A stretch of DNA of 64,000 bases, taken from contig OX485804.1 in assembly GCA_950295325.1 (NCBI GenBank), positions 44,256,429-44,320,428 of the forward strand, given 5' to 3'. Below are positions 1-64,000 of the stretch, piece by piece. The translations under genes and the position numbers were made by a program. The notes under the pieces are model-generated. The model searched no databases. It was not told the DNA's origin and worked only from the letters and a program-made list of their open reading frames with translations. This DNA comes from Polytrichum commune. Lineage: Eukaryota; Streptophyta; Polytrichopsida; Polytrichales; Polytrichaceae. Numbering within the stretch: position 1 is the first letter of the stretch; each line of letters begins with the position of its first letter.

Positions 1-1
1 G

Positions 2-1602
2 GCTGCGCATTTGAAGTCTCAGTACATGCGCTCAATTTCAAAAGGGAAAGGATCGACCACAGCTCAACTGAAAGCTATTGAAAGGGAGGTCGTCTCCCGT
101 CTGGTAAGAGTGCCACTATGTCTATGTTGACATGGCTGACAATGTTGCAATTCTCTTTATAAATCTGTGATGGCCCTTATCCCCTACAATGTCAATGTCA
201 ACAACAGATGTCATCCAACACGTTTACTTAGACGTCCGATGAGCCGGCAATGTAACTCTAGTTGTTTGAGTTGATGTTCGATGTTAATCATGGCACTTCC
301 AAAGGCGTCACGGGACCTGCACCTGTTGGAACGCATTGTTGTCAACGTCCCCTTTCATCCGTAATGACTTTAATGTGCCATGCAGGCGATGTTGAAGAAC
401 AGGGCACCGTACAATGCGGAGGTTGACGCCGAGGTTGCCAAAGAGTACCAACGTATACAGGAGGAAAAGCGCCGAGCGCGTCCCGATCATGGCTCGGAAA
501 TGGAGTCGATGTGCACTCGAGTGACGGATTTGGAGGGCAACGTCACACGCCTTGGAGAGAATGTGGCAGCCTCAAACAAGCGCATGGAGGACATGATGCG
601 AATGATTCTTCATAATCAGAGTCAGAAACATCCGACTAACATTGATAGCATGACGGAGCCTTCATCGTCTGCGAAGATGTTCGATATTTCGGCATTGACG
701 TCAACGACGGAGGATCTGGTGATGGTGGCACAGAAACAAGCTCCCACCCCAGTTATCAGCGCGGTGGGCGGTGCGGACATGCGTGTGGCGTCCGCGATTC
801 CTGTCCCGAGCGACGTCCCTGAGGATGCTGCGACTGATGCAGTCACAGACGTAGAAGCAGTGCCTCCCAGCTCTGAAACCATTATCGCGTCTATAATTGA
901 GGACATTCTCGAAGTGCCGAAAAAAACGACACCGACACCTATGATTGATGACCCTGTAGAACCCACCAACGAGGAAGTGCCAGTGCAAGCTATGGAGGAC
1001 GTCGAGGAAGGACACCCTGAGATATCCGGCAATGCGGACGTGCCTGAAGAGATTGCATCTCTGGATCAGGTAACATCAAGTAACACCCACCCATATTAGA
1101 CATACTGGAAACCCTCTCATCGTCGTTTAAAAAATTATACCTTCATGTATTTTTTTGGCATGTTCTTCGTGGTGTCATTGAGGATGTCAACATGTACATT
1201 AGGCTGGACGTTTGCCTTGACAGTTTGAATTATCGCAGAACAGAACGACCATAATTTGAAACCTCCGAGTACTAATGCGGAATGCTATTACAGGATGAGG
1301 TACCTGTACCGGAGGAGTCAGGTGGCCGACCCCGCCGTGCGGGTAGAAGCGCACAAGCGAAATCCTCAATGGTCAAACTCGGTGCACCAAAAGCGGTTGG
1401 TTTGCCTAAACCTCCCCAAAATCTTGCGAAGGTGAGGGAACTAGTGTTTGCATGCCTACATTGCTTGCATGATTGCAGGAGGAGTGTGGAGCACTCGAAT
1501 ATAGTCACGTCGTTCGTGTGAGTCCATTTCATGTTCGGATGACCACTAATGTAATTCATGCGGTTTTGTGAATAGTGGTGGAATGGGGCAGGTGGGGACT
1601 AG
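2..1602 (+). CDS. Partial TE-encoded protein of the CACTA element (3' exons, coiled coil)
   Basis: Five phase-0 exons can be joined: 2-103 (donor CTG|GTAAGA), 386-1069 (acceptor TGCAG, donor CAG|GTAACA), 1294-1431 (acceptor TTACAG, donor AAG|GTGAGG), 1479-1517 and 1576-1602, ending in TAG. The last junction is the least certain. The first exons encode a basic helix (AAHLKSQYMRSISKGKG) leading into a charged coiled-coil stretch (EVDAEVAKEYQRIQEEKRRA, then a heptad-like VTDLEGNVTRLGENV). A long acidic, Pro/Thr/Val-rich low-complexity region follows, then a basic tail (GGRPRRAGRSAQAKSS). No catalytic motif is visible. A charged coiled coil and basic tail in front of a CACTA terminus suggest the DNA-binding accessory protein or the C-terminal part of a CACTA ORF. 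I do not recognise a named family. The N-terminal part lies upstream of the window. Confidence 0.5.
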
Positions 1603-1889
1603 TACGAAGGCACAGACACAAAAGAAGAAATGAGTGGACGTTCTCAATAACGACGTGGCTCTCCATTCGAGTGCTCATGAATTATCCACTTAGTCGTGGA
1701 GGTGTAGACTCGCGACTATAGACATGGATGCCTCGATCATGGACAATGTTTAAGTTTTTGGGCAACTAGTGATTGATGTGTAAATGCAGCCTCTTGGTTG
1801 CAATATGTTGTATCAATGAAAACGTTGCATTTACGGAATTGGAAAGCATTGGTGTACATTTGTTCCACGCGTTCTTTGTGTCTGTTCCG

Positions 1890-2655
1890 ACTGTCTGGTG
1901 GAACAGTTGACGTCGGTGTTTGTTCTCGTAGATGGCATAAGTGACGTGCATCTGACATTTGGTCCTGCTAATAGCCAAACAACTTGATGTCAGTAATGTG
2001 TTTGAGAATTTGAGGCAATCAGCCACGTCAAGGCGGGCTAAGCTTGAAAACGGCATCATCACTCCCAAACAAGTTGTGGTTTTGGCCAGAGGACATCCCC
2101 ATAATTTGTAATGCCCCATTTGATGTCACACATAACATCCCACTGTCAAAAAGGATGTCCAAGAAAACTAAAAGTCACCTCGAAAACACCCAAAAAATAC
2201 ATGCATACGCCGAGGAAAATGTCTCATGTGACATTTTCGTGTCACAGAGGACGTCGGTAACAGCACACATCGCCACGTAATGCAATGTCCACATTAGCAA
2301 CAGCGAATGCCACGTCAGTTTTTAATCGCATTCCACGTCATCTCAAGAGGGTCCACGAGGCCATCTACGTCACTGAGGGGGCGGAAAAAAAAACGTGCCG
2401 ACGTGGCACTGCCCGCAAAAAACATGCTTGCGTGACATGCCGGTGGCGTCCACGTGTCTCCACGTGGACACTACGGAACACCATGTTTTATGTGACGTCA
2501 CATAAAAACGTGCTGAAATTCCCCATGTTTTCGCATGTCCACGACGCGTTTTTCTCCTGTCTGACATGACGGATTTTAGGTGGCGTCCAAGAGAAGAACC
2601 TCCATGTCAAAGTGAACGCGCACTCCCGTTTTTTTGGACGTCACAAAAAACAGGA
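1890..2655. repeat. Subterminal motif field of the CACTA element
   Basis: Short motifs with a GACGTC, CCACGTC or GTGTCACA-like core recur every 20-50 bp in both orientations, for example at about 1911, 2025, 2255, 2322, 2334, 2368, 2400, 2450, 2494 and 2637. They stop at the terminus at 2668. Density and position match the transposase-binding subterminal repeats of CACTA elements. No long ORF is credible here; the short open frames are by-products of the motif composition. Confidence 0.6.
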
Positions 2656-2671
2656 TTTTCTTATAGTGTTA

Positions 2672-4326
2672 ACCGGGATGCGTACTTAAACGAGTGCGTA
2701 TTTAAGCGGGAGATTATTGTAGATATATATATGCCGGGACTGTATAGAACGTGATAGTCTTGGACCAAAAGCCTCTCATTGTAGAAATGGGTGCTTGGAG
2801 ACTAAGTTGTGTACATAAAGAAGAAGAAGAAAAGTAATCATATATGGTTTCAAGAACCCTTCTTCATCGGAGTATTGTGAAGAGAGAAACATGACACCAA
2901 TGTAGGTTAGCATGAGAAACGTTTCACCCTTTATCAAAGCCACAATCAATTATAGCAAATTCTTCTATTGGTACACTCATCGCAATGCGTATGTTTGACA
3001 AATTTCATTCGACATTCAACCTCAAATCCAAAGTGTCACATGACATTTTCAAAAACAAAATGAATGTCAATTAACATCTACATTTTTCCCCCTAAAATGT
3101 CACCTCAATATCACATGCCTAGTAGTACGCGTCACTTCAATTTTAGACGTGTCAATTGATGCGTGGTTCTCTTCTTCACAAGTCATACTACTTGTGAAAT
3201 TCTACATTGTGCATGTCAATTAATGTGCATTTTTTTTGGGGGTGTGCAAGTTTTTACGTGTCAAATGCCAAAAACATGCAAAAACATTGTCAAAAACACA
3301 CACGGACTCATAGATTCACAAGAGACCTTGAAACTTCAAGAGTTAGATCAAGAATCAAGATATAGAGTATGCACACAAAATTAATAATACATACATACAT
3401 ACATACATACATACGTATTGCTTCTTTCCTCTTTTGTTTTAACATTCATAAATAGATTTTAAAGGTACTTACCATCATGACATTTGAATTAGTCTTCATT
3501 GGAAAGTATTGTAGATAACTGCCACAATGAATCGTGTTCAAGTTATCAAGCAACATCCAAATATCCCAAGTCCCAATGCTCTTTTGCGGGGCCATAATTG
3601 TGACAACATCATCTATTTCTAGATATGTATTTCGTTGAACAACTCTTTATTGGTCCGGAAATAGTGGGTTCAACCCATCCCCACCCTTTATTTTTCTCTT
3701 TTGCGAAGGACATGTGCAACTACATATCTCCCCTATTTGAAAGATGAAATCGAGCCCCCTCGTTTCTCATCCACCTTTCATCAAAGACCCATGCACGGAC
3801 TTGCTCAACAAAAATATTCTCGATATATAGGATGTTGCATGTGACAAAGTGTAAGTTAAGGTTAGAAGTATGTGGGTGTTATTTGGTTTGTTTTCTTCAT
3901 GTTCTCTAACTTCTTCCACTTAGATTTACACAACAAGACTCATGTTGCAATAATAAATCTACGACAAAAAAAATGCAAAACCGGATTGAAAATGGGACCT
4001 CCCCTTGATTAGTTAGGGTTATTGGAAGTGCATGTTTGTTGATTTCTTGACTAAAAACACATGTTCTCCTAGTTAGGTTCATTATTGTGTGTAGAGCAAT
4101 TATTTAATAGTCAAATATGTAGTCCAATTTTTTTTTTAACACATGTCTTTATGATATTTTCTCTCTATTTTTCACCAATCCACAAACCAATCAAATATAG
4201 AGGTTGATTAAGAAAATGAGCCACTTAAGACCCACCTACCTTATTGCGGACACTTGGAGCACTACAATCTTTTACCCAACCCAAACAAAGTATCCAATCT
4301 TTATTTGGATTAACAATTACGTTATG

Positions 4327-4358
<32 letters not shown>

Positions 4359-5180
4359 CGGAGGAGATCAGGGGAGGAGGGTTACATCGGTCAAATCTGA
4401 CGGTCGAGAAAGCACATGCAATGTGGCCTCACCAAAAGCCAAAAGTTGCTTTCATCGCCCATAGACTTCTTCTCGACGACGACGACAACAACAACAACAA
4501 CATCAAAGATCGCATTGATCCAAACAAATTTACTTCTTTGTAGAAATGTTAGAAGTCATAAACTTCATTTGACCCTCCTTAGCCAAGTAGTTCTTCCTGC
4601 CCCCAAATAGTGTTGATCATTGACATTTTTCTTCCTTCAACCAATTAGACATGTTTTTACTTCATTAAGAAATATAATTAGTGTTCATGTTGAAGTAAGT
4701 AGTTGCCCACTTTGAAGCAAGTTGGTGTCATAATTGAGATCGTTGATGGAATTGTGTGCTTCTACCATATCCATTGAAGGATGATACATGCCATCTTTGC
4801 CTAAAGCAAACACGGGTTCCATTCCAATGTGTTATATGTACTTTTCCACACAACACATGTAAAAGAAGGTTCATGATAACTTCACCTAAGTGTGATTCTT
4901 ACCTCAAAATTGAACCCTATCAATTCTTGCATGAAAAATGTTCATTCTTTGAAGATGAAAACTAGTTGGCTTTGGATACTCCCATATGTTATATTCAACA
5001 TTTTGAAGACTCATAGCCTTTAACAATGCCCCAACAAAATGAAGGTACTTTGATAACAATACCTAAGCGTAGATGCTTGAAATGTGGTTTTTAGGTGTAG
5101 TTATCATGGAGGGCCTCATGCGATCTTGTGCCTTTGTGGAATTTTACAATTAATGGATGGAGGGCGGGGGGAAGAGGAAA
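2672..5180. other. No gene seen; AT-rich DNA with simple repeats
   Basis: No ORF with a recognisable domain. Contents: a (TACA)n microsatellite near 3388-3414; an (AAC)n run at about 4326-4360 that creates a spurious poly-Asn ORF, with a shorter one near 4480-4500; and one copy of a dispersed repeat at 3868-4232. The stretch 2950-3330 again carries several GTCACATGACATTTT-like motifs but no terminal repeat. Confidence 0.5.
3868..4232 (+). repeat. Dispersed repeat D1, copy 1
   Basis: This block (from GGTGTTATTTGGTTTG to about AAAATGAGCCACTTAAG) recurs inverted at about 35790-36180 and directly at about 60470-60830. Shared landmarks are the phrases GTTATNGGAAGTGCATG, CACATGT near the middle, and CAATCAAATATAG near the right end. 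No coding content or terminal repeat was recognised, so the class is unknown. Confidence 0.55.
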
Positions 5181-5182
5181 TG

Positions 5183-5564
5183 ACTTGGATGTTGCCACCG
5201 TCATGATATATGGTGTTGCTTTGTCTTCAAGTTAGTCTTACTTAATTCTATGTGTTATTCTAAAACAAACATCACACGGCTTTAGGGGTCCTCGAAGACT
5301 AATATCTCTTGAATGCCTTGAATGGGCGTGAACAACATAGCCCACACATATAATCTCCCTCAAGGACAAGCTCCATGATTGGTTGACAATAACTAGTTCA
5401 TCCACATACTCCCACTATGATCGGGTGGACCATAATGGTGGGGTACACTAAAAATCATGAAGTGCTAGGACATTGACCCAACGGGAGCCCATTGAATGCC
5501 ATTAGGAAGCTTCAACCTTGAAGTTATGAGGGATTCTAGGTTAAGACCTTGGTTGAAGCCACCC
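5183..5564 (-). mobile_element. 5S-headed SINE-like element, copy 1 (decayed, full length)
   Basis: Read on the minus strand from 5564, the copy starts GGGTGGCTTCAACCAAGG and carries a mutated 5S rRNA-like head down to about 5440 (GAATCCC, AACTTC, GTTGAAGC, ending GTGTACCCC, which could pair with the 5' GGG). A tail of about 250 bp shared with the 29-kb and 32-kb copies follows, ending near AACACCATATATCATGACGG and GGCAACATC. Homology to the other copies begins at the 5S start, not before it. The head shares non-5S changes with the 32-kb copy, so both come from one founder element. The pol III box C is damaged here. Confidence 0.5.
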
Positions 5565-5841
5565 AATGCAACTAAAAATGAAGAGTGAAAATTCAAAATT
5601 CAAACGACGTTTCCAAAAGTGGTCAAATCGTACAAAACCTTTTCCAATATCTCCATGTATCTAGAAGATCAACCCCATGTCCACCCCCCCTCAACCTTCA
5701 TTTCATAGCAAATGAACAACGTGTGTTGCGATGTGAATCAAGCCTTTAGGGATCAACGATTAAAGTATGAAATTGGAACTTGGATTGATATGGAAAAGTA
5801 ACACAAACATAATCCAATTGGTACAAATGGCTTGCACATAA

Positions 5842-5872
<31 letters not shown>

Positions 5873-5924
5873 CACTTTGGAATATGTGAAACTCATCATA
5901 TATCATTTGATGATAGTACAGTTA

Positions 5925-6260
5925 TCCACGAAGTCCCTCGAAGAGCCTCGAAGAGGGATAAACTTGTGGGGTCGGTCCTTCTTTGAATTTTTTTTTATTA
6001 AGAGCTCTTCAGCTCATCATGTGTACAACCTATTTTGAAAATTGAGTGAAACTTTTGGGATCCCCTTTTGCCATCCCAACTTTTTTGAGAGAATTTCAAG
6101 ATCTGAAATAGGGTATGCCCATGGGACCTACCGTCCTAAAGCATTGATTGACCTATGCAAGGGTAGCTTGGCCCACCCATCCTAGTGGGACAAGCTAAAA
6201 AGAGAGATCTTATTTATGGCCCAACAACACTCTTAGAGTATGGTAATTTAAAGTATTAAA
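5925..6260 (+). repeat. Dispersed repeat D2, copy 1
   Basis: Shares a colinear block with about 39885-40215, 43125-43265 (truncated) and 44205-44560. Landmarks are AGAGGGATAAA, CTATTAAGAGCTC, GGGTGAAAC, GGGTATGCCCATGGGACC, CCTATGCAAGG and GGGACAAGCTA. It has no ORF or terminal inverted repeat that I can see. Its class is unknown; a non-autonomous retroelement is possible. Confidence 0.55.
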
Positions 6261-8700
6261 TAAGGGATTGTTAAATTGACCCCATAGTGATTAAAATGAC
6301 CACCTAGACACGTCATGTGGCCTCATGACTTGTCAAAATTTGAAGAATTATAGTTGTAAGTTGAAACGTAACAAAAGAGGAAGCACAACTCGTACCTTGC
6401 TCATCTTCATGGGTGCGATGACAAATCAAATTTTGATAGGTCATGTGACCATGCAATGTGTCATTCTGTTTGTTTTAACAAACAACATCATCAATTCAAC
6501 AATTTCCTTAAAGAAACTTAGGTGACTTTATGAATCAAACTCTTGCATTGGTTAATCAATGGGATCTTAATGCCAAGACTTTACAAACAACTGTAGTAGA
6601 TAAAAGTCAAATGGACCAATTTCTAATGATCAAAACCACGTATGAGGGAAGCTAAGACATCAACAATGAGTGGTAATCAATGAATGGTAACACATGAGTA
6701 GTTATGCCAAATTTAGTAAATGGGCACAATTTTGTGGTATGTATTCTAAAATTGGCACTTGCATTTTTGCAAATTTTCAATTTTAAAGTACTCGCATTTT
6801 GATTGAACAAGAGTGGAAAGAGCCTATTAACATGGATATTAAAAAAAAAACTATTAATTCATTATTGAGGTCCCCTCCAACCCTCAACCTTGAATGGTGT
6901 AACATGCTACCGACTGGTTACATGAACATCACCCTATCGGAATGAAACTTCACATAAAATCCAATATCCTTCAATGTAGAAAGATGCATGATTTATTTCA
7001 AGGGGTAAGATTTCCTTTGGGTTGAATGGTTTATCAAGTATTTTTGAATACTCCTAAGTATTAGGTGCTCAAGTATTTTATAAGCCTAGTATGTTCCCCT
7101 AAAATCTTAATGTCAAAGTTAAGTGTCTTTAGAGTAATAAAGAATCTTGCATGTCTAACATTGTTTTTAAGATGTATTACTAATCACAAGTATATTTATC
7201 CCCTTGATGATACAAATCGTAAGTCAAACATTATTCCGAATAAATGCCATGATTCCTTGTTTTATAGCTCTAGGATTGTTCTCATAAGTGTTTTGAACAT
7301 GATTCAAATTGTACATCTTTATTTAATCAAATTCAATCTACCTAGCTGATGAGTGTTCCTCCTTGAAGAGAAATTCTAAGTTGTGTTCGAGTACGAAGGA
7401 ATAAAGGATTTGGCCCACTTGACGGTTCGGAATGATCTCATTTCATCTTGGAATACCTTTTCCCTCACATCAATTAAGCTTAGATCTCTTGCGGCATCCT
7501 TCGGGTTCACTTGATGGAATTACAATCTAGTCCTTCTTGAGAGCTAACTTTGGTAAATCATCTTAAACTTTAACCACTTTGATTTTGAGTGCTCGTTTTG
7601 TGCTCATTTCGATTATGTAGCTTGCTTTTAAACAATCTTTTACAAGTTGGATAAGTATCCAAGTCACATGTACGTAGTTCCCGTGTCAAACCTAAGTTAT
7701 GAATGCGTAAAGTTTTCAAGTAATTGACATGTCCTAAGTGTCTTGATTTATTCAAAATATTAACTCTTTGGGTTTCAAATGTACGAGTGACTCTAAGTAC
7801 CCGTCTCCGTATTATTCTAATTATCCTAAGTTATGGGTCTTCCAAATCTCATGTACAAGTAACTCCAATTCTTAATTGTATTAAATATCAAAGTATCTCA
7901 AGTAACCTTTCTACATGTTCTCCAAGCATCAAGTGAAAATCTTCAAGTCCTCAAAATTTTGAAGTAGTTTATGTGAGTAAGACTCAATTGGAGCTTCTGG
8001 ATTTTAAAGTTAATTGTCGAGTTCCAAGTGTCATTCTAAGTATCCAATTCTAATTTCCAAGTCCCAAGTGGTTTCCCACCTATATCGAGACCTTGGTGAC
8101 ACTTCATATAAAATTTTGGGGCCGAATGAAGTGTGTTGAGGCCCTGAACTTGGCCTTCTTATATAGTGTTTGAGATTTAGGTATTTATCATATTTTCAAA
8201 AATGTTTATTGTTGTTGAAGATAATATTGTATATAATTACAACATAAATTTAAATTCTAAATTCTAAATTCATGAATCTAAATTACTCAAAATGTTCTCC
8301 CTATCTATGCACCTTTTGGTATCAAAATTCATGTAGTGGTTGGATCTTCACTTAAGGCTCATCCATCCACCGATTCATTTAATCACATGTTCCTAAATAA
8401 GGGCTCTCTACCCTTGTTTCCAAGCCTTGGAGTGTTCCCAATCATGGGCTCTTGTTCCCATGGCCTTACCAGCGTTCCTGAGTCTCACTTCTTGTTATTA
8501 CAACCTAATTGTGGTTCCCGAGTCTTACTCCTTGTTCCTGCAATCTAACTGGCATTCTCGAGGGGATGGGAACTTCATCTCCCTCGATCGGCTTTGACCC
8601 GCTTCCTTGTTTTTTTCTTCATCACACTCTCTCCATGTTCTTGCCAAATTTGAGATTGCTTTCTTGGGTAGAGTACATTCAATGTTGATGTTCTATTATA
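6261..8700. other. No gene or recognisable element
   Basis: AT-rich DNA. Open frames here are short, in both strands, and show no domain. Nothing else was noted. Confidence 0.4.
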
Positions 8701-8720
8701 GCAATCCATATCAATACATG

Positions 8721-10800
8721 TCACTTATTATAATTCTCAAACATGCGGTTGAAATGCACCCATTTCCTTTTCTTTCCCAAAGATTGAAATGACATTTTCA
8801 TAAAGACATGGCATGTACAATGCAGTATGTTGTCAATTGTGACACAATATGTAATATCCTCTTTGGAGACAATGCTGATTAACACTCCAAATTCTAGATA
8901 TGGAATGGCATTGACTTCAACCACCTAGTAACCGTCCCTACGTCTGACACTCTCCCATATGTTTTTATGATATGCCTTTGGTGTTGCTAGATTGCAATGC
9001 ATTGTTATTCCAAACTTGGAAGTTGGATGGGCATATGGATTTAGTGGCGCACAAAAATATGTCCAAAGGATTGGGAGTCTTGCAATCGTGGAAAACCTAC
9101 ACCGAGGAGAGAGAGCCTCATTTTGCTACAATTGGAATCCGGTGTCTTCGAGTGCCAATATCTCTTGCCTTGAGAGATTGGTACCTATCTTCACCAGCCA
9201 TGTGTTGAGTACTACATGCCACCAATATGTATTTCTTCTTACTACCACTTACACAACGCTTGATGTCATCATGACAAAACCAAAACTTGTACTCCATATT
9301 GTTGGTGGAGTGAAACCCTTTCTTTAATCCCTTGTACATGAGAGTAGGGGTGCCCATGTTTGCCAATTCTGACTTTGGCATTGCACAAAGTTCTTATATT
9401 GGCTTGCATCATCCATCATCTTTTGACAAAGTTGGGTGGCAATCTTGCAATAAGCCAATGGGAAGAAAGACAGTCAGTCTTTAACACTAATGTAATATGT
9501 GACACACCATGCTCTGCAAATTTCAAGGAGTCCTCTATGCATGTCTTTCTAGCCCTAGTGTTAGGGTGAGGAATTGAATGGTTTACTTTGTTGGATCGAT
9601 GTAAATCGCAATCCGTACCTAGTGGTAGATCAATCTTTCAATCTTCCGTTTGGTGGATCCAAACAACTCAAAGCCCTCCAAATTACAATCTCTAGTATTG
9701 AGATCTTCCACCCCTAGATAGGACTTAATAACATCTGCTAGTAGTTTTGGATCTTCACACCTTGGAGCAAGCTTCAATTTCAAGGACGTAAAATCAAGGT
9801 CTTTACCAATGGAACCACCTCTCAATCACAACCTGTAATTTGCAATATGCATGAATGCATGGATTAAATCGTCCATTGTCGCTTCGTACAGACAAACTAT
9901 TTTGTTTCCAAACCACTGGAGCCACTTATTGTGCACCATCTATGCAAGGTTACAAATTGACATTTTCGCATGTTCATCCATAGTTATATCTTGCAAACAT
10001 AACAAAAATGATGGTAAATTATATATATATATATATATACCACAAATACTTAAAAGTAACAAACATTGCAAAATAAAGAGAGGCAATGCTCTAACAAGAA
10101 TCATATGACCACCCCATAGCCTATGACAAAAATCCAAAAATCCCAACCACTCGGAAAGGCCGAGAATGCCTCCCTTTGTGGCAACTCTAGATGACAATCA
10201 CCATGAACGAATGACATGATATTTAATTTTGGCTTCGTCCATTGTTTTCATGTCCTTCCAATTACTGCATAGCCACTAGTGTTGAAACTACAAAGATGCC
10301 TTGATAAATTTTTGCGTTACCTTATCTAAGCTTTGTGATCAATAGAAAAGACAAGTGCGTTCACAATCCACCCTTGGCAAACTTGGGTCACCTTCACCAT
10401 ATATCTTCATGACTGCATCCCAATTTGCCTAAGTATTATCCGTTATGAAGCCTTTTGAAATGAATGTTTGACACTTCATTCTTCACCATAACCAATTTCA
10501 AGTTTTCTCAAAAGAGAGTATGAGCCGCACCATTTTCAGATTGCAGGTCACAACACGTAATGGTCAACACCTTACGGTACTTGCTATCGTACAAGTGGCA
10601 CGCCAAGGTGGTCCAATCCTTCATACGTTTGACGTGGTCAAATAATATCCACAGATTCTTCGTATATCCTTCTACATGCACAAGCTTAACAAAATCCACA
10701 CCACTCCCCGAAAGATCTACTGACATTTCGAAGACAAACATTTTGTCTTTGGACTTAGGTAAGTGTGCCAATGACCGCACAATCAGTCTTCAAATCCTTG
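8721..10800 (-). pseudogene. Decayed Mutator-like (MULE) transposase with SWIM zinc finger
   Basis: Fragments in order on the minus strand read like one transposase. At 10780-10510 is a core with DFVKLVHVEGYTKNLWILFD and QSENGAAHTLF. After a TGA where Trp is expected come NIHFK, ANWDAVMKIYGEGDPSLP and ERTCLFY (10500-10330), broken by a frameshift, a TAG and another TGA. At 10250-10120 is AKIKYHVIRSW then LSEWLGF. At 9990-9620 are HNKWLQWFG-like and DLDFTSLKLKL pieces. At 8850-8740 is a SWIM-type block, TIDNILHCTCHVF then GKKRKWVHF (CxC and WVH). A transposase core followed by a SWIM finger is the domain order of MULE/FAR1-type proteins. Stops and frameshifts throughout show that it is dead. 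A (TA)n run at 10020-10040 interrupts it. Terminal repeats were not found. Confidence 0.6.
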
Positions 10801-11795
10801 TAAATAATAATTTACAAGTTTTATATCATTTCAAATATTGAAGGATTGTTAATCGTGAAGTGGGGATTCTCCTAAAAAATATAAATATAAATATAAAAAC
10901 ATTATGATTTGTGAAAGCTATCACAAATTGAATCTAGACATACATATGTGGATTTCAAAAGCTTACTAAGCCCTTCACCACACACTGTGTGGTACATGTA
11001 TGTTCACGTTCTCTCCAAATTCCATGAACGTTCCCATTTTTGTTGTCCATAAGAGACTTGGATGGATTTCATTATGTAAGAGGATATGCCCATTAGGTTA
11101 GGTCTTCTCCTCAGAGGGTCGGTGGCTTTAGGGTTTTCGTTTTGCTCCAAGGTCGGTTCTTGTTTGCAACACTTGGAGTGCCTTGGCCGCACTTTGTCCG
11201 CATTTGCATTAAAGGTACCCGAGTTCCAGCTCCAATGGCCCTTCAAGTTGGCTAGCATCTTGTTCTAATCGAACATAGTTGTATTGAATATCACGAACTA
11301 TGTTGGAATGCATGGCCGATTTTCATAGTGCTTAGATTTGTGTGAGCTCCAGAGATTGGACGGAGGTCGAGCAATCAAGGAGGATAACATGTGGCCACAT
11401 CATTCTTGATGGGAGTGTACCAAGCTCCAGAGGCCATGACTGCCAAAAGACCCACGCAAAAGAACAACATGTACTCGTTCAGCGTGGTAAAGCACCACTC
11501 TATAAGTGTCATTTCCTCAATTTCTGTCAAGTAAGTTTGGTGTCCAATTTTCTTGCTCGAGGTTTTGCCAATCTTCCAATCCTGAATGCTTGATGGGGGT
11601 ATGCCATATAATTCTCATGCCAGCCTAATAGAGAGGTCTTTTTTATTTGACTACACCAAATGCCAATCGCATAGACTATTATGACCATGTTCCTTTTTCT
11701 TTATTTTCCCCCATAGTTTATTGGAGCGAGGTTTGTGGGAACATGGCTATCTTTTCTAGATTTGAGAGGACCACTTCTAATTTGTTTTGGAACCT

Positions 11796-12092
11796 GCACA
11801 ATGGTTCTAACTTGTTGCCATGGGCGTAGAATAGGATGTTTGGCCATCTAATCTTGCAAAATCACATCAACAAATAACTTGGGGTTTTAGCATCCTTTTA
11901 GAATTTTAAAAATTATACAAATACCAAATGATCCATAAATGGACATTGCACATTGGTTCTACTTTGTTGCCATGGGCGTAGAATAGGATGCCCAACCATC
12001 TAATCTAGGAGAAATCACATTAGCAAAGAACTTAGTGATTTAGCATACTTTTGAAATATTTTTTAATTGTACACAAACCAAATGCTCCATCG
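11796..12092. repeat. Tandem duplication, unit about 150 bp, two copies
   Basis: Both units contain GTTGCCATGGGCGTAGAATA, then CCATCTAATCT, CAAATCACAT-like and TTTAGCATNCTTTT blocks, and end in ACAAANACCAAATG. The first starts near 11796 and the second near 11946. Divergence is moderate. No function is suggested. Confidence 0.65.
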
Positions 12093-13255
12093 ATATATAA
12101 CATTGCTAGTAGTAGATATTACCTTGTATGTGTAGCAATGCTCTTCGTTTCAATTGTTGAAGTACATCTTCATAGACTGCCATATACACAAGCTCTCCCA
12201 TTGCAACCCATTGCAACTTTGGAAAGAAAAGGCGTGGGATCTCCCCAAGAAGTGGCTTCATTCAAGAAGATCATCCTTTATACTATTTTCATCCCTTTCT
12301 TAAAACACAACATTTGTTGTAATTTCATCGATATGATGCTTTTTGTGAAAACATTCCAAATTTTCATCACTATTTATTCATTATTCATCCAATGGGTGCC
12401 CAACATTCCTGAAGTTCCCTCGGGAGCTCTCATCGATGAAATTTGTGCGGTGGTTGTGTAGTCCGTATGTTGCATTCGGTCATTGGCGCAGTTACCTTAC
12501 CCCAAGAATTTGTTGCCATGGACGTACTTGAAGCTCGAATGGTCTTTGAGTGCCATATTATTGTCCATCGTGTCAATTCCACTATGAATAATATGTTTTG
12601 AGCCCAATATGAAGTTATGACAATTTGGAGAGGCAAGAGTTATATATTATTCATGACAACCTCCAGGGATAAACATGTTGGGTGATATCCTTCACCATTT
12701 GATGAAGATTTGAGGAGGTAGTCTACTAGGAATTGTTTGCTCTCTACCATCATTATAGCAGAGTTCTTAGCAATGGGTGTTTTCGTTACCTCGTTTGCAA
12801 AATATTGGTAAGTCATATCAAGTGACGCACGACATGTACCCATTAACTACAAGGTGTTTATAACACCAAGATGTATACAAGTCCTCGACATTCTAGGAAA
12901 TATGGGATGGACATATATTATGCAAGCATAGCATAGCACATCACAATATATAATGGTGTGAAACGACATACTTTACATTATAATCTTGATTTTTCTTGGG
13001 CAACACGTCCCATAGAAAATGGGATAGAAGTCGATCCAATCCATTTGGTTTATTTGTAAATACCTCCATTGTGATACATGTAATCACAATAATTATTTGT
13101 GTACTACATATGACCGGTAAGAAGAACGCATGAAGGAAAGTCCAACTTTTTTGGGGGGGGGATATTTGTTGTTTTTATTATGCACCAAGTGGGTTCGTCC
13201 CACATCTTATCCATTTCATTTGTAGAACACCCATATCCATTAAGAACACCCATAA

Positions 13256-13720
13256 CTATTGGGACAACGCAAATAAAATATAACCTTTATAAGACGGTGA
13301 CAAATATTTGATATCACATACATCTGTATTGTCAAAATCAATTGTGGAAAGATTAGGTTTAGACATTTTCCTAGACTTTGTCAATTTTACTGCATCTACG
13401 ACATTCAATAATGTAGAGAATGAGTAATTGTGAAGAGGTGGATGTTGAGATAGAGATCTTTGGCAAACCAATTTCATGTGCGACATATTATGATGGGCTT
13501 TATCAACATCCACAGAAACCAAAAGTAGAATGAGAGTCCTAGCCATATAAGGTAAAGGTGATGTATCAGAAATACCAACAACAATACAAACATCATTATC
13601 CAAATTTGAGATCACATGAACATTATTATCACATGCTTCTATCTTGACAGTGGCCACATCGGGCACTTGCACAGTGAATGTCTCATATTCATTTGGTAAT
13701 ATATAATTGGATGCTTGCAT
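13256..13720 (-). CDS. Unrecognised ORF, 154 codons
   Basis: An open frame starting MQASNYILPNEYETFTVQV and ending KGYILFALSQ. It is longer than most chance ORFs in this AT-rich DNA, with a mixed and protein-like composition, but I recognise no domain, signal peptide or membrane segment. A shorter minus-strand ORF at 13871-14056 lies upstream in another register. It could be a remnant of a transposon-encoded protein or chance. I see no splice or promoter evidence for expression. Confidence 0.15.
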   Translation of the reverse strand: MQASNYILPNEYETFTVQVPDVATVKIEACDNNVHVISNLDNDVCIVVGISDTSPLPYMARTLILLLVSVDVDKAHHNMSHMKLVCQRSLSQHPPLHNYSFSTLLNVVDAVKLTKSRKMSKPNLSTIDFDNTDVCDIKYLSPSYKGYILFALSQ

Positions 13721-14867
13721 TTTGAAATCAAAAAGACATATAACTCTAAACGATCATGGACCCAAAATCTAGAAATAACCATCCATATTCTTGTTCTTTT
13801 GCAACAAGAATATTTTTGAAATAGAAATTTCTAAAAAATACATGTCTTGCTCCATGTACATGGTTCATATCTAAAAATTAAACCTCAACTTAAGCAAACC
13901 CTTTGCAACACTCGCATGACCATCACCCTGAAGAGGCAAAGTGAAGGGTATAAAAGATTTGGAAGATGTAATGGTAGCCATTAAGAAGCAAGGGAAAACT
14001 TGAGATACATTGGAATATGTAATTGAGGCACTATTTATATTGGTGTCCACGATCAATTTATTTAAATTAAAATATGATTACGATACATAAAACCTTTAAA
14101 CAAGAACATAACATAAATATGTAATATATACAAAGACTAAATCAACATCATTATTAGCATGATAATTATTATAAAGATGTGCATGACAACTTATAAATTC
14201 CAAAAAAAAATCCAAATATCCAACAACTATTTAAGATGACCACTATCAAACAATTAAATAGAAAATAAAATAAAAGCAACACATGGAAAACTTGCCATAT
14301 TAAAGGAAATGTAAAAACATTATAAGAAATGCATACAAAATAATGGAGGCACACTTTCAACCTTAGCCCAATCCCTTGAATTTGATATAAAGTTGTTGGT
14401 TGGGGTAGGATTTGATCAACTAACTCCCAAGTTTTGGCCCTACAAGTTATGATCTTGGAGCAAAAAAATTATGAAATAGATAGCAGATCACTGAAATAAC
14501 AAAAAAAAAAAGTGTTCTCAAAATATTTTGAAATAAATATTTTAATGAATACGACATAATGAGACATTGATAAAATCCAATATGTATGTATAAGACCGTG
14601 CAGGAAATGTCATGTAAGTGTGATAGAATGTGGATTGTGTAGCGATTAGATTTTACAATCACAATTTATCTTGAACTTCTTATGTTTCAAGCAAATCAAA
14701 GTGATAGAAAATCATAACAATTATAATAAAAAGTTACAAATTTCCAACTGATAGGTATTTATAATAATTTAAAGAATTGGATGTATTAAAAGAAAAAACG
14801 AATATCCTATGAATATAACATAACACTTAAGAATTTAAAATTGTTTTTTTATGATACAAAATGTTTA

Positions 14868-15056
14868 TGCATTGCCAATACCTTCGTGATATGATACGAA
14901 AATGATTGTGAGAGCACTCGCAGTATTGGTGACGCTGCCAACAACCTTATAATACAATACGGAAATCTATCTTTAAGTTCACTTGTACTATTGGTGGCAC
15001 CACCAATACCCTTGTGATACAAAAGCAAAATGCTTGTAAGAGCAGTCCGGCCCATC
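14868..15056. repeat. Triplicated block of about 65 bp
   Basis: Three diverged units begin near 14872, 14938 and 15002. Each carries a CCAATACC/AACAACC start, a TGATATGATACGAAAAT-like middle and an AGTATTGGTGNCNC-like end. CCAATAC and GTATTGG within each unit can pair, so each unit is a weak inverted repeat. Confidence 0.5.
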
Positions 15057-17754
15057 GACCAAATGGGGCAGTCATCCAACGAATTTCAATCATTACAATT
15101 CTATACACAAGGGGTAAAAAAACAAAGGTCAAGTTTTTTTCCTTATTGAACCTTAAAAGTAGGGGAGAGGTTAAAGGTTGATTAGCAAAGGCCTCTGAAT
15201 TTCTTTACCAAGGTATTTTTGAGAAATTTTTAAGGTTTGTTGTTTTTTTGTTGGATTTTAGATTTAGAGTTCAATTTACACTTACGGTACATTTTAGAGT
15301 TGGTCTTTTTTGATGTGTGTTTTTTTTAAAGAAATTTTGGGTGTCCATAATAATTTGAGATACTGATAGAAAAATATGAAATAAATCAGACTATGATCAT
15401 TGTTTTGTATTTGACAATCCGTTTTTTATAACTATTTTCATTTGATTTATCTTCCAAGGTCATGAATTTTTTAAACCATGTATCTATTTTTTTAATAAAT
15501 TGATTTCAATGGATTTGTAATTTATGATTTTCTATAAACTTTTAATTTTTAATTTTTATTGCATATAAAAACCAATGGTTCTTCACAACACCTCATTTTT
15601 GAAGAAAATGATTCATTTGAAGTTTAATATTCAATCAACCTCTTGTCATGTAAAAGAAAATGCGAATTATACCGATCATATATTATATTGAAAATCAATG
15701 ATTGAGAAAATTTTGTTTCAATTATCCTTAAAGTCAAGGTTCTTTATACTTTTATATCATTTGCTTTCAATGCTTTTGGTTCCGCCTACTTTGATATCAA
15801 ATGGCCTGATTCAATTAAGGACTTATTTGTAGGTATAGAATTGAAAGTGTAATATTCTAAGTCTCATTAAACAACAATCATATGAAATCTCAAGATGTCA
15901 CTTCAGAGTTGATAGATTCATGGGGTATTCATTGGCAGGGAAAAATGCATAATTTGATATATATTTTTTAAATCAACTATACATACTCTATTGAAGGGCC
16001 TTATTATACAATCTTATCTTGGGATCCTATAATAGAATCCACCATGTTATAATTATGGACTCAAACTTAGTCCAACTTTACTTAAATATCATATTTGGTA
16101 ATCAATAAAAAAACTCAATGGATTCAAATTGTTGACCTTTCATCCCTTCACAATACCAAGCTTGAATTCACATGTATTATGCATTGCTAATTATTGAAAA
16201 AACGAAAGCCTTGTGCATTATCTATGGTCATCATATACTTATGAGAAATGACTTTGGATTTTACGAAGTCTTTCATCTTAGATAACCCTACTTGTTTAAA
16301 ACACCTTGGTCATTTAAGGATTAGTACTTAAGAGTCTATGAGGCCCCATTTGGTCCTTGACATGCATAAAAGAGGTATTTGAGCTACACACTTCCATTTT
16401 AAGTTCTTCATCTCACACATTAACTTGTTCATCATTTGCATTGTTACATCGGTTGAAGTCCTTCGTACATGGTGGAAGATATGGTTCCAAATACACCACC
16501 CTACATGTAACATGCATATACTTATTTAGTATATTGATCATCAATGTCAAATATGAGTAAATCTAAAATATATCTTTGAAATAAGATAATGTACTATTTA
16601 AAAAAATTAAATATTAAGATCAAATTGTTGTTTCAAAGGTTGGTCACCAAACCTTGACGGCAACTAACTTTATGCTAAGTCAAAAAAGTATTGTTAAGTT
16701 AATAATATGTTGGTAACTTCTACATTGAAATCCCTCCCTTTTTGTTTGTAAGTCATGAGAGGGGGGAGAGGAGCTCTAGCTACCATTGGAGGGTTGGTAT
16801 GAAGGGTGTGGATGAGATGGATGATAAACACATGGCATGTGGTGCAACATCCTCTCAAGAAATATATCATCCAAATTCATGACAACATTGATGGGAAGTG
16901 AGGTAACTTGCCATTAGAGGTAAATTCAATTCACCTTATGGTGCAAACATAATGTCATGTCGTGTTGATAGATGTACCATACATATGGTACATTTATCAA
17001 TCGTAAATGGTAAGTTTATGATAAGGGTCGATTTCTTGGGTGGTGTGAACCAATGTGAGACTGGTACAATATTTTTGATACCATTTCAATATTTGTAACG
17101 AGGATTTCACAATTATTTTGAAACCAATAGGGTAAGTGTATTTTGACGATATTTTTGTTTTTGGAAACCATTCGGGTTTATAAGTCATGCAAGAACCTTT
17201 GTACCTAGACAAAACCTGTCCTAGTATCTGTATGGTTTAGAATGAGATTAACCCAAATATCAACTCAAGTACACACACTATCTCTTACCTTGACATACCC
17301 ATCACATACCAATATTTGATTGGTATTACAATTTTGATACCCACGGGTATATTTTAAGATATCATTATTGATGTTGATTATTGATACCATGCATTCACAT
17401 ATATACCGGTCCAAGCATTGGTGTGATCCTTGGCTTAGGTGCGCTTCAGATGGGGTCCAAGGAGGAGGGTTTAACAAAAATGAAGCAATTTCATTGGTTG
17501 AGAGGCATAAATTGAATTGAAGGCCTTTAGATGAGGGTCCAAGACCAAGAAGTGGCAAAGTGAAGCGATTCCTACATGGCATCGTTTTGGATAGAAACAC
17601 TAAAGGTCCAAACCAAAAAATGAAGCTCAAAGGGCCACTCATGTTTTGTAGAGAACCATTTTGGAAGGTAGGGTTCAAGAGGGCCTCGGTTCAAGGGTTC
17701 AATTTGCCTCAAATTGGTTCAAAATCAGAGCCCAACATTTTTCCTTTAAATTGC

Positions 17755-17912
17755 ACCCATACCCAGACCATGCCCATCAACATCGACCTATGCCCACCCA
17801 TGCCCACCCATAGCATGACATGTGCGCACCCATGCCCACCCATGCCCACCCATGCCCATACATAGCATGACATGTGCCCACCCATGCCCATCCATGCTAT
17901 TTAAATTGCGCC
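17755..17912. repeat. CCCATGCCCACC minisatellite, left block
   Basis: Repeats of TGCCCACCCA and CCCATGCCCACC with interspersed CATAGCATGACATGTG. A related block recurs at 18205-18310 (CCATGCCCACCCATGAACAA, twice), on the other side of the hAT domain. Confidence 0.7.
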
Positions 17913-17948
17913 CATGTATTCAAAAATTGTGTAATGTGTATTACCCGC

Positions 17949-18190
17949 CTACACCAAGTCTTGGTTGGATTGGACAAATAAAAGGTCGTTCACTATCGCT
18001 GGCTTCAGCTCGGAGCGCTTCTTGGTTAGCGTATTCCCTGCATCCGAGAAGTTTGACTCCGATTTGGAGTTGGATGTAGGGATGCACAAAACCGAACGCG
18101 CCACGCGCGACATGATGGGGAATGTGGGGTCTCCTTTCAACTTCCACCACAAGAGAATGTGAAATTTAGCAGTGGTATCCACTATGCTTT
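17949..18190 (-). pseudogene. hAT transposase C-terminal dimerisation domain (fragment)
   Basis: The minus strand encodes KLKGDPTFPIMSRVARSVLC, then IPTSNSKSESNFSDAGNT and LTKKRSELKPAIVNDLLFVQ, ending SNQDLV and a stop. This is the conserved C-terminal pattern of hAT transposases: FP.L..VAR..L.IP.SN..SE..FS.AGN...KKRS.L....VN.LLF...N. The upstream catalytic part is missing: the open frame runs straight into the CCCACCCATG minisatellite. It is a captured or stranded fragment about 70 codons long and is intact within the domain. The hAT family is well known; that this piece is non-functional is inferred from truncation. Confidence 0.8.
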
Positions 18191-18619
18191 GCTTTAGCCT
18201 ATGCTCACCCATGAACAATAATATCGAACCCATGCCCACCCATGAACAATAATATCGTAGCCATGCCCACCCAAAACCCATGGGCATGGGTGGGCATGAG
18301 TACGGGCACCCAATGTAGGGCTTTGGTTCAAATTAGTTTAAGGGTCCCTATTAGTGATCGCAGAGATTTTTGGGCACAATCGGTTGAGATCTCAATGTTT
18401 GCAAGTCCAACTGGTTACATGTTGACATCCTTCGGTTTTCCTTTATTAATTGGGGTATATTCTATAAGTTCCTCTAAAACGATCGGTAATTTTCGTACAA
18501 TCTTGAACTTCAACCAATTGTTTCTCAAACTCAACCGGTTCATCTGTCACTAACTGCCCAATTCTCCCCGATCATAGGTCCCTATGTTCTTGGATTGTGG
18601 TCCCATCTAAAACAACCAT

Positions 18620-19513
18620 TAGGGCCAGTTCACATGGGTTCCTAAGTCCTAAGTCCCAAGTCACTCGAGTTACAATTGCAACTGTTGAGATCATGGCAGA
18701 TGGTACATATCACTTCATATAGGACCCCAATTTGTAAGTTGCAAATATGACATGGATGCCTACGTGACAACACTTTTTGAAGGTGAGGCTTGGGACTCTT
18801 GTTGAAAGGTAGGTCGAGCAAAAAACTAGACCCAATTCTCAACACAAGTCCCGAGAATATTCTCTCATAAAACAATCAAGATCCGACTTTTGTGATAATT
18901 AACCATATTCCCTTGATTCCTTGAGGCTCAAAAATTGGTATTTTTGCCTCCATGTTGGGACTTGGGACCCCATGTGAACCGGCCCTTAGTGACATGGATG
19001 CTTACATGACAACACTTTTTGAAAGTGAGGCTTGAAACTTTTATTGAGAGTTGGGTCAAGCAAAAAAGTAAACCCAATTCTCAACACAAGTATGGAGAAT
19101 ATTCTCGCATAAAATAACCAAGATCCGACTTTTGTGATAGTTAACCATATTCCCTCGATTCCTTGAGGCTCAAAAGTTGGGACTTGGCCTTCATGTTGGG
19201 ACTTGCTAACATGAGTGGGGACTTGGGACCCCATGTGAACCGGCCCTTAGTGACATGGATGCCTACACGAGAACACTTTTTTGGAGGTGAGGCTTGAGAC
19301 TTTTGTTGAGAGTTGGGTCAAGCAAAAAAACTAAACCCAATTCTCAAAACAAGTATGAAGAATATTCTCGCATAAAATAATCAAGATCCGACTTTTGTGA
19401 TAGTTAACTATATTCCCTTGATTCCTCGAGGCTCAAAAGTTGGGACTTTTGCCTCCATGTTGGGACTTGCTAACATGAGTGGGGACTTGGGACCCCATGT
19501 GAACCGGCCCTTA
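18620..19513. mobile_element. MITE family B with tandemly triplicated right arm
   Basis: The left end at 18620 (TAGGGCCAGTTCACATGGG) pairs with right ends at about 18988, 19249 and 19513 (each CCCATGTGAACCGGCCCTTA). Each right arm starts at a GACATGGATGCNTAC motif (18748, 18990, 19252) and repeats with a 242-262 bp period. So one left terminus faces three tandem right arms. Related copies are at about 37001-37346 and 39320-39714. There is no coding capacity. TA(G)GGC-type ends and lack of a gene fit a hAT-like MITE, but the target duplication was not established. Confidence 0.65.
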
Positions 19514-19529
19514 GTGTAGATGTAAGTTC

Positions 19530-20860
19530 CCATCGAGCCGAGCTAGGGCAGCGGGGTTCGATCGCGGGACCTGAGGGGGAAGACGTGGAAGGGGAGGAGT
19601 AAGTACTGATTCAACGCAAGCAAGCTGGAGGCTCGCGAGAGGGGGAGAGAGAGAGAGAGAGAGGCGAGAGAGGGAAAGCGAGGGGCCTGGAGCGGCGATG
19701 GTGGTGGAGTGGCTGCGATGATCACGACCTGGCCATGGCCAGGCAGCCGACCGGCCTTCCTCGGGATTCCGCGAACCAACAAGCACACGGCGGACGAGGT
19801 CTCCTCATTCATGAGCTGCTAAGCTAACTTGCTTAAGCTTAGCTTCTAGCTAAGTAGGCCCCCGCCCGCCAGCCCCTGATGTATCGGACTCCTCAAAATC
19901 AAAAGGAAAAAAGAGAAAAGAAAAGAAAGAGGGAAAGAGAGAAAGAGAGAGAGAGAGCGGCTGCTGCCATGTTCTTTCTGTCGGGGAAAAGTGTGCAGGA
20001 AGGCAACGTCTGACTCCGAGTTGCGAATTTTTTACCTTACTCTGGCTCATCAATTGCGTATTGGTTTGTACTGCCGTTCTTTGCTGCAGTGCACTGTGTA
20101 CGGCGCAGAGAACGTGTCGTCGGCGAGAGGAGACCTTTCTCGCTAACTGCAGACCGACAGGTGTAAAAGTGTAGCAGGCATTTTGATGTGGATAAAAAAG
20201 AAAAAAAAAGTTAGAGCAGGAGGGAAAGAGGGATGTAACAGTCGTCGTTATGCTTGGTTCTTGGCAGATGTAAGATGGTTGTGCTGATGATGATGACGGG
20301 CATTGACAAGAGGCAGGGGGAGTGACCGAACGGTTATATGTTGAGAGCTCGAAACGAAACAGTAAAAGATTACCTAGTCGGTCTTTGTTCCGGGTGATGT
20401 TTGCGTGAGAGAGATTTGTTTCAAGGAGCGAGCAGGCAGGCAGGCAGGGGAACGTCAGTTATAGTAGGTAATAAGGAAGGAAGACGGAACAAAAGAACTA
20501 CTGTACTACCGGTAGTTCTTTTGAAGCGCTTGAGATCTGGTAGATTCGTTGAAGGTGTATGCCAAGATTGCTTGACATCTTTCTCCGGACGAGACGATTT
20601 AGTATATTGCTTTCACGAGCTACGCAGTAGACGATTCGTTTGGTTCGATATGCACGGAGAGGCAGGAGGGGAGCTAACAGGACCATCAGGAAACTTATTC
20701 TGTCGTTTGCAATTGGTTGATTGGACATAGTCGTCCGTCCGTTGCAAGCAAGCAAGCAATTGAGGTTGACTGTATGCAGACGAGAATCAGAGAGCGTGCG
20801 AGCGAGCTCACGAGAGCGAGAGCGAGGGAGAGAGAGAGAGAGGTGGTGGTGGCAACAACT
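19530..20860 (+). promoter_or_regulatory. GC-richer promoter and GA-rich 5' leader of the F-box gene
   Basis: In contrast to the AT-rich surroundings, this stretch is GC- and CpG-richer and holds three (GA)n tracts, near 19644-19664, 19928-19956 and 20828-20842. The last sits just upstream of the proposed start codon, as is common in plant 5' leaders. An ORF at 20401-20730 upstream of the gene could be an upstream ORF if the leader reaches that far; it resembles no protein I know. No TATA box was assigned. Confidence 0.4.
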
Positions 20861-23236
20861 ATGCGGGGCAAAGGGTTAGGAAACAAGATAGATATAACGA
20901 AAACGGGCAGCGGCGGGGACTTGACCAGCGCACTGACTGATGAAATCTTAACAAGAATTCTGACGCGGTTGCCTCCGACCTCCGCAATCAGCAATTCTTT
21001 AGTATGTAAACGATGGATGCGTTTGCATGGCCAGCTAAAGCTATCAATCAAGCTGTACGATTGGTATTTCTTGGAGAGTGGACGCATGACCTTCCGATTT
21101 CCGAATCTCACAGATGTCGACCTCACTCGGGCGTGCATCGTGATGCGTCGCCAACACCAAGGCTCTTGCATCCTCCTAACGCATCAGGGTCTCACTGTTC
21201 AGCTAGGGTATGCACTCACAAATCCATCATCATCTCCCTAACAATTTATCTCTTGTTGATTTTGATTCTCGAAAGCTATATCAATTTGCATCTCTTCACT
21301 TGCTTCCTTCTATCCCTCCTCGTAAGATTGTTGTATGTTTTGTTTGTTTTTTCTCACAACCGTCAAGATAGCTATCCTTGTACGAGGTAGTAATCCTCTT
21401 GTGGCCTTGAATTAAGTTAGCACTGAGATTCATGTACAAAACGTTTCGCATCCTTGTCTATATTTAGATGCACCCATTTACTCAGTCTTTATGCTCGTTG
21501 ACAAACTGCAAAGTGGAAACAAAACTTTTGAGGTCACGAGTAACGCCTCTCTTCCCCCAACCCCTCAGTAGGTTCTGTCTCTTTCTGCTTTCTGGTGCAG
21601 CTACCTTCATGGTCATCATGAAACTTTGTCTCTTCCTTTGGGCTAGGGTTTGGTCACCCAATTTCTACGCATTTGCTATTTTTGTACTTATTAGTTTGTC
21701 TTTATTCTGACCAATTTTCGTTCATACCTGTGTTCAACTGCACATCAAGGGTGTCTATTGCTATAGCTCCACATCATCAATGACAATGCATTCTGTGAAT
21801 TTTAATACTATGATGATGCTTATAGAGACTAGTGATTTCTGTTTATTAGGACAGTATGCCAATGGTTGACCTCTTGGTGATTTTCGGCTCCTGAGTTTTG
21901 TTGCCGTTTCTGTTTCCGATATCCTAAATAGCAATGTGTATCTGTTATATTCAGGTTCGATGCTGTTGATCCGGCCTCAATTGAACGGTGTATAGAGGAA
22001 CAGCAATTATCACCAGCGAGGCTGGACAAGGGCCTCAAAATATTGGCAGAGTCCTGCCCTGGATTACAGAGACTCTGCGTTTTTGATGTAAGACATGAAG
22101 CTTATGTAGGTGGAGATGGCCTATATGCAAACGAGGTTGTGAAGGAAATAATAGATGACCATTTTGAATTTATTCCTCCCAAAGACGCTGGTTTCAAAGA
22201 GGGAAAGGATGTGAAATTCGTAGAGAGCATAGACGATGTAGATTTCACTTCAAAACTGGATGGTCAGCAAGATGGACAAGCTTATTTATACAGTCCTATG
22301 AAAAAGGTGACTGATGTCAAAGATATTGAGGTTAGTTGGACAGAAACTGAACATGGAGGAGGGATATTAATAAAGACAAAGCCGGTTGCCGAGACAGGAA
22401 TAGCTAGTATAGCCAAGAGCTGCCCAATGCTTCAGGAACTTGAACTTTATCAGTGCACGGATGAAACCCTAAAAGCTGTTTCAGCTTGTGCAAACCTACA
22501 GATTGTTAGGTTGGTGGGATCCATGACAGGTTTTTACCACTGCACCTTCACTGATGTTGGGCTTACAATTTTAAGTCGCACATTTCGTCGGCTTGTCAGC
22601 CTAGAATTGAGTGGCTGTGAGGCTAGCTACAGAGGTATATCTGCCATTGGCAAGTCCTGTGAGATGCTGGAGGAGTTAACTCTTTCGAACAAAGGTTTCC
22701 ACGAGGGTTGGTTGGCTGCCCTTTCATTCTTGACTTGCTTGAAGACTTTACGTCTTGAAGGATGTAAGCAGATTGATCGAAACCCTGTTGCTGTTCACCA
22801 ATTGGGCCGGTGCAAAGAGTTGGAACGCCTACAGCTTGTACGTTGTGATCTCCGGGACCGGGTTGGCTTTAGTGCCCTGCTTGCAGTGTGTCTCTTTGTG
22901 AAAGAGCTGGAGTTCCAGGATTGTTGGGGTTTGGACGACGACACTTTCAGCCTGGTAGCATCTTGTCGGAGAATCAGACTTCTTAGTTTAGCAGGATGTT
23001 CTCTCATCACCGTTGCTGGGTTGTCAGCGGTAGTGCAAGGATGTAAGGATCTGCAAAGGTTGAGGGTCACATTTTGTGATAACATCCGAGATTCAGAGCT
23101 TACTCCTGCACTCCATGACCGATTTGCTACTTTGAAGGAGTTTACATGGAGGCCAGATACAAAGTCAGTTTTGGCAGCAGGGCTGGCAGGCACTGGTGTG
23201 GGGCAGAAGGGTGGCAGATTCTTCAAACGAGGATAG
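20861..23236 (+). CDS. F-box/leucine-rich-repeat protein (E3 ligase substrate receptor)
   Basis: Two exons, 20861-21207 (donor CTAGG|GTATGC, phase 2) and 21955-23236 (acceptor TTCAG|G), give 542 aa. Residues 21-65 form the F-box (LTDEILTRILTRLPP then NSLVCKRWMRLHG), expected to bind SKP1 in an SCF ubiquitin ligase. The following WYFLESGRMTFRFPNLTDVD stretch is shared, as I remember it, with the Arabidopsis At5g07670/At5g51370 group; no search was run. Exon 2 holds an acidic insert (about 22110-22350) and then 7 or more LRRs of the cysteine-containing type, such as LKTLRLEGC, VKELEFQDCWGLDD and LLSLAGCSLITVAGLSAVVQ, which would bind a substrate. The frame is open upstream to 20717, but that extension is encoded by the GA-rich leader (RARERERE), so the ATG at 20861 is preferred. 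The gene looks intact. Substrate unknown. Confidence 0.88.
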
Positions 23237-23564
23237 AGAGTTTGTAACTCATGGTTGTGATATATTGTAACCTAAATGATGAAGCTGCCGTGGCCACACA
23301 TGTAGGAGTAGAGACTGTTGTGTACATAATTGCAAGCACCGTATTGGTGCCATTGCAGTTTCTTAGCATAGTTTCGATACCTTGCAAACCGCTCCTCGTA
23401 TTTTTCGTCTGAGGAGTGTCTCGCAGCTTAGGAATTAGCCCGCAATACCCTGTTCAAAGTATGGTCCTGTCTGTAGGCTTTGCGACACAGCCCTGAGTGT
23501 ACCATATCATTTGGTGAAGGTTGTTGCACTCTTGTAGACTACTGAAGCGACTTAGATTACTTGT

Positions 23565-23645
23565 TTAACCCTTGAATGTCCTACTGGTGATTTTTCAGGT
23601 CATCAATCTAGTGTACTTTGGAAACTCTGGACATTCAAGGGTTAA
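23565..23645. repeat. Short perfect inverted repeat (81 bp)
   Basis: TTAACCCTTGAATGTCC at 23565-23581 and GGACATTCAAGGGTTAA at 23629-23645 form a 17-bp perfect inverted repeat with a 47-bp spacer, about 330 bp past the F-box stop. A related half (CCATTCAAGGGTTAACC) occurs near 31061-31078, inside intron 3 of the PPR gene. It could be a tiny MITE or a structured 3' transcript end. Confidence 0.6.
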
Positions 23646-24059
23646 TCACCAGAGTCTCTGATTACTCTCTATATCAGACATCCATGAAGACTGGTCAACG
23701 AATTTTGGAGCTTAACTTACAGCCATTCACGACTCATATTTTGGCTGATTCATCTGAACAAAGTGGCATTTGGGAACTTATAGTGGGCTTTCTATAGTTC
23801 CCTGGCACAGTTGATTATATCCCTCGTGGATGCCTTGTGTCTTTCTGCATTTACCTATTTCCATGATTGAACTTATTGAAGTTTCTTATCTTCTAGATTA
23901 TGGAAAATAGTCCATCTTTTGAAAAACTTCAGGCAAGGTTGGAATAATGAGAAGACCACCATGAAAATCCTTAGTATAAAGTATGATAATCTTGGGTCCA
24001 CACACCAATGGGCTGATGAATCACTCAAATGAAAGCCAATTGTTGGGTTCCGGAATAAA

Positions 24060-24405
24060 GAGTCAGTCAAGCCCCTCCTCAGACTTTCCCCTACAATCGG
24101 CCACCGATTCTAGTTTTCCAAGGAAAATTTGTGCACTTTTCAATATGGAGGGGTCCAAAATTTTGCCACGTAATGGTTTTTGTTGACTTCACTGCTACAT
24201 GGGATTGTGTCTTAATGGGCTTCTAAGTTTTAAGTTGTATTTAGGGTGTACCTATACCTCCCCTCCTGAGACTTCAACTTATCCCTACAACTGTGCAGAC
24301 TACTGATTCTTGTTCCATGAGGGATATTATGCACATTTCCATGTGGAAGGTGATCCATCAAGTTTTTTATTAAGTGGTTTTTGTCGACCTGCCCGATGCA
24401 TGGAA
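24060..24405. repeat. Diverged tandem duplication, unit about 190 bp
   Basis: Blocks at about 24065-24205 and 24255-24405 share CCCCTCCTNAGACTT, CCCTACAA, a CACTTTTC/CACATTTCCATGTGGA element and GGTTTTTGT(T/C)GAC. No coding potential. Confidence 0.5.
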
Positions 24406-24978
24406 GTGTTCCATATGGATCTCCAAGGATCTCTCCTTTGTGATTTGGGGGCGGGGTGGTGGGCACTCTTCTTTGGGAGTGAGAGATTTTGTGAGTGGGA
24501 CCTTGTATTCAAAACTCCAATACACAAAATTGTCATGACCAAAAAGAAAACTATGCACACAAATCAGACTCAAAAAATAGTCTCAAATTGTCATGTACAT
24601 GTATGTATATGACAACTTGGAAGTTCTAGAGAAAATTTCCTCAATTCTATGTAAGAGCTCCATTTTATTTGAATGACATGGTGAAAATGACACCATGGGG
24701 TAATAAGATATGTATTTCGATGGAATAAATTCCTCATGCAAGAAGCCTTATGGGGACCATAGGGTACACACACCTCTCCCCAAATTCATGTATATACTCT
24801 TTATTTCTACAAAACTAGGCGGAACAATACCCATCATATATGTCAGTTTTGTAAGCCAAATTCATTAAAACCCTTCTGTACACCTACAATATGGCTATGT
24901 AGAGTGCCCCCGTCCCTTTCCATTTGAATGATCACAAGTTTGGTATCAGTGTTAGGTTGAGCTACTTTGATTTGTCCA

Positions 24979-25182
24979 ATTAGTGTGGGTTACCATTTAG
25001 AGTAGCACCTTGTTACATATATTTATATCGGAAATATCATTGTTTAAACCAAGTAAGTTTTTTTCTTTCTCTTTTCCTTGATGTGTACACCATCTATTTA
25101 TGTTATCTAAGAGGGAAAAAAATGACATTTTCAATGAAGCCCTATAGCAACATGTAACTCTAAATGGTAACCCACACTAATA
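24979..25182. mobile_element. MITE (AGTGTG family), 204 bp
   Basis: Ends are inverted repeats: ATTAGTGTGGGTTACCATTT at 24979, continuing AGAGT, and its exact complement ending at 25182. It has no ORF. Its ends are related to those of 25387-25577 and 58227-58449 (AGTGTG..TTACTATT). Confidence 0.75.
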
Positions 25183-25386
25183 GGCAAGATCAATGTATTT
25201 ACAGTATTATGAAATGCATAAGTAAGGAGTTGACTAATTGTGGCCTGCCTTTACATCATAGCCATAGTATTGAATTACAGGCAAACTCCATGTTCACCTT
25301 AAGTTACCTGCCTCAACCTTGTGCCTCAACTGTGTGTATAAGTTAATGGCGTAAATTTAATTCTTTGAAACTACACTGATTATTCC

Positions 25387-25577
25387 ATTTAGTGTGTGTT
25401 ACTATTCAGAGTTACACAATGCAATAAAGTCTTACTCAGGAGTTCAATTTTTACCTAACGAAAGTTTAATAATTTGTTTTGACATTATAGAACATAAATG
25501 ATTTTGCAGGGTAAGAATTACAACTCTCATTAAATAGCTATATCATTGTGTAACTTTGAATAGTAACATGCACTAAT
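25387..25577. mobile_element. MITE (AGTGTG family), 191 bp
   Basis: The left end ATTTAGTGTGTGTTACTATT, continuing CAGAGTTACACAATG, faces a right end whose complement is ATTAGTGCATGTTACTATTC, continuing AAAGTTACACAATG. It is a second, diverged member of the same family, lying only 204 bp from the first. Confidence 0.7.
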
Positions 25578-27080
25578 TGGGACCAAGTCACTGACTAAAA
25601 TAATTTAATCATATGTGAGGGTTTTTGCATTCAATTTTTGTTGGCATCTTTGATGCCAACACTTAAATTGGGCAATGACCCTTTGGCTGGTTTAGCCTAC
25701 TTTTGGAGTCCATTTGGATTGGTGTATGCATGATTGGCTTAGCATATTGGCTTAGACATGGTATATATGAATATATTACAAGTTATGTTTTTAAAGTCAC
25801 TTACCCCACCTACTTAAATCCCTCCCTAGGTCCACACTTTTCCCACTGCAAACATCTCCCGAATTAAACCTGACAATTGCCCAACCCGGAACTATTTTTT
25901 GCCTAGAACCAACCCCACTTTCTCCCAAAATTGTTCCCACCTTTCACCCAAACCACCCCACACTAAAACCAACACTCCACACAATAAAAAAAATTGAGCC
26001 CTTATAACTTATGAATACATGGTCTTTATAAAACATATAAGTATGCCACCCTTAGTTACGTCCCAACGCTTGCCTAGATACAATCCCAATTTCACCCCAA
26101 ACCAACCCTGCATTATTTTGGAACCGCCCCACTTTTCACCCAAATCCACTTGTGCTTTGCACTGTAGATATTCAGACAATTTGAATGTCTAAGAGGCTCT
26201 CCACACACAGAAACATGTATTCGAGCTTCATCCTTTTTTTGTTTTGTTTATTGTGTCAATAGTGACCCTATCTATAATTAAATTACTCTTCAAGTGCACT
26301 TTTCCAATCGGTTGAATACCTTGATGTTATTTTCTTCAAATTATTGGCACAATACCTTGATGTTATTGAAGATTTAAGTTCAAATACGCAGCCTGGGTGC
26401 CCTTGGATGCAAATACATACGTTGTATTTTGATAACCAATGTCAAGTATGAGTATATTTTTATTTTTTCCTTGACAAAAGACAATATGTCAAATAAGGTT
26501 TCAAACCCATAAATGTGTATCATATGATTTTAAACTTGATGAGGCCCATATGGATTGTGTATTTGGCCGTACACCTACAAATTATGGTAAGTTGTAAGGC
26601 AACCCCATAAACATGGTAATTTACTTTGTCGTCCACAAAATGTGCCCAATACCAAAGCATGTTCACACGCTACCAGTACAAACACCTCTAAACCCACACC
26701 GCCAATGCACAAGGAATTTCAATAAAATAGGCTTCCACGCGTTCTCATTATCCCCAATTTAGAGGGGCTCTCTCCCCTCTAAATCCTTCTGTCCCTTCAG
26801 ATATGCACCTTTCAAAGGGGTGAGTTTCAACTCCTTTAAAAGAGAATCATCTCTCAATACTTCATAAGCTTTGACCAAATAGAATATTAGGTTCAAGTAT
26901 TTCTCTGCGAAGCCTTGTGTATTGTAAGATATTAGTTTTGATCATGAGACCCACAATTTATAGAGCTCATGTAGAGTGTATGTGTGTGGGACTACTGCAC
27001 TCTAAAGTACTTGTTACCCATTTTAGCATCCCTTTTTGTTTGGTATAGAACGTGTGATCATGCTCTCAGCAATTTTGCAG
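25578..27080. other. No gene seen
   Basis: AT-rich and pyrimidine-rich spacer. It contains a short hairpin at about 25638-25662 (TTGGCATCTTTGATGCCAA) and a repeated CCAACCC/CACCCAAACC composition at 25800-26160. No supported feature. Confidence 0.4.
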
Positions 27081-27726
27081 CTTCTCAACCTACAATGCAT
27101 TTGCATAGATGTATGTACATTTGCATACACACACAAAGGACCTCATGTGCAAATCCAAAAGCGAGAAGTTGAAGCAAATCGGGTGAGGATTGTGAAAAGA
27201 ATGAATCGGTTTTTTTAATTCTGAAGAATTGATACTTTTGACAGCTTCTCAACCTGCAATGCATTTGCATAGGTTTATGTACATTTGCATACCCACAAAG
27301 GACCTCATGTGCAAATCCAAAAGCGAGAAGTTGAAGCAAATATGGTGAGGATGGTGAAAAAAATGAATCGGTTTTTTTAATTCTGAAGAATTGATACTTT
27401 TGACAGCTTCTCAACCTGCAATGCATTTGCATAGGTTTATGTACATTTGCATACACACAAAGGACCTCATGTACAAATCCAAAAGCGGGAAGTTGAAGCA
27501 AATAGGGTGAGGATTGTGAAAAGAATGAATCGGTTTTTGAATTCTGAAGAATGGTACTTTTGACAGCTTCTCAACCCGCAATGCATTGGCATAGGTTTAT
27601 GTACATTTGCATACCCACGAAGGACCTCATGTGCAAATCCAAAAGCGAGAAGTTGAAGCAAATCGGGTGAGGATTGTGAAAAGAATGAATCGGTTTTTCG
27701 AATTCTGAAGAATGATACTTTTGACA
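27081..27726. repeat. Four-copy tandem repeat (160-164 bp) next to the PPR stop codon
   Basis: Units begin at 27081, 27245, 27407 and 27567, each with CTTCTCAACCTGCAATGCAT. They then carry GGACCTCATGTGCAAATCC and an AGTTGAAGCAAAT..GGTGAGGAT block, and end with GAATCGGTTTTT..CTGAAGAAT..TACTTTTGACA. Unit identity is very high, so the array is recent. It ends 12 bp short of the PPR stop codon (27739). On the minus strand the units stay largely open (27501-27085), giving a repeated peptide with LLAFGFAHEVLCG and KKTDSFFSQSSP. This looks like a chance consequence of the repeat, since the PPR frame has already stopped. Confidence 0.85.
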
Positions 27727-27738
27727 ATGTTGCCATCA

Positions 27739-30700
27739 TCATAAATGGCAAGGCACAAGTGCCCTAAAAGTACAAGAGATGGCAATCTCATGAGTCTCGC
27801 CGACTGCAGATGCACTTGCGTGTTGTTTTGTCCACATTCGGTGGGTGGAGACACAGTTGACGCTTCGAGGTTGCCGCCGAAGACTGCTGGTTTGGAGCCC
27901 ACACTTAGCACCTTCCATCTGATGATAATAGCTTGAACTTCCAAGTAGGTGATTCCAAGTATCCTGCATCTTCGCGTAATGAGAAACTGAGCTCTGGTGA
28001 TGACGACGACGATGATGATGATACAACGAGTTTGAAAAGTGTGTTGGCGAGAGCGATGAGGACTCAAAACCCCACGACAACAATTTTTTCGACAACCACG
28101 ACGATGTCGAGTCGCGTCGTCGAGGATTTGTACGGAACGATCCCGCGGTGAAGGAGGATGATCTGTTACTTGTTGCTACTGGTGGTTGTTCTGTGGTCGT
28201 CCTACGAGGATACGCAAGTTGTTCGGGCATCGTACCGACGTTCTCTTCTTCGGGGACGACGCCAAGAAGATCGTTGTGTGGAATCGATTTCCCTCCTTTT
28301 TTCATACTCAAAACTCGTTCGGCTTCCTCGGGAACACCGATGGAGCGCCAACATCCCGCGACCAAGTCGAGGGACTCGTCGTCGACGAGAAACCCCGACT
28401 TTTCGATGAGCTCGAGGACCTCTTCGGCTCGTCGCGGCCACCGCGCTTCATTAAACCCCCAGATGAGGGTGTGGAAAGTTTTCATGTTGGGACGGACGCC
28501 CCGGATGCGCATGTCCTTGAACACGCGCATCGCGTCGTCCATTTGGGCCAAACTGCAGTACCCGCTGATCACCGTCGTGTAGGTGACGATGTTGGGAATC
28601 ACGTTTTCGTCGTACATGACGCGCAGGAGGGCTTCCCCTTCTTCCGGCCTTCCTGCTCGCGCATAACCTTTGGCGAGGATCGAGTAGGTCACGATGTCGG
28701 GTCGAAGCTCGTAATCTTTCATCCTCAGTAAGGCCGCTTTCGCTTCGTGCATATGGCCGGTGTTGCACCAAGCGTTCATGATGATCCCGAACGTCTGAAG
28801 GTCCGGCTTTACTTCATACTGTTTCATCAGTTCAAACACCTGTAGGAAAGGGGGGTGAAGCCAAAAATCCATGAGTAGCAACGCAAAGCCACGCCTCATC
28901 TAAATGTCTTCCACGTAGAAACAAAATTCAAAACAGCACTACACCTTCTCAAGAAATGCTCACTGTTTCCCTTGGTAGCCACTCCCCCTGGGTAGTAGCT
29001 CAATTGTCAAATTCGTTATTAAAACGACACTCGCTTCTCCCAAACCCTGAAGCCTGAAGCCTGAAGCCTGAACCTTGGGTACAGGGTATAGGGTTCAGGG
29101 CAGGGTCGAAGGTAATATAGGAGGTTGAAGCCAAAAACATGAGAAGCAACGCAAGGCCTCATCGAAATGTCGGAGAGAGAGAGAGAGAGAGATGACTCCG
29201 ATGTTGCCACCAGCGTAAACTATGGTGTTGCTTCCTCTTCGAGTTAATCTAGTTCTATTTGATTCCAGAAACGGACATCACGAGAATTAGAGGGACCTTG
29301 AAGACTACTTGAATGGATGACTCCTTTGAAACGTGAACATCTTGAATGGGTGCGGTCAAGCTGGCCTGCGCTTGATCTCTCCCAGGGCCCAAGGGCCCTG
29401 GGTTCCCACATGCTTGGTTAAACCAGATTCGGGTTCACCCAGATACTCCTACTAGGATTGGGCGGACCATAGTGGTAGGGTGCACTAGAAATCAAGTGCT
29501 AGGAAGGTCACCCAGCTAAACCTTGGGTTCAGCCCACCCAATGTTGTCAAAAAGTCTTTGCAGAATGTCGAATTGTACTACTACACTTCCTCAAGAAATG
29601 CTCACTGCTTCCTTTGGAAGCCACCCGTTTGGGTACTAGCTCAATTGTCTAAATCGTTTCCAAACCGACACTTGGTTCTCCTAAACCCTGAACCCTGGAT
29701 TTAGGGTCCAGGGTTTGGGGTAATACTATTTCACACAGTTTCAGGATCTGCAACGGTTAACCAAGTCAAAGGCAGCCAGAAATTCACAGAAATGTTACGA
29801 CCATCAAGTCGATGCTTGACGTCAGAATGCCAATGTGATATATACTTGGAATGTCGTATATGGGAATTGATCCATTCAGGCCATGATTCTGATCAACAAT
29901 CAAATAGCATTGCCTCTTGCCTGTTGTCAGTGCTCACTCATTCATGGCCGAGCGATTACTTGGGAACTTTGTAAAGACTCAATTTCTTAAAAGTGTCTTC
30001 ACATTTGCAGAGAACCTACAGATCTAACCACCAGTGATCCTGGTGTATTTTGAATATTTAAAACCTTTGAGGCAGAATGTGAGGAGGTTGTTCAAGAATG
30101 TGGTACCTTGTCAACTCCCTCTGGCTGCAATGCTTCAGCATAGCCTTTGATCAGATGGTTGAATACCGCTGTAGTGGGTTGAACCCCTTCACTTCTCATT
30201 CGCTCAAGCAAAGGAAGCGTGTCTTCATATTTTCCAGCTTCTATGAACCCATTGATGACGATGCCGTAAGTTCGTTCATTGGGCCGTAGATATGCATTTT
30301 GCATCTCGCTGATGACGCGCTCCCCTTCCCGCGGCTTTCCAATCCTTGCATAGATCTGAGAGAAAAACCACACTCAAAAAGATATCAAAGATCTTTCCCC
30401 TGCCATCAGATTCAAAAGATGTGAGTAGAACCTCTGATTCCTTCGCTTGAGGGTTCGTACATCGGTCATACGTTGAGGCCTGTATCGTGGAACTGATTTG
30501 TGAAAGAATGTATACAGAATCATGTATTGACCCTCAAAACGTCACTCAAGCGCTGATGGGGTGTCAGAGAGAAGCAACAAAGGAAAATGTCTTATCAGGA
30601 ACTTCATCCTTAGTCGTTTTCTTTGAAGTGTAACCCATCTGAGAATACTTTTATTCTTGTAAGGAGGTTCTCCAATTGAAGAAATAAGCTGAAATTAGCG

Positions 30701-33700
30701 TGCAAAAACAGTCAAGTACGTGAAAAAATCCACCATACAATTCTAAGCAATATCTAGTATTTTGAGCCACCAATTCTATGCATGACTGTAATTTTTGTGT
30801 CTTTCAACCTATGTTTGTAAATAAGTTAGTTTTTGAGCCTTGGGACACAAATTCAGATAATAAAACCTTGCTATGAATTGTTTATGAATATTTGCAATCA
30901 TATTCTTATACATGCTTTCCTGGCATGTCAAACATGTTAAAATTTAGCTTTGAACCGCAGGGATGAAGTGATTTGTAACAACTTCTCCTGAAATCTAAAC
31001 AACATTGAGCATTGGAAGTTGTTCATCTTAAGTCATCTCGAATTTAAAAAACACCCTTGACCATTCAAGGGTTAACCACCTTCAGGAAGAAACAATGACT
31101 GAGCAACACCTCCAAATCTCATCAGCGAGCAATGAACTCTTGCAGGTTTAGAGTAATGCTAAGAGACAACATCAATGGAAACATTCGTTTTCCAAAACCC
31201 AACGGTTGAGAGTAAATGCAGACCTGTGCAAGCGTGTTGTATGAAACAACATCGGGGGCGATTCCGGCAGCTTTCATCAGTGACATCACGTACCGTGCCT
31301 CCTCTGGATTCTTCTGTCGTGCCCAGACATTGATTAGCATGTTGAATGTCCGGTCATTTGGCTTCGTTTTGTCGTCGTTGCCCATCATCTCCTGCAGCAG
31401 GTTCATAGCCTCTTCAGGCTGCCCAGCTAGCCCATAACCCTTGATCATTGTATTGTAAGTGCTTGTTGTTGGTGTACATCCTGCTTCCTTCATTTGCTTC
31501 AACACTGCTTTCGCCGCCTCCATCTTGCCAGCTTCAGAGTACCCATTGAGCAATGTGTTGAAAAAAATGGCGTCTGGTATGACGTCCTCCTCTTTCATCT
31601 GCTGAATTATAGTCGAACTTTCTTGTATTTTGCCATTCGCAATCAGAGTACTCAATAGCAATGTGTACGACTCCTTTGTAGGGCGGTGCCCATCTCTCTT
31701 CAGGCTTGAAAAAAGCGCCTGAGCTTGATGGTATTCGCCCCTGCATGCATTCCCAAAATTGAATCGCAGCAATGGAGTCCAAAGCTGTATGAAACGATTG
31801 TTAATCTAAACATTTTCTACCTAAGACCAGCCGAGGCACAGTCCACGCCAAGTATAAGCCTACACAATGCATCCTATGTCCCGATGGAGAAATTTGCGTC
31901 ACTCATAAGATGTGTTTGTGTAGATTAAAATGCACACTGTGCGTACCATAGACAGAAATCGAGCTCAACACCCCTAACGACGATAACATGTGAATGAGGA
32001 TGTGATGAAGCTCAAAATAATATTTGATACACATTGTGTCATTCACTTCAAATTACAAGGAAACTCAATTGTGAGATATCAATCTGCTTGCACTTCCCTT
32101 TTCCTTATTACCCATCTTCTACATGATCTCTCTTTCGGGGTGGCTTAAATCCAAGGCCTTAACCCGGATCCCATGGGAACTCCGAGGTTAAGCCATCTAA
32201 GGCCGGAGTAGTACTCGGACGAGTGACCTTCCTAGGACTTGATTTCCGGCCGGTTTGTCGGCGCCCGTTCGTTCAAGGTGTTCACCTTTCAAAGGAGGCA
32301 GTAGTCTTGGGGGGTCTCTAATTCTCGTAATACCCGCTTTGGGAATTACATATAGACTTAGTCCAACTCGAAAATGAAGCAACACCATAATTCACACCAA
32401 TGACAACATCGGAGTTGTGTTTCTTGCTTTCTTTCTTTCTGGTCTCTCTATCTCTCACCCACAAACGAAAAACTTGGAGCAATGAAGCTCTTTAATACAT
32501 TATAGCAGTAAGTGATGATCAACCCTTCCTACCTGCTTCGCATGGTTTTCATGAGGCGGGTCCGTGTAACTACAATGTGACATAGCTGCGTGTTGTTGAC
32601 GTTGGAGCAGCGGGCGCATTTCCGAACCGTCTGCGCACACCTCAACGACGTATGCCATTTGCTCCCACATCGGCCACACCGTGTCTGCATGGAGTCGACA
32701 ATCAAATGAAACTGATTATGTTTGTTGGGTCATTGTTCCGAACAGTAGTGATGATGAAAATAGAGAGAGGCTCACACAACTACTCGAGTGATTTTGGTTG
32801 TGGTTGTGGTTGTGGTTCAGGCCCACTTTCAACCACAACTACGATTTTTTCCAATTACACACACGGTGTAGTTGTAGCTCACAAGTGAATCTGACCTCGA
32901 TTATCATCCCTCCTATTGGTGCAACCCGTGGAGTGGACAAAAAGTTTTTTTAAGGTTTTTTTAATAGAAAGTTTGTCTAAGAGTAATTGCCCTCTTCAAA
33001 TCCTCTCCCATGCGTTGCCCTTGAAGTTCTCTCCGGCGCTACATAGTAACTACAGCAAAACAAAACCAAAGAAAGCACACTACAACCATCGCAACCACTC
33101 CCAACTACATCTTGTATCGTAATTGGGTAAGTAGGAATAGTTGTGGTTGTCATCAAAGCACCTTATCTCTTAAAAATAGAGCCAAAGAAATTAACCTACA
33201 ACAGTCGATCACCAAAACCTCTTGGGAATAAATTAGATAGTGGACACACGAACGAAGAGCCCCTCTAGGGTTCACCTACCCTAAGTTAGTTCCCCAGATT
33301 GATTGCTTCGCGCAAGTGGGTGCATCCATATTTCCACTCAGGACTTCCGGTGGGTATAACAAGATAGTGTTGCAGGTGTGGAATATTGAAGCTACTTTCT
33401 GACACTCAACATGGAGATCTCTCCTTTCCAACTCCAGCACGCAAGTTGAGGCCATTTTAGGCTTGAATTACAATTCAATTCAGATGTCCATGGGAATGAG
33501 AGCGTCGTTTGTCTGGAACCTATGTGCAAGGTTGAAACTCTAGCATGCTGGTCTCACATCCTTCCATTTGCTCATGTTACCGACTGTGTCTAGAAACCTT
33601 TGGAGGCACTTGTAGTGCTTTTGATTCTTGTGAAGTTGGTTAGCAACAGAACAAAAAACCCACAGACGGATTCTGGATTAATCTGTTCGTGCGGAGGAAC

Positions 33701-34506
33701 TCTCACATGCTTCTTACTTAGTTACTAATGGGTGAAGGGGGCACAATTTAAGGACAGAATTCACTAAATGGCAGCACAGAGTGACACATAACAATTTGAC
33801 AATAGAATTCATCAAATGAAAATGGCAGCACAGAATGACACATGACAATTTGACAATAGTATTTCCAGAATGACAGAAAATTGGCAGAACAGAATGGCGC
33901 GTTACAATTTGACAATAGAATTCCCAGAGTGACAGATTATGACAGCGCAGAATGACGCATTACAATGTGAGGAGAGAATACACAGAATGACAGAGAGCAA
34001 TTTGAGGGTAGAATTCACAGCACGGCAGAGAAAGCATAGCCACATTGACGACGCCAGTAAGACATAATTGAGGGATAACGGGGTGACTTGCAAACCAGGA
34101 CTCCGTACGAGATTGCATCATGGAAGGAAGCAACCTAAACTACAATGCGGAAGCAGCCCATGGTGGCCAAATTTGTGTAAGTAAAATGTAGGTGGAAAGG
34201 ATAAGTGGGCACCTGTCCGAAGGGTTTAAGCGAGGGTTTAAGGAGCTTCGGAAGAGAAGCCGAAGAAGCAGAAGATGATTCCTCCTCCTCCTCCGCAGCA
34301 AAGTTCTTGGACTGCTTTTTTCCCCTCCTCTCCTCCTCCTCGTCATCAGTGCTTCTGCGAGAAGTCGATGAATTGTCCGGGGCCACCGGCAGCGATGGCT
34401 GTCCACTCATCTCCTCCCACCTCACCACATCACCACACAATTGCTCCTCCGCCTCCCTCTCCTCCTCCTTCTCCTCCTCCTCCTCGTCGCAAATTGCTCT
34501 TCGCAT
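27739..34506 (-). CDS. Pentatricopeptide-repeat (PPR) protein, five exons
   Basis: Exons 34213-34506, 32533-32711, 31224-31740, 30107-30355 and 27739-28839 join in frame (phases 0, 2, 0, 0) to about 779 aa. Residues 1-98 are acidic and Ser-rich. Exon 2 has two CxxC pairs (residues 110-113 and 130-133) followed by TRTRLM. From about 150 to 600 run roughly a dozen 35-residue PPR helical hairpins, e.g. HRPTKESYTLLLSTLIANGK, CTPTTSTYNTMIKGYGLAGQ and VRPNMKTFHTLIWGFNEARW. Junctions fall inside repeats and restore them exactly (GVDK|VFELMKQYEVKPDLQTF; RSR|GEYHQAQALF). It resembles the Arabidopsis At5g21222/At5g25630 group from memory. PPR proteins bind single-stranded RNA, mostly in plastids or mitochondria. 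No clear transit peptide is seen. The last 180 residues are Ser/His-rich and unlike PPRs. Exon 1 is the least certain. Confidence 0.85.
28921..29735. repeat. Pair of direct repeats flanking a 5S-headed element (PPR intron 4)
   Basis: About 28930-29110 and 29575-29735 share CTCAAGAAATGCTCACTG, CTTTGGNAGCCAC and TAGCTCAATTGTCNAAATCG. They continue into CCTAAACCCTGAACCCTGG-like telomere-motif-rich ends with TTTAGGG and AGGGTTCAGGG. The 5S-headed copy at 29196-29540 lies between them. A second shorter repeat pair is GAAGCCAAAAA..CATGAG..AGCAACGCAA at 28857 and 29128. The layout could be a segmental duplication split by an insertion, or long terminal repeats of a miniature retroelement. Confidence 0.5.
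29196..29540 (-). mobile_element. 5S-headed SINE-like element, copy 2 (5S middle deleted)
   Basis: On the minus strand it starts near 29540 with GGGTGGGCTGAACCCAAGG. It lacks the central part of the 5S-like head but keeps the box C region (GCTGGGTGACCTTCCTAGC) and a 5S-like end (TAGTGCACCCT at about 29478-29488). Its tail matches the 5-kb and 32-kb copies: TTCAAGATGTTCACGTTTCA, CTCTAATTCTCGTGATG, AGCAACACCATAGTTTACG and GGCAACATCGGAGTCAT. A (TC)n/(GA)n run follows. It lies in PPR intron 4, in the same orientation as the gene. Confidence 0.6.
32137..32415 (+). mobile_element. 5S-headed SINE-like element, copy 3 (best 5S head)
   Basis: From 32137 the blocks CGGATCCCAT, AACTCCG, GTTAAGC, GAGTAGTACT and GTGACCT occur at element positions 29, 42, 51, 70 and 87, exactly where plant 5S rRNA has them, with no indel over 93 nt. 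The pol III internal promoter regions (box A, intermediate element, box C) are thus largely preserved. Beyond about position 105 it departs from 5S and runs into the tail shared with the other copies (TTCAAGGTGTTCACCTTTCA, TCTAATTCTCGTAATACCCG, AGCAACACCATAATTCAC, GACAACATCGGAGT). A CTTTCTTTCTTT run follows. It is antisense to the PPR gene, in intron 2. It is not a functional 5S gene: the 3' end is lost. Confidence 0.7.
33735..34035. repeat. Diverged tandem repeat in PPR intron 1
   Basis: Five or so units of roughly 45-65 bp repeat the phrases CACAGAATGACACAT, ACAATTTGACAATAGAATTC and CAGAATGACAG. No coding or terminal structure. Confidence 0.7.
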
Positions 34507-36990
34507 TCAATGTCATCCCCCATTCACAACCCAACTTCCCAACATATCCTGCATAACCCAACCTCCCGGAGACAATGCACGCTACATCATCCAAGAGCTT
34601 CACCATATGTCCGGAGCTTGTTTTTGAGCCCCCTGTCAAATTACAAACTTGCAAGAGGGGACGACACTATCTTCTCTCCTCTCCATCTTCACAGGTTAGC
34701 GAGCCGCCGAAGCACCATAGCTACTTACTTACTCCCCTTAACTTCGCACTTCGATACAAATGACGATTTGGGACGAATTTGCTGCAAAGGTGCCAGCTTG
34801 GTTTACCGATTGATGATTTCTTCGCCACCCTCCCTTCCCTTCCCTTCCCTTGCTTCCGTGTCATTGGCTGCAGTGGTTTCTCCTGAAACTGGGATCCGAG
34901 TGGATAGGATTCATAAGGTAGACGTGTATTATTCAGATACTGTACTTTTCTTTCTGCACCACTTCGCGGAGGAGACGAAACCTGCAATTCAGGCAGCTGA
35001 ATCTTCACCCTAAATCCCTGAGACACCCAACAATGATCAAATTTTGATGGATTTTGTTTCAAATGAGACCTTTGGCTTTTTGAGACGGAGGTGGATCTTT
35101 TGTCAGAATTAATGGATTTCATTTTGCATCCAACGTCTCAAATTTCATTGGATTTGGACTAAATCTCAGCCTTGTGGAAATTTTCAAAGTCATCCAGCAT
35201 CCCAAATTCCATTGGATTTGGACAAAAGCTCATGATACACTAGGAGATGTGTCAAATAGGAACATAACACTCATATGTACTTGGAAAGCTATGAAAATTT
35301 TCAATGATTTAGTTTGTTGTATCTTTTAGATTTCTACCGATAGGATTGGTAATTGGAGTTTTTGAAGTTACTTAAAAATAATTATGTAAGATTGGATGTA
35401 AATACGAAGTGCTACACATTGCAAGGGCTCTCAAAAATAGCACATTTGGAGCAAGCATAAAAGTTTCAAGCCTCAAAGGTTCACATTTTAGTTGGGAATC
35501 TTATGCAAAAAGTTTCATCCCAATTGGGTCTCAACCCGTTATTCATTTGATGATGTCAATAGAGTTAAAGTTTGTTTTCAATCATCTACCCTGTCCATTA
35601 TACCTTCACATATGTACTAATTTTCATTCACATTGCCACATGGACAATTGATATTTTTTGGGGTAGCTCATACAAAGGCCAATATCATATCTGTATAATT
35701 GGATGCTCAAAAACACCTACAAATTGAGTCCTAAATTATCTCTCTTAGAAACAATGATTTGAGGAGAATGGTGCTTAGGGATTTAGGGGTTAAGTGGCTC
35801 ATTTTCTTAATAGGACCGCTAGATGTGATTGGTATGTGGTTTGGTGAGGATCAAAGAGAAAACATCATAAAGGCACATGTTTAAAAGAGACTGCACTACG
35901 TCTTCAAATATTAATAACTACTCTACACTCAATAGTGGAACACAATCGGGAGGACCTATGTATCCAATTAAGAAATAAACAAACATGCATTCTCAATAAC
36001 CATAACTAAATTGGGGGGGGGGGATTGATTCTTATTTAGATTTTTGCAAATGTTTCATCACAAATTTTCTAATGCAACACGAGTTTTGTTATGTAAATCT
36101 AATCAGTAGAAGTTGGAGAACATGAAAAACAAACCAAATAACACCCACATACATACCTTAAGGTAGATTTGTCTTGAATGGTTACTTTAGTTTTTTGGTA
36201 CATGTTCTTGGAGCCAAACTTAACCACATACCACTCAAATATAGGTGTTCAAATAAGACCACTAATCGAAGCAAGCACGTCTACCTTAGTGCAAGATGAG
36301 TACCAAATCCAAATCACGCTTGAAACCATTTGCTTCATAATTTTTGGAGCTCATATGAATATCTTATTCAATATCAAAATGGAGATTCTTGTGCTCATTA
36401 AGTGGTCATATAGACCCCCCCCCCACTATTGAGCCTAGAATGAGTAGCATATTCTGAGCACATAGTCCAATTGCTTTAAAACATAGATCTTTTGTTGCCA
36501 ATTCTAAAAATCCACATCTAACCGCATACCACTCAATTGTACGTGTCCATATTATTGTTGTGTTTGACTTAGGGTGAATTTCTATGTAGGCCACTTGCCC
36601 ACTAGATTTGCTACCAACTTACCAAAAACACAAGGTAATAAGCGGGCCTAATAATTCGGTGTGTGATCTTAAACAGACATTTAGTAATGGGTTGAAGGTG
36701 TTCTCATGTAAATAAACAAAAGCAACCAACCAAGCACATTATGGTGGCCTACTAGAATGTAGAGGGCCATGGCCTTAGGCCTGCTAGACTACCAATGCAC
36801 CTCCTAACACACTTGAAATAGTAATAGTGGGTTGACACATATGAACATTAAACACTTGAAATAGCAATAGGTAGTTGGCACATATGAACACCACCCCACC
36901 ATATTCCATCTACATTTGTTCTTATTTCCACTAGAATTTGGTGGGTGAGTGGCCTACATGGACACTCACCCTTAGGCACCTCTCTACCCT
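34507..36990. other. PPR upstream region and gene-poor spacer
   Basis: Just upstream of the proposed PPR start the plus strand is rich in TCC and CCTCC triplets, which generates several overlapping ORFs I regard as spurious. Dispersed repeat D1 lies inverted at 35790-36180. An interrupted (C)n and (G)n tract occurs at 36415-36424 and 36014-36023. No gene is supported. Confidence 0.45.
35790..36180 (-). repeat. Dispersed repeat D1, copy 2 (inverted)
   Basis: Inverted relative to 3868-4232. Starts with CTTAAG/AAGTGGCTCATTTTCTTA and runs to CCAAATAACACCC. The two copies have diverged but are colinear. Confidence 0.5.
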
Positions 36991-37000
36991 AGCATAATTC

Positions 37001-37346
37001 ACATGGGGTCCCAACTCCCAACTCCCAACTCCCAACATGGAGGCAATGTCCCAACTTTTGAGCCTTAAAAAATCATTAAAACATGGTTAATTATCACTAA
37101 AGTCAAATCTTGATTATTTTGTGCAAAAAAAACCACATGACTTGTGTTGAGAGTTGGGTTGAGGAAAGAGCTAAACCCAATTCTCAACACAAGTCCCAAG
37201 TCTCGCCTCCAGAAAGTGTTGCCATGTAGACATTCATGTCATCCTTGGGACTTAGGACTTGGGACTCCATGTGAAGTGATAAGTCCCAACTTCCATGCTC
37301 TCAACGGTTGAGATTGCACAAATTGATCTCAAGTGACTTGGGACTT
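37001..37346. mobile_element. MITE family B copy
   Basis: Starts TCACATGGGGTCCCAACTCC and contains the family markers CAACATGGAGGCAA, GAGCCTNAA and TGTTGAGAGTTGGGT, with CACTTGGGACTT-type phrases. It ends directly against a family A copy. The left terminal TAGGGCC is not preserved. Confidence 0.55.
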
Positions 37347-37858
37347 AGGGCCACTTCACATAGGAGACTGAGAGCCCGTGACTATTACACTTGAAGCACT
37401 CTCATTGGTGGAAAAGGCGGAGCTGGTCCAAGTTCGCTTCACACTATGCTTGAGGGACCAATGGAGTATATATGTGAATGCAAGATGCATGTAAAGTTTA
37501 CATGGATTCCTACATGGCATCGAATGGATCACATTTCATGGTTGCTTGGACTATTTTCAAAAACCACCTCTCGGAGGTAGGCCTAACACAAAACCATGAT
37601 ACCATGGCACTCCGAACACTCACAACCGTTGGTTTATTCTATTTTATCATGTGTGAGGACCCACGTGAATAGAAATTCATTGGAATAGCACTTTGATTGA
37701 GGGCGCGGTCACAAATGACCTCACACTACACTCAATGATCCGTGACCACACTACATGATTTTGGAGGTGTGTTGGGACGCGCGGCCTTTGGACACTTTCT
37801 TTTGGGCTCTCACAATTTCATGGTCGCGGCTCTTGGCTCGTGTGTGAAGTGGCCCTTA
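37347..37858. mobile_element. MITE family A, copy 1 (about 510 bp)
   Basis: Inverted ends AGGGCCACTTCACATAGGAG and, complemented, TAAGGGCCACTTCACACACG. A nearly identical copy is at 53972-54474 and an inverted one at 38811-39321. All three carry an open stretch that includes FKNHL.EVGLTQN and ALR.LTTV, but it is only about 60 codons and has no domain. Family B shares the TAGNGC..TTCACA ends, so A and B are probably mobilised by the same transposase (hAT-like is an inference). Confidence 0.7.
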
Positions 37859-37909
37859 AGACTTGAGACCCCGCGTGAAGTGGCCCTTAGCAAGCTAGCA
37901 CATCTTTGC

Positions 37910-38512
37910 CTCCTCACTGTTCCCCCCACCGTTCCCAATAGTGGCTGACTGTTGTTGTTCCGTTCTCCCACTGTTCCCAATAGTGGATGACTGTTGTTGC
38001 TCCGTTCCCCCCACCGTTCCCAACAGTGGTTGATTATTGTTGCTCCGTTCCCCCACCGTTCCCAAGGGTGGCTGACTATCGTTGCTCCGTTCGCCCACCG
38101 TTCCCAACAGTGGCTAATTGTTGTTGCTCCGTTCCCCACCATTCCCAATAGTGGATGACTGTTGTTGCTCCGTTCCCCCCACCGTTCCCAAGGGTGGCTG
38201 ACTATCGTTGCTCCGTTCCCCCCACCGTTCCCAAGGGTGGCTGACTATCGTTGCTCCGTTCCCCCACCGTTCCCAAGGGTGGCTGACTATCGTTGCTCCG
38301 TTCCCCCACCGTTCCCAAGGGTGACTGACTATCGTTGCTTCGTTCCCCCACCGTTCCCAACAGTGGCTAATTGTTGTTGCTCCGTTCCCCACTATTCCCA
38401 ATAGTGGCTAACTGTTGTTGCTCCGTTCCCCCACCGTTCCCAAAGGTGGCTGACTATTGTTGCTCCGTTCCCCACCGTTCCTAACAGTGGCTGACTGTCG
38501 TTGCTTACTTGT
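37910..38512. repeat. Minisatellite, about 14 units of 40-44 bp
   Basis: Unit consensus TGGCTGACTATCGTTGCTCC, then GTTCCCCCACCGTTCCCAA and GGG or CAG. The tract is GC-rich and purine/pyrimidine-skewed. Where units are a multiple of three, both strands stay open in more than one frame, giving repetitive peptides such as WERWGNGATI and GTVGERSNN. These should not be read as genes. Confidence 0.85.
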
Positions 38513-38810
38513 TACGGTGGGTTTGATTTGCCTCCACACACTTGGTTTTTGCATAGGCACGACGTTGGAGGGGTGGAAGTGTTTGAGGGATCTTGGAGGT
38601 TGAGTGTGTAGTGAGTAAAGTTCATTCATGTGCTGGTGGATGGCCTACGGCCATGAGATATGTTGTGCGGCGAGAGAGACATAGAAGCAGCTATCCTCAC
38701 AAATCTTCAAGAATCAGGCAGGCACTCTTTTCCCCCTCGAGTCAAGGGCTCAGGTTGGTAGACTTTGTGTTGGATTTGGGAGTTTGGATAACATGAACGT
38801 AGATGGGTCT

Positions 38811-39321
38811 TAGCGCTGGTTCACACACGAGCCAAGAGCCGTGACCATGAAATTGTGAGAGCCCAAAAGAAAAGTGTCCGAAGGCCGTCCCAACACACTT
38901 CCAAAATCACGTAGTGTGGTCACGGACCCTCAAGTGTAGTGTGAAATCATATGTGATTGGGTTCTCAACCAAATGCTATTTCAATGAATTTCTATGTATG
39001 CGGGTCCTCACAGATGATAAAATACAATAAACCAACGGTTGTGAGCGTTCGGAGTGCTATGGTCTCCCGGTTTTGTGTTAGGCCTATCTCCAAGAGGTGG
39101 TTTTTGAAAATAGTCCAAGTGACCATGAGACATGAGACATGATCCATTTGATGCCATGTAGGAATCCATGTAGCCTTTACATCCATCTTGCATTCATATA
39201 CTCTGTTGGTCCCTCAAGCGTAGCATGAAGCGAATTTGGACTAGCTCCGCCTTTTCCACCAATTAGAGTGCTTGAAGAGTAATGGTTGTGGGCTCTCAGT
39301 CTCGTGTATGAAGTGGCCCTT
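38811..39321. mobile_element. MITE family A, copy 2 (inverted)
   Basis: Left end TAGCGCTGGTTCACACACGA and right end TGTATGAAGTGGCCCTTA. The interior is the reverse complement of 37347-37858. It abuts a family B copy, with TTAGCGCTGGTTCACAC at the junction serving both. Confidence 0.7.
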
Positions 39322-39714
39322 AGCGCTGGTTCACACCGTGTCCCAAGTCCCACTCATGTTAGCAAGTCCCAACATGGAGGCAAAGCCCCAACTTGTGAGC
39401 CTCAAGTAACTGCTAAAATATGGTTAATTATCATGAAAGTCAGATCTTGGTTATTTTATGCAAAATGTTTGCAAGACTTGGGTTGAGATTTGGGTCTAGC
39501 TTTCTGCTCGACTCAACTCGCAACACAAGTCCCAAGCCTCACCTCCAAAAAGTGTTGTCGTGTAGTCATCCATGTCATACTTGGGACTTAGGACTTGGGA
39601 CCCTATGTGAAGTGGTAAGTCCCAACTTCCATGCTCTCAACAATTGAGATTGCATAGATTGACGTCAAGTGACTTGGGACTTAGGACTTGGGACCCCGTG
39701 TGAACCGGCCCTTA
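39320..39714. mobile_element. MITE family B copy (about 395 bp, complete ends)
   Basis: Left TAGCGCTGGTTCACACCGTG; right, complemented, TTAAGGGCCGGTTCACACGG. The interior matches 18620-18988 and 37001-37346. Confidence 0.7.
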
Positions 39715-39884
39715 AATGGTTACAAGATCAGTACAAGATGGTTAGCAAATCCAATTCAAGGCTATAGCCACTCTCCTCATTAGTATTGGAGCTCAAAGTG
39801 AAGATTCATATGTTCATTAAGAGCAAGGTCACACCCCACCTTGAACTCCGACCTCAAAACTTGGACATTCAATGACAATAGAGT

Positions 39885-40215
39885 AATCTGTAAAGGCTCT
39901 CTCAAAGGGATGAAACTGTGGGGTTTATCCTTCTTTGGGAAAGCTTTCTATTAAGAGCTCGTTAGCTTGTAGTGTATCGGAACCTATTTTGAAAGTTGGG
40001 TGAAGCTTTTGGGACCTCCTCTTGCCATCTCAAAAGTTTGTGAGAAATTTAGGATTTAGGGTATGCGCATGGGACTTGTTGTCCTAAATCCCAGATCAGC
40101 CTATGCAAAGCTAGTTTGACCCACCCAACCTAGTAGGACAAGCTAGAAAGCCAATTTGTAATAAACCGACACCAATCTTTGTGTATGGTATTTTAAGCAT
40201 TAAGAAAACTTGAAT
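39885..40215 (+). repeat. Dispersed repeat D2, copy 2
   Basis: Colinear with 5925-6260 and 44205-44560: CTATTAAGAGCTCGTTAGC, GGGTATGCGCATGGGACTTG, CCTATGCAAAGCTAG and GTAGGACAAGCTAGAAA. The following 40216-41130 shows no gene. Confidence 0.6.
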
Positions 40216-41209
40216 AGCTTTGTGTTAATTCTCGTAAACTCAAGGTTTGGGACTAAACCCATGATTTCATATGCTTTACATTACGGAATACTCTAATATA
40301 TATGCATACAAGCCACTAACATATTCCCATGGCTAGGGAGTCATGGTGTCTATGCAGAGTCATCCATTATCTTATAACATGTAAATATCTATCAACTCTA
40401 CAAAATCAAGTTAGAAACCCCGAATTAGTGAAGTGGTGTCAAATTGGGATGAATTGGCCCTCAATCTTGTAAGGGAGGTCTTTTTAGTGGAGCCCCTTCA
40501 TCCTGGATGGATGAGTTTACGTAGACGCCACACATCCCAAGCATATTCCCACCCCACCTTGAATACATGAATAGTATTCAGATTCATACCTGAATATGAG
40601 CTCCAGCATGAACCCCAACCCCATGCCCCATTCCCACTTGACTTTTGCTTAGCCTAAAGGTTTGTTCTAAAAACATGACCTCCACACCATCGATGTTATC
40701 TAGCCCCGAGCCTAGTTGGCAAAGGACATGGCATGGTTTAAAAACAGAGGTTCTAAACCTCAAGCACCGACTGTCAAGTACCTAGAGATGACGCAAGAAT
40801 GTAGAACTTTTAAAAGCGTCGCCTCCGGCCGTTGTGATTGGTTATTTTTAGTCTTAGCTATGAGAGCGCGAGGAGCTCCATTAACAGAATCCAATGGTAA
40901 GATAGATGAGCAGTAAGGCATTTGGGGATGGATCCAAGAACTATCCAACATGTCATTATTCGGTAGATAAAACAATGAACATGTGTGAAAGTTGCTTGTA
41001 TTCAAACATATTGAGGTGTAGGAGGATGGTGTTTTGCCTAGGTAATTAATTGCACATAAAATAACTACATAATTTCACTAATAAAGCACCTTGTTAATAA
41101 GCACTATGACTAATCAATTGGATAGTACTTAGCACACTAAATATTGTATTTAGTGTTATATGAGATTTTGTGTCACTGTGGTAACTTTTCTAGCTTGGTA
41201 AGTGGAAAA

Positions 41210-41587
41210 CTACACTAAATTTGATATTTAATGTCACTGATTCTAATTGTCTTGCTCAATACTAATTGTAAACCATGGCGTAGTGTCACCAATACTAAAC
41301 GTTAAGTCAACATTATTTGTCATTCCTTGTATATTTTTTAGGGGATTATAGATTTATAGTGTTGTAATTACTGTCACTTACCAAGTGAATTTTCATTCAA
41401 ACTTCAATCATTCATGACAGTATTTCATCACAAGTTGCTGACAAGAGAAGGTAGGGTTTTGGCCAATGCATGGACACATCCATCATCCATGACAGTATTT
41501 GTTCACTTATTCATAAGAATTGTTATCCAAAAAATTACCATAGTGACATAAAATACCATATGACACTAAATATCATATTTAGTGTAG
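41210..41587 (-). mobile_element. MITE with palindromic ends (family P1), inverted copy
   Basis: The interior is the reverse complement of 58500-58876. Ends are CTACACTAAATTTGATATTT and CACTAAATATCATATTTAGT, then GTAG. A detached extra end (41133-41195, ACACTAAATATTGTATTTAG then TGTCACTGTGGTAACTTTT) lies just outside, so a second copy was probably broken here. Confidence 0.75.
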
Positions 41588-41594
41588 CAGTGTG

Positions 41595-42300
41595 TGTCAG
41601 GTGCTACATAAATAATGAATACTGCTAACTATATTCATTTAGCTCCGAAGCTTCATAGATTGGAGCACATCATCAGCTGTGCAATAAGCGATTGACTAAA
41701 TTGTGACCATGGGATTGACACTTCCAGAACAAAGAGGTTGTGAATACTATGTAATTTCTTCAGAAGATCCATCACTCCTTGCTCTTTATTACTAGCTGGT
41801 CGAATACAAACTTACAACCACTGCTATGAATTTCTCATTGCGTAACTGAATCTGAGCCTCCTAAAAAGATCAACGCCCCTCATCAGTAATACTGTACAAA
41901 AGGTAGCTAGTCTAGTAATGTGTCAAATGTTGCATAGATAACTAAATATATAATGTTGACTACATTCATTTAGCTCCTAGGCTTCAAAAACTGAAGATAG
42001 GAGCTTCAAAAACTGGAGCACACAATCAACCGTGCAATTTGCGATTGACTGAATCATGACTATGGAGTTGACACCACAACTGAGTCCTCCAGAACAAAGA
42101 GAGCAAGTCTGTGACCGTTATAAAGCTTCTCCACAAGATCCGTCACTCCTTGCACTTTATTACTAGCTGGTCATATACCAACTTGCAACCACTGCTGTGA
42201 ATTCTCGTATCTTCACTGAATCTGTGCCTCCTGGAAAGATCAATGTATCTCACCAATAATATTGTACAATAGTTGGCTAGCCCAGTGTTGTGTGTCAGGT
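41595..42300 (-). pseudogene. Two decayed tandem copies of the oxidase last-exon end
   Basis: On the minus strand, about 41715-41635 reads [19 protein letters not shown] and about 42080-41975 reads GVNSIVMIQSIANCTVDCVL. Both match the C-terminus of the oxidase just upstream ([20 protein letters not shown]). Each is followed by CTAAATGAATGTAG-like sequence as in the real gene. The unit (about 330-370 bp) also repeats flanking non-coding DNA (GTCAGGTGNTACATAAATAA; ACTAGCTGGTC). The first copy carries an in-frame stop (Q to TAG). They are relics of tandem duplication at the 3' end of the gene. Confidence 0.75.
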
Positions 42301-42336
42301 GTTACATAAATAATAAATATTGCCAACTACATTCAT

Positions 42337-45300
42337 TTAGCCCCTAGGGTTCAAAAACTGGAGCACAGAATCAGCTGTGCAATACGCAATCGACTGAATC
42401 GTGACCATGGGGTTGACACCTGAAGAGGTTGGCAACACACTTCCATCTCCCACAAACAGGCCCTCCACCTCCCAAGTCTCCCCCCTTGGATCCACAGCGG
42501 AAATGCTGGGGTTGATCCCCATTCGGCAGCTGCCCAGTTGGTGAGCGGAAGCTATCTGGATTGGGTGGTTCTTTGCGCCGTGGCGTCGCACTCTCGACAT
42601 GTAGGCTTCAATCTCTTGAGCAGATGCACCTGCCAAAAAATGAGGGGAAACTTAAGACTAGTAACAAAGTGGGAGAAACGGGATGCAAAGAATGTCTTAA
42701 TTCCAGCCATGCATCCCATCACTGTAATTTGGTCCCAAGTGGTTTGTAATGCATTCTCTGGAGAATACATCGTCTTGTATGAAAGTATCGGTAGCCCCAA
42801 GAAACAAACGCATCAAATACCCATCAAATACTTAGCATACCTAGTCCTAAACAAAAGAAAACTAGACAACAAACAAACTCCCATGACCACATAAACCCTA
42901 TAGCACAGTGAGTACCGATCATCTAACTATATGGAGCTCATCTTCCGAAAGGAAGGGAGTATCTTTCTCTAATGCTTGTTAACACATGATCAGAGTAAGG
43001 GAGAACAGACTCCCATCCACATCGGTGCACAAACACAAAACGTTTGTTTTATTAAGAGTCCTATTCACCTACAGGCTGCTGCTCCCTTTCGGGGGTGGGC
43101 TCTACATACTTAACAACAATAGAGTAATCCGCAAAGTCTTCAGAGAGGGACCAAACAAGGGGTGTGATGAATCTTTGGAGGACTTTTCTATTAAGAGCTC
43201 ATTGGAGCTTCTTGTGTCGGAGCCTAATTTTGTAACATGGGTGAAACTCCTACCAATGAGCCCTGAGGTGGCAACTGGCTGCAGCCCCGCAACATTAGAA
43301 CTTCATTTGGAGCTGTTAAGACATTTTGAAGTAGCATCATTTTGGAGCTACTTATGCGTTATAGCCAGTTTTAAGACTAATAACTCTAAGAAATATAGTA
43401 AATTCTCTCAAAAATTTAAATAGACACCTAGACTGTCTCGATGGTGACCCTTGCTCAAAAATTGCTTTCAACTAGTTCTAAAAGGGACATCTGAAACTGT
43501 AAACCTCTTCTAAAACATATGTGTCAATGGATTCCTCTTTGTGCCCTCCTCTCTTTCCAAGTATGATGCTCCTCTTTGTGTTGTAATATATTATCACTTT
43601 ATCAGAAGCATTCAAAGTGATTTAGAAAAAGCTGATCTAAAAGGGAGAGCTCAGGGTGGGCACTAGCATTAGCATTACAAATATAGGTGAGTTATAAAGA
43701 TAGGGTTTCAATTGTTGTTGGCAAGTAAAACATTTAGGTTTTTAAAGTAAAATAGGGTCTCCAAAAATCATATAAAGGTATATTCTCATAATAATAAAAT
43801 ACTAAAAAACAAAAATTCAGTTTTAAGGTATTCCTTATAACCCCCCAGAAAATACCCTTCAGATGCACCTGCTTGCCAGAATTTACAAAGAGTGACCCCC
43901 CGGGAGGGAGAGTTGCTTACCCTGAGCCTTGAAACGCTCTCCTTCTAAGTGCTGGGTACCTACTTCCACAGCCCCAGCTGCAATGAGGATGCGCAAGCTT
44001 TGCACCAAACCTGCCACCAGGCTCTCTTCATCATATGTGGAGATAGTGTAATGAAGCTTCGGAATCCCCTGTTTATCCACTCCCACGCTCCCAGAACCTT
44101 TGTCTCGTGTGACAACTGTAATGTGGGAAGTGCGACTGTGTCTCATCAAGCGCTCTTTGCCATCTGCACCTGCATCAGACAATAATAAGGTAGACGGGAT
44201 TAAAATTTTCCTGTCAATAGAGTTATGCATACAGTCCCTCAAAGAAGAGGGACAAAATCGTCTATGGAAAGATATTTCTATTAAGAGCGCATGAGCACGT
44301 CATGTGACGGAGCCTATTCAGAAATTTGGGTGAAACTCCTAGGACCTCCTGTTGTCATCCCAAAAACTTTGAGAAAACTTTAGGATTTAAAATAGGGTTT
44401 GCAATTGGTGCCCGTCACCCTAAATCCCAAATCGGCCTATGCAAGGCGCCTGGCCCATCCATCCCAGCATGACAAGCTAGAAATTCAAATTTTAATAGCT
44501 CAACACCACTGTTTGAACATGTTAATTTAAGTCTTAAGAAAACTTGGGGACTTTATGGTTACACTCTCAAACTCACATTTTAGCCAACTCAACAGGAGTT
44601 TGATCCCAAGACTTTACACATACAGTAACTCTAATGACCTAAGAATGAATTCATTTGGGGCGGGAGACTAGATAGGCTACTCAAGAATGTTAGGCATTGT
44701 TTGATACGTATCGATTTAATAGACTTATCCTTGAAGTAACTGTCCACGTGGTTTTAGGGGTGAAAATGAGTTCATCCCAAAAATAAAGGCATTTTAGGGA
44801 TTTCTAGATGTAATTTCTGCAGCCGAAGCCATGAACCCTCTAATAGGCTTGAAATAACAAAACACGACATCAATTCGACCTAATGGAGGAGGGTAATGAA
44901 TACTTTAAGGGTGGTTCAAACACTCGAATTCAAGATTGGACCCAGACTAATGAATCCTCTCGTTTTGACCCACAACTCAATCTTCCTTTGATCCTTTTTA
45001 GGACTCAATAAAGTACACTAAAACGGCTTTGAAAAAAGGCAAGAGTCTTCCATTTGCCTATAATTCTCGCAGTGCCCGTTTCGAGATTACAATTGCAATA
45101 AGACCACCTCACAGATAAAGCAAAACCATAATTCAGACAGTGGCAGCATCAAAGGCATCTAATCTTCATTCTCCTTTAGGCTCGAAGGGTCAAACACAAG
45201 GCGAGATTCGTGAAAGGTGGGTATGGGAGCTATATGTATGATGTGGCCCAAGTTTCGGCCTCACCTCCCTATAATGAACGACCTTCTGACAGGCCACCGA

Positions 45301-48300
45301 ACCCGTTGACCTCAGGAATGAGACACAATTTTATGAATGTTGAGCTAGCATTTGCAGGGTCCCACACAGCTGAGACCCACTTCCAGATAGATAATAATGT
45401 TTGGCAGAAGTTTCCTCCACAGATAGAAAAGAGGTCAAGGTAGTTTCAACCAAGTTTCATAATTGTGTTGACCTTATGGATTTGCTAAAACAAATTGGAA
45501 TTTCCCGTTAAAAATTTCAGACACGTTATGGGGCTCGAGAACTGAAAGTGGCCAATGCAGGTGCTTCTACCGCACGGACAGAGAGATTTGTGAATTTCTT
45601 GCTACCATTAGATTTTTAGGCTTTATAAGGTATGTTGGCATGCTTTATCCCTCCATTCATAACAAAATCACTCCTTGTCCATCGATTATGTGAAAGAGGG
45701 CCTCCTTCCTTTGGAAACTTTGGCTGGGCAAATATGAGAACATCATCTACCTGATTGCCATGGATGGAAGGCTGCAAACACCGAGGGATGGAACACCCCT
45801 GTCTCCAAAAGCCCTCCATACTCGTCGGGTTTCCTCGTCGCCACTGGCGAGAAAGTCGTCATGATTCCCCCCTCATAGAACCTCCCTTTCGGTCCGACGC
45901 CTTCAGGAAAGAAACCCCAACACGTGCTCGCTGGATGCACACGCAAGTATTTACCAATGTTTTCATTCTTGAGCCCGCTGTTGAGCAGCAATGGTGGTGT
46001 CATCAACGCCCCGCACGCCACCACAACCGCCCTCGCTTTGATGAACAACGAAACCCCCACACTACCCTCATTGTTATCACCCCGCCTCATTTTCGCCAAA
46101 ACTCCTCGCACTCTCCTTGATTTCTTCCCATTCCCATTCGGGTTCTCGGCCCGCAGTGGCAACTCCTATATAATAGGCAGGGGTCAGCATTTTAAGCAGT
46201 CGATTTAGAGCTGAGATTCAAATCATTAGAACTTCTGATGAGAAGAATATACTGTTATAATAAGAAAATGTTATCTTATTATAAGATATTACAGGAAAAT
46301 ATTTATAACAAGTTCTTAGGAAATTTCTGGAGAGCTGGAGGGTCTGCACGCTGACCCATGTTTAAGAAATTTTGCTGATTATAAATTCTCCAAACACCTT
46401 TTGGAGGTCCAAAACTTTCATGATTTAGATACTTGAAGTGTCAATTGGATTCCTCTCAATGTCCTCTGTCTACACATGTTGAAAGTCATCACATAATAAC
46501 AGGTCATGAACTCTTACGTATATTGTAGGAATTAATAAGAAGCTGTTCTAGAATAAAAAGAAGGGTTGCTACCCCGGGGTTCTCAGCATCATCATCGTGC
46601 AGGACGCGCTCCACACTGCAATTCGAGAACACGACCGCATTGTTTGTACGCACGGCGTCCACGAGCCACGTCTCGGCCGTCGATTGCTTCTTCCCCGTCG
46701 GACAGCCGTAGCTGCACCAGCCGCAGTAGTGGTCGGAGGCGCAGTTCCGATCTAAGGTGCCGTGACGAAACCCAAGTTTCTCCGCGCCCTCTTGCAAGAC
46801 GAGGTTCTGCGGGCTATGTTGATCGACCGCCGGCTGCACAGAGAGCCGCTCCCATACCGCTTGCATCGCCCGGTCATACCTCTCAGTCTTGAACAAGCCC
46901 AGGCCGTGACCCGTCGCCCACTCATCACGCACGTTGTCCGGCGTCTTGAAACACACCGACCAGTTCACGGCCGTGCCGCCCCCGAGGACGCGGCCGGCGA
47001 TAAGCGCCACCCCACCGTCATCGGTTGCTAGCGTCCCGCCCTTCTCATACATCTGGAGCATGCCCGGACCTTCGAGCGACGTAATGTCGCCCGCGGCAAA
47101 ATAAGGGCCTCTCTCTAGGACAATCACTTTGAGCCCTTGCTTCGACAATGTTGCCGCCATGACACCACCACCGGCACCCGATCCGACAATCACCACGTCA
47201 CATTGGATTCCAATGTCGATGGGATTTGTACTCTCTTTTATTGTTGTTGCTGTTGTGGTGGTGGTGGTAGTGTTACTCCCGCTGCTGCTTTCAGTGGCTA
47301 ACTGTCGCAAGTCGTCGAAATTCTCAATGAGAGAGCAGCCAGCACTGGTGAGGAGTTGCTTCAGTTCGCCCTCACCCGTGGCAGCGGCGACTTTGATGTC
47401 AATGTGTTTGTCTCCGAGTGGTCTTTGAATTTGTTCGTAGGAGCCCGGTGGTCTGCTCTTCACAACAGGGTCTGGACCAGCGTATCCAATCGCCTTCCAA
47501 GCTGGATTTTCCCCATTTTCATCAAGCTGACGGTTCCGGAGAGATCATAGAGACTGTTAGCTTGAAAAACTATGGACCGTAAAAAAACACCCACAAAAAC
47601 GCTATAACATTGACTGGTAACAAACCAATCAATTGTTTGATATTAACAATTCAGCACAGTGAGCAGAAGAGCCCGGGGTGGCAATTCTCTGTATTAAAAC
47701 AGCTGTTTCTAAAACAGTTTGAATGTCTCTGCTGGAATGATGATTTGTTACAACTCAAAGAGGAGCAACATGCTAGGACAGAGGCAGGGCATTGGGAGGG
47801 ATTCATTGTTACCATTTGCGTCTGAGAATGAGAAGGTTTACACTTTCAGATATTGTTTATAGAACTATTTAGAAAAAATTCTTCAACTGCAGGGGTAACC
47901 AACATCCATCCACACACCCTAGGTATTTATGTTCACTTCTAAGAAAATTCACAAAAATTCTTAGGATTTATAGTCTTAAATATGCTTATAATACGAAAGC
48001 AGCTCCAAAATAATGCTTATGCTTACAAATGTCTTGGCAGCTCCAAACCAGGTTCTCAAACACACCGACCCCTGCGGGTGCTACAGATAGTTGCCACCTC
48101 GGACACAAGGGGAGGACTCATTTCCTGGAGCATTTGATAAGAAAAGAAAAGAAAAATAAAACATAAGTTTGATTACCTACAGACGTGAATTTGAGCCCGT
48201 TCGCTTTATACTGAACAAGTGAGGTACTTGTAACAGCGTCAGGTGTCATGCCTACCTTTCAGGAGCATCTGGTCAAGATGAAGCGGCAGAGTTATGTAAG

Positions 48301-50667
48301 CATGTGAAATTGGGTGTACCATCAGGGATGTATGTGTAGGTGATGCAAACCTTGGAATAAAAGGCCCATCCTGTGACAGACTTGAAGACCTTGAACATTG
48401 CTTGAAGAGGCTGGAGGGAGCTCTGTGACCATCCCTGCAGAATTCTCTCTCTCTTTGCAACGCTGAGACGTGCAAAGGTTGGAAAGAAAGGGTACTGTGG
48501 GCTCAAGGTGACTACGCCAGCCAACAATCCCAACAGGAGAGTGCCCCATCCTGTGGAAAGGAGTCCTATCGCCCCGAGAAGCTTTTCTAATCTTTCGGGC
48601 CTCACCGCAGATTCCAATACAGCTGCAATCTGCAGCAGGAGTTGCCACATCATCATCATCATCATCTATCATAGACAAGGTAGAGTAAAGAAGTTTCACA
48701 AGAAATTTGTGAGGAAGGAGGCTGTAATTTGGATTTGCTAATCATCTTGTACTAAGTCACGTGTTTGATATCTTAGGAGAAGTGGACTCAACAAAGACAA
48801 CACCTGCCCACCACTGACAACCCTGAAGGGGGAGACCACACGCATTCCAAACGCTACACTGATTCTACAAATGTGTGGGGGAGGGATAAGTGTGTGTGCA
48901 AAATTAGTGAAGGTGATATTATATTTCTTTAGGCTATGAAATTATTGCCACCAAAAGATCTAGGAAGCAATGTTCATCTTGGCATTATTCACTGAAAGTA
49001 TTCTTTTTATCACTCTACAAGCACCTTAGAGCATGTATGCAGTAAGCACCTTAGAGCATTATGGCAGTATGTCATATGATAAGAACACCGTTCCATGAGT
49101 ATTAGAAAGAGAACACATGCTTGACCCTGCCTTATGCAGAGACCACACACGTTTGAAAATGCCGGTTTCAAAACAAATTTTAGTAATCCAAGGTAAAAGA
49201 ATTTCAGCCTTGACATGTGCCCTTAAAACTGTTGTCTTGGATCGGAGTTGAAATGGGACGATTCCACCCAATAAAAGAGAGACCAACCTTGAAACCAAGC
49301 TACTCAAAGTGAGGCACATGTCAAGGCCAAATTCTTTCACCTTGGATTACCAAACTCCATTTTGAGAGCAGCGTTTTCAAATGTGTTTGGCCTCCCCTTC
49401 AGTAATGTTTATGATTCTGAACTCCACATTCTCCATGGAATACTCAGAGACCAGATGTTCAGTTACAAGATCAAAGTGAAAGCACGCAGGCTATAAATAT
49501 GATTGGAAGTAGACTGAGATTCCCGGTCAGAGTCAGTCACACTAAACTTGACCCAAATAATCTGAAGGAAGAAAAAACGAAAGGAAATTGCAACGGCAAG
49601 TCCTCAATTGAGTCACTGAAGGCTCACAAGAAGCTGTGAGGAAGAGAGACGGTTTTGCTTGAAACATTGTGAGTAGATTCAAGTTTCACTCCTCTGTATC
49701 ATGTATAGAGTAGTAGTCCCCCTCCTTTCGGAACAAAACCTTGCTAATCCTTCCAAGTTCCTCAATCGACATGCACCTCTCTAATCCTTTCTGCGTTACT
49801 CCAACTTTTCCATAAAATACTCAGCGACCAGATCTTACGAGATCAATATATAGGAAGGCAGGCACGGTATGATTCTGATTGTAAGTAGACTGAGATTGCC
49901 GGTCTGGGTTAGTCAGCCACACTATATATGCTTGAATCTACCTTGGTGACAGAAAAACCAAAGAAAATTGCAAAGGCAACTCAGAAAAAGCGGATGGGTG
50001 GACCACTCCATGGCCGAATTTGGGCACGAAACTTACGGAATCGGGCCAAGCAAATGAGCATCGAATCATCGCTATATGGGATTTCTTCACCCAAATTGGC
50101 GCACCCACATACATAATCAATGCACTAGCTGAAGGCGGCGAACTTACTATGCGCCTTGAACCAAGGAGTTGTACCTTGGGTGACCTTAAACCCACTCCAT
50201 GGCCGAATTTGCATGCCAAACTTATGGAATCAGCCCGAGCAAATGAGAATTGTGAATCATAAGTAATTGGGTCTTGTACACTCGAATTGGCACATCCACA
50301 GGAAGCATCAATACACTTGCTTAGAATGGGGTGAACTTACAACGTCAATGATACCCTCGTCCGAGGCTTTGAGTGCATAGAATTTGCGGATGTCGTCCTT
50401 GGACACCCCGGGTGCACACTGGAATTCCTCCTCGCCGTCTTTGAAAATGGGCGGCGGGAGGGAGGGTATGATGGTATCGCAGATGGCAGTAAGCACTTCG
50501 AATTGGACGGCGGTAAAGTGGTGTGCACGGCTGGGTCTCCATGTCGACAACAATGGATGTCCTTGTAATTGTTGTTTTTTCTTTTCATCGCCAAGCTTAA
50601 CCTCCGGAGTCTGCTTTTTGTTGTTACTGGCGATGTGCCCAGATTCTCCATCCATGGCGACGAGCAA
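42337..50667 (-). CDS. Long-chain fatty alcohol oxidase (FAO type, GMC oxidoreductase)
   Basis: Six exons, 50341-50667, 48351-48629, 46573-47526, 45751-46165, 43921-44169 and 42337-42629, join in phase to about 838 aa. FAO-type enzymes use FAD and O2 to turn long-chain alcohols into aldehydes in membranes. Seen: [20 protein letters not shown] then [15 protein letters not shown] (N-terminal FAO signature), a hydrophobic segment in exon 2 ([20 protein letters not shown]), the FAD dinucleotide fold at about 310-340 ([20 protein letters not shown] then VIVLERG), [28 protein letters not shown] (about 471), [20 protein letters not shown], and the GMC C-terminal domain with HQLGSCRMG (His about 770) and [23 protein letters not shown] linker precedes the FAD fold. 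Family members are about 720-760 aa; the excess is low complexity. A second in-frame ATG four codons downstream could be the start. Confidence 0.92.
43125..43265 (+). repeat. Dispersed repeat D2, copy 3 (truncated, oxidase intron 5)
   Basis: GAGAGGGACCAAACAAGGGG, TTTTCTATTAAGAGCTCATT and TGGGTGAAACTCCT match the left third of the D2 copies at 39885 and 44205. The rest is missing. Confidence 0.55.
44205..44560 (+). repeat. Dispersed repeat D2, copy 4 (oxidase intron 4)
   Basis: CTATTAAGAGCGCATGAGCA, GGACCTCCTGTTGTCATCCC, CCTATGCAAGGCGCCTGGCC and ACAAGCTAGAAA are colinear with 39885-40215. Inserted in the intron and antisense to the gene. Confidence 0.6.
45055..45165 (+). mobile_element. 5S-headed element, 5'-truncated copy 4 (tail only)
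   Basis: TATAATTCTCGCAGTGCCCG, then AGATAAAGCAAAACCATAATT and GTGGCAGCATCAAAGGCATC, match the tail end of the copies at 5, 29 and 32 kb. No 5S-like head is present upstream. It lies in intron 4 of the oxidase gene. Truncation at the 5' side is what incomplete reverse transcription gives. Confidence 0.45.
49430..50300. repeat. Two diverged duplications in oxidase intron 1
   Basis: About 49437-49560 and 49815-49935 share ATACTCAGNGACCAGATNTT, AAGTAGACTGAGATT and CCGGTC..GTCAG. About 50007-50105 and 50200-50300 share CCATGGCCGAATTTG, AAACTTANGGAATC and CAAATGAG, with AATTGGCNCANCCACA. The second pair ends just before the exon 1 donor (50340). No transcript feature is suggested. Confidence 0.6.
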
Positions 50668-51635
50668 TCTCCAGGGAATTGCGAGTTATAAGGAATTGCT
50701 AAATCACCACATGACGGTGATGTCGGCAAGCTGCTTCCTGTTGGCAAGATGATAAAGGAACTAGACAAGATGAGTCTTCCAATAGCGGCTAAAATTGGGA
50801 GAGCAATCAAAGCCAATTTACCAAAACGCCTCAAGTAAGTTAGTATACTCCGAAAAACAAAAGATAGCGGCAACGGGCTATTAGTCAACGAAAAGCCTAC
50901 GAATATGATATAACCAGGAACATCCAAAATTAGCAAATCGCGTGAACTTAGCTCCACCTCACCCCATCTAATTATTGAATTGAAAACATAGAAAAGTAAC
51001 TGAGACTCGCGAGTTACCAAATTGATAGCATGTCAATTGATAGCTGAAATGCGTAAAACTCTCAGGTAAGCTATGTAAGTGAGTGATCTACAAAACTCCG
51101 GAGGATGGTGTTGCCAACTAAAAGATGCTCAAAAGGAAGATGGAAATCTTGAAGGTAAATTACCCCATGACGGGTGATGTGAGTCTCTCAACCGCAACAA
51201 GGGAGCTTCCTCGCGAGATAACGGAACCAGATAAGATTTCTTCCGTCAGCTAAATTGGGAGAGAAAAGTATTTAAAGTAAATCAATTTTGCAAATGTAAA
51301 TAATAATTTCTTCGACTCTAAGAAACAAAAGATAAACCCTGCTTCGAGACGAAAATCCCACGATAATATAATCAGAAGCACCCAAATTTAGGAAATCCCG
51401 TAAACTTAGCTTCACCGAACACCATCTTTTTGGATTGAGGACAAAAATCTCAACTAAGTTACTCACGTCATATACTTAAGGAGCGGGCTACCGAATTGAT
51501 AGCCGAAATGCGTAGACTCTCAGGTAATAAATTATGTATGTGATCTATAAAACCCCCGGGATGATGCAGCTAACTCAAAGATGCCCAACAGGAAGATGGC
51601 GTGCAAGCATCATCAATGGCGTCATCAATGGCTTC
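50668..51635. promoter_or_regulatory. Upstream region of the oxidase gene
   Basis: No other gene. Two diverged units (about 50690-51060 and 51110-51530) share CTCAGGTAANNTATGTA, ATCTACAAAACTCC-like and TTCCAATAGCGGCTAAAATT-like phrases with GTGAACTTAGCTCCACC/GTAAACTTAGCTTCACC. The promoter therefore sits in duplicated DNA. No TATA box was assigned. Confidence 0.35.
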
Positions 51636-51639
51636 AAGT

Positions 51640-53210
51640 TTCACCCAAACTTCCACCCTAAACCCAAGCTGATGCACTTTCAATTTCACTACTTCTTGCA
51701 AACAAATCATTGCAACACCCACAAGAAAACACCGAGTGCCGAAACCATAGACAGAGCGTGTTCCACAACTCACAAACGTCCGATGACATGCAAGTGCTGA
51801 GATTTGCACACAAGTTCAAGTTCATACGCACCGACCCTCGATTGCTTTCTAGGCACACAAACCCATTGAATTTCAATCCAAAATTCCACATCCGAGCTGC
51901 TGATGATTGATGTTCTTACACCATTCCCAACACTGCCACTGCTTCCAGAAAAACAAACCATCGCAACACCCATAAAAACATTCTATGCCAAACAACCCAA
52001 ACCGCCCAAAGTGCTCACTCACACTCATCCACAACCCACAAACTATCTAAATGCCCCTAAAAAAAACCCTGCACTCACTCCTGAGAACCACACAAGAAGT
52101 ACAAGACACGCACCGCTTTTCCTACATATTCCTACCCATTAAATTTCCACTCAAAAGTCCACATCCCAGCTGATGATGATGATGATGAAGTTCTCCCACC
52201 ATCCTCAACATTTCTACAGCTTGCAGAAACAATAAACTATTGCTGCACCCATGCAAACACCCAATGCCGAAACAAACTCACTCATCCACAACCCTCGAAC
52301 TAACTAAATCCCCCCCCCCCCAAAAAAAAAGCCTTTCAATCACTACTGAGAAACACACAAGAAGTTCAACTCACGCACCGATTTCCTACATGTTCCTATC
52401 CACTGAAATTCTTACCCAAAATTCCAGATCCGAGCTAATGATGTTCTACCACCATCCCCAATCTTCCTACTGCGTGCACACATCGTCACAACATCCATAA
52501 AAACACTCAATGCGGAAACAACCCAAACCGCCCCAAATGCTCACTCACATTCATCCACAAACTAACCGAATCCCCCCGGTCCCCCCTAAAAAAACCTTTC
52601 AATCTTACTGAAAACCACACAAGAAGTTCAAGACACGCACCGAATTTCCTACATGTTCCTACCCATTGGATTTCCACCCGAAAGTCCACATCCCAGCTGA
52701 CGACGATGTTCTTCCACCATCCTCAACACTCCTACTAATTTCCTACACGTTCCTACCCATTGGATTTCCACCCGAAAGTCCACATCCCAGCTGAAGACGA
52801 TGTTCTTCCACCATCCTCAACACTCCTACTGCTAGCGTAAAAAGAAACCCATCGCAACACCCATAAAAACATCCAATGCCCCAAACAACCTCCCAAAAAA
52901 TCATTCAATTACTCCTGAAAGCGTACAAGGAGTTCAAGACACGCACCCAATTTCCTACATATTCCCACCCATTGAATTTCCACCCAAAAGTCCACATCCG
53001 AGCTGATAATGTCCTCTCACCATCCTCAACATTCCTACTGATTGCAACAAAAACAGACATCGCAACACCCGAAAAACACACTCAATGGCAAACTCACACT
53101 CATCCACAACCCACAAACTAACAAAATCCCCCTCTCCCCCTCCCCCCCAAAAGCACCTTTCAATCACTACTGAAGGCATACAAAAAGTTCAAGACACGCA
53201 CCGAGTGTGA
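51640..53210. repeat. Tandem array, unit about 266 bp, about six copies
   Basis: The anchor phrase CCCATTGGATTTCCACCC, followed by CACATCCCAGCTGA, recurs at about 51862, 52132, 52398, 52665, 52755 and 52968 (spacings 270, 266, 267, 90 and 213), with a further weak unit near 51650. Each unit also holds CATCGCAACACCCATAAAAA, CACTCATCCACAACCCACAA, a (C)n run and ACAAGAAGTTCAAGACACGC. Composition is C-rich and T-poor on the plus strand. It lies about 1 kb upstream of the oxidase start. Confidence 0.8.
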
Positions 53211-53970
53211 GCAAGCAAGCTTGCCCGCCTCAATAGAGTAAAACTGTGTAAGCAACCGCCTAGCCCAAGCCTCAAAAATCTCTGTCGTCCTCCTCCCTAC
53301 TCTCCCGCTGAGTTTTTTGAGCTCCAAAGACTGTGAGGAAGCTTGGCCCAGCGACTTGGAAGCAATACCTAGTGTTTGTGACTTCGATGTAAGTACGTGC
53401 TACTTCTAAGTTAGATGATGATGTACTATGTTGTAATTTACTTACCAGCATATACTTACAAGGTGCTCAACCAAAAAAAAAAAAAAAACAAACAAACAAA
53501 GTTCTACCTATCTACCTACCGTATCGGCGAAAGTACTACCTGCCGTATCGGCTAAAGTTCTACCTGCCGTATCGGCGAAAGTACTACTTTCCGCTGCCGC
53601 TGGGCACCTGAATCAACTTGAAGAGAGGTGCAGAGAGAGAGAAAGAGAGTGAGTTGAGCGTCTCTGCAAGCAAGCAGCAATAATGCTGCGACGCAAACGC
53701 AAAAATCACTCTTAATCAAGTTACTTCATGAAGTACTCGTCGATTTAAGGAAGGAATTTGTAAGTACTTGAACTTGTTAACTTACCGGAGGAACGGTGAG
53801 CGTCGCCTGAGATGATTTGTGAGTCGTTGTGCACAGACAGACAGACAGACAGACAGACAGACCGAGGAATGGATGGATGGAAGAATGAATGCATGGATGA
53901 ATGGATGACCATGCGGCACCTTTTGGTGGGTGGATATTTTTTAATGCTCATTCCTTCTTGAGTCCTCTCT
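53211..53970. other. No gene; simple repeats
   Basis: Contains an (A)n run near 53471, a triplicated ACCTGCCGTATCGGCNAAAGT block (53513-53590), (CAGA)n at 53835-53862 and GGATGGATGAATG runs at 53868-53906. The same GGATGGATG plus CATGNGGC(A/G)CCTTTTGG motif recurs at 55000-55075 and 55480-55545. Confidence 0.5.
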
Positions 53971-53971
53971 G

Positions 53972-54474
53972 AGGACCATTTCACACACGAGACTGAGAGC
54001 CCGTGACCATTACACTTCAAGCACTCTCACTGGTGGAAAAGGCGGAGCCGGTCCAAGTTCGCTTCACACTACGCTTGAGGGACCAACGGAGTCCGTGAAT
54101 GCAAGATGGGTGTACAGTCTACACGGATTCCTACATGGCATCAAATGGATCATGTTTCATGGTCACTTGGACTATTTTCAAAAACCACCTCTTGGAGGTA
54201 GGCTTAACACAAAACCGGGAGACCATGGCACTCCGAATGCTCACAACCGTTGATTTATTCTATTTTATCATGTGTGAGGACCCGCATGAATAGAAATTCA
54301 TTGAAATAGCATTTGGTTGAGGGCCCGGCCACATGTGACTTCACACTACACTTGAGGATCCATGACCGCACTACATGATTTTGGAGGCGTGTCGGGACGG
54401 CCTTTGGACACTTTCTTTTGGGCTCTCACAATTTCATGGTCACGGCTCTCGGCCCGTGTGTGAAGTGGCCCTGA
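53972..54474. mobile_element. MITE family A, copy 3
   Basis: Ends AGGACCATTTCACACACGAG and, complemented, TCAGGGCCACTTCACACACG. It is very similar to 37347-37858 over its whole length, so movement was fairly recent. Confidence 0.75.
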
Positions 54475-54622
54475 GTGTGATGATCATCGTCCCACGTTCT
54501 TCAGTCGGTTTTTAAAGCAGATGCGCACGTGTGTCATGTCGCCACTGGTTTAGAGGACGCACATCATACCTGTAGCCAAATCATTTGGCGACATGTGGCC
54601 AGCACCATGCTTACGTAGAGGA

Positions 54623-55545
54623 CTACACTGAATATGATATTTTATCGTCCTATGGTATTTAATGTCAATATGGGAACTTTTCAGATGACACTTCTAAAGA
54701 ATAAGATCACAAATACTGTCATGGATGATGGATGAGTTCATCCATTGGCCAAAACCCTACCTTCTCTTGTCACCAACTTGTGCTGAAATATCGTCACGGA
54801 TGGTCGAAATTTGGATGAAAAATCACTTAGTAAGTGAAAGTAATTGCAACACTGTAAATCTAGAATCCTCAAAAAAATTCACAAGGAACGACAAATGATG
54901 TTGGGATAGCGTTTAGTGTTGGTGACACTATGCCGCGGTTTACAATTAGTATTGAGCAAGGCACTTAGAATTGGTGACATTAAATATCATATTTAGTGTA
55001 CATGAATGGGTGGATGGGTGGATGAATGGATGGATGGATAAATGATGAGGAGGACCATGTGGCACCTTTTGCTTGCGTAGAGGACTACACTGAATATGAT
55101 ATTTTATCGTCCTATGGTATTTAATGTTGATATGGGAACTTTTCGGATGACACTTCTAAAGAATAAGTTCACAAATACTGTCATGGATGATGGATGAGTT
55201 CATCCATTGGCCGAAACCCTACCTTCTCTTGTCAGCAACTTGTGCTGAAATATCATCATGGAAGATTGAAATTCGGATGAAAGTTCACTTAGTAAGTGAA
55301 AGTAATTGCAACACTATAAATCTATAATCCCCAAAAAAATTCACAAGGAACGACAAATGATGTTGGGATAACGTTGAGTGTTGGTGACACTATGCCGCGG
55401 TTTACAATTAGTATTGAGCAAGGCACTTAGAATTGGTGACATTAAATATCATATTTAGTGTACGTGAATGGGTGGGTGGGTGGATGAATGGATGGATGGA
55501 TAAATGATGGGGAGGACCATGTGGCGCCTTTTGGTGGGTGGATGG
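54623..55545 (+). mobile_element. Tandem pair of P1 MITEs on a 462-bp duplication
   Basis: P1 copies at 54623-55001 and 55085-55463 each start CTACACTGAATATGATATTT and end ATTAAATATCATATTTAGTG. Each is preceded by CTTNCGTAGAGGA and followed by GAATGGGTGG..GGATGGATAAATGATG and GGACCATGTGGC. Because flanks repeat with the element, this is a segmental tandem duplication and not two insertions. Confidence 0.8.
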
Positions 55546-57238
55546 CTTCTCAATGCTCTTTCGCACTCATTTTCTCTTGCGTCCTCTTGGATAGGCATGA
55601 TCATCCCAACTTTCATAGCTGGCTTTCAAAGCAATTTCGTACATGTGTTAAGTCGTCACTAGTTATGAGGAGGCATGTTATAACTTGTAGCCACACACTT
55701 TTGGTGCCCATGTAGCTAGCACCATGCATAGATAGATAATCGCATGAATGGGTGCATCGGTAGATGTATGAATGGTGTATGTGTGCATATTGTAAACTCA
55801 TCCATCATGGATGAAGGAATTCTAATACAATCAAGTCCCCTACAAGGTTGTGGGCCGATTCATTTTCAAATGAACCCCGTTCTACTGATGCGGGATCTCT
55901 AATGTTATTTTCATAGTCAAATCCTCTCGACCTAGACATTTACAAACTGTAAAATGGTTCATTACGTTTTACTTTTATAGTGGAACAGTTTACGTAGACA
56001 ACATGAATCCTAGACGTGCACCCTTGGCGGGGAGTCACACCATATCTCATTTATTCTATTAGGTACGCCATGTACTAAGTTATGTATACAAGATTGCCAC
56101 AACTTGCATCGCAATTATTACAACAAAGACTATTGTACTCTGAAAAAAGCTACACCGATATGTGCAATCAAGTCGCCCCATACTATCATATCGACATTCC
56201 ACACTATTTTGAATATGTATTACCACAATAACAAAACAAACATAAATAGTTATGTTTTTACTATGGTTTCTATGTGGATGGATACACAAAGTCATAAGTT
56301 TTTGTGTTCTGATTTCGACCCCAAGTAATTTGTATGGGTAAAAGAGCCAACACCTCCATGAAGAAAACCTGATTGCACATACCATTGTAGAATGTCAAAC
56401 AAAACCAACTTCAGGTGTGTGGCCCTGTTGTGGACACTTATAATGGCACATACAATTTTGACCAATGGATCTACAAGGGAATTCTCTCATCCAATAAGTA
56501 AATTGTGAATCGTAAAAATTGTCATTGAGATTTTTAGAAACTAAGTAGAGTGGAAAAGTAGGCAAAGGCCATGAAGCTTTGCAAACTTACGGCCTCTATT
56601 GACCTGAAAACAAGTTGTTTGCATGGCGAATGAAAGGCGAAAGTGGCTTTCCGGGCCTACTTTCTCCTCTTGCCAAAAAGCTTCGGAATAACATGTTTTT
56701 TTACCCATGCTACTTTCTTAACATACATGAGTTATTATATAGCACAATAATAAGTGTAGAATACGACAATATCATCCACACCAATAAAGTTTCAACCAAA
56801 CCTCAATTGAAAGACACACTTTTCATTTCAAAATAAAGAGGTGGTCAACAACATGAGAGAATTGTCGCATATGTGCGAACTTCTCATTCTTCCTCCATTG
56901 TAAGTGCTTTGAAATGTTATGCTCATATTATGTAATCCGGAGGCCCCTATTCTTTAGTCAATTTAACACCGGAATTAGCTTCAAATATCCCAAATTAGTG
57001 CAATCAAAGTCGTTTGAGATGAATTTGCCACAGAGTTATAGGGGGTCAAGTTTTTATGTTGGATGGATGAGAGATACATGTGTATGCTACAATTTTTTTA
57101 CAATGTGGTCAACGTGGCCCTCTTCAAAGTCAACTTCCTCTTACAATTGTGTTGGCCATCAATGCTCCATATTTGGAGCATTAAGCCATGCACACCTCCA
57201 TGTGGGGGGGGGTGAGGGGGAGGAGTTCAGACCTTGTA
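55546..57238. other. No gene seen
   Basis: Short ORFs only, none with a domain. A G-rich run sits at 57204-57228. Confidence 0.4.
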
Positions 57239-57239
57239 C

Positions 57240-58020
57240 AGCCACTAGCCCACGGACTTTTTTGGCTAGCGGTTAACCCAATAACTAAGGGTTATGGCTG
57301 AAAATGCTATTTGAAAAAGAAATGGGCTAGCCTAGCTATAGCTAGATCGAGGCCTGAAAATTTTGGGCTAGCCCAACTAGCTACGAGCTAGCTAAAGATA
57401 GGTCAACTAGCTCAATCGGCTCAAGCTAGATTAGGTAGCCAAGTTGCATGGAAAGCAACATTGCAGTTAGACTTGTAACATATGACGATACATATGAGGA
57501 ATTGCAGATAGAGGATGATGACGGTTCATTGGTAGAGAATGGCAAGCAACATGAATTAGACATCAATGACGATGAGTGATTTCAACTAATATGAAATATG
57601 ATTGTATTGATAAAATGACGCATCCTTGAATTCAACATATGAGCTAGTTGAGCTAGCTTTTTAGGTCAGCTAGCCAAGCTATATGGCTAGATCGAGGGCT
57701 TGAAAAATATGGGCTAGCCCAACTATGGCTACATCGAGGCCTGAAAAATATGGGCAAGCCCAACTGGGGCTAGATCAAGGCCTGAAATATATGGGCTAGC
57801 CCAACTATTGCTAGATCGAGGCATGAAAAATATGGGTGAGCCCAACTACGGCTAGATCAGGGCCTAAAAAAATGGGCTAGCCCAGCTATATAGCTAGATC
57901 GAGGGCCTAAAAAATTTGGGCTAGCCTAGCTGTGGCTAGATCAAGGCCTGGAAAATACAGGCTAGCCCAGATATTGCTAAATCAAGGCCTGAAAATATGG
58001 GCTAGCCCAACTAACTAATG
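57240..58020. repeat. GGGCTAGCCC minisatellite with an acidic coding scrap
   Basis: About ten units of 40-57 bp contain GCTAGATCGAGGCCTGAAAA then TATGGGCTAGCCCAACTA; TGGGCTAGCCCA is a 12-bp palindrome. Between two parts of the array, 57477-57579 is open on the plus strand and reads TYDDTYEELQIEDDDGSLVE then NGKQHELDINDDE and a stop. This is an acidic tail of the kind found after hAT dimerisation domains, but too short to assign. Confidence 0.65.
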
Positions 58021-58226
58021 GGTTGTTAAAGGTCTAGAGGAGTTTCACAATTTTATCATTTTACCATTTTCACCAACTTGGTTGGCACTTGAAAGAGTGT
58101 CCTACAACAACGATTGTAAAACAACCCTAAGAACTTCCTCTTACAATTGTCAACCCTAAAGTGGAAAGTCATACCATACTGCGTAGGCCAATTCCACACC
58201 AACGTGTGCATTAACATTAACATTAA

Positions 58227-58449
58227 CTACACCAAATATGATATTTAGTGTGACTTACTATTTGGATTTACACAGTGCTATATCTTTTTACTATTGAAAT
58301 AATTTTTCGCCAAATACATTTGTCAATGTTCTATAATGTCCAAACTACCAATTTAACATTTGTTGGTAAAATATGAGATATACAATAAATAGATATAGCA
58401 TTGCGTAATTCCAAATAGTAAGTCACACTAAACATCATATTTAGTGTAG
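58227..58449. mobile_element. MITE with palindromic ends (family P2, 223 bp)
   Basis: The outer 24 bp on each side (CTACACCAAATATGATATTT then AGTGT; CACACTAAACATCATATTT then AGTGTAG) are those of family P1. The interior is different (TGACTTACTATTTGGATTTA, inverted at the other end) and belongs with the AGTGTG MITEs at 24979 and 25387. Confidence 0.75.
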
Positions 58450-58499
58450 TGCAGTGACTAACCTATTCAAGATTCGTTTTGCCTACTCGCTATAGACAA

Positions 58500-58876
58500 C
58501 TACACTAAACATGATATTTAGCGTCATACGGTATTTAATGTCACTATGGTAACTTTTCGGATGACACTTCTTATGAATAAGTTTACAAATACTATCATGG
58601 GTGATGGATGACTTCATCCGTTGGCCGAAACCCTACATTCTCATGCCAACAACTTGTGATGAAATATTGTCATGGATGATTGAAATTTGGATGAAAAGTC
58701 ATTTGGTAAGTGACAGTAATTGCAACACTGTAAATCTACAATCCCCAAAAAATTTACAAGGAATGACAAATAATGTTGGGTTCATATTTAGTGTTGGTGA
58801 CACTATGCCGCGGTTTACAATTAGTATTGAGCAAGACAATTAGAATTGGTGACACTAAACATCATATTTAGTGTAG
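58500..58876 (+). mobile_element. MITE with palindromic ends (family P1, 377 bp)
   Basis: Complete copy with ends CTACACTAAACATGATATTT and AACATCATATTTAGTGTAG. The interior has GATGGATGACTTCATCC, GCCGAAACCCTACATTCTC and CGCGGTTTACAATTAGTATT. It lies only 50 bp from the P2 copy. Confidence 0.8.
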
Positions 58877-59071
58877 CTAGGGTGACAACTATCATGAAGC
58901 TCTCTACCTTGGACTTTCGGAGCTTGAACTTTTTTATGGGACTCACACCTTTTAGATGTCGCCATGAAAGACGTGGTACAACTAGGACAAGTTGCTTATT
59001 GATATCCTACGCTACCTCATGAAATTTGCTCATGAATGCCGATATTTTGAGCTCTTGGTTTTATGAGGCCC

Positions 59072-59300
59072 ACACCACGTCATTTATGGTATTTGGTGTC
59101 GGTATTTGAAGTTACGCATTGCTATAACATTTTCATTGGTAATGTAATTTTTTACCAAGTGAAGATGTTATTGTTATATAGTGTTCAAATAGTCAACTTG
59201 ACCATTTTTTGGTTGAAAAATGAGATCTATAGTAAACAAGTTATAGCATACCGTAACCCCAAGAAGTGAGTGACACTAAATACCATGAACGACATAGTGG
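59072..59300. mobile_element. MITE related to the AGTGTG/P2 group (about 229 bp)
   Basis: Left CACCACGTCATTTATGGTAT then TTGGTGTC; right, complemented, CCACTATGTCGTTCATGGTA then TTTAGTGTC. The next inner blocks (GTTACGCATTGCTATAAC and its complement) are also inverted, so the TIR is long and imperfect. No ORF. Confidence 0.65.
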
Positions 59301-61650
59301 ACTTTCTAGCATTTTTGGGTTATATTTGTCATGAACTTCTCGTTATCTAGCATCATACACTCCAACCCCCCCCCCCCTCCCCATAAAAGAAAAAGAAATT
59401 TGAGTTGAAATAAAAGCTTCTCTAATCCAAGCATCAACTTTGGAAATTGCGGGTTCGAGCTTTAATAAGTCAAGATCCTAGTGTTTCCAAGTCGAGTGTG
59501 TCAACGGGGGAATGATACACTCTAAACTCCGTAGTATCACACCTGTGGCAACCAAAGTGCCCGTGATATTACGGAGTTTTGTAGTGTTAATATGGATGCG
59601 TGATGATATAGAATTAGTGTAGCATGTGACATTATGGAATAACGCAAGGGAGATGTGAGGACGATTTGAGTCTGTTCTCTTGTCACCTATACTAGTGTGG
59701 TCCACTCCACTTGACCTTCCCGGGCGATGTGGCGGATGCATGCACCAACATTCACACAAGTGGCATAATAGGAAGAATAAGAATAAGAATAAGAATAAGA
59801 AGGTGACACTCCACATGCTGACACATGGCACAATGCGAAGGTGTGGGTTGACTTCTTGGATGGTTTGCATTAATGAAAAAATTCATAATATAAGGGAGAG
59901 AAATGTGACAATAAGGAGTAAGATTTGAACTACAAACATCCGTTCCCTAGGGTTTTAGGGTATTAGAGAATGTGTGGCATTATGGAGGTTGATATTACGG
60001 AGTTTAGGGTGTAATCTCATGTAACTCTTCGGTCAATGGATGAATGTGAGTAATGGATGAATGTGCAAGTATGTCCGTAGCTACTTACTTATTAATGTAC
60101 CCAACATTATTCGCCTCCATCTGCGGAGTACTAGGCACATGAGACTCATGAATAGCTTATTTAATAATCCTTTTGTGGGAAATTGAGACCAACATTGACC
60201 TTCAGCCACCAACCGGTCCGGCCCCATATAATCGGTAAAGATCTTTAGGGTTTCCAAGTCCACCCGGTTACATGTTGTGATCTTTCGGTTTTTCTTTATT
60301 AATTTGAGGTATATTCTATAGACTTTTTAAAAACATTGGTAGTTTTCATGAAGTCTTGAATTGAACTTTGACTAGTTATTTTTCAAACTCAACTGGTTCA
60401 TTTGTAACTACCAGTCGGGTGTCCCTGTCTCATACAATGACGATTGAGACTTCCTATAAAGGTAAGGTATCTGTGGGTGTTATTCAGTTCGTTTTCCATG
60501 TTCTCCAACTTCTACCGATTGTATTTACATTGGCAAATCTATGATGAGGCATCAGCAAGAATTGGATCTCCCCTCGTGTACTTATGGTTATCGGAAGTGC
60601 ATGCTTGTTGATTTCCAGCTGGACACACATGTCCTCCCAATACAATCTTAACTATTGAGTGCAGAGTAGTTCATAAATTTTGGAAGCCTTAGTCCAATAT
60701 CTTTTGAACATGTGCCATTGTGGTGTTTGTTCTTAGATCCTACTCAAACCATACATCAATCAAATATAGGGGTTCATTTAACACATGTAACTAAATAATG
60801 CTTGCATACGTTAAGCGGGTCTTAAACGGACAATCTTCTCTCCACACCCACTTCTCGTAGGATATGAAACATGCAATTAGTTGAGATTATTAGCAAATCC
60901 ATATCGTGCATGTAGCCATTTTCCTCATAAATTTGGAGCTTGTATGAATATCTTGTCCACTGTCAATGTGAAATTCTTGTGAGTTATTTAGATGATTGTA
61001 TAAGTCCTCCTAATTATGTTGATTTTGCGTCTAGAATAGTAAATGGATTTTGAGCCCCTAGTCCAATATCCTATCAACACGTGTCTTTTTGGTGTCTGTT
61101 CTTAGATTCACACCCAAGCATACACAAATCACATACAGTTGTCCATTTAAAATGATATACTTAATAAGGCAATCTACCTTATATTGTTGTGCAACTTGTG
61201 AAAGGCAACTCCACATTTGGTAGCGAAAAACATAAAAGTGAGCGGGTATTAAATGTACACTTTTAACTCTACACCCATTTCTCTTAGCATATGAAACATG
61301 CAATTAGTGTGAGATAATTAGTAGATCTAAATCTTACCCATAGCCATGTTGGGTGCAAACATGGTCAATTGAACCTATAGTTGGTCATGTATACTCAAAT
61401 GAATAAATTTCTTGGTCAAAGACTATAAAGTAGTGCCAAAATGTCTATTGATTTGAATTTCTTGATGTAACGCAATTTTTTTCTTCTTCAATTTGAGTTA
61501 CTTCTACCAACTTCAAAAGTATGTACATGTACACATCTTTATCTTCTTATTCTTTCCATAAAATATTGTTTGAGTTTCTAAACCAACATGTTTTCTAATA
61601 CCTTTTAGAAAACAATTTACGGTTTTCAAATTTAGTATGCATCTTTGAAC
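59301..61650. other. No gene; dispersed repeats and microsatellite
   Basis: Contains (AAGAAT)n at 59769-59800, a D1 copy at about 60470-60830, and a block at about 60265-60420 shared with 18405-18560 (GGTTACATGTTG, TTTATTAATT then GGTATATTCTATA, CTCAACCGGTTCAT-like). A CTC/GGAG-type ORF is absent. Confidence 0.45.
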
Positions 61651-61840
61651 CTTGAACTATTGTAGTGTACACTTTGTGGTCCAATTGACCATGCTTGCAT
61701 AAATATGTTCTTTATTTTTTGTACATGGGCTTAACTGAAATGCAGAAATTTCAAAGGCAAAATGTCGCTTTGAAAGAAATAATGCAACCATCAAGCTTGA
61801 CAACACAAACCAAAAACTAGACACAGAAGAAGAAGAAGAA

Positions 61841-61866
61841 CTCCGGTCTCTCAGGGGAGGCCGGAG
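61841..61866. repeat. GC-rich hairpin in the putative LINE 3' region
   Basis: CTCCGGTCTCTCAGGGGAGG then CCGGAG: a 6-bp perfect outer stem plus an inner CTC/GAG-type stem. An (GAA)n run is adjacent (61824-61840). It sits about 190 bp beyond the LINE stop codon on the minus strand. 3'-UTR hairpins are recognised by the reverse transcriptase in some LINEs; the role here is inferred. Confidence 0.45.
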
Positions 61867-62049
61867 TGAATAGAGTGTTTGTTCGTATGACATCCTTGAC
61901 CATACCCCAGGGTAATGGTTTTGGATGTAATACTACTTCACCCTTTGCAGGGAGTAGACACTATTTGAGTAACTAGTAAGGATTTACCGGTTAGCCATGG
62001 ACTGGGGGGGTGAGTGTGTGGGGTGTGGGTGTGGGGTGTGGGATGTATT

Positions 62050-64000
62050 TTATATATTGTGTTGAAGGTCGGTGATGGGTTGTTTATTTTCTATTCTTCT
62101 TTTATGGACTAGTATTGAGTGTGCATATTGTGTGGCGATTATGTTAATTTGTCTAAATGTGATCCTGATTTGTGATGTAGGGAGTTTAAGTTTTGTCTCC
62201 AACTCTGTCATTGAAGGAATATATGTTGTGGCTCTAGCACCTGATGCTAGTACTATAAGCGGGGCTACGTTCCATCCTTTTTCTTTGATGTTGTTGATGA
62301 GTGGTTGGTATTTATTGATTTTTCTTTCTAGTGACTCTGTGGAGAACCTGTCGTTACAATATGTGAATTCTATGAATTGGACTGTAAGTTCCGGTGTGGG
62401 TGCGTCTGGTGGTGGGGATTTATATGGATGTCCTAGTAGACATAGTATGTCGGGTTTGAGCCTAGCGTTGCAGTGACATCTTTGGGTGTTACATGTGCAT
62501 GGGAGTAACCACGATGGTACTGTGTTTTCTTGGGGGAGCTCATTATATGTACATGCATTCATAAGTGTGTAACACCTTGTTATTTTGTTTGAGATGAGAA
62601 GTTTGCGTATTTCCCATACGGCTTTGTTATGTCTTTTTGTTATTAGTGCGTGTATGTGTTGTTGTTTACATTTGAGGAGTACATGTAACCATGTGTCTGC
62701 TTCTTGGGCGGTGCATATGGGGCACGTATGTGAGGGGTATGCATTTCTTCCGAAGAAGAGTTGTTTTCTAGCATGTCCCATGTATTGTCCGGTTCTGAAT
62801 TTTACTAAGCATGTTTTTTGTTTATCGGTGATAATCGGGTTGTTCCAAAAATCGTTTGATAGTGTTTTGTCAATATCTTTGTTGTCGAGCCACTTGTGTA
62901 GTTGATGTGTTTGGGTTGCTATAATGGATAGGTTATGTTTTTTGTCATGTTTAGCGATGTATTTACCAAGGTGTCAGATGGGGCCTTTATCTCGTGTTTC
63001 TTGCATTGAGTGCCACCAATCTTTTTGTAGGTAGTATGGCGTGGGGTGTGCATGTTCGTATGTGGTTGTGGCATCTCTATGTTCGAGTTCACAACCCATT
63101 TTGGCTAATTTGTCCGCTTGTTTGTTACCACTAATGTTTGTGTGAGCTTTGACTTTATGGAGTGTGGTGGTTTGTGAGCAGGATTGCAACATCTCAATTA
63201 TAGATTCGAGTATCTTTTTGTCCGGGTGGCTATTATGTAGAGTTGGGTGTTTTGTTTGTGTGTTTAGTAGGTATAGTACATTAAGACAATCTGTGAAGAT
63301 GTGTGCCGGTTCATTTCGATATGTGGTAGTGAGGAGGCGGAGGGTATGGTGTATAGCCATTAGTTCGGCTCTTAGTATATTTTGGAGTCCGGGTAGTCTT
63401 TCTGCGATTTGGAGATTTTTGAAAGGGTTATATATGCCATATCTTGTTTTTTCTCGTTTCCAATGTCCTTGGGTTGTTTCTTTGGTTCGCATGAAGGCTC
63501 CGTCTGTGTAATAGCAGAACTATGGTTGATATTTGAGGGGAAGGCATATGTCTTGGTTTGTGATGATGGGGACGTTAGTAACTTGAGTCCTAGGTGGGGG
63601 AGGGTATATGAGTTGGGACCATTTTTTGCTATGGTTTACTAGCGTGTTTATTGGTGTGGGTGGCACCGTTGTGTTAAAAATAGTGGGTATTTGTAAGGTG
63701 TTGCCAATAATGTCCATTTGGTGTGCGTAGTTTATCGGACCGAGTGACGTGGTTTTGTGATGTATACATAGTATGCGGATGTCACGGCCTTCTGTGCGTG
63801 GTTCGATTCGTAATTCTAGTGGTATTGTGGGTTCATCGTATATAATGGTGTCCGCCTTAAAGAGTGTGATGACGTGCAAATTTGGAAAACGGCCTACTTG
63901 AGGTTGAAGGTTGTGGTACCAATTTGGGTCGGTTGTTACGAGTATTGTAATTGTATTTGGGTTATTTTGGGCTGCAAGTCTTGCCCAATGTAGGGCTTGT
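62050..64000 (-). pseudogene. LINE ORF, 3' part: RNase H, zinc knuckle and C-terminal module
   Basis: One minus-strand frame runs from beyond 64000 to 62050 with only two internal stops (TAG 63520-63522, TGA 62974-62976) and no frameshift. After a 160-residue stretch I do not recognise (begins LHWARLAAQNNPNTITILV), RNase H follows: FCYYTDGAF (first Asp), LRAELMAIHHTLRLL (Glu), AHIFTDCLNVLYLL (Asp), LHKVKAHTNISGNKQADKLA (His and Asp). Then comes a CCHC knuckle, CPICTAQEADTWLHVLLKC. A C-terminal region follows with LKPDILCLLGHP, VQFIEFTYCND and WNVAPLIVLASGA. RNase H plus C-terminal knuckle is the layout of many non-LTR retrotransposons; the reverse transcriptase would lie beyond 64000. Both stops are explained by C-to-T changes (CAG, CGA). 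Probably inactive but young. Confidence 0.8.

Follow-up and report, generated by a model that had tools for sequence, protein, structure and literature searches.

A repeat family with a 5S rRNA-like promoter block in plant nuclear DNA, probably a SINE

We analyzed one 64-kb stretch of DNA (hereafter the window), which we take to be plant nuclear DNA because of its gene content. Pfam searches of seven open frames revealed two PPR proteins (27739-28899 and 31122-31772). Of the other five frames, one encodes leucine-rich repeats, one a GMC oxidoreductase and one an RNase H from a probable LINE; the last two matched no family. By eye, splice-like borders can be placed near 31741 and 28840 (acceptors) and near 31223 (donor); the PPR gene may also have an upstream exon that ends near 32533. 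Two copies of the repeat family described below, A (antisense) and B (sense), are probably located inside introns of one minus-strand PPR gene. Intron insertion is ordinary for such elements.

The repeat family is real. An nhmmer search of the 64-kb window, using a profile built from the four copies listed below, found four dispersed members (E 9e-109, 4e-88, 2e-76 and 8e-37, matches that are expected by construction as the model contains these copies) and no clear fifth copy, the next matches being at 0.57, 4.7 and 9.9. The profile was made from a whole-element MAFFT alignment in which the head of copy A was misplaced because this copy has no middle block; even so, all four outscored every other match by a wide margin. 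Heads, middle blocks and tails were therefore compared separately. An earlier sequence-only reading had described, for 32137-32415, a tail shared with 5183-5564, 29196-29540 and 45055-45165 and had called one copy 5'-truncated. Four related copies were indeed recovered at essentially those places, and one of the four, copy D, consists of the tail only, with neither head nor middle block. The family members and their parts are as follows.

32137-32415, plus strand: copy A, 279 bp, with the best preserved 5S-like promoter block and without the middle block
32137-32164, plus strand: leader of copy A, common to copies C and B, not detectably 5S
32165-32238, plus strand: 5S-like core of copy A, spanning the box A, IE and box C positions
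32416-32450, plus strand: 35 nt downstream of the conserved 3' end of copy A, rich in pyrimidines (83% C+T, P 0.002)
29195-29540, minus strand: copy B, 346 bp, with leader, 3' head remnant, middle block and tail, the 5S core missing
29172-29194, minus strand: (CT)n tail of copy B, which the empty sister unit lacks
28842-29056, minus strand: empty site, a paralogous unit that lacks the element and matches both flanks of copy B
5183-5565, minus strand: copy C, 383 bp, with leader, weak 5S-like core, middle block and tail
about 45027-45155, plus strand: copy D, tail only, 5'-truncated, with an uncertain left edge (45010-45027)

Comparison of the separate parts revealed common descent. All three head pairs among copies A, B and C scored above all 2000 shuffles, and the same was true of their leaders (0/2000 shuffles for each pair). 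The tails of the four copies are 71-80% identical over aligned columns (six pairs, 0/1000 shuffles each). Upstream of the leaders, similarity was at chance level, with 467/500, 153/500 and 123/500 shuffles reaching the scores of the three pairs. Copies B and C also have in common a middle block of about 100-120 nt (67 of 84 aligned positions identical), which was not found in copy A (89/1000 and 911/1000 shuffles reached the scores). Given the related heads and tails and the middle block of B and C, we conclude that the copies are old, belong to a single family and represent at least two forms of it. The proposed descent from a single master is borne out by the homology of heads and tails and by the non-5S leader common to A, B and C.

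The heads were compared with an Arabidopsis-type plant 5S sequence, whose letters, like the limits of box A, IE and box C within it, are as we assume them to be. Against this presumed sequence, 58 of 73 positions in the core of copy A are identical to 5S positions 29-101. The head of copy A reached a local score of 97.5, compared with at most 48.0 in 1000 dinucleotide shuffles and a best value of 49.0 outside copy A in the window (stepped scan, both strands). Rfam also placed its 5S_rRNA family here, at 32136-32254; the match reaches 27.4 bits, short of the gathering score of 38, and has an E of 0.18 across 4227 families and 64 kb. About 11 non-standard pairs, counted from the marks, appear in the Rfam alignment, so the block looks like a promoter and not like a working 5S rRNA. 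By segment, 19/21 positions ahead of box A are identical, followed by 9/15 for box A itself, 4/6 for IE and 14/18 for box C; box A is thus no better kept than its surroundings. The core spans about 10-37% of the length of copy A. Judged by its letters, the 5S promoter block of copy A is real.

The likeness to 5S is weaker in the other headed copies. Copy C gave a weak match (1/1000 shuffles reached its score), and copy B gave none that was significant (142/1000) because the middle of its 5S part is missing. Over the first 30 nt, neither copy A (1198/2000 shuffles) nor copy C (299/2000) is significantly similar to 5S, so detectable 5S homology covers approximately positions 29-101 and does not run from +1 onward. 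In copies A, B and C, the leader nevertheless starts where the 5S +1 would be expected by spacing, and its length keeps the 5S spacing. The sequence-only reading, which had claimed 5S blocks over 93 nt with the promoter, 5S heads in three copies and homology from +1 in all three, therefore holds in part: the blocks were recovered in copy A and the start is common to the three copies at the +1 spacing, but no 5S likeness is detectable in the opening 28-30 nt and the head of copy B cannot be counted as a significant match. The middle block was also compared with 5S in search of a further unit, with no significant match (753/1000 shuffles reached the score in copy B and 662/1000 in copy C).

Copy B sits within a degenerate tandem duplication (28842-29171 and 29580-29697) inside the probable PPR intron, and its flanks could be compared with the sister unit that lacks the element. 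The left flank (29580-29697) aligns with 28938-29056 (119 nt, 83% identity) and the right flank (29119-29171) with 28849-28908 (60 nt, 80% identity). Between the matching flanks are 408 nt in the unit with copy B and 29 nt in the empty unit, a net difference of 379 nt, of which copy B and its CT tail make up 369 nt (29172-29540). The remaining 10 nt would fit a target duplication (GACTTTTTGA on the left, GACATTTCGA on the right and GACATTTAGA in the empty unit). This fit is no more than suggestive; the overlap of the duplication with the empty site has a P of 0.013 in a comparison that was picked after looking. The last 20 bases of the left flank gave no significant alignment to the empty unit: with random pieces of the window in their place, 2833 of 5000 alignments were as good. 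Precise loss from the sister unit is an alternative to insertion of copy B. The flank repeats were also considered as LTRs, and this was rejected in favor of the degenerate tandem duplication in a probable intron.

The conserved 3' end is followed by a pyrimidine-rich stretch in copies A (P 0.002), B (P 0.003) and C (P 0.002), with P 0.13 in copy D. Exact target duplications were not found at the four copies, where the longest common words of 6-7 nt are within background. A gapped test against random flanks gave P 0.03 for A, 0.60 for B, 0.55 for C and 0.19 for D (combined 0.125); the test is rough, as the end coordinates it used fall short of the conserved 3' end by 11 nt in A, 6 nt in C, 3 nt in D and 1 nt in B. 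The ends, target duplications and 3' tail had been singled out earlier as the features to define: the ends are now set, apart from the left edge of copy D, and three of four copies have pyrimidine tails, but the duplications are not significant.

It had also been noted that the family would be a Cassandra TRIM if the homology of its copies extended beyond the 5S start, into an LTR with TG..CA ends and a primer-binding site. Within the window, we found no homology upstream of the start, no LTR partner and no nearby primer site. None of the four copies has a same-strand neighbor at TRIM distance in the 64-kb window. A methionine-tRNA primer-binding site (TGGTATCAGAGC, up to 2 mismatches) was not found near the copies; the motif has 3 matches in 64 kb, against 4.37 expected by chance, and the nearest is more than 3 kb from any copy. 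Cassandra elements duplicate 5 bp of their target. None of the three headed copies showed such a duplication at any of the boundaries tried, though decay of the copies could have erased it. TG..CA ends are possible for copies B and C and not for A. Terminal inverted repeats were absent from the headed copies (P 0.60 for A, 0.99 for B and 0.99 for C).

We interpret the family as probably a 5S-promoter SINE, similar to SINE3 and moved by a LINE. We favor this because the core of copy A is far above shuffles and was matched independently by Rfam, and because the copies have a common start and leader (A, B and C) and a common tail (all four) with nothing common upstream. The interpretation also draws on the absence of copy B from its sister unit, the pyrimidine tails together with one 5'-truncated copy, and the lack of an LTR partner, nearby primer site or terminal inverted repeat. 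The headed lengths of 279-383 bp also argue for it, as they fall within the 100-700 bp given for SINEs (PMC10886601). The core of copy A, the common descent, the common start of A, B and C, the presence and absence of copy B and the tails of three of four copies are directly supported. The SINE class, assigned from four decayed copies in a single 64-kb window, is likely. The original SINE proposal is supported in part: the common master stands, and copy B has a (CT)n tail and an empty counterpart, but 5S homology is not detectable to +1 and the target duplications fall short of significance.

Such an element would be a non-autonomous retroposon that starts with a 28-nt leader, continues with a 5S-type internal pol III promoter (box A, IE and box C) and a body, and closes with a conserved 3' region that runs into a pyrimidine-rich tail. 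TFIIIA and TFIIIC would bind the 5S-like core, and pol III would start at the first leader base, the position being set by the distance to the core. The reverse transcriptase of a presumed partner LINE would recognize the 3' region and tail, and the copy would be inserted by target-primed reverse transcription that may sometimes stop early, as in copy D. Against 58000-63900, the one LINE-like region compared, the A, B and C tails showed no more than background similarity.

Weak support for the SINE reading comes from copies A, B and D, which have no run of four T, as is also the case for 13% of random 380-nt stretches. Several observations count against it. The target duplications are not significant, the tails do not match the LINE-like region, and a strong 5S core is present in only one of three headed copies. 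Copy C has runs of T (TTTTT and TTTT) at which pol III would be prone to terminate. The 5S core of Cassandra, the known 5S-bearing plant element, has about the same extent as ours (approximately 70 bp; PMC10853983), and copies B and C are compatible with TG..CA ends.

These last two points favor solo LTRs of a Cassandra-like TRIM, in which the 5S promoter would lie inside an LTR whose partner and internal part were lost. We consider this unlikely, and it stays at lower weight on account of the core extent, equal to the Cassandra core unit, and the possible TG..CA ends of B and C. Cassandras are described as widespread in vascular plants, including ferns (PMC10853983 and PMC7215508), and the repeat length would suit an LTR. 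However, there is no two-LTR copy or array among the four copies, no primer-binding site near any of them and no 5-bp duplication at the three headed ones, and copy A does not permit TG..CA ends. In a set of 81 Cassandras, the 5S region occupies positions between 25% and 75% of LTR length and is never terminal (PMC10853983), and the core of copy A lies closer to one end, with partial overlap of the two ranges. In addition, the CT tail of copy B is within the inserted stretch, and PMC7215508 states that Cassandra leaves tandem arrays and BARE solo LTRs. A LINE-mobilized SINE could also be related to Cassandra by promoter capture, either the SINE having acquired its promoter from a Cassandra transcript or Cassandra from the SINE. 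This would account for the equal extent of the cores and for a non-5S leader ahead of the core, and one published proposal derives Cassandra from a SINE3 inserted into an LTR (PMC10886601). Nothing specific beyond the common promoter points to such a link, however, and Cassandra is set beside the family by description and not by sequence; we regard it as very unlikely.

Another short repeat, such as part of some larger repeat or a DNA element, might carry a 5S piece by chance. The few copies, the non-significant target duplications and a middle block present in two copies only are consistent with this, but the lack of terminal inverted repeats, the common 5' start, the pyrimidine tails and the empty site of copy B make it highly improbable. 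Finally, the strong 5S core of copy A could suggest independent 5S pseudogenes. The sequence-only reading had already rejected these. They are contradicted by the long non-5S tail common to all four copies, and also by the non-5S leader of the three headed ones, and we discount them almost entirely.

To our knowledge, plant SINEs are described as tRNA-derived. These elements (SINE2) are of a comparable size class and, like the present family, have dispersed and 5'-truncated copies; the promoter reported here differs in being of the 5S type. ARAGORN found no tRNA gene in the window, and the tRNA family is absent from the 10 Rfam matches up to E 10 in the 64 kb.

Known 5S-related SINEs come mainly from animals. 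SINE3 is reported from various vertebrates and some insects (PMC7245038), the lepidopteran PxSE4 and PxSE5 are 389 bp long with promoter regions approximately 63% identical to 5S (PMC8010984), and 5S-related SINEs are reported in Aspergillus fumigatus (PMC5063351); 5S heads are mentioned in general terms by AnnoSINE (PMC8825457). The family resembles such elements (zebrafish SINE3, HaSE3, PxSE4/PxSE5 and those of A. fumigatus) in its 5S-derived 5' promoter, body, short tail and dispersed copies, but differs in its plant host, a leader that is not 5S-like and a pyrimidine-rich tail. With Cassandra TRIMs it has in common a conserved 5S promoter core of approximately 70 bp and a short, non-coding structure (PMC10853983). 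Unlike Cassandra, the copies in the 64-kb window have no LTR pair, nearby primer-binding site or 5-bp duplication, their core is nearer the 5' end, and their common 5' boundary is at the expected transcription start. Ajax, a nemertean TRIM with a 5S promoter, similarly keeps the promoter part of 5S alone, but it has LTRs, a primer site and 5-bp duplications (PMC10886601).

No plant 5S-derived SINE was present among the literature matches listed, a search whose coverage leaves out most subscription journals and which does not prove absence. We tentatively suggest that the family may be the first plant 5S-promoter SINE, with an origin independent of animal SINE3, and a possible donor of the Cassandra 5S module through insertion into an LTR. 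If so, 5S promoters would have been captured by LINE-moved elements in plants too, and plant 5S-like matches outside arrays would not all be Cassandra or pseudogenes. It would also supply the missing donor for the origin of Cassandra from a SINE3 inserted in an LTR, a proposal reported by Kojima (PMC10886601).

The window contains further repeats. A tandem repeat at 27073-27726, with units 94% identical, overlaps a repeated minus-strand open frame. Direct and inverted repeats of approximately 250-530 bp (74-88% identical) at 36998-39685 and 18614-19516, with a further copy at 53969-54472, are possible DNA elements. Another dispersed and partly tandem family (approximately 380-460 bp, 85-95% identical) is found at 54608-55533, 58493-58875 and 41210-41587, and a LINE-like remnant with an RNase H domain is located at 62050-63492 on the minus strand. 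An inverted repeat at 37138-37197 gave a weak microRNA-precursor score on both strands in Rfam, far below the gathering score, and is likely a small hairpin within a repeat.
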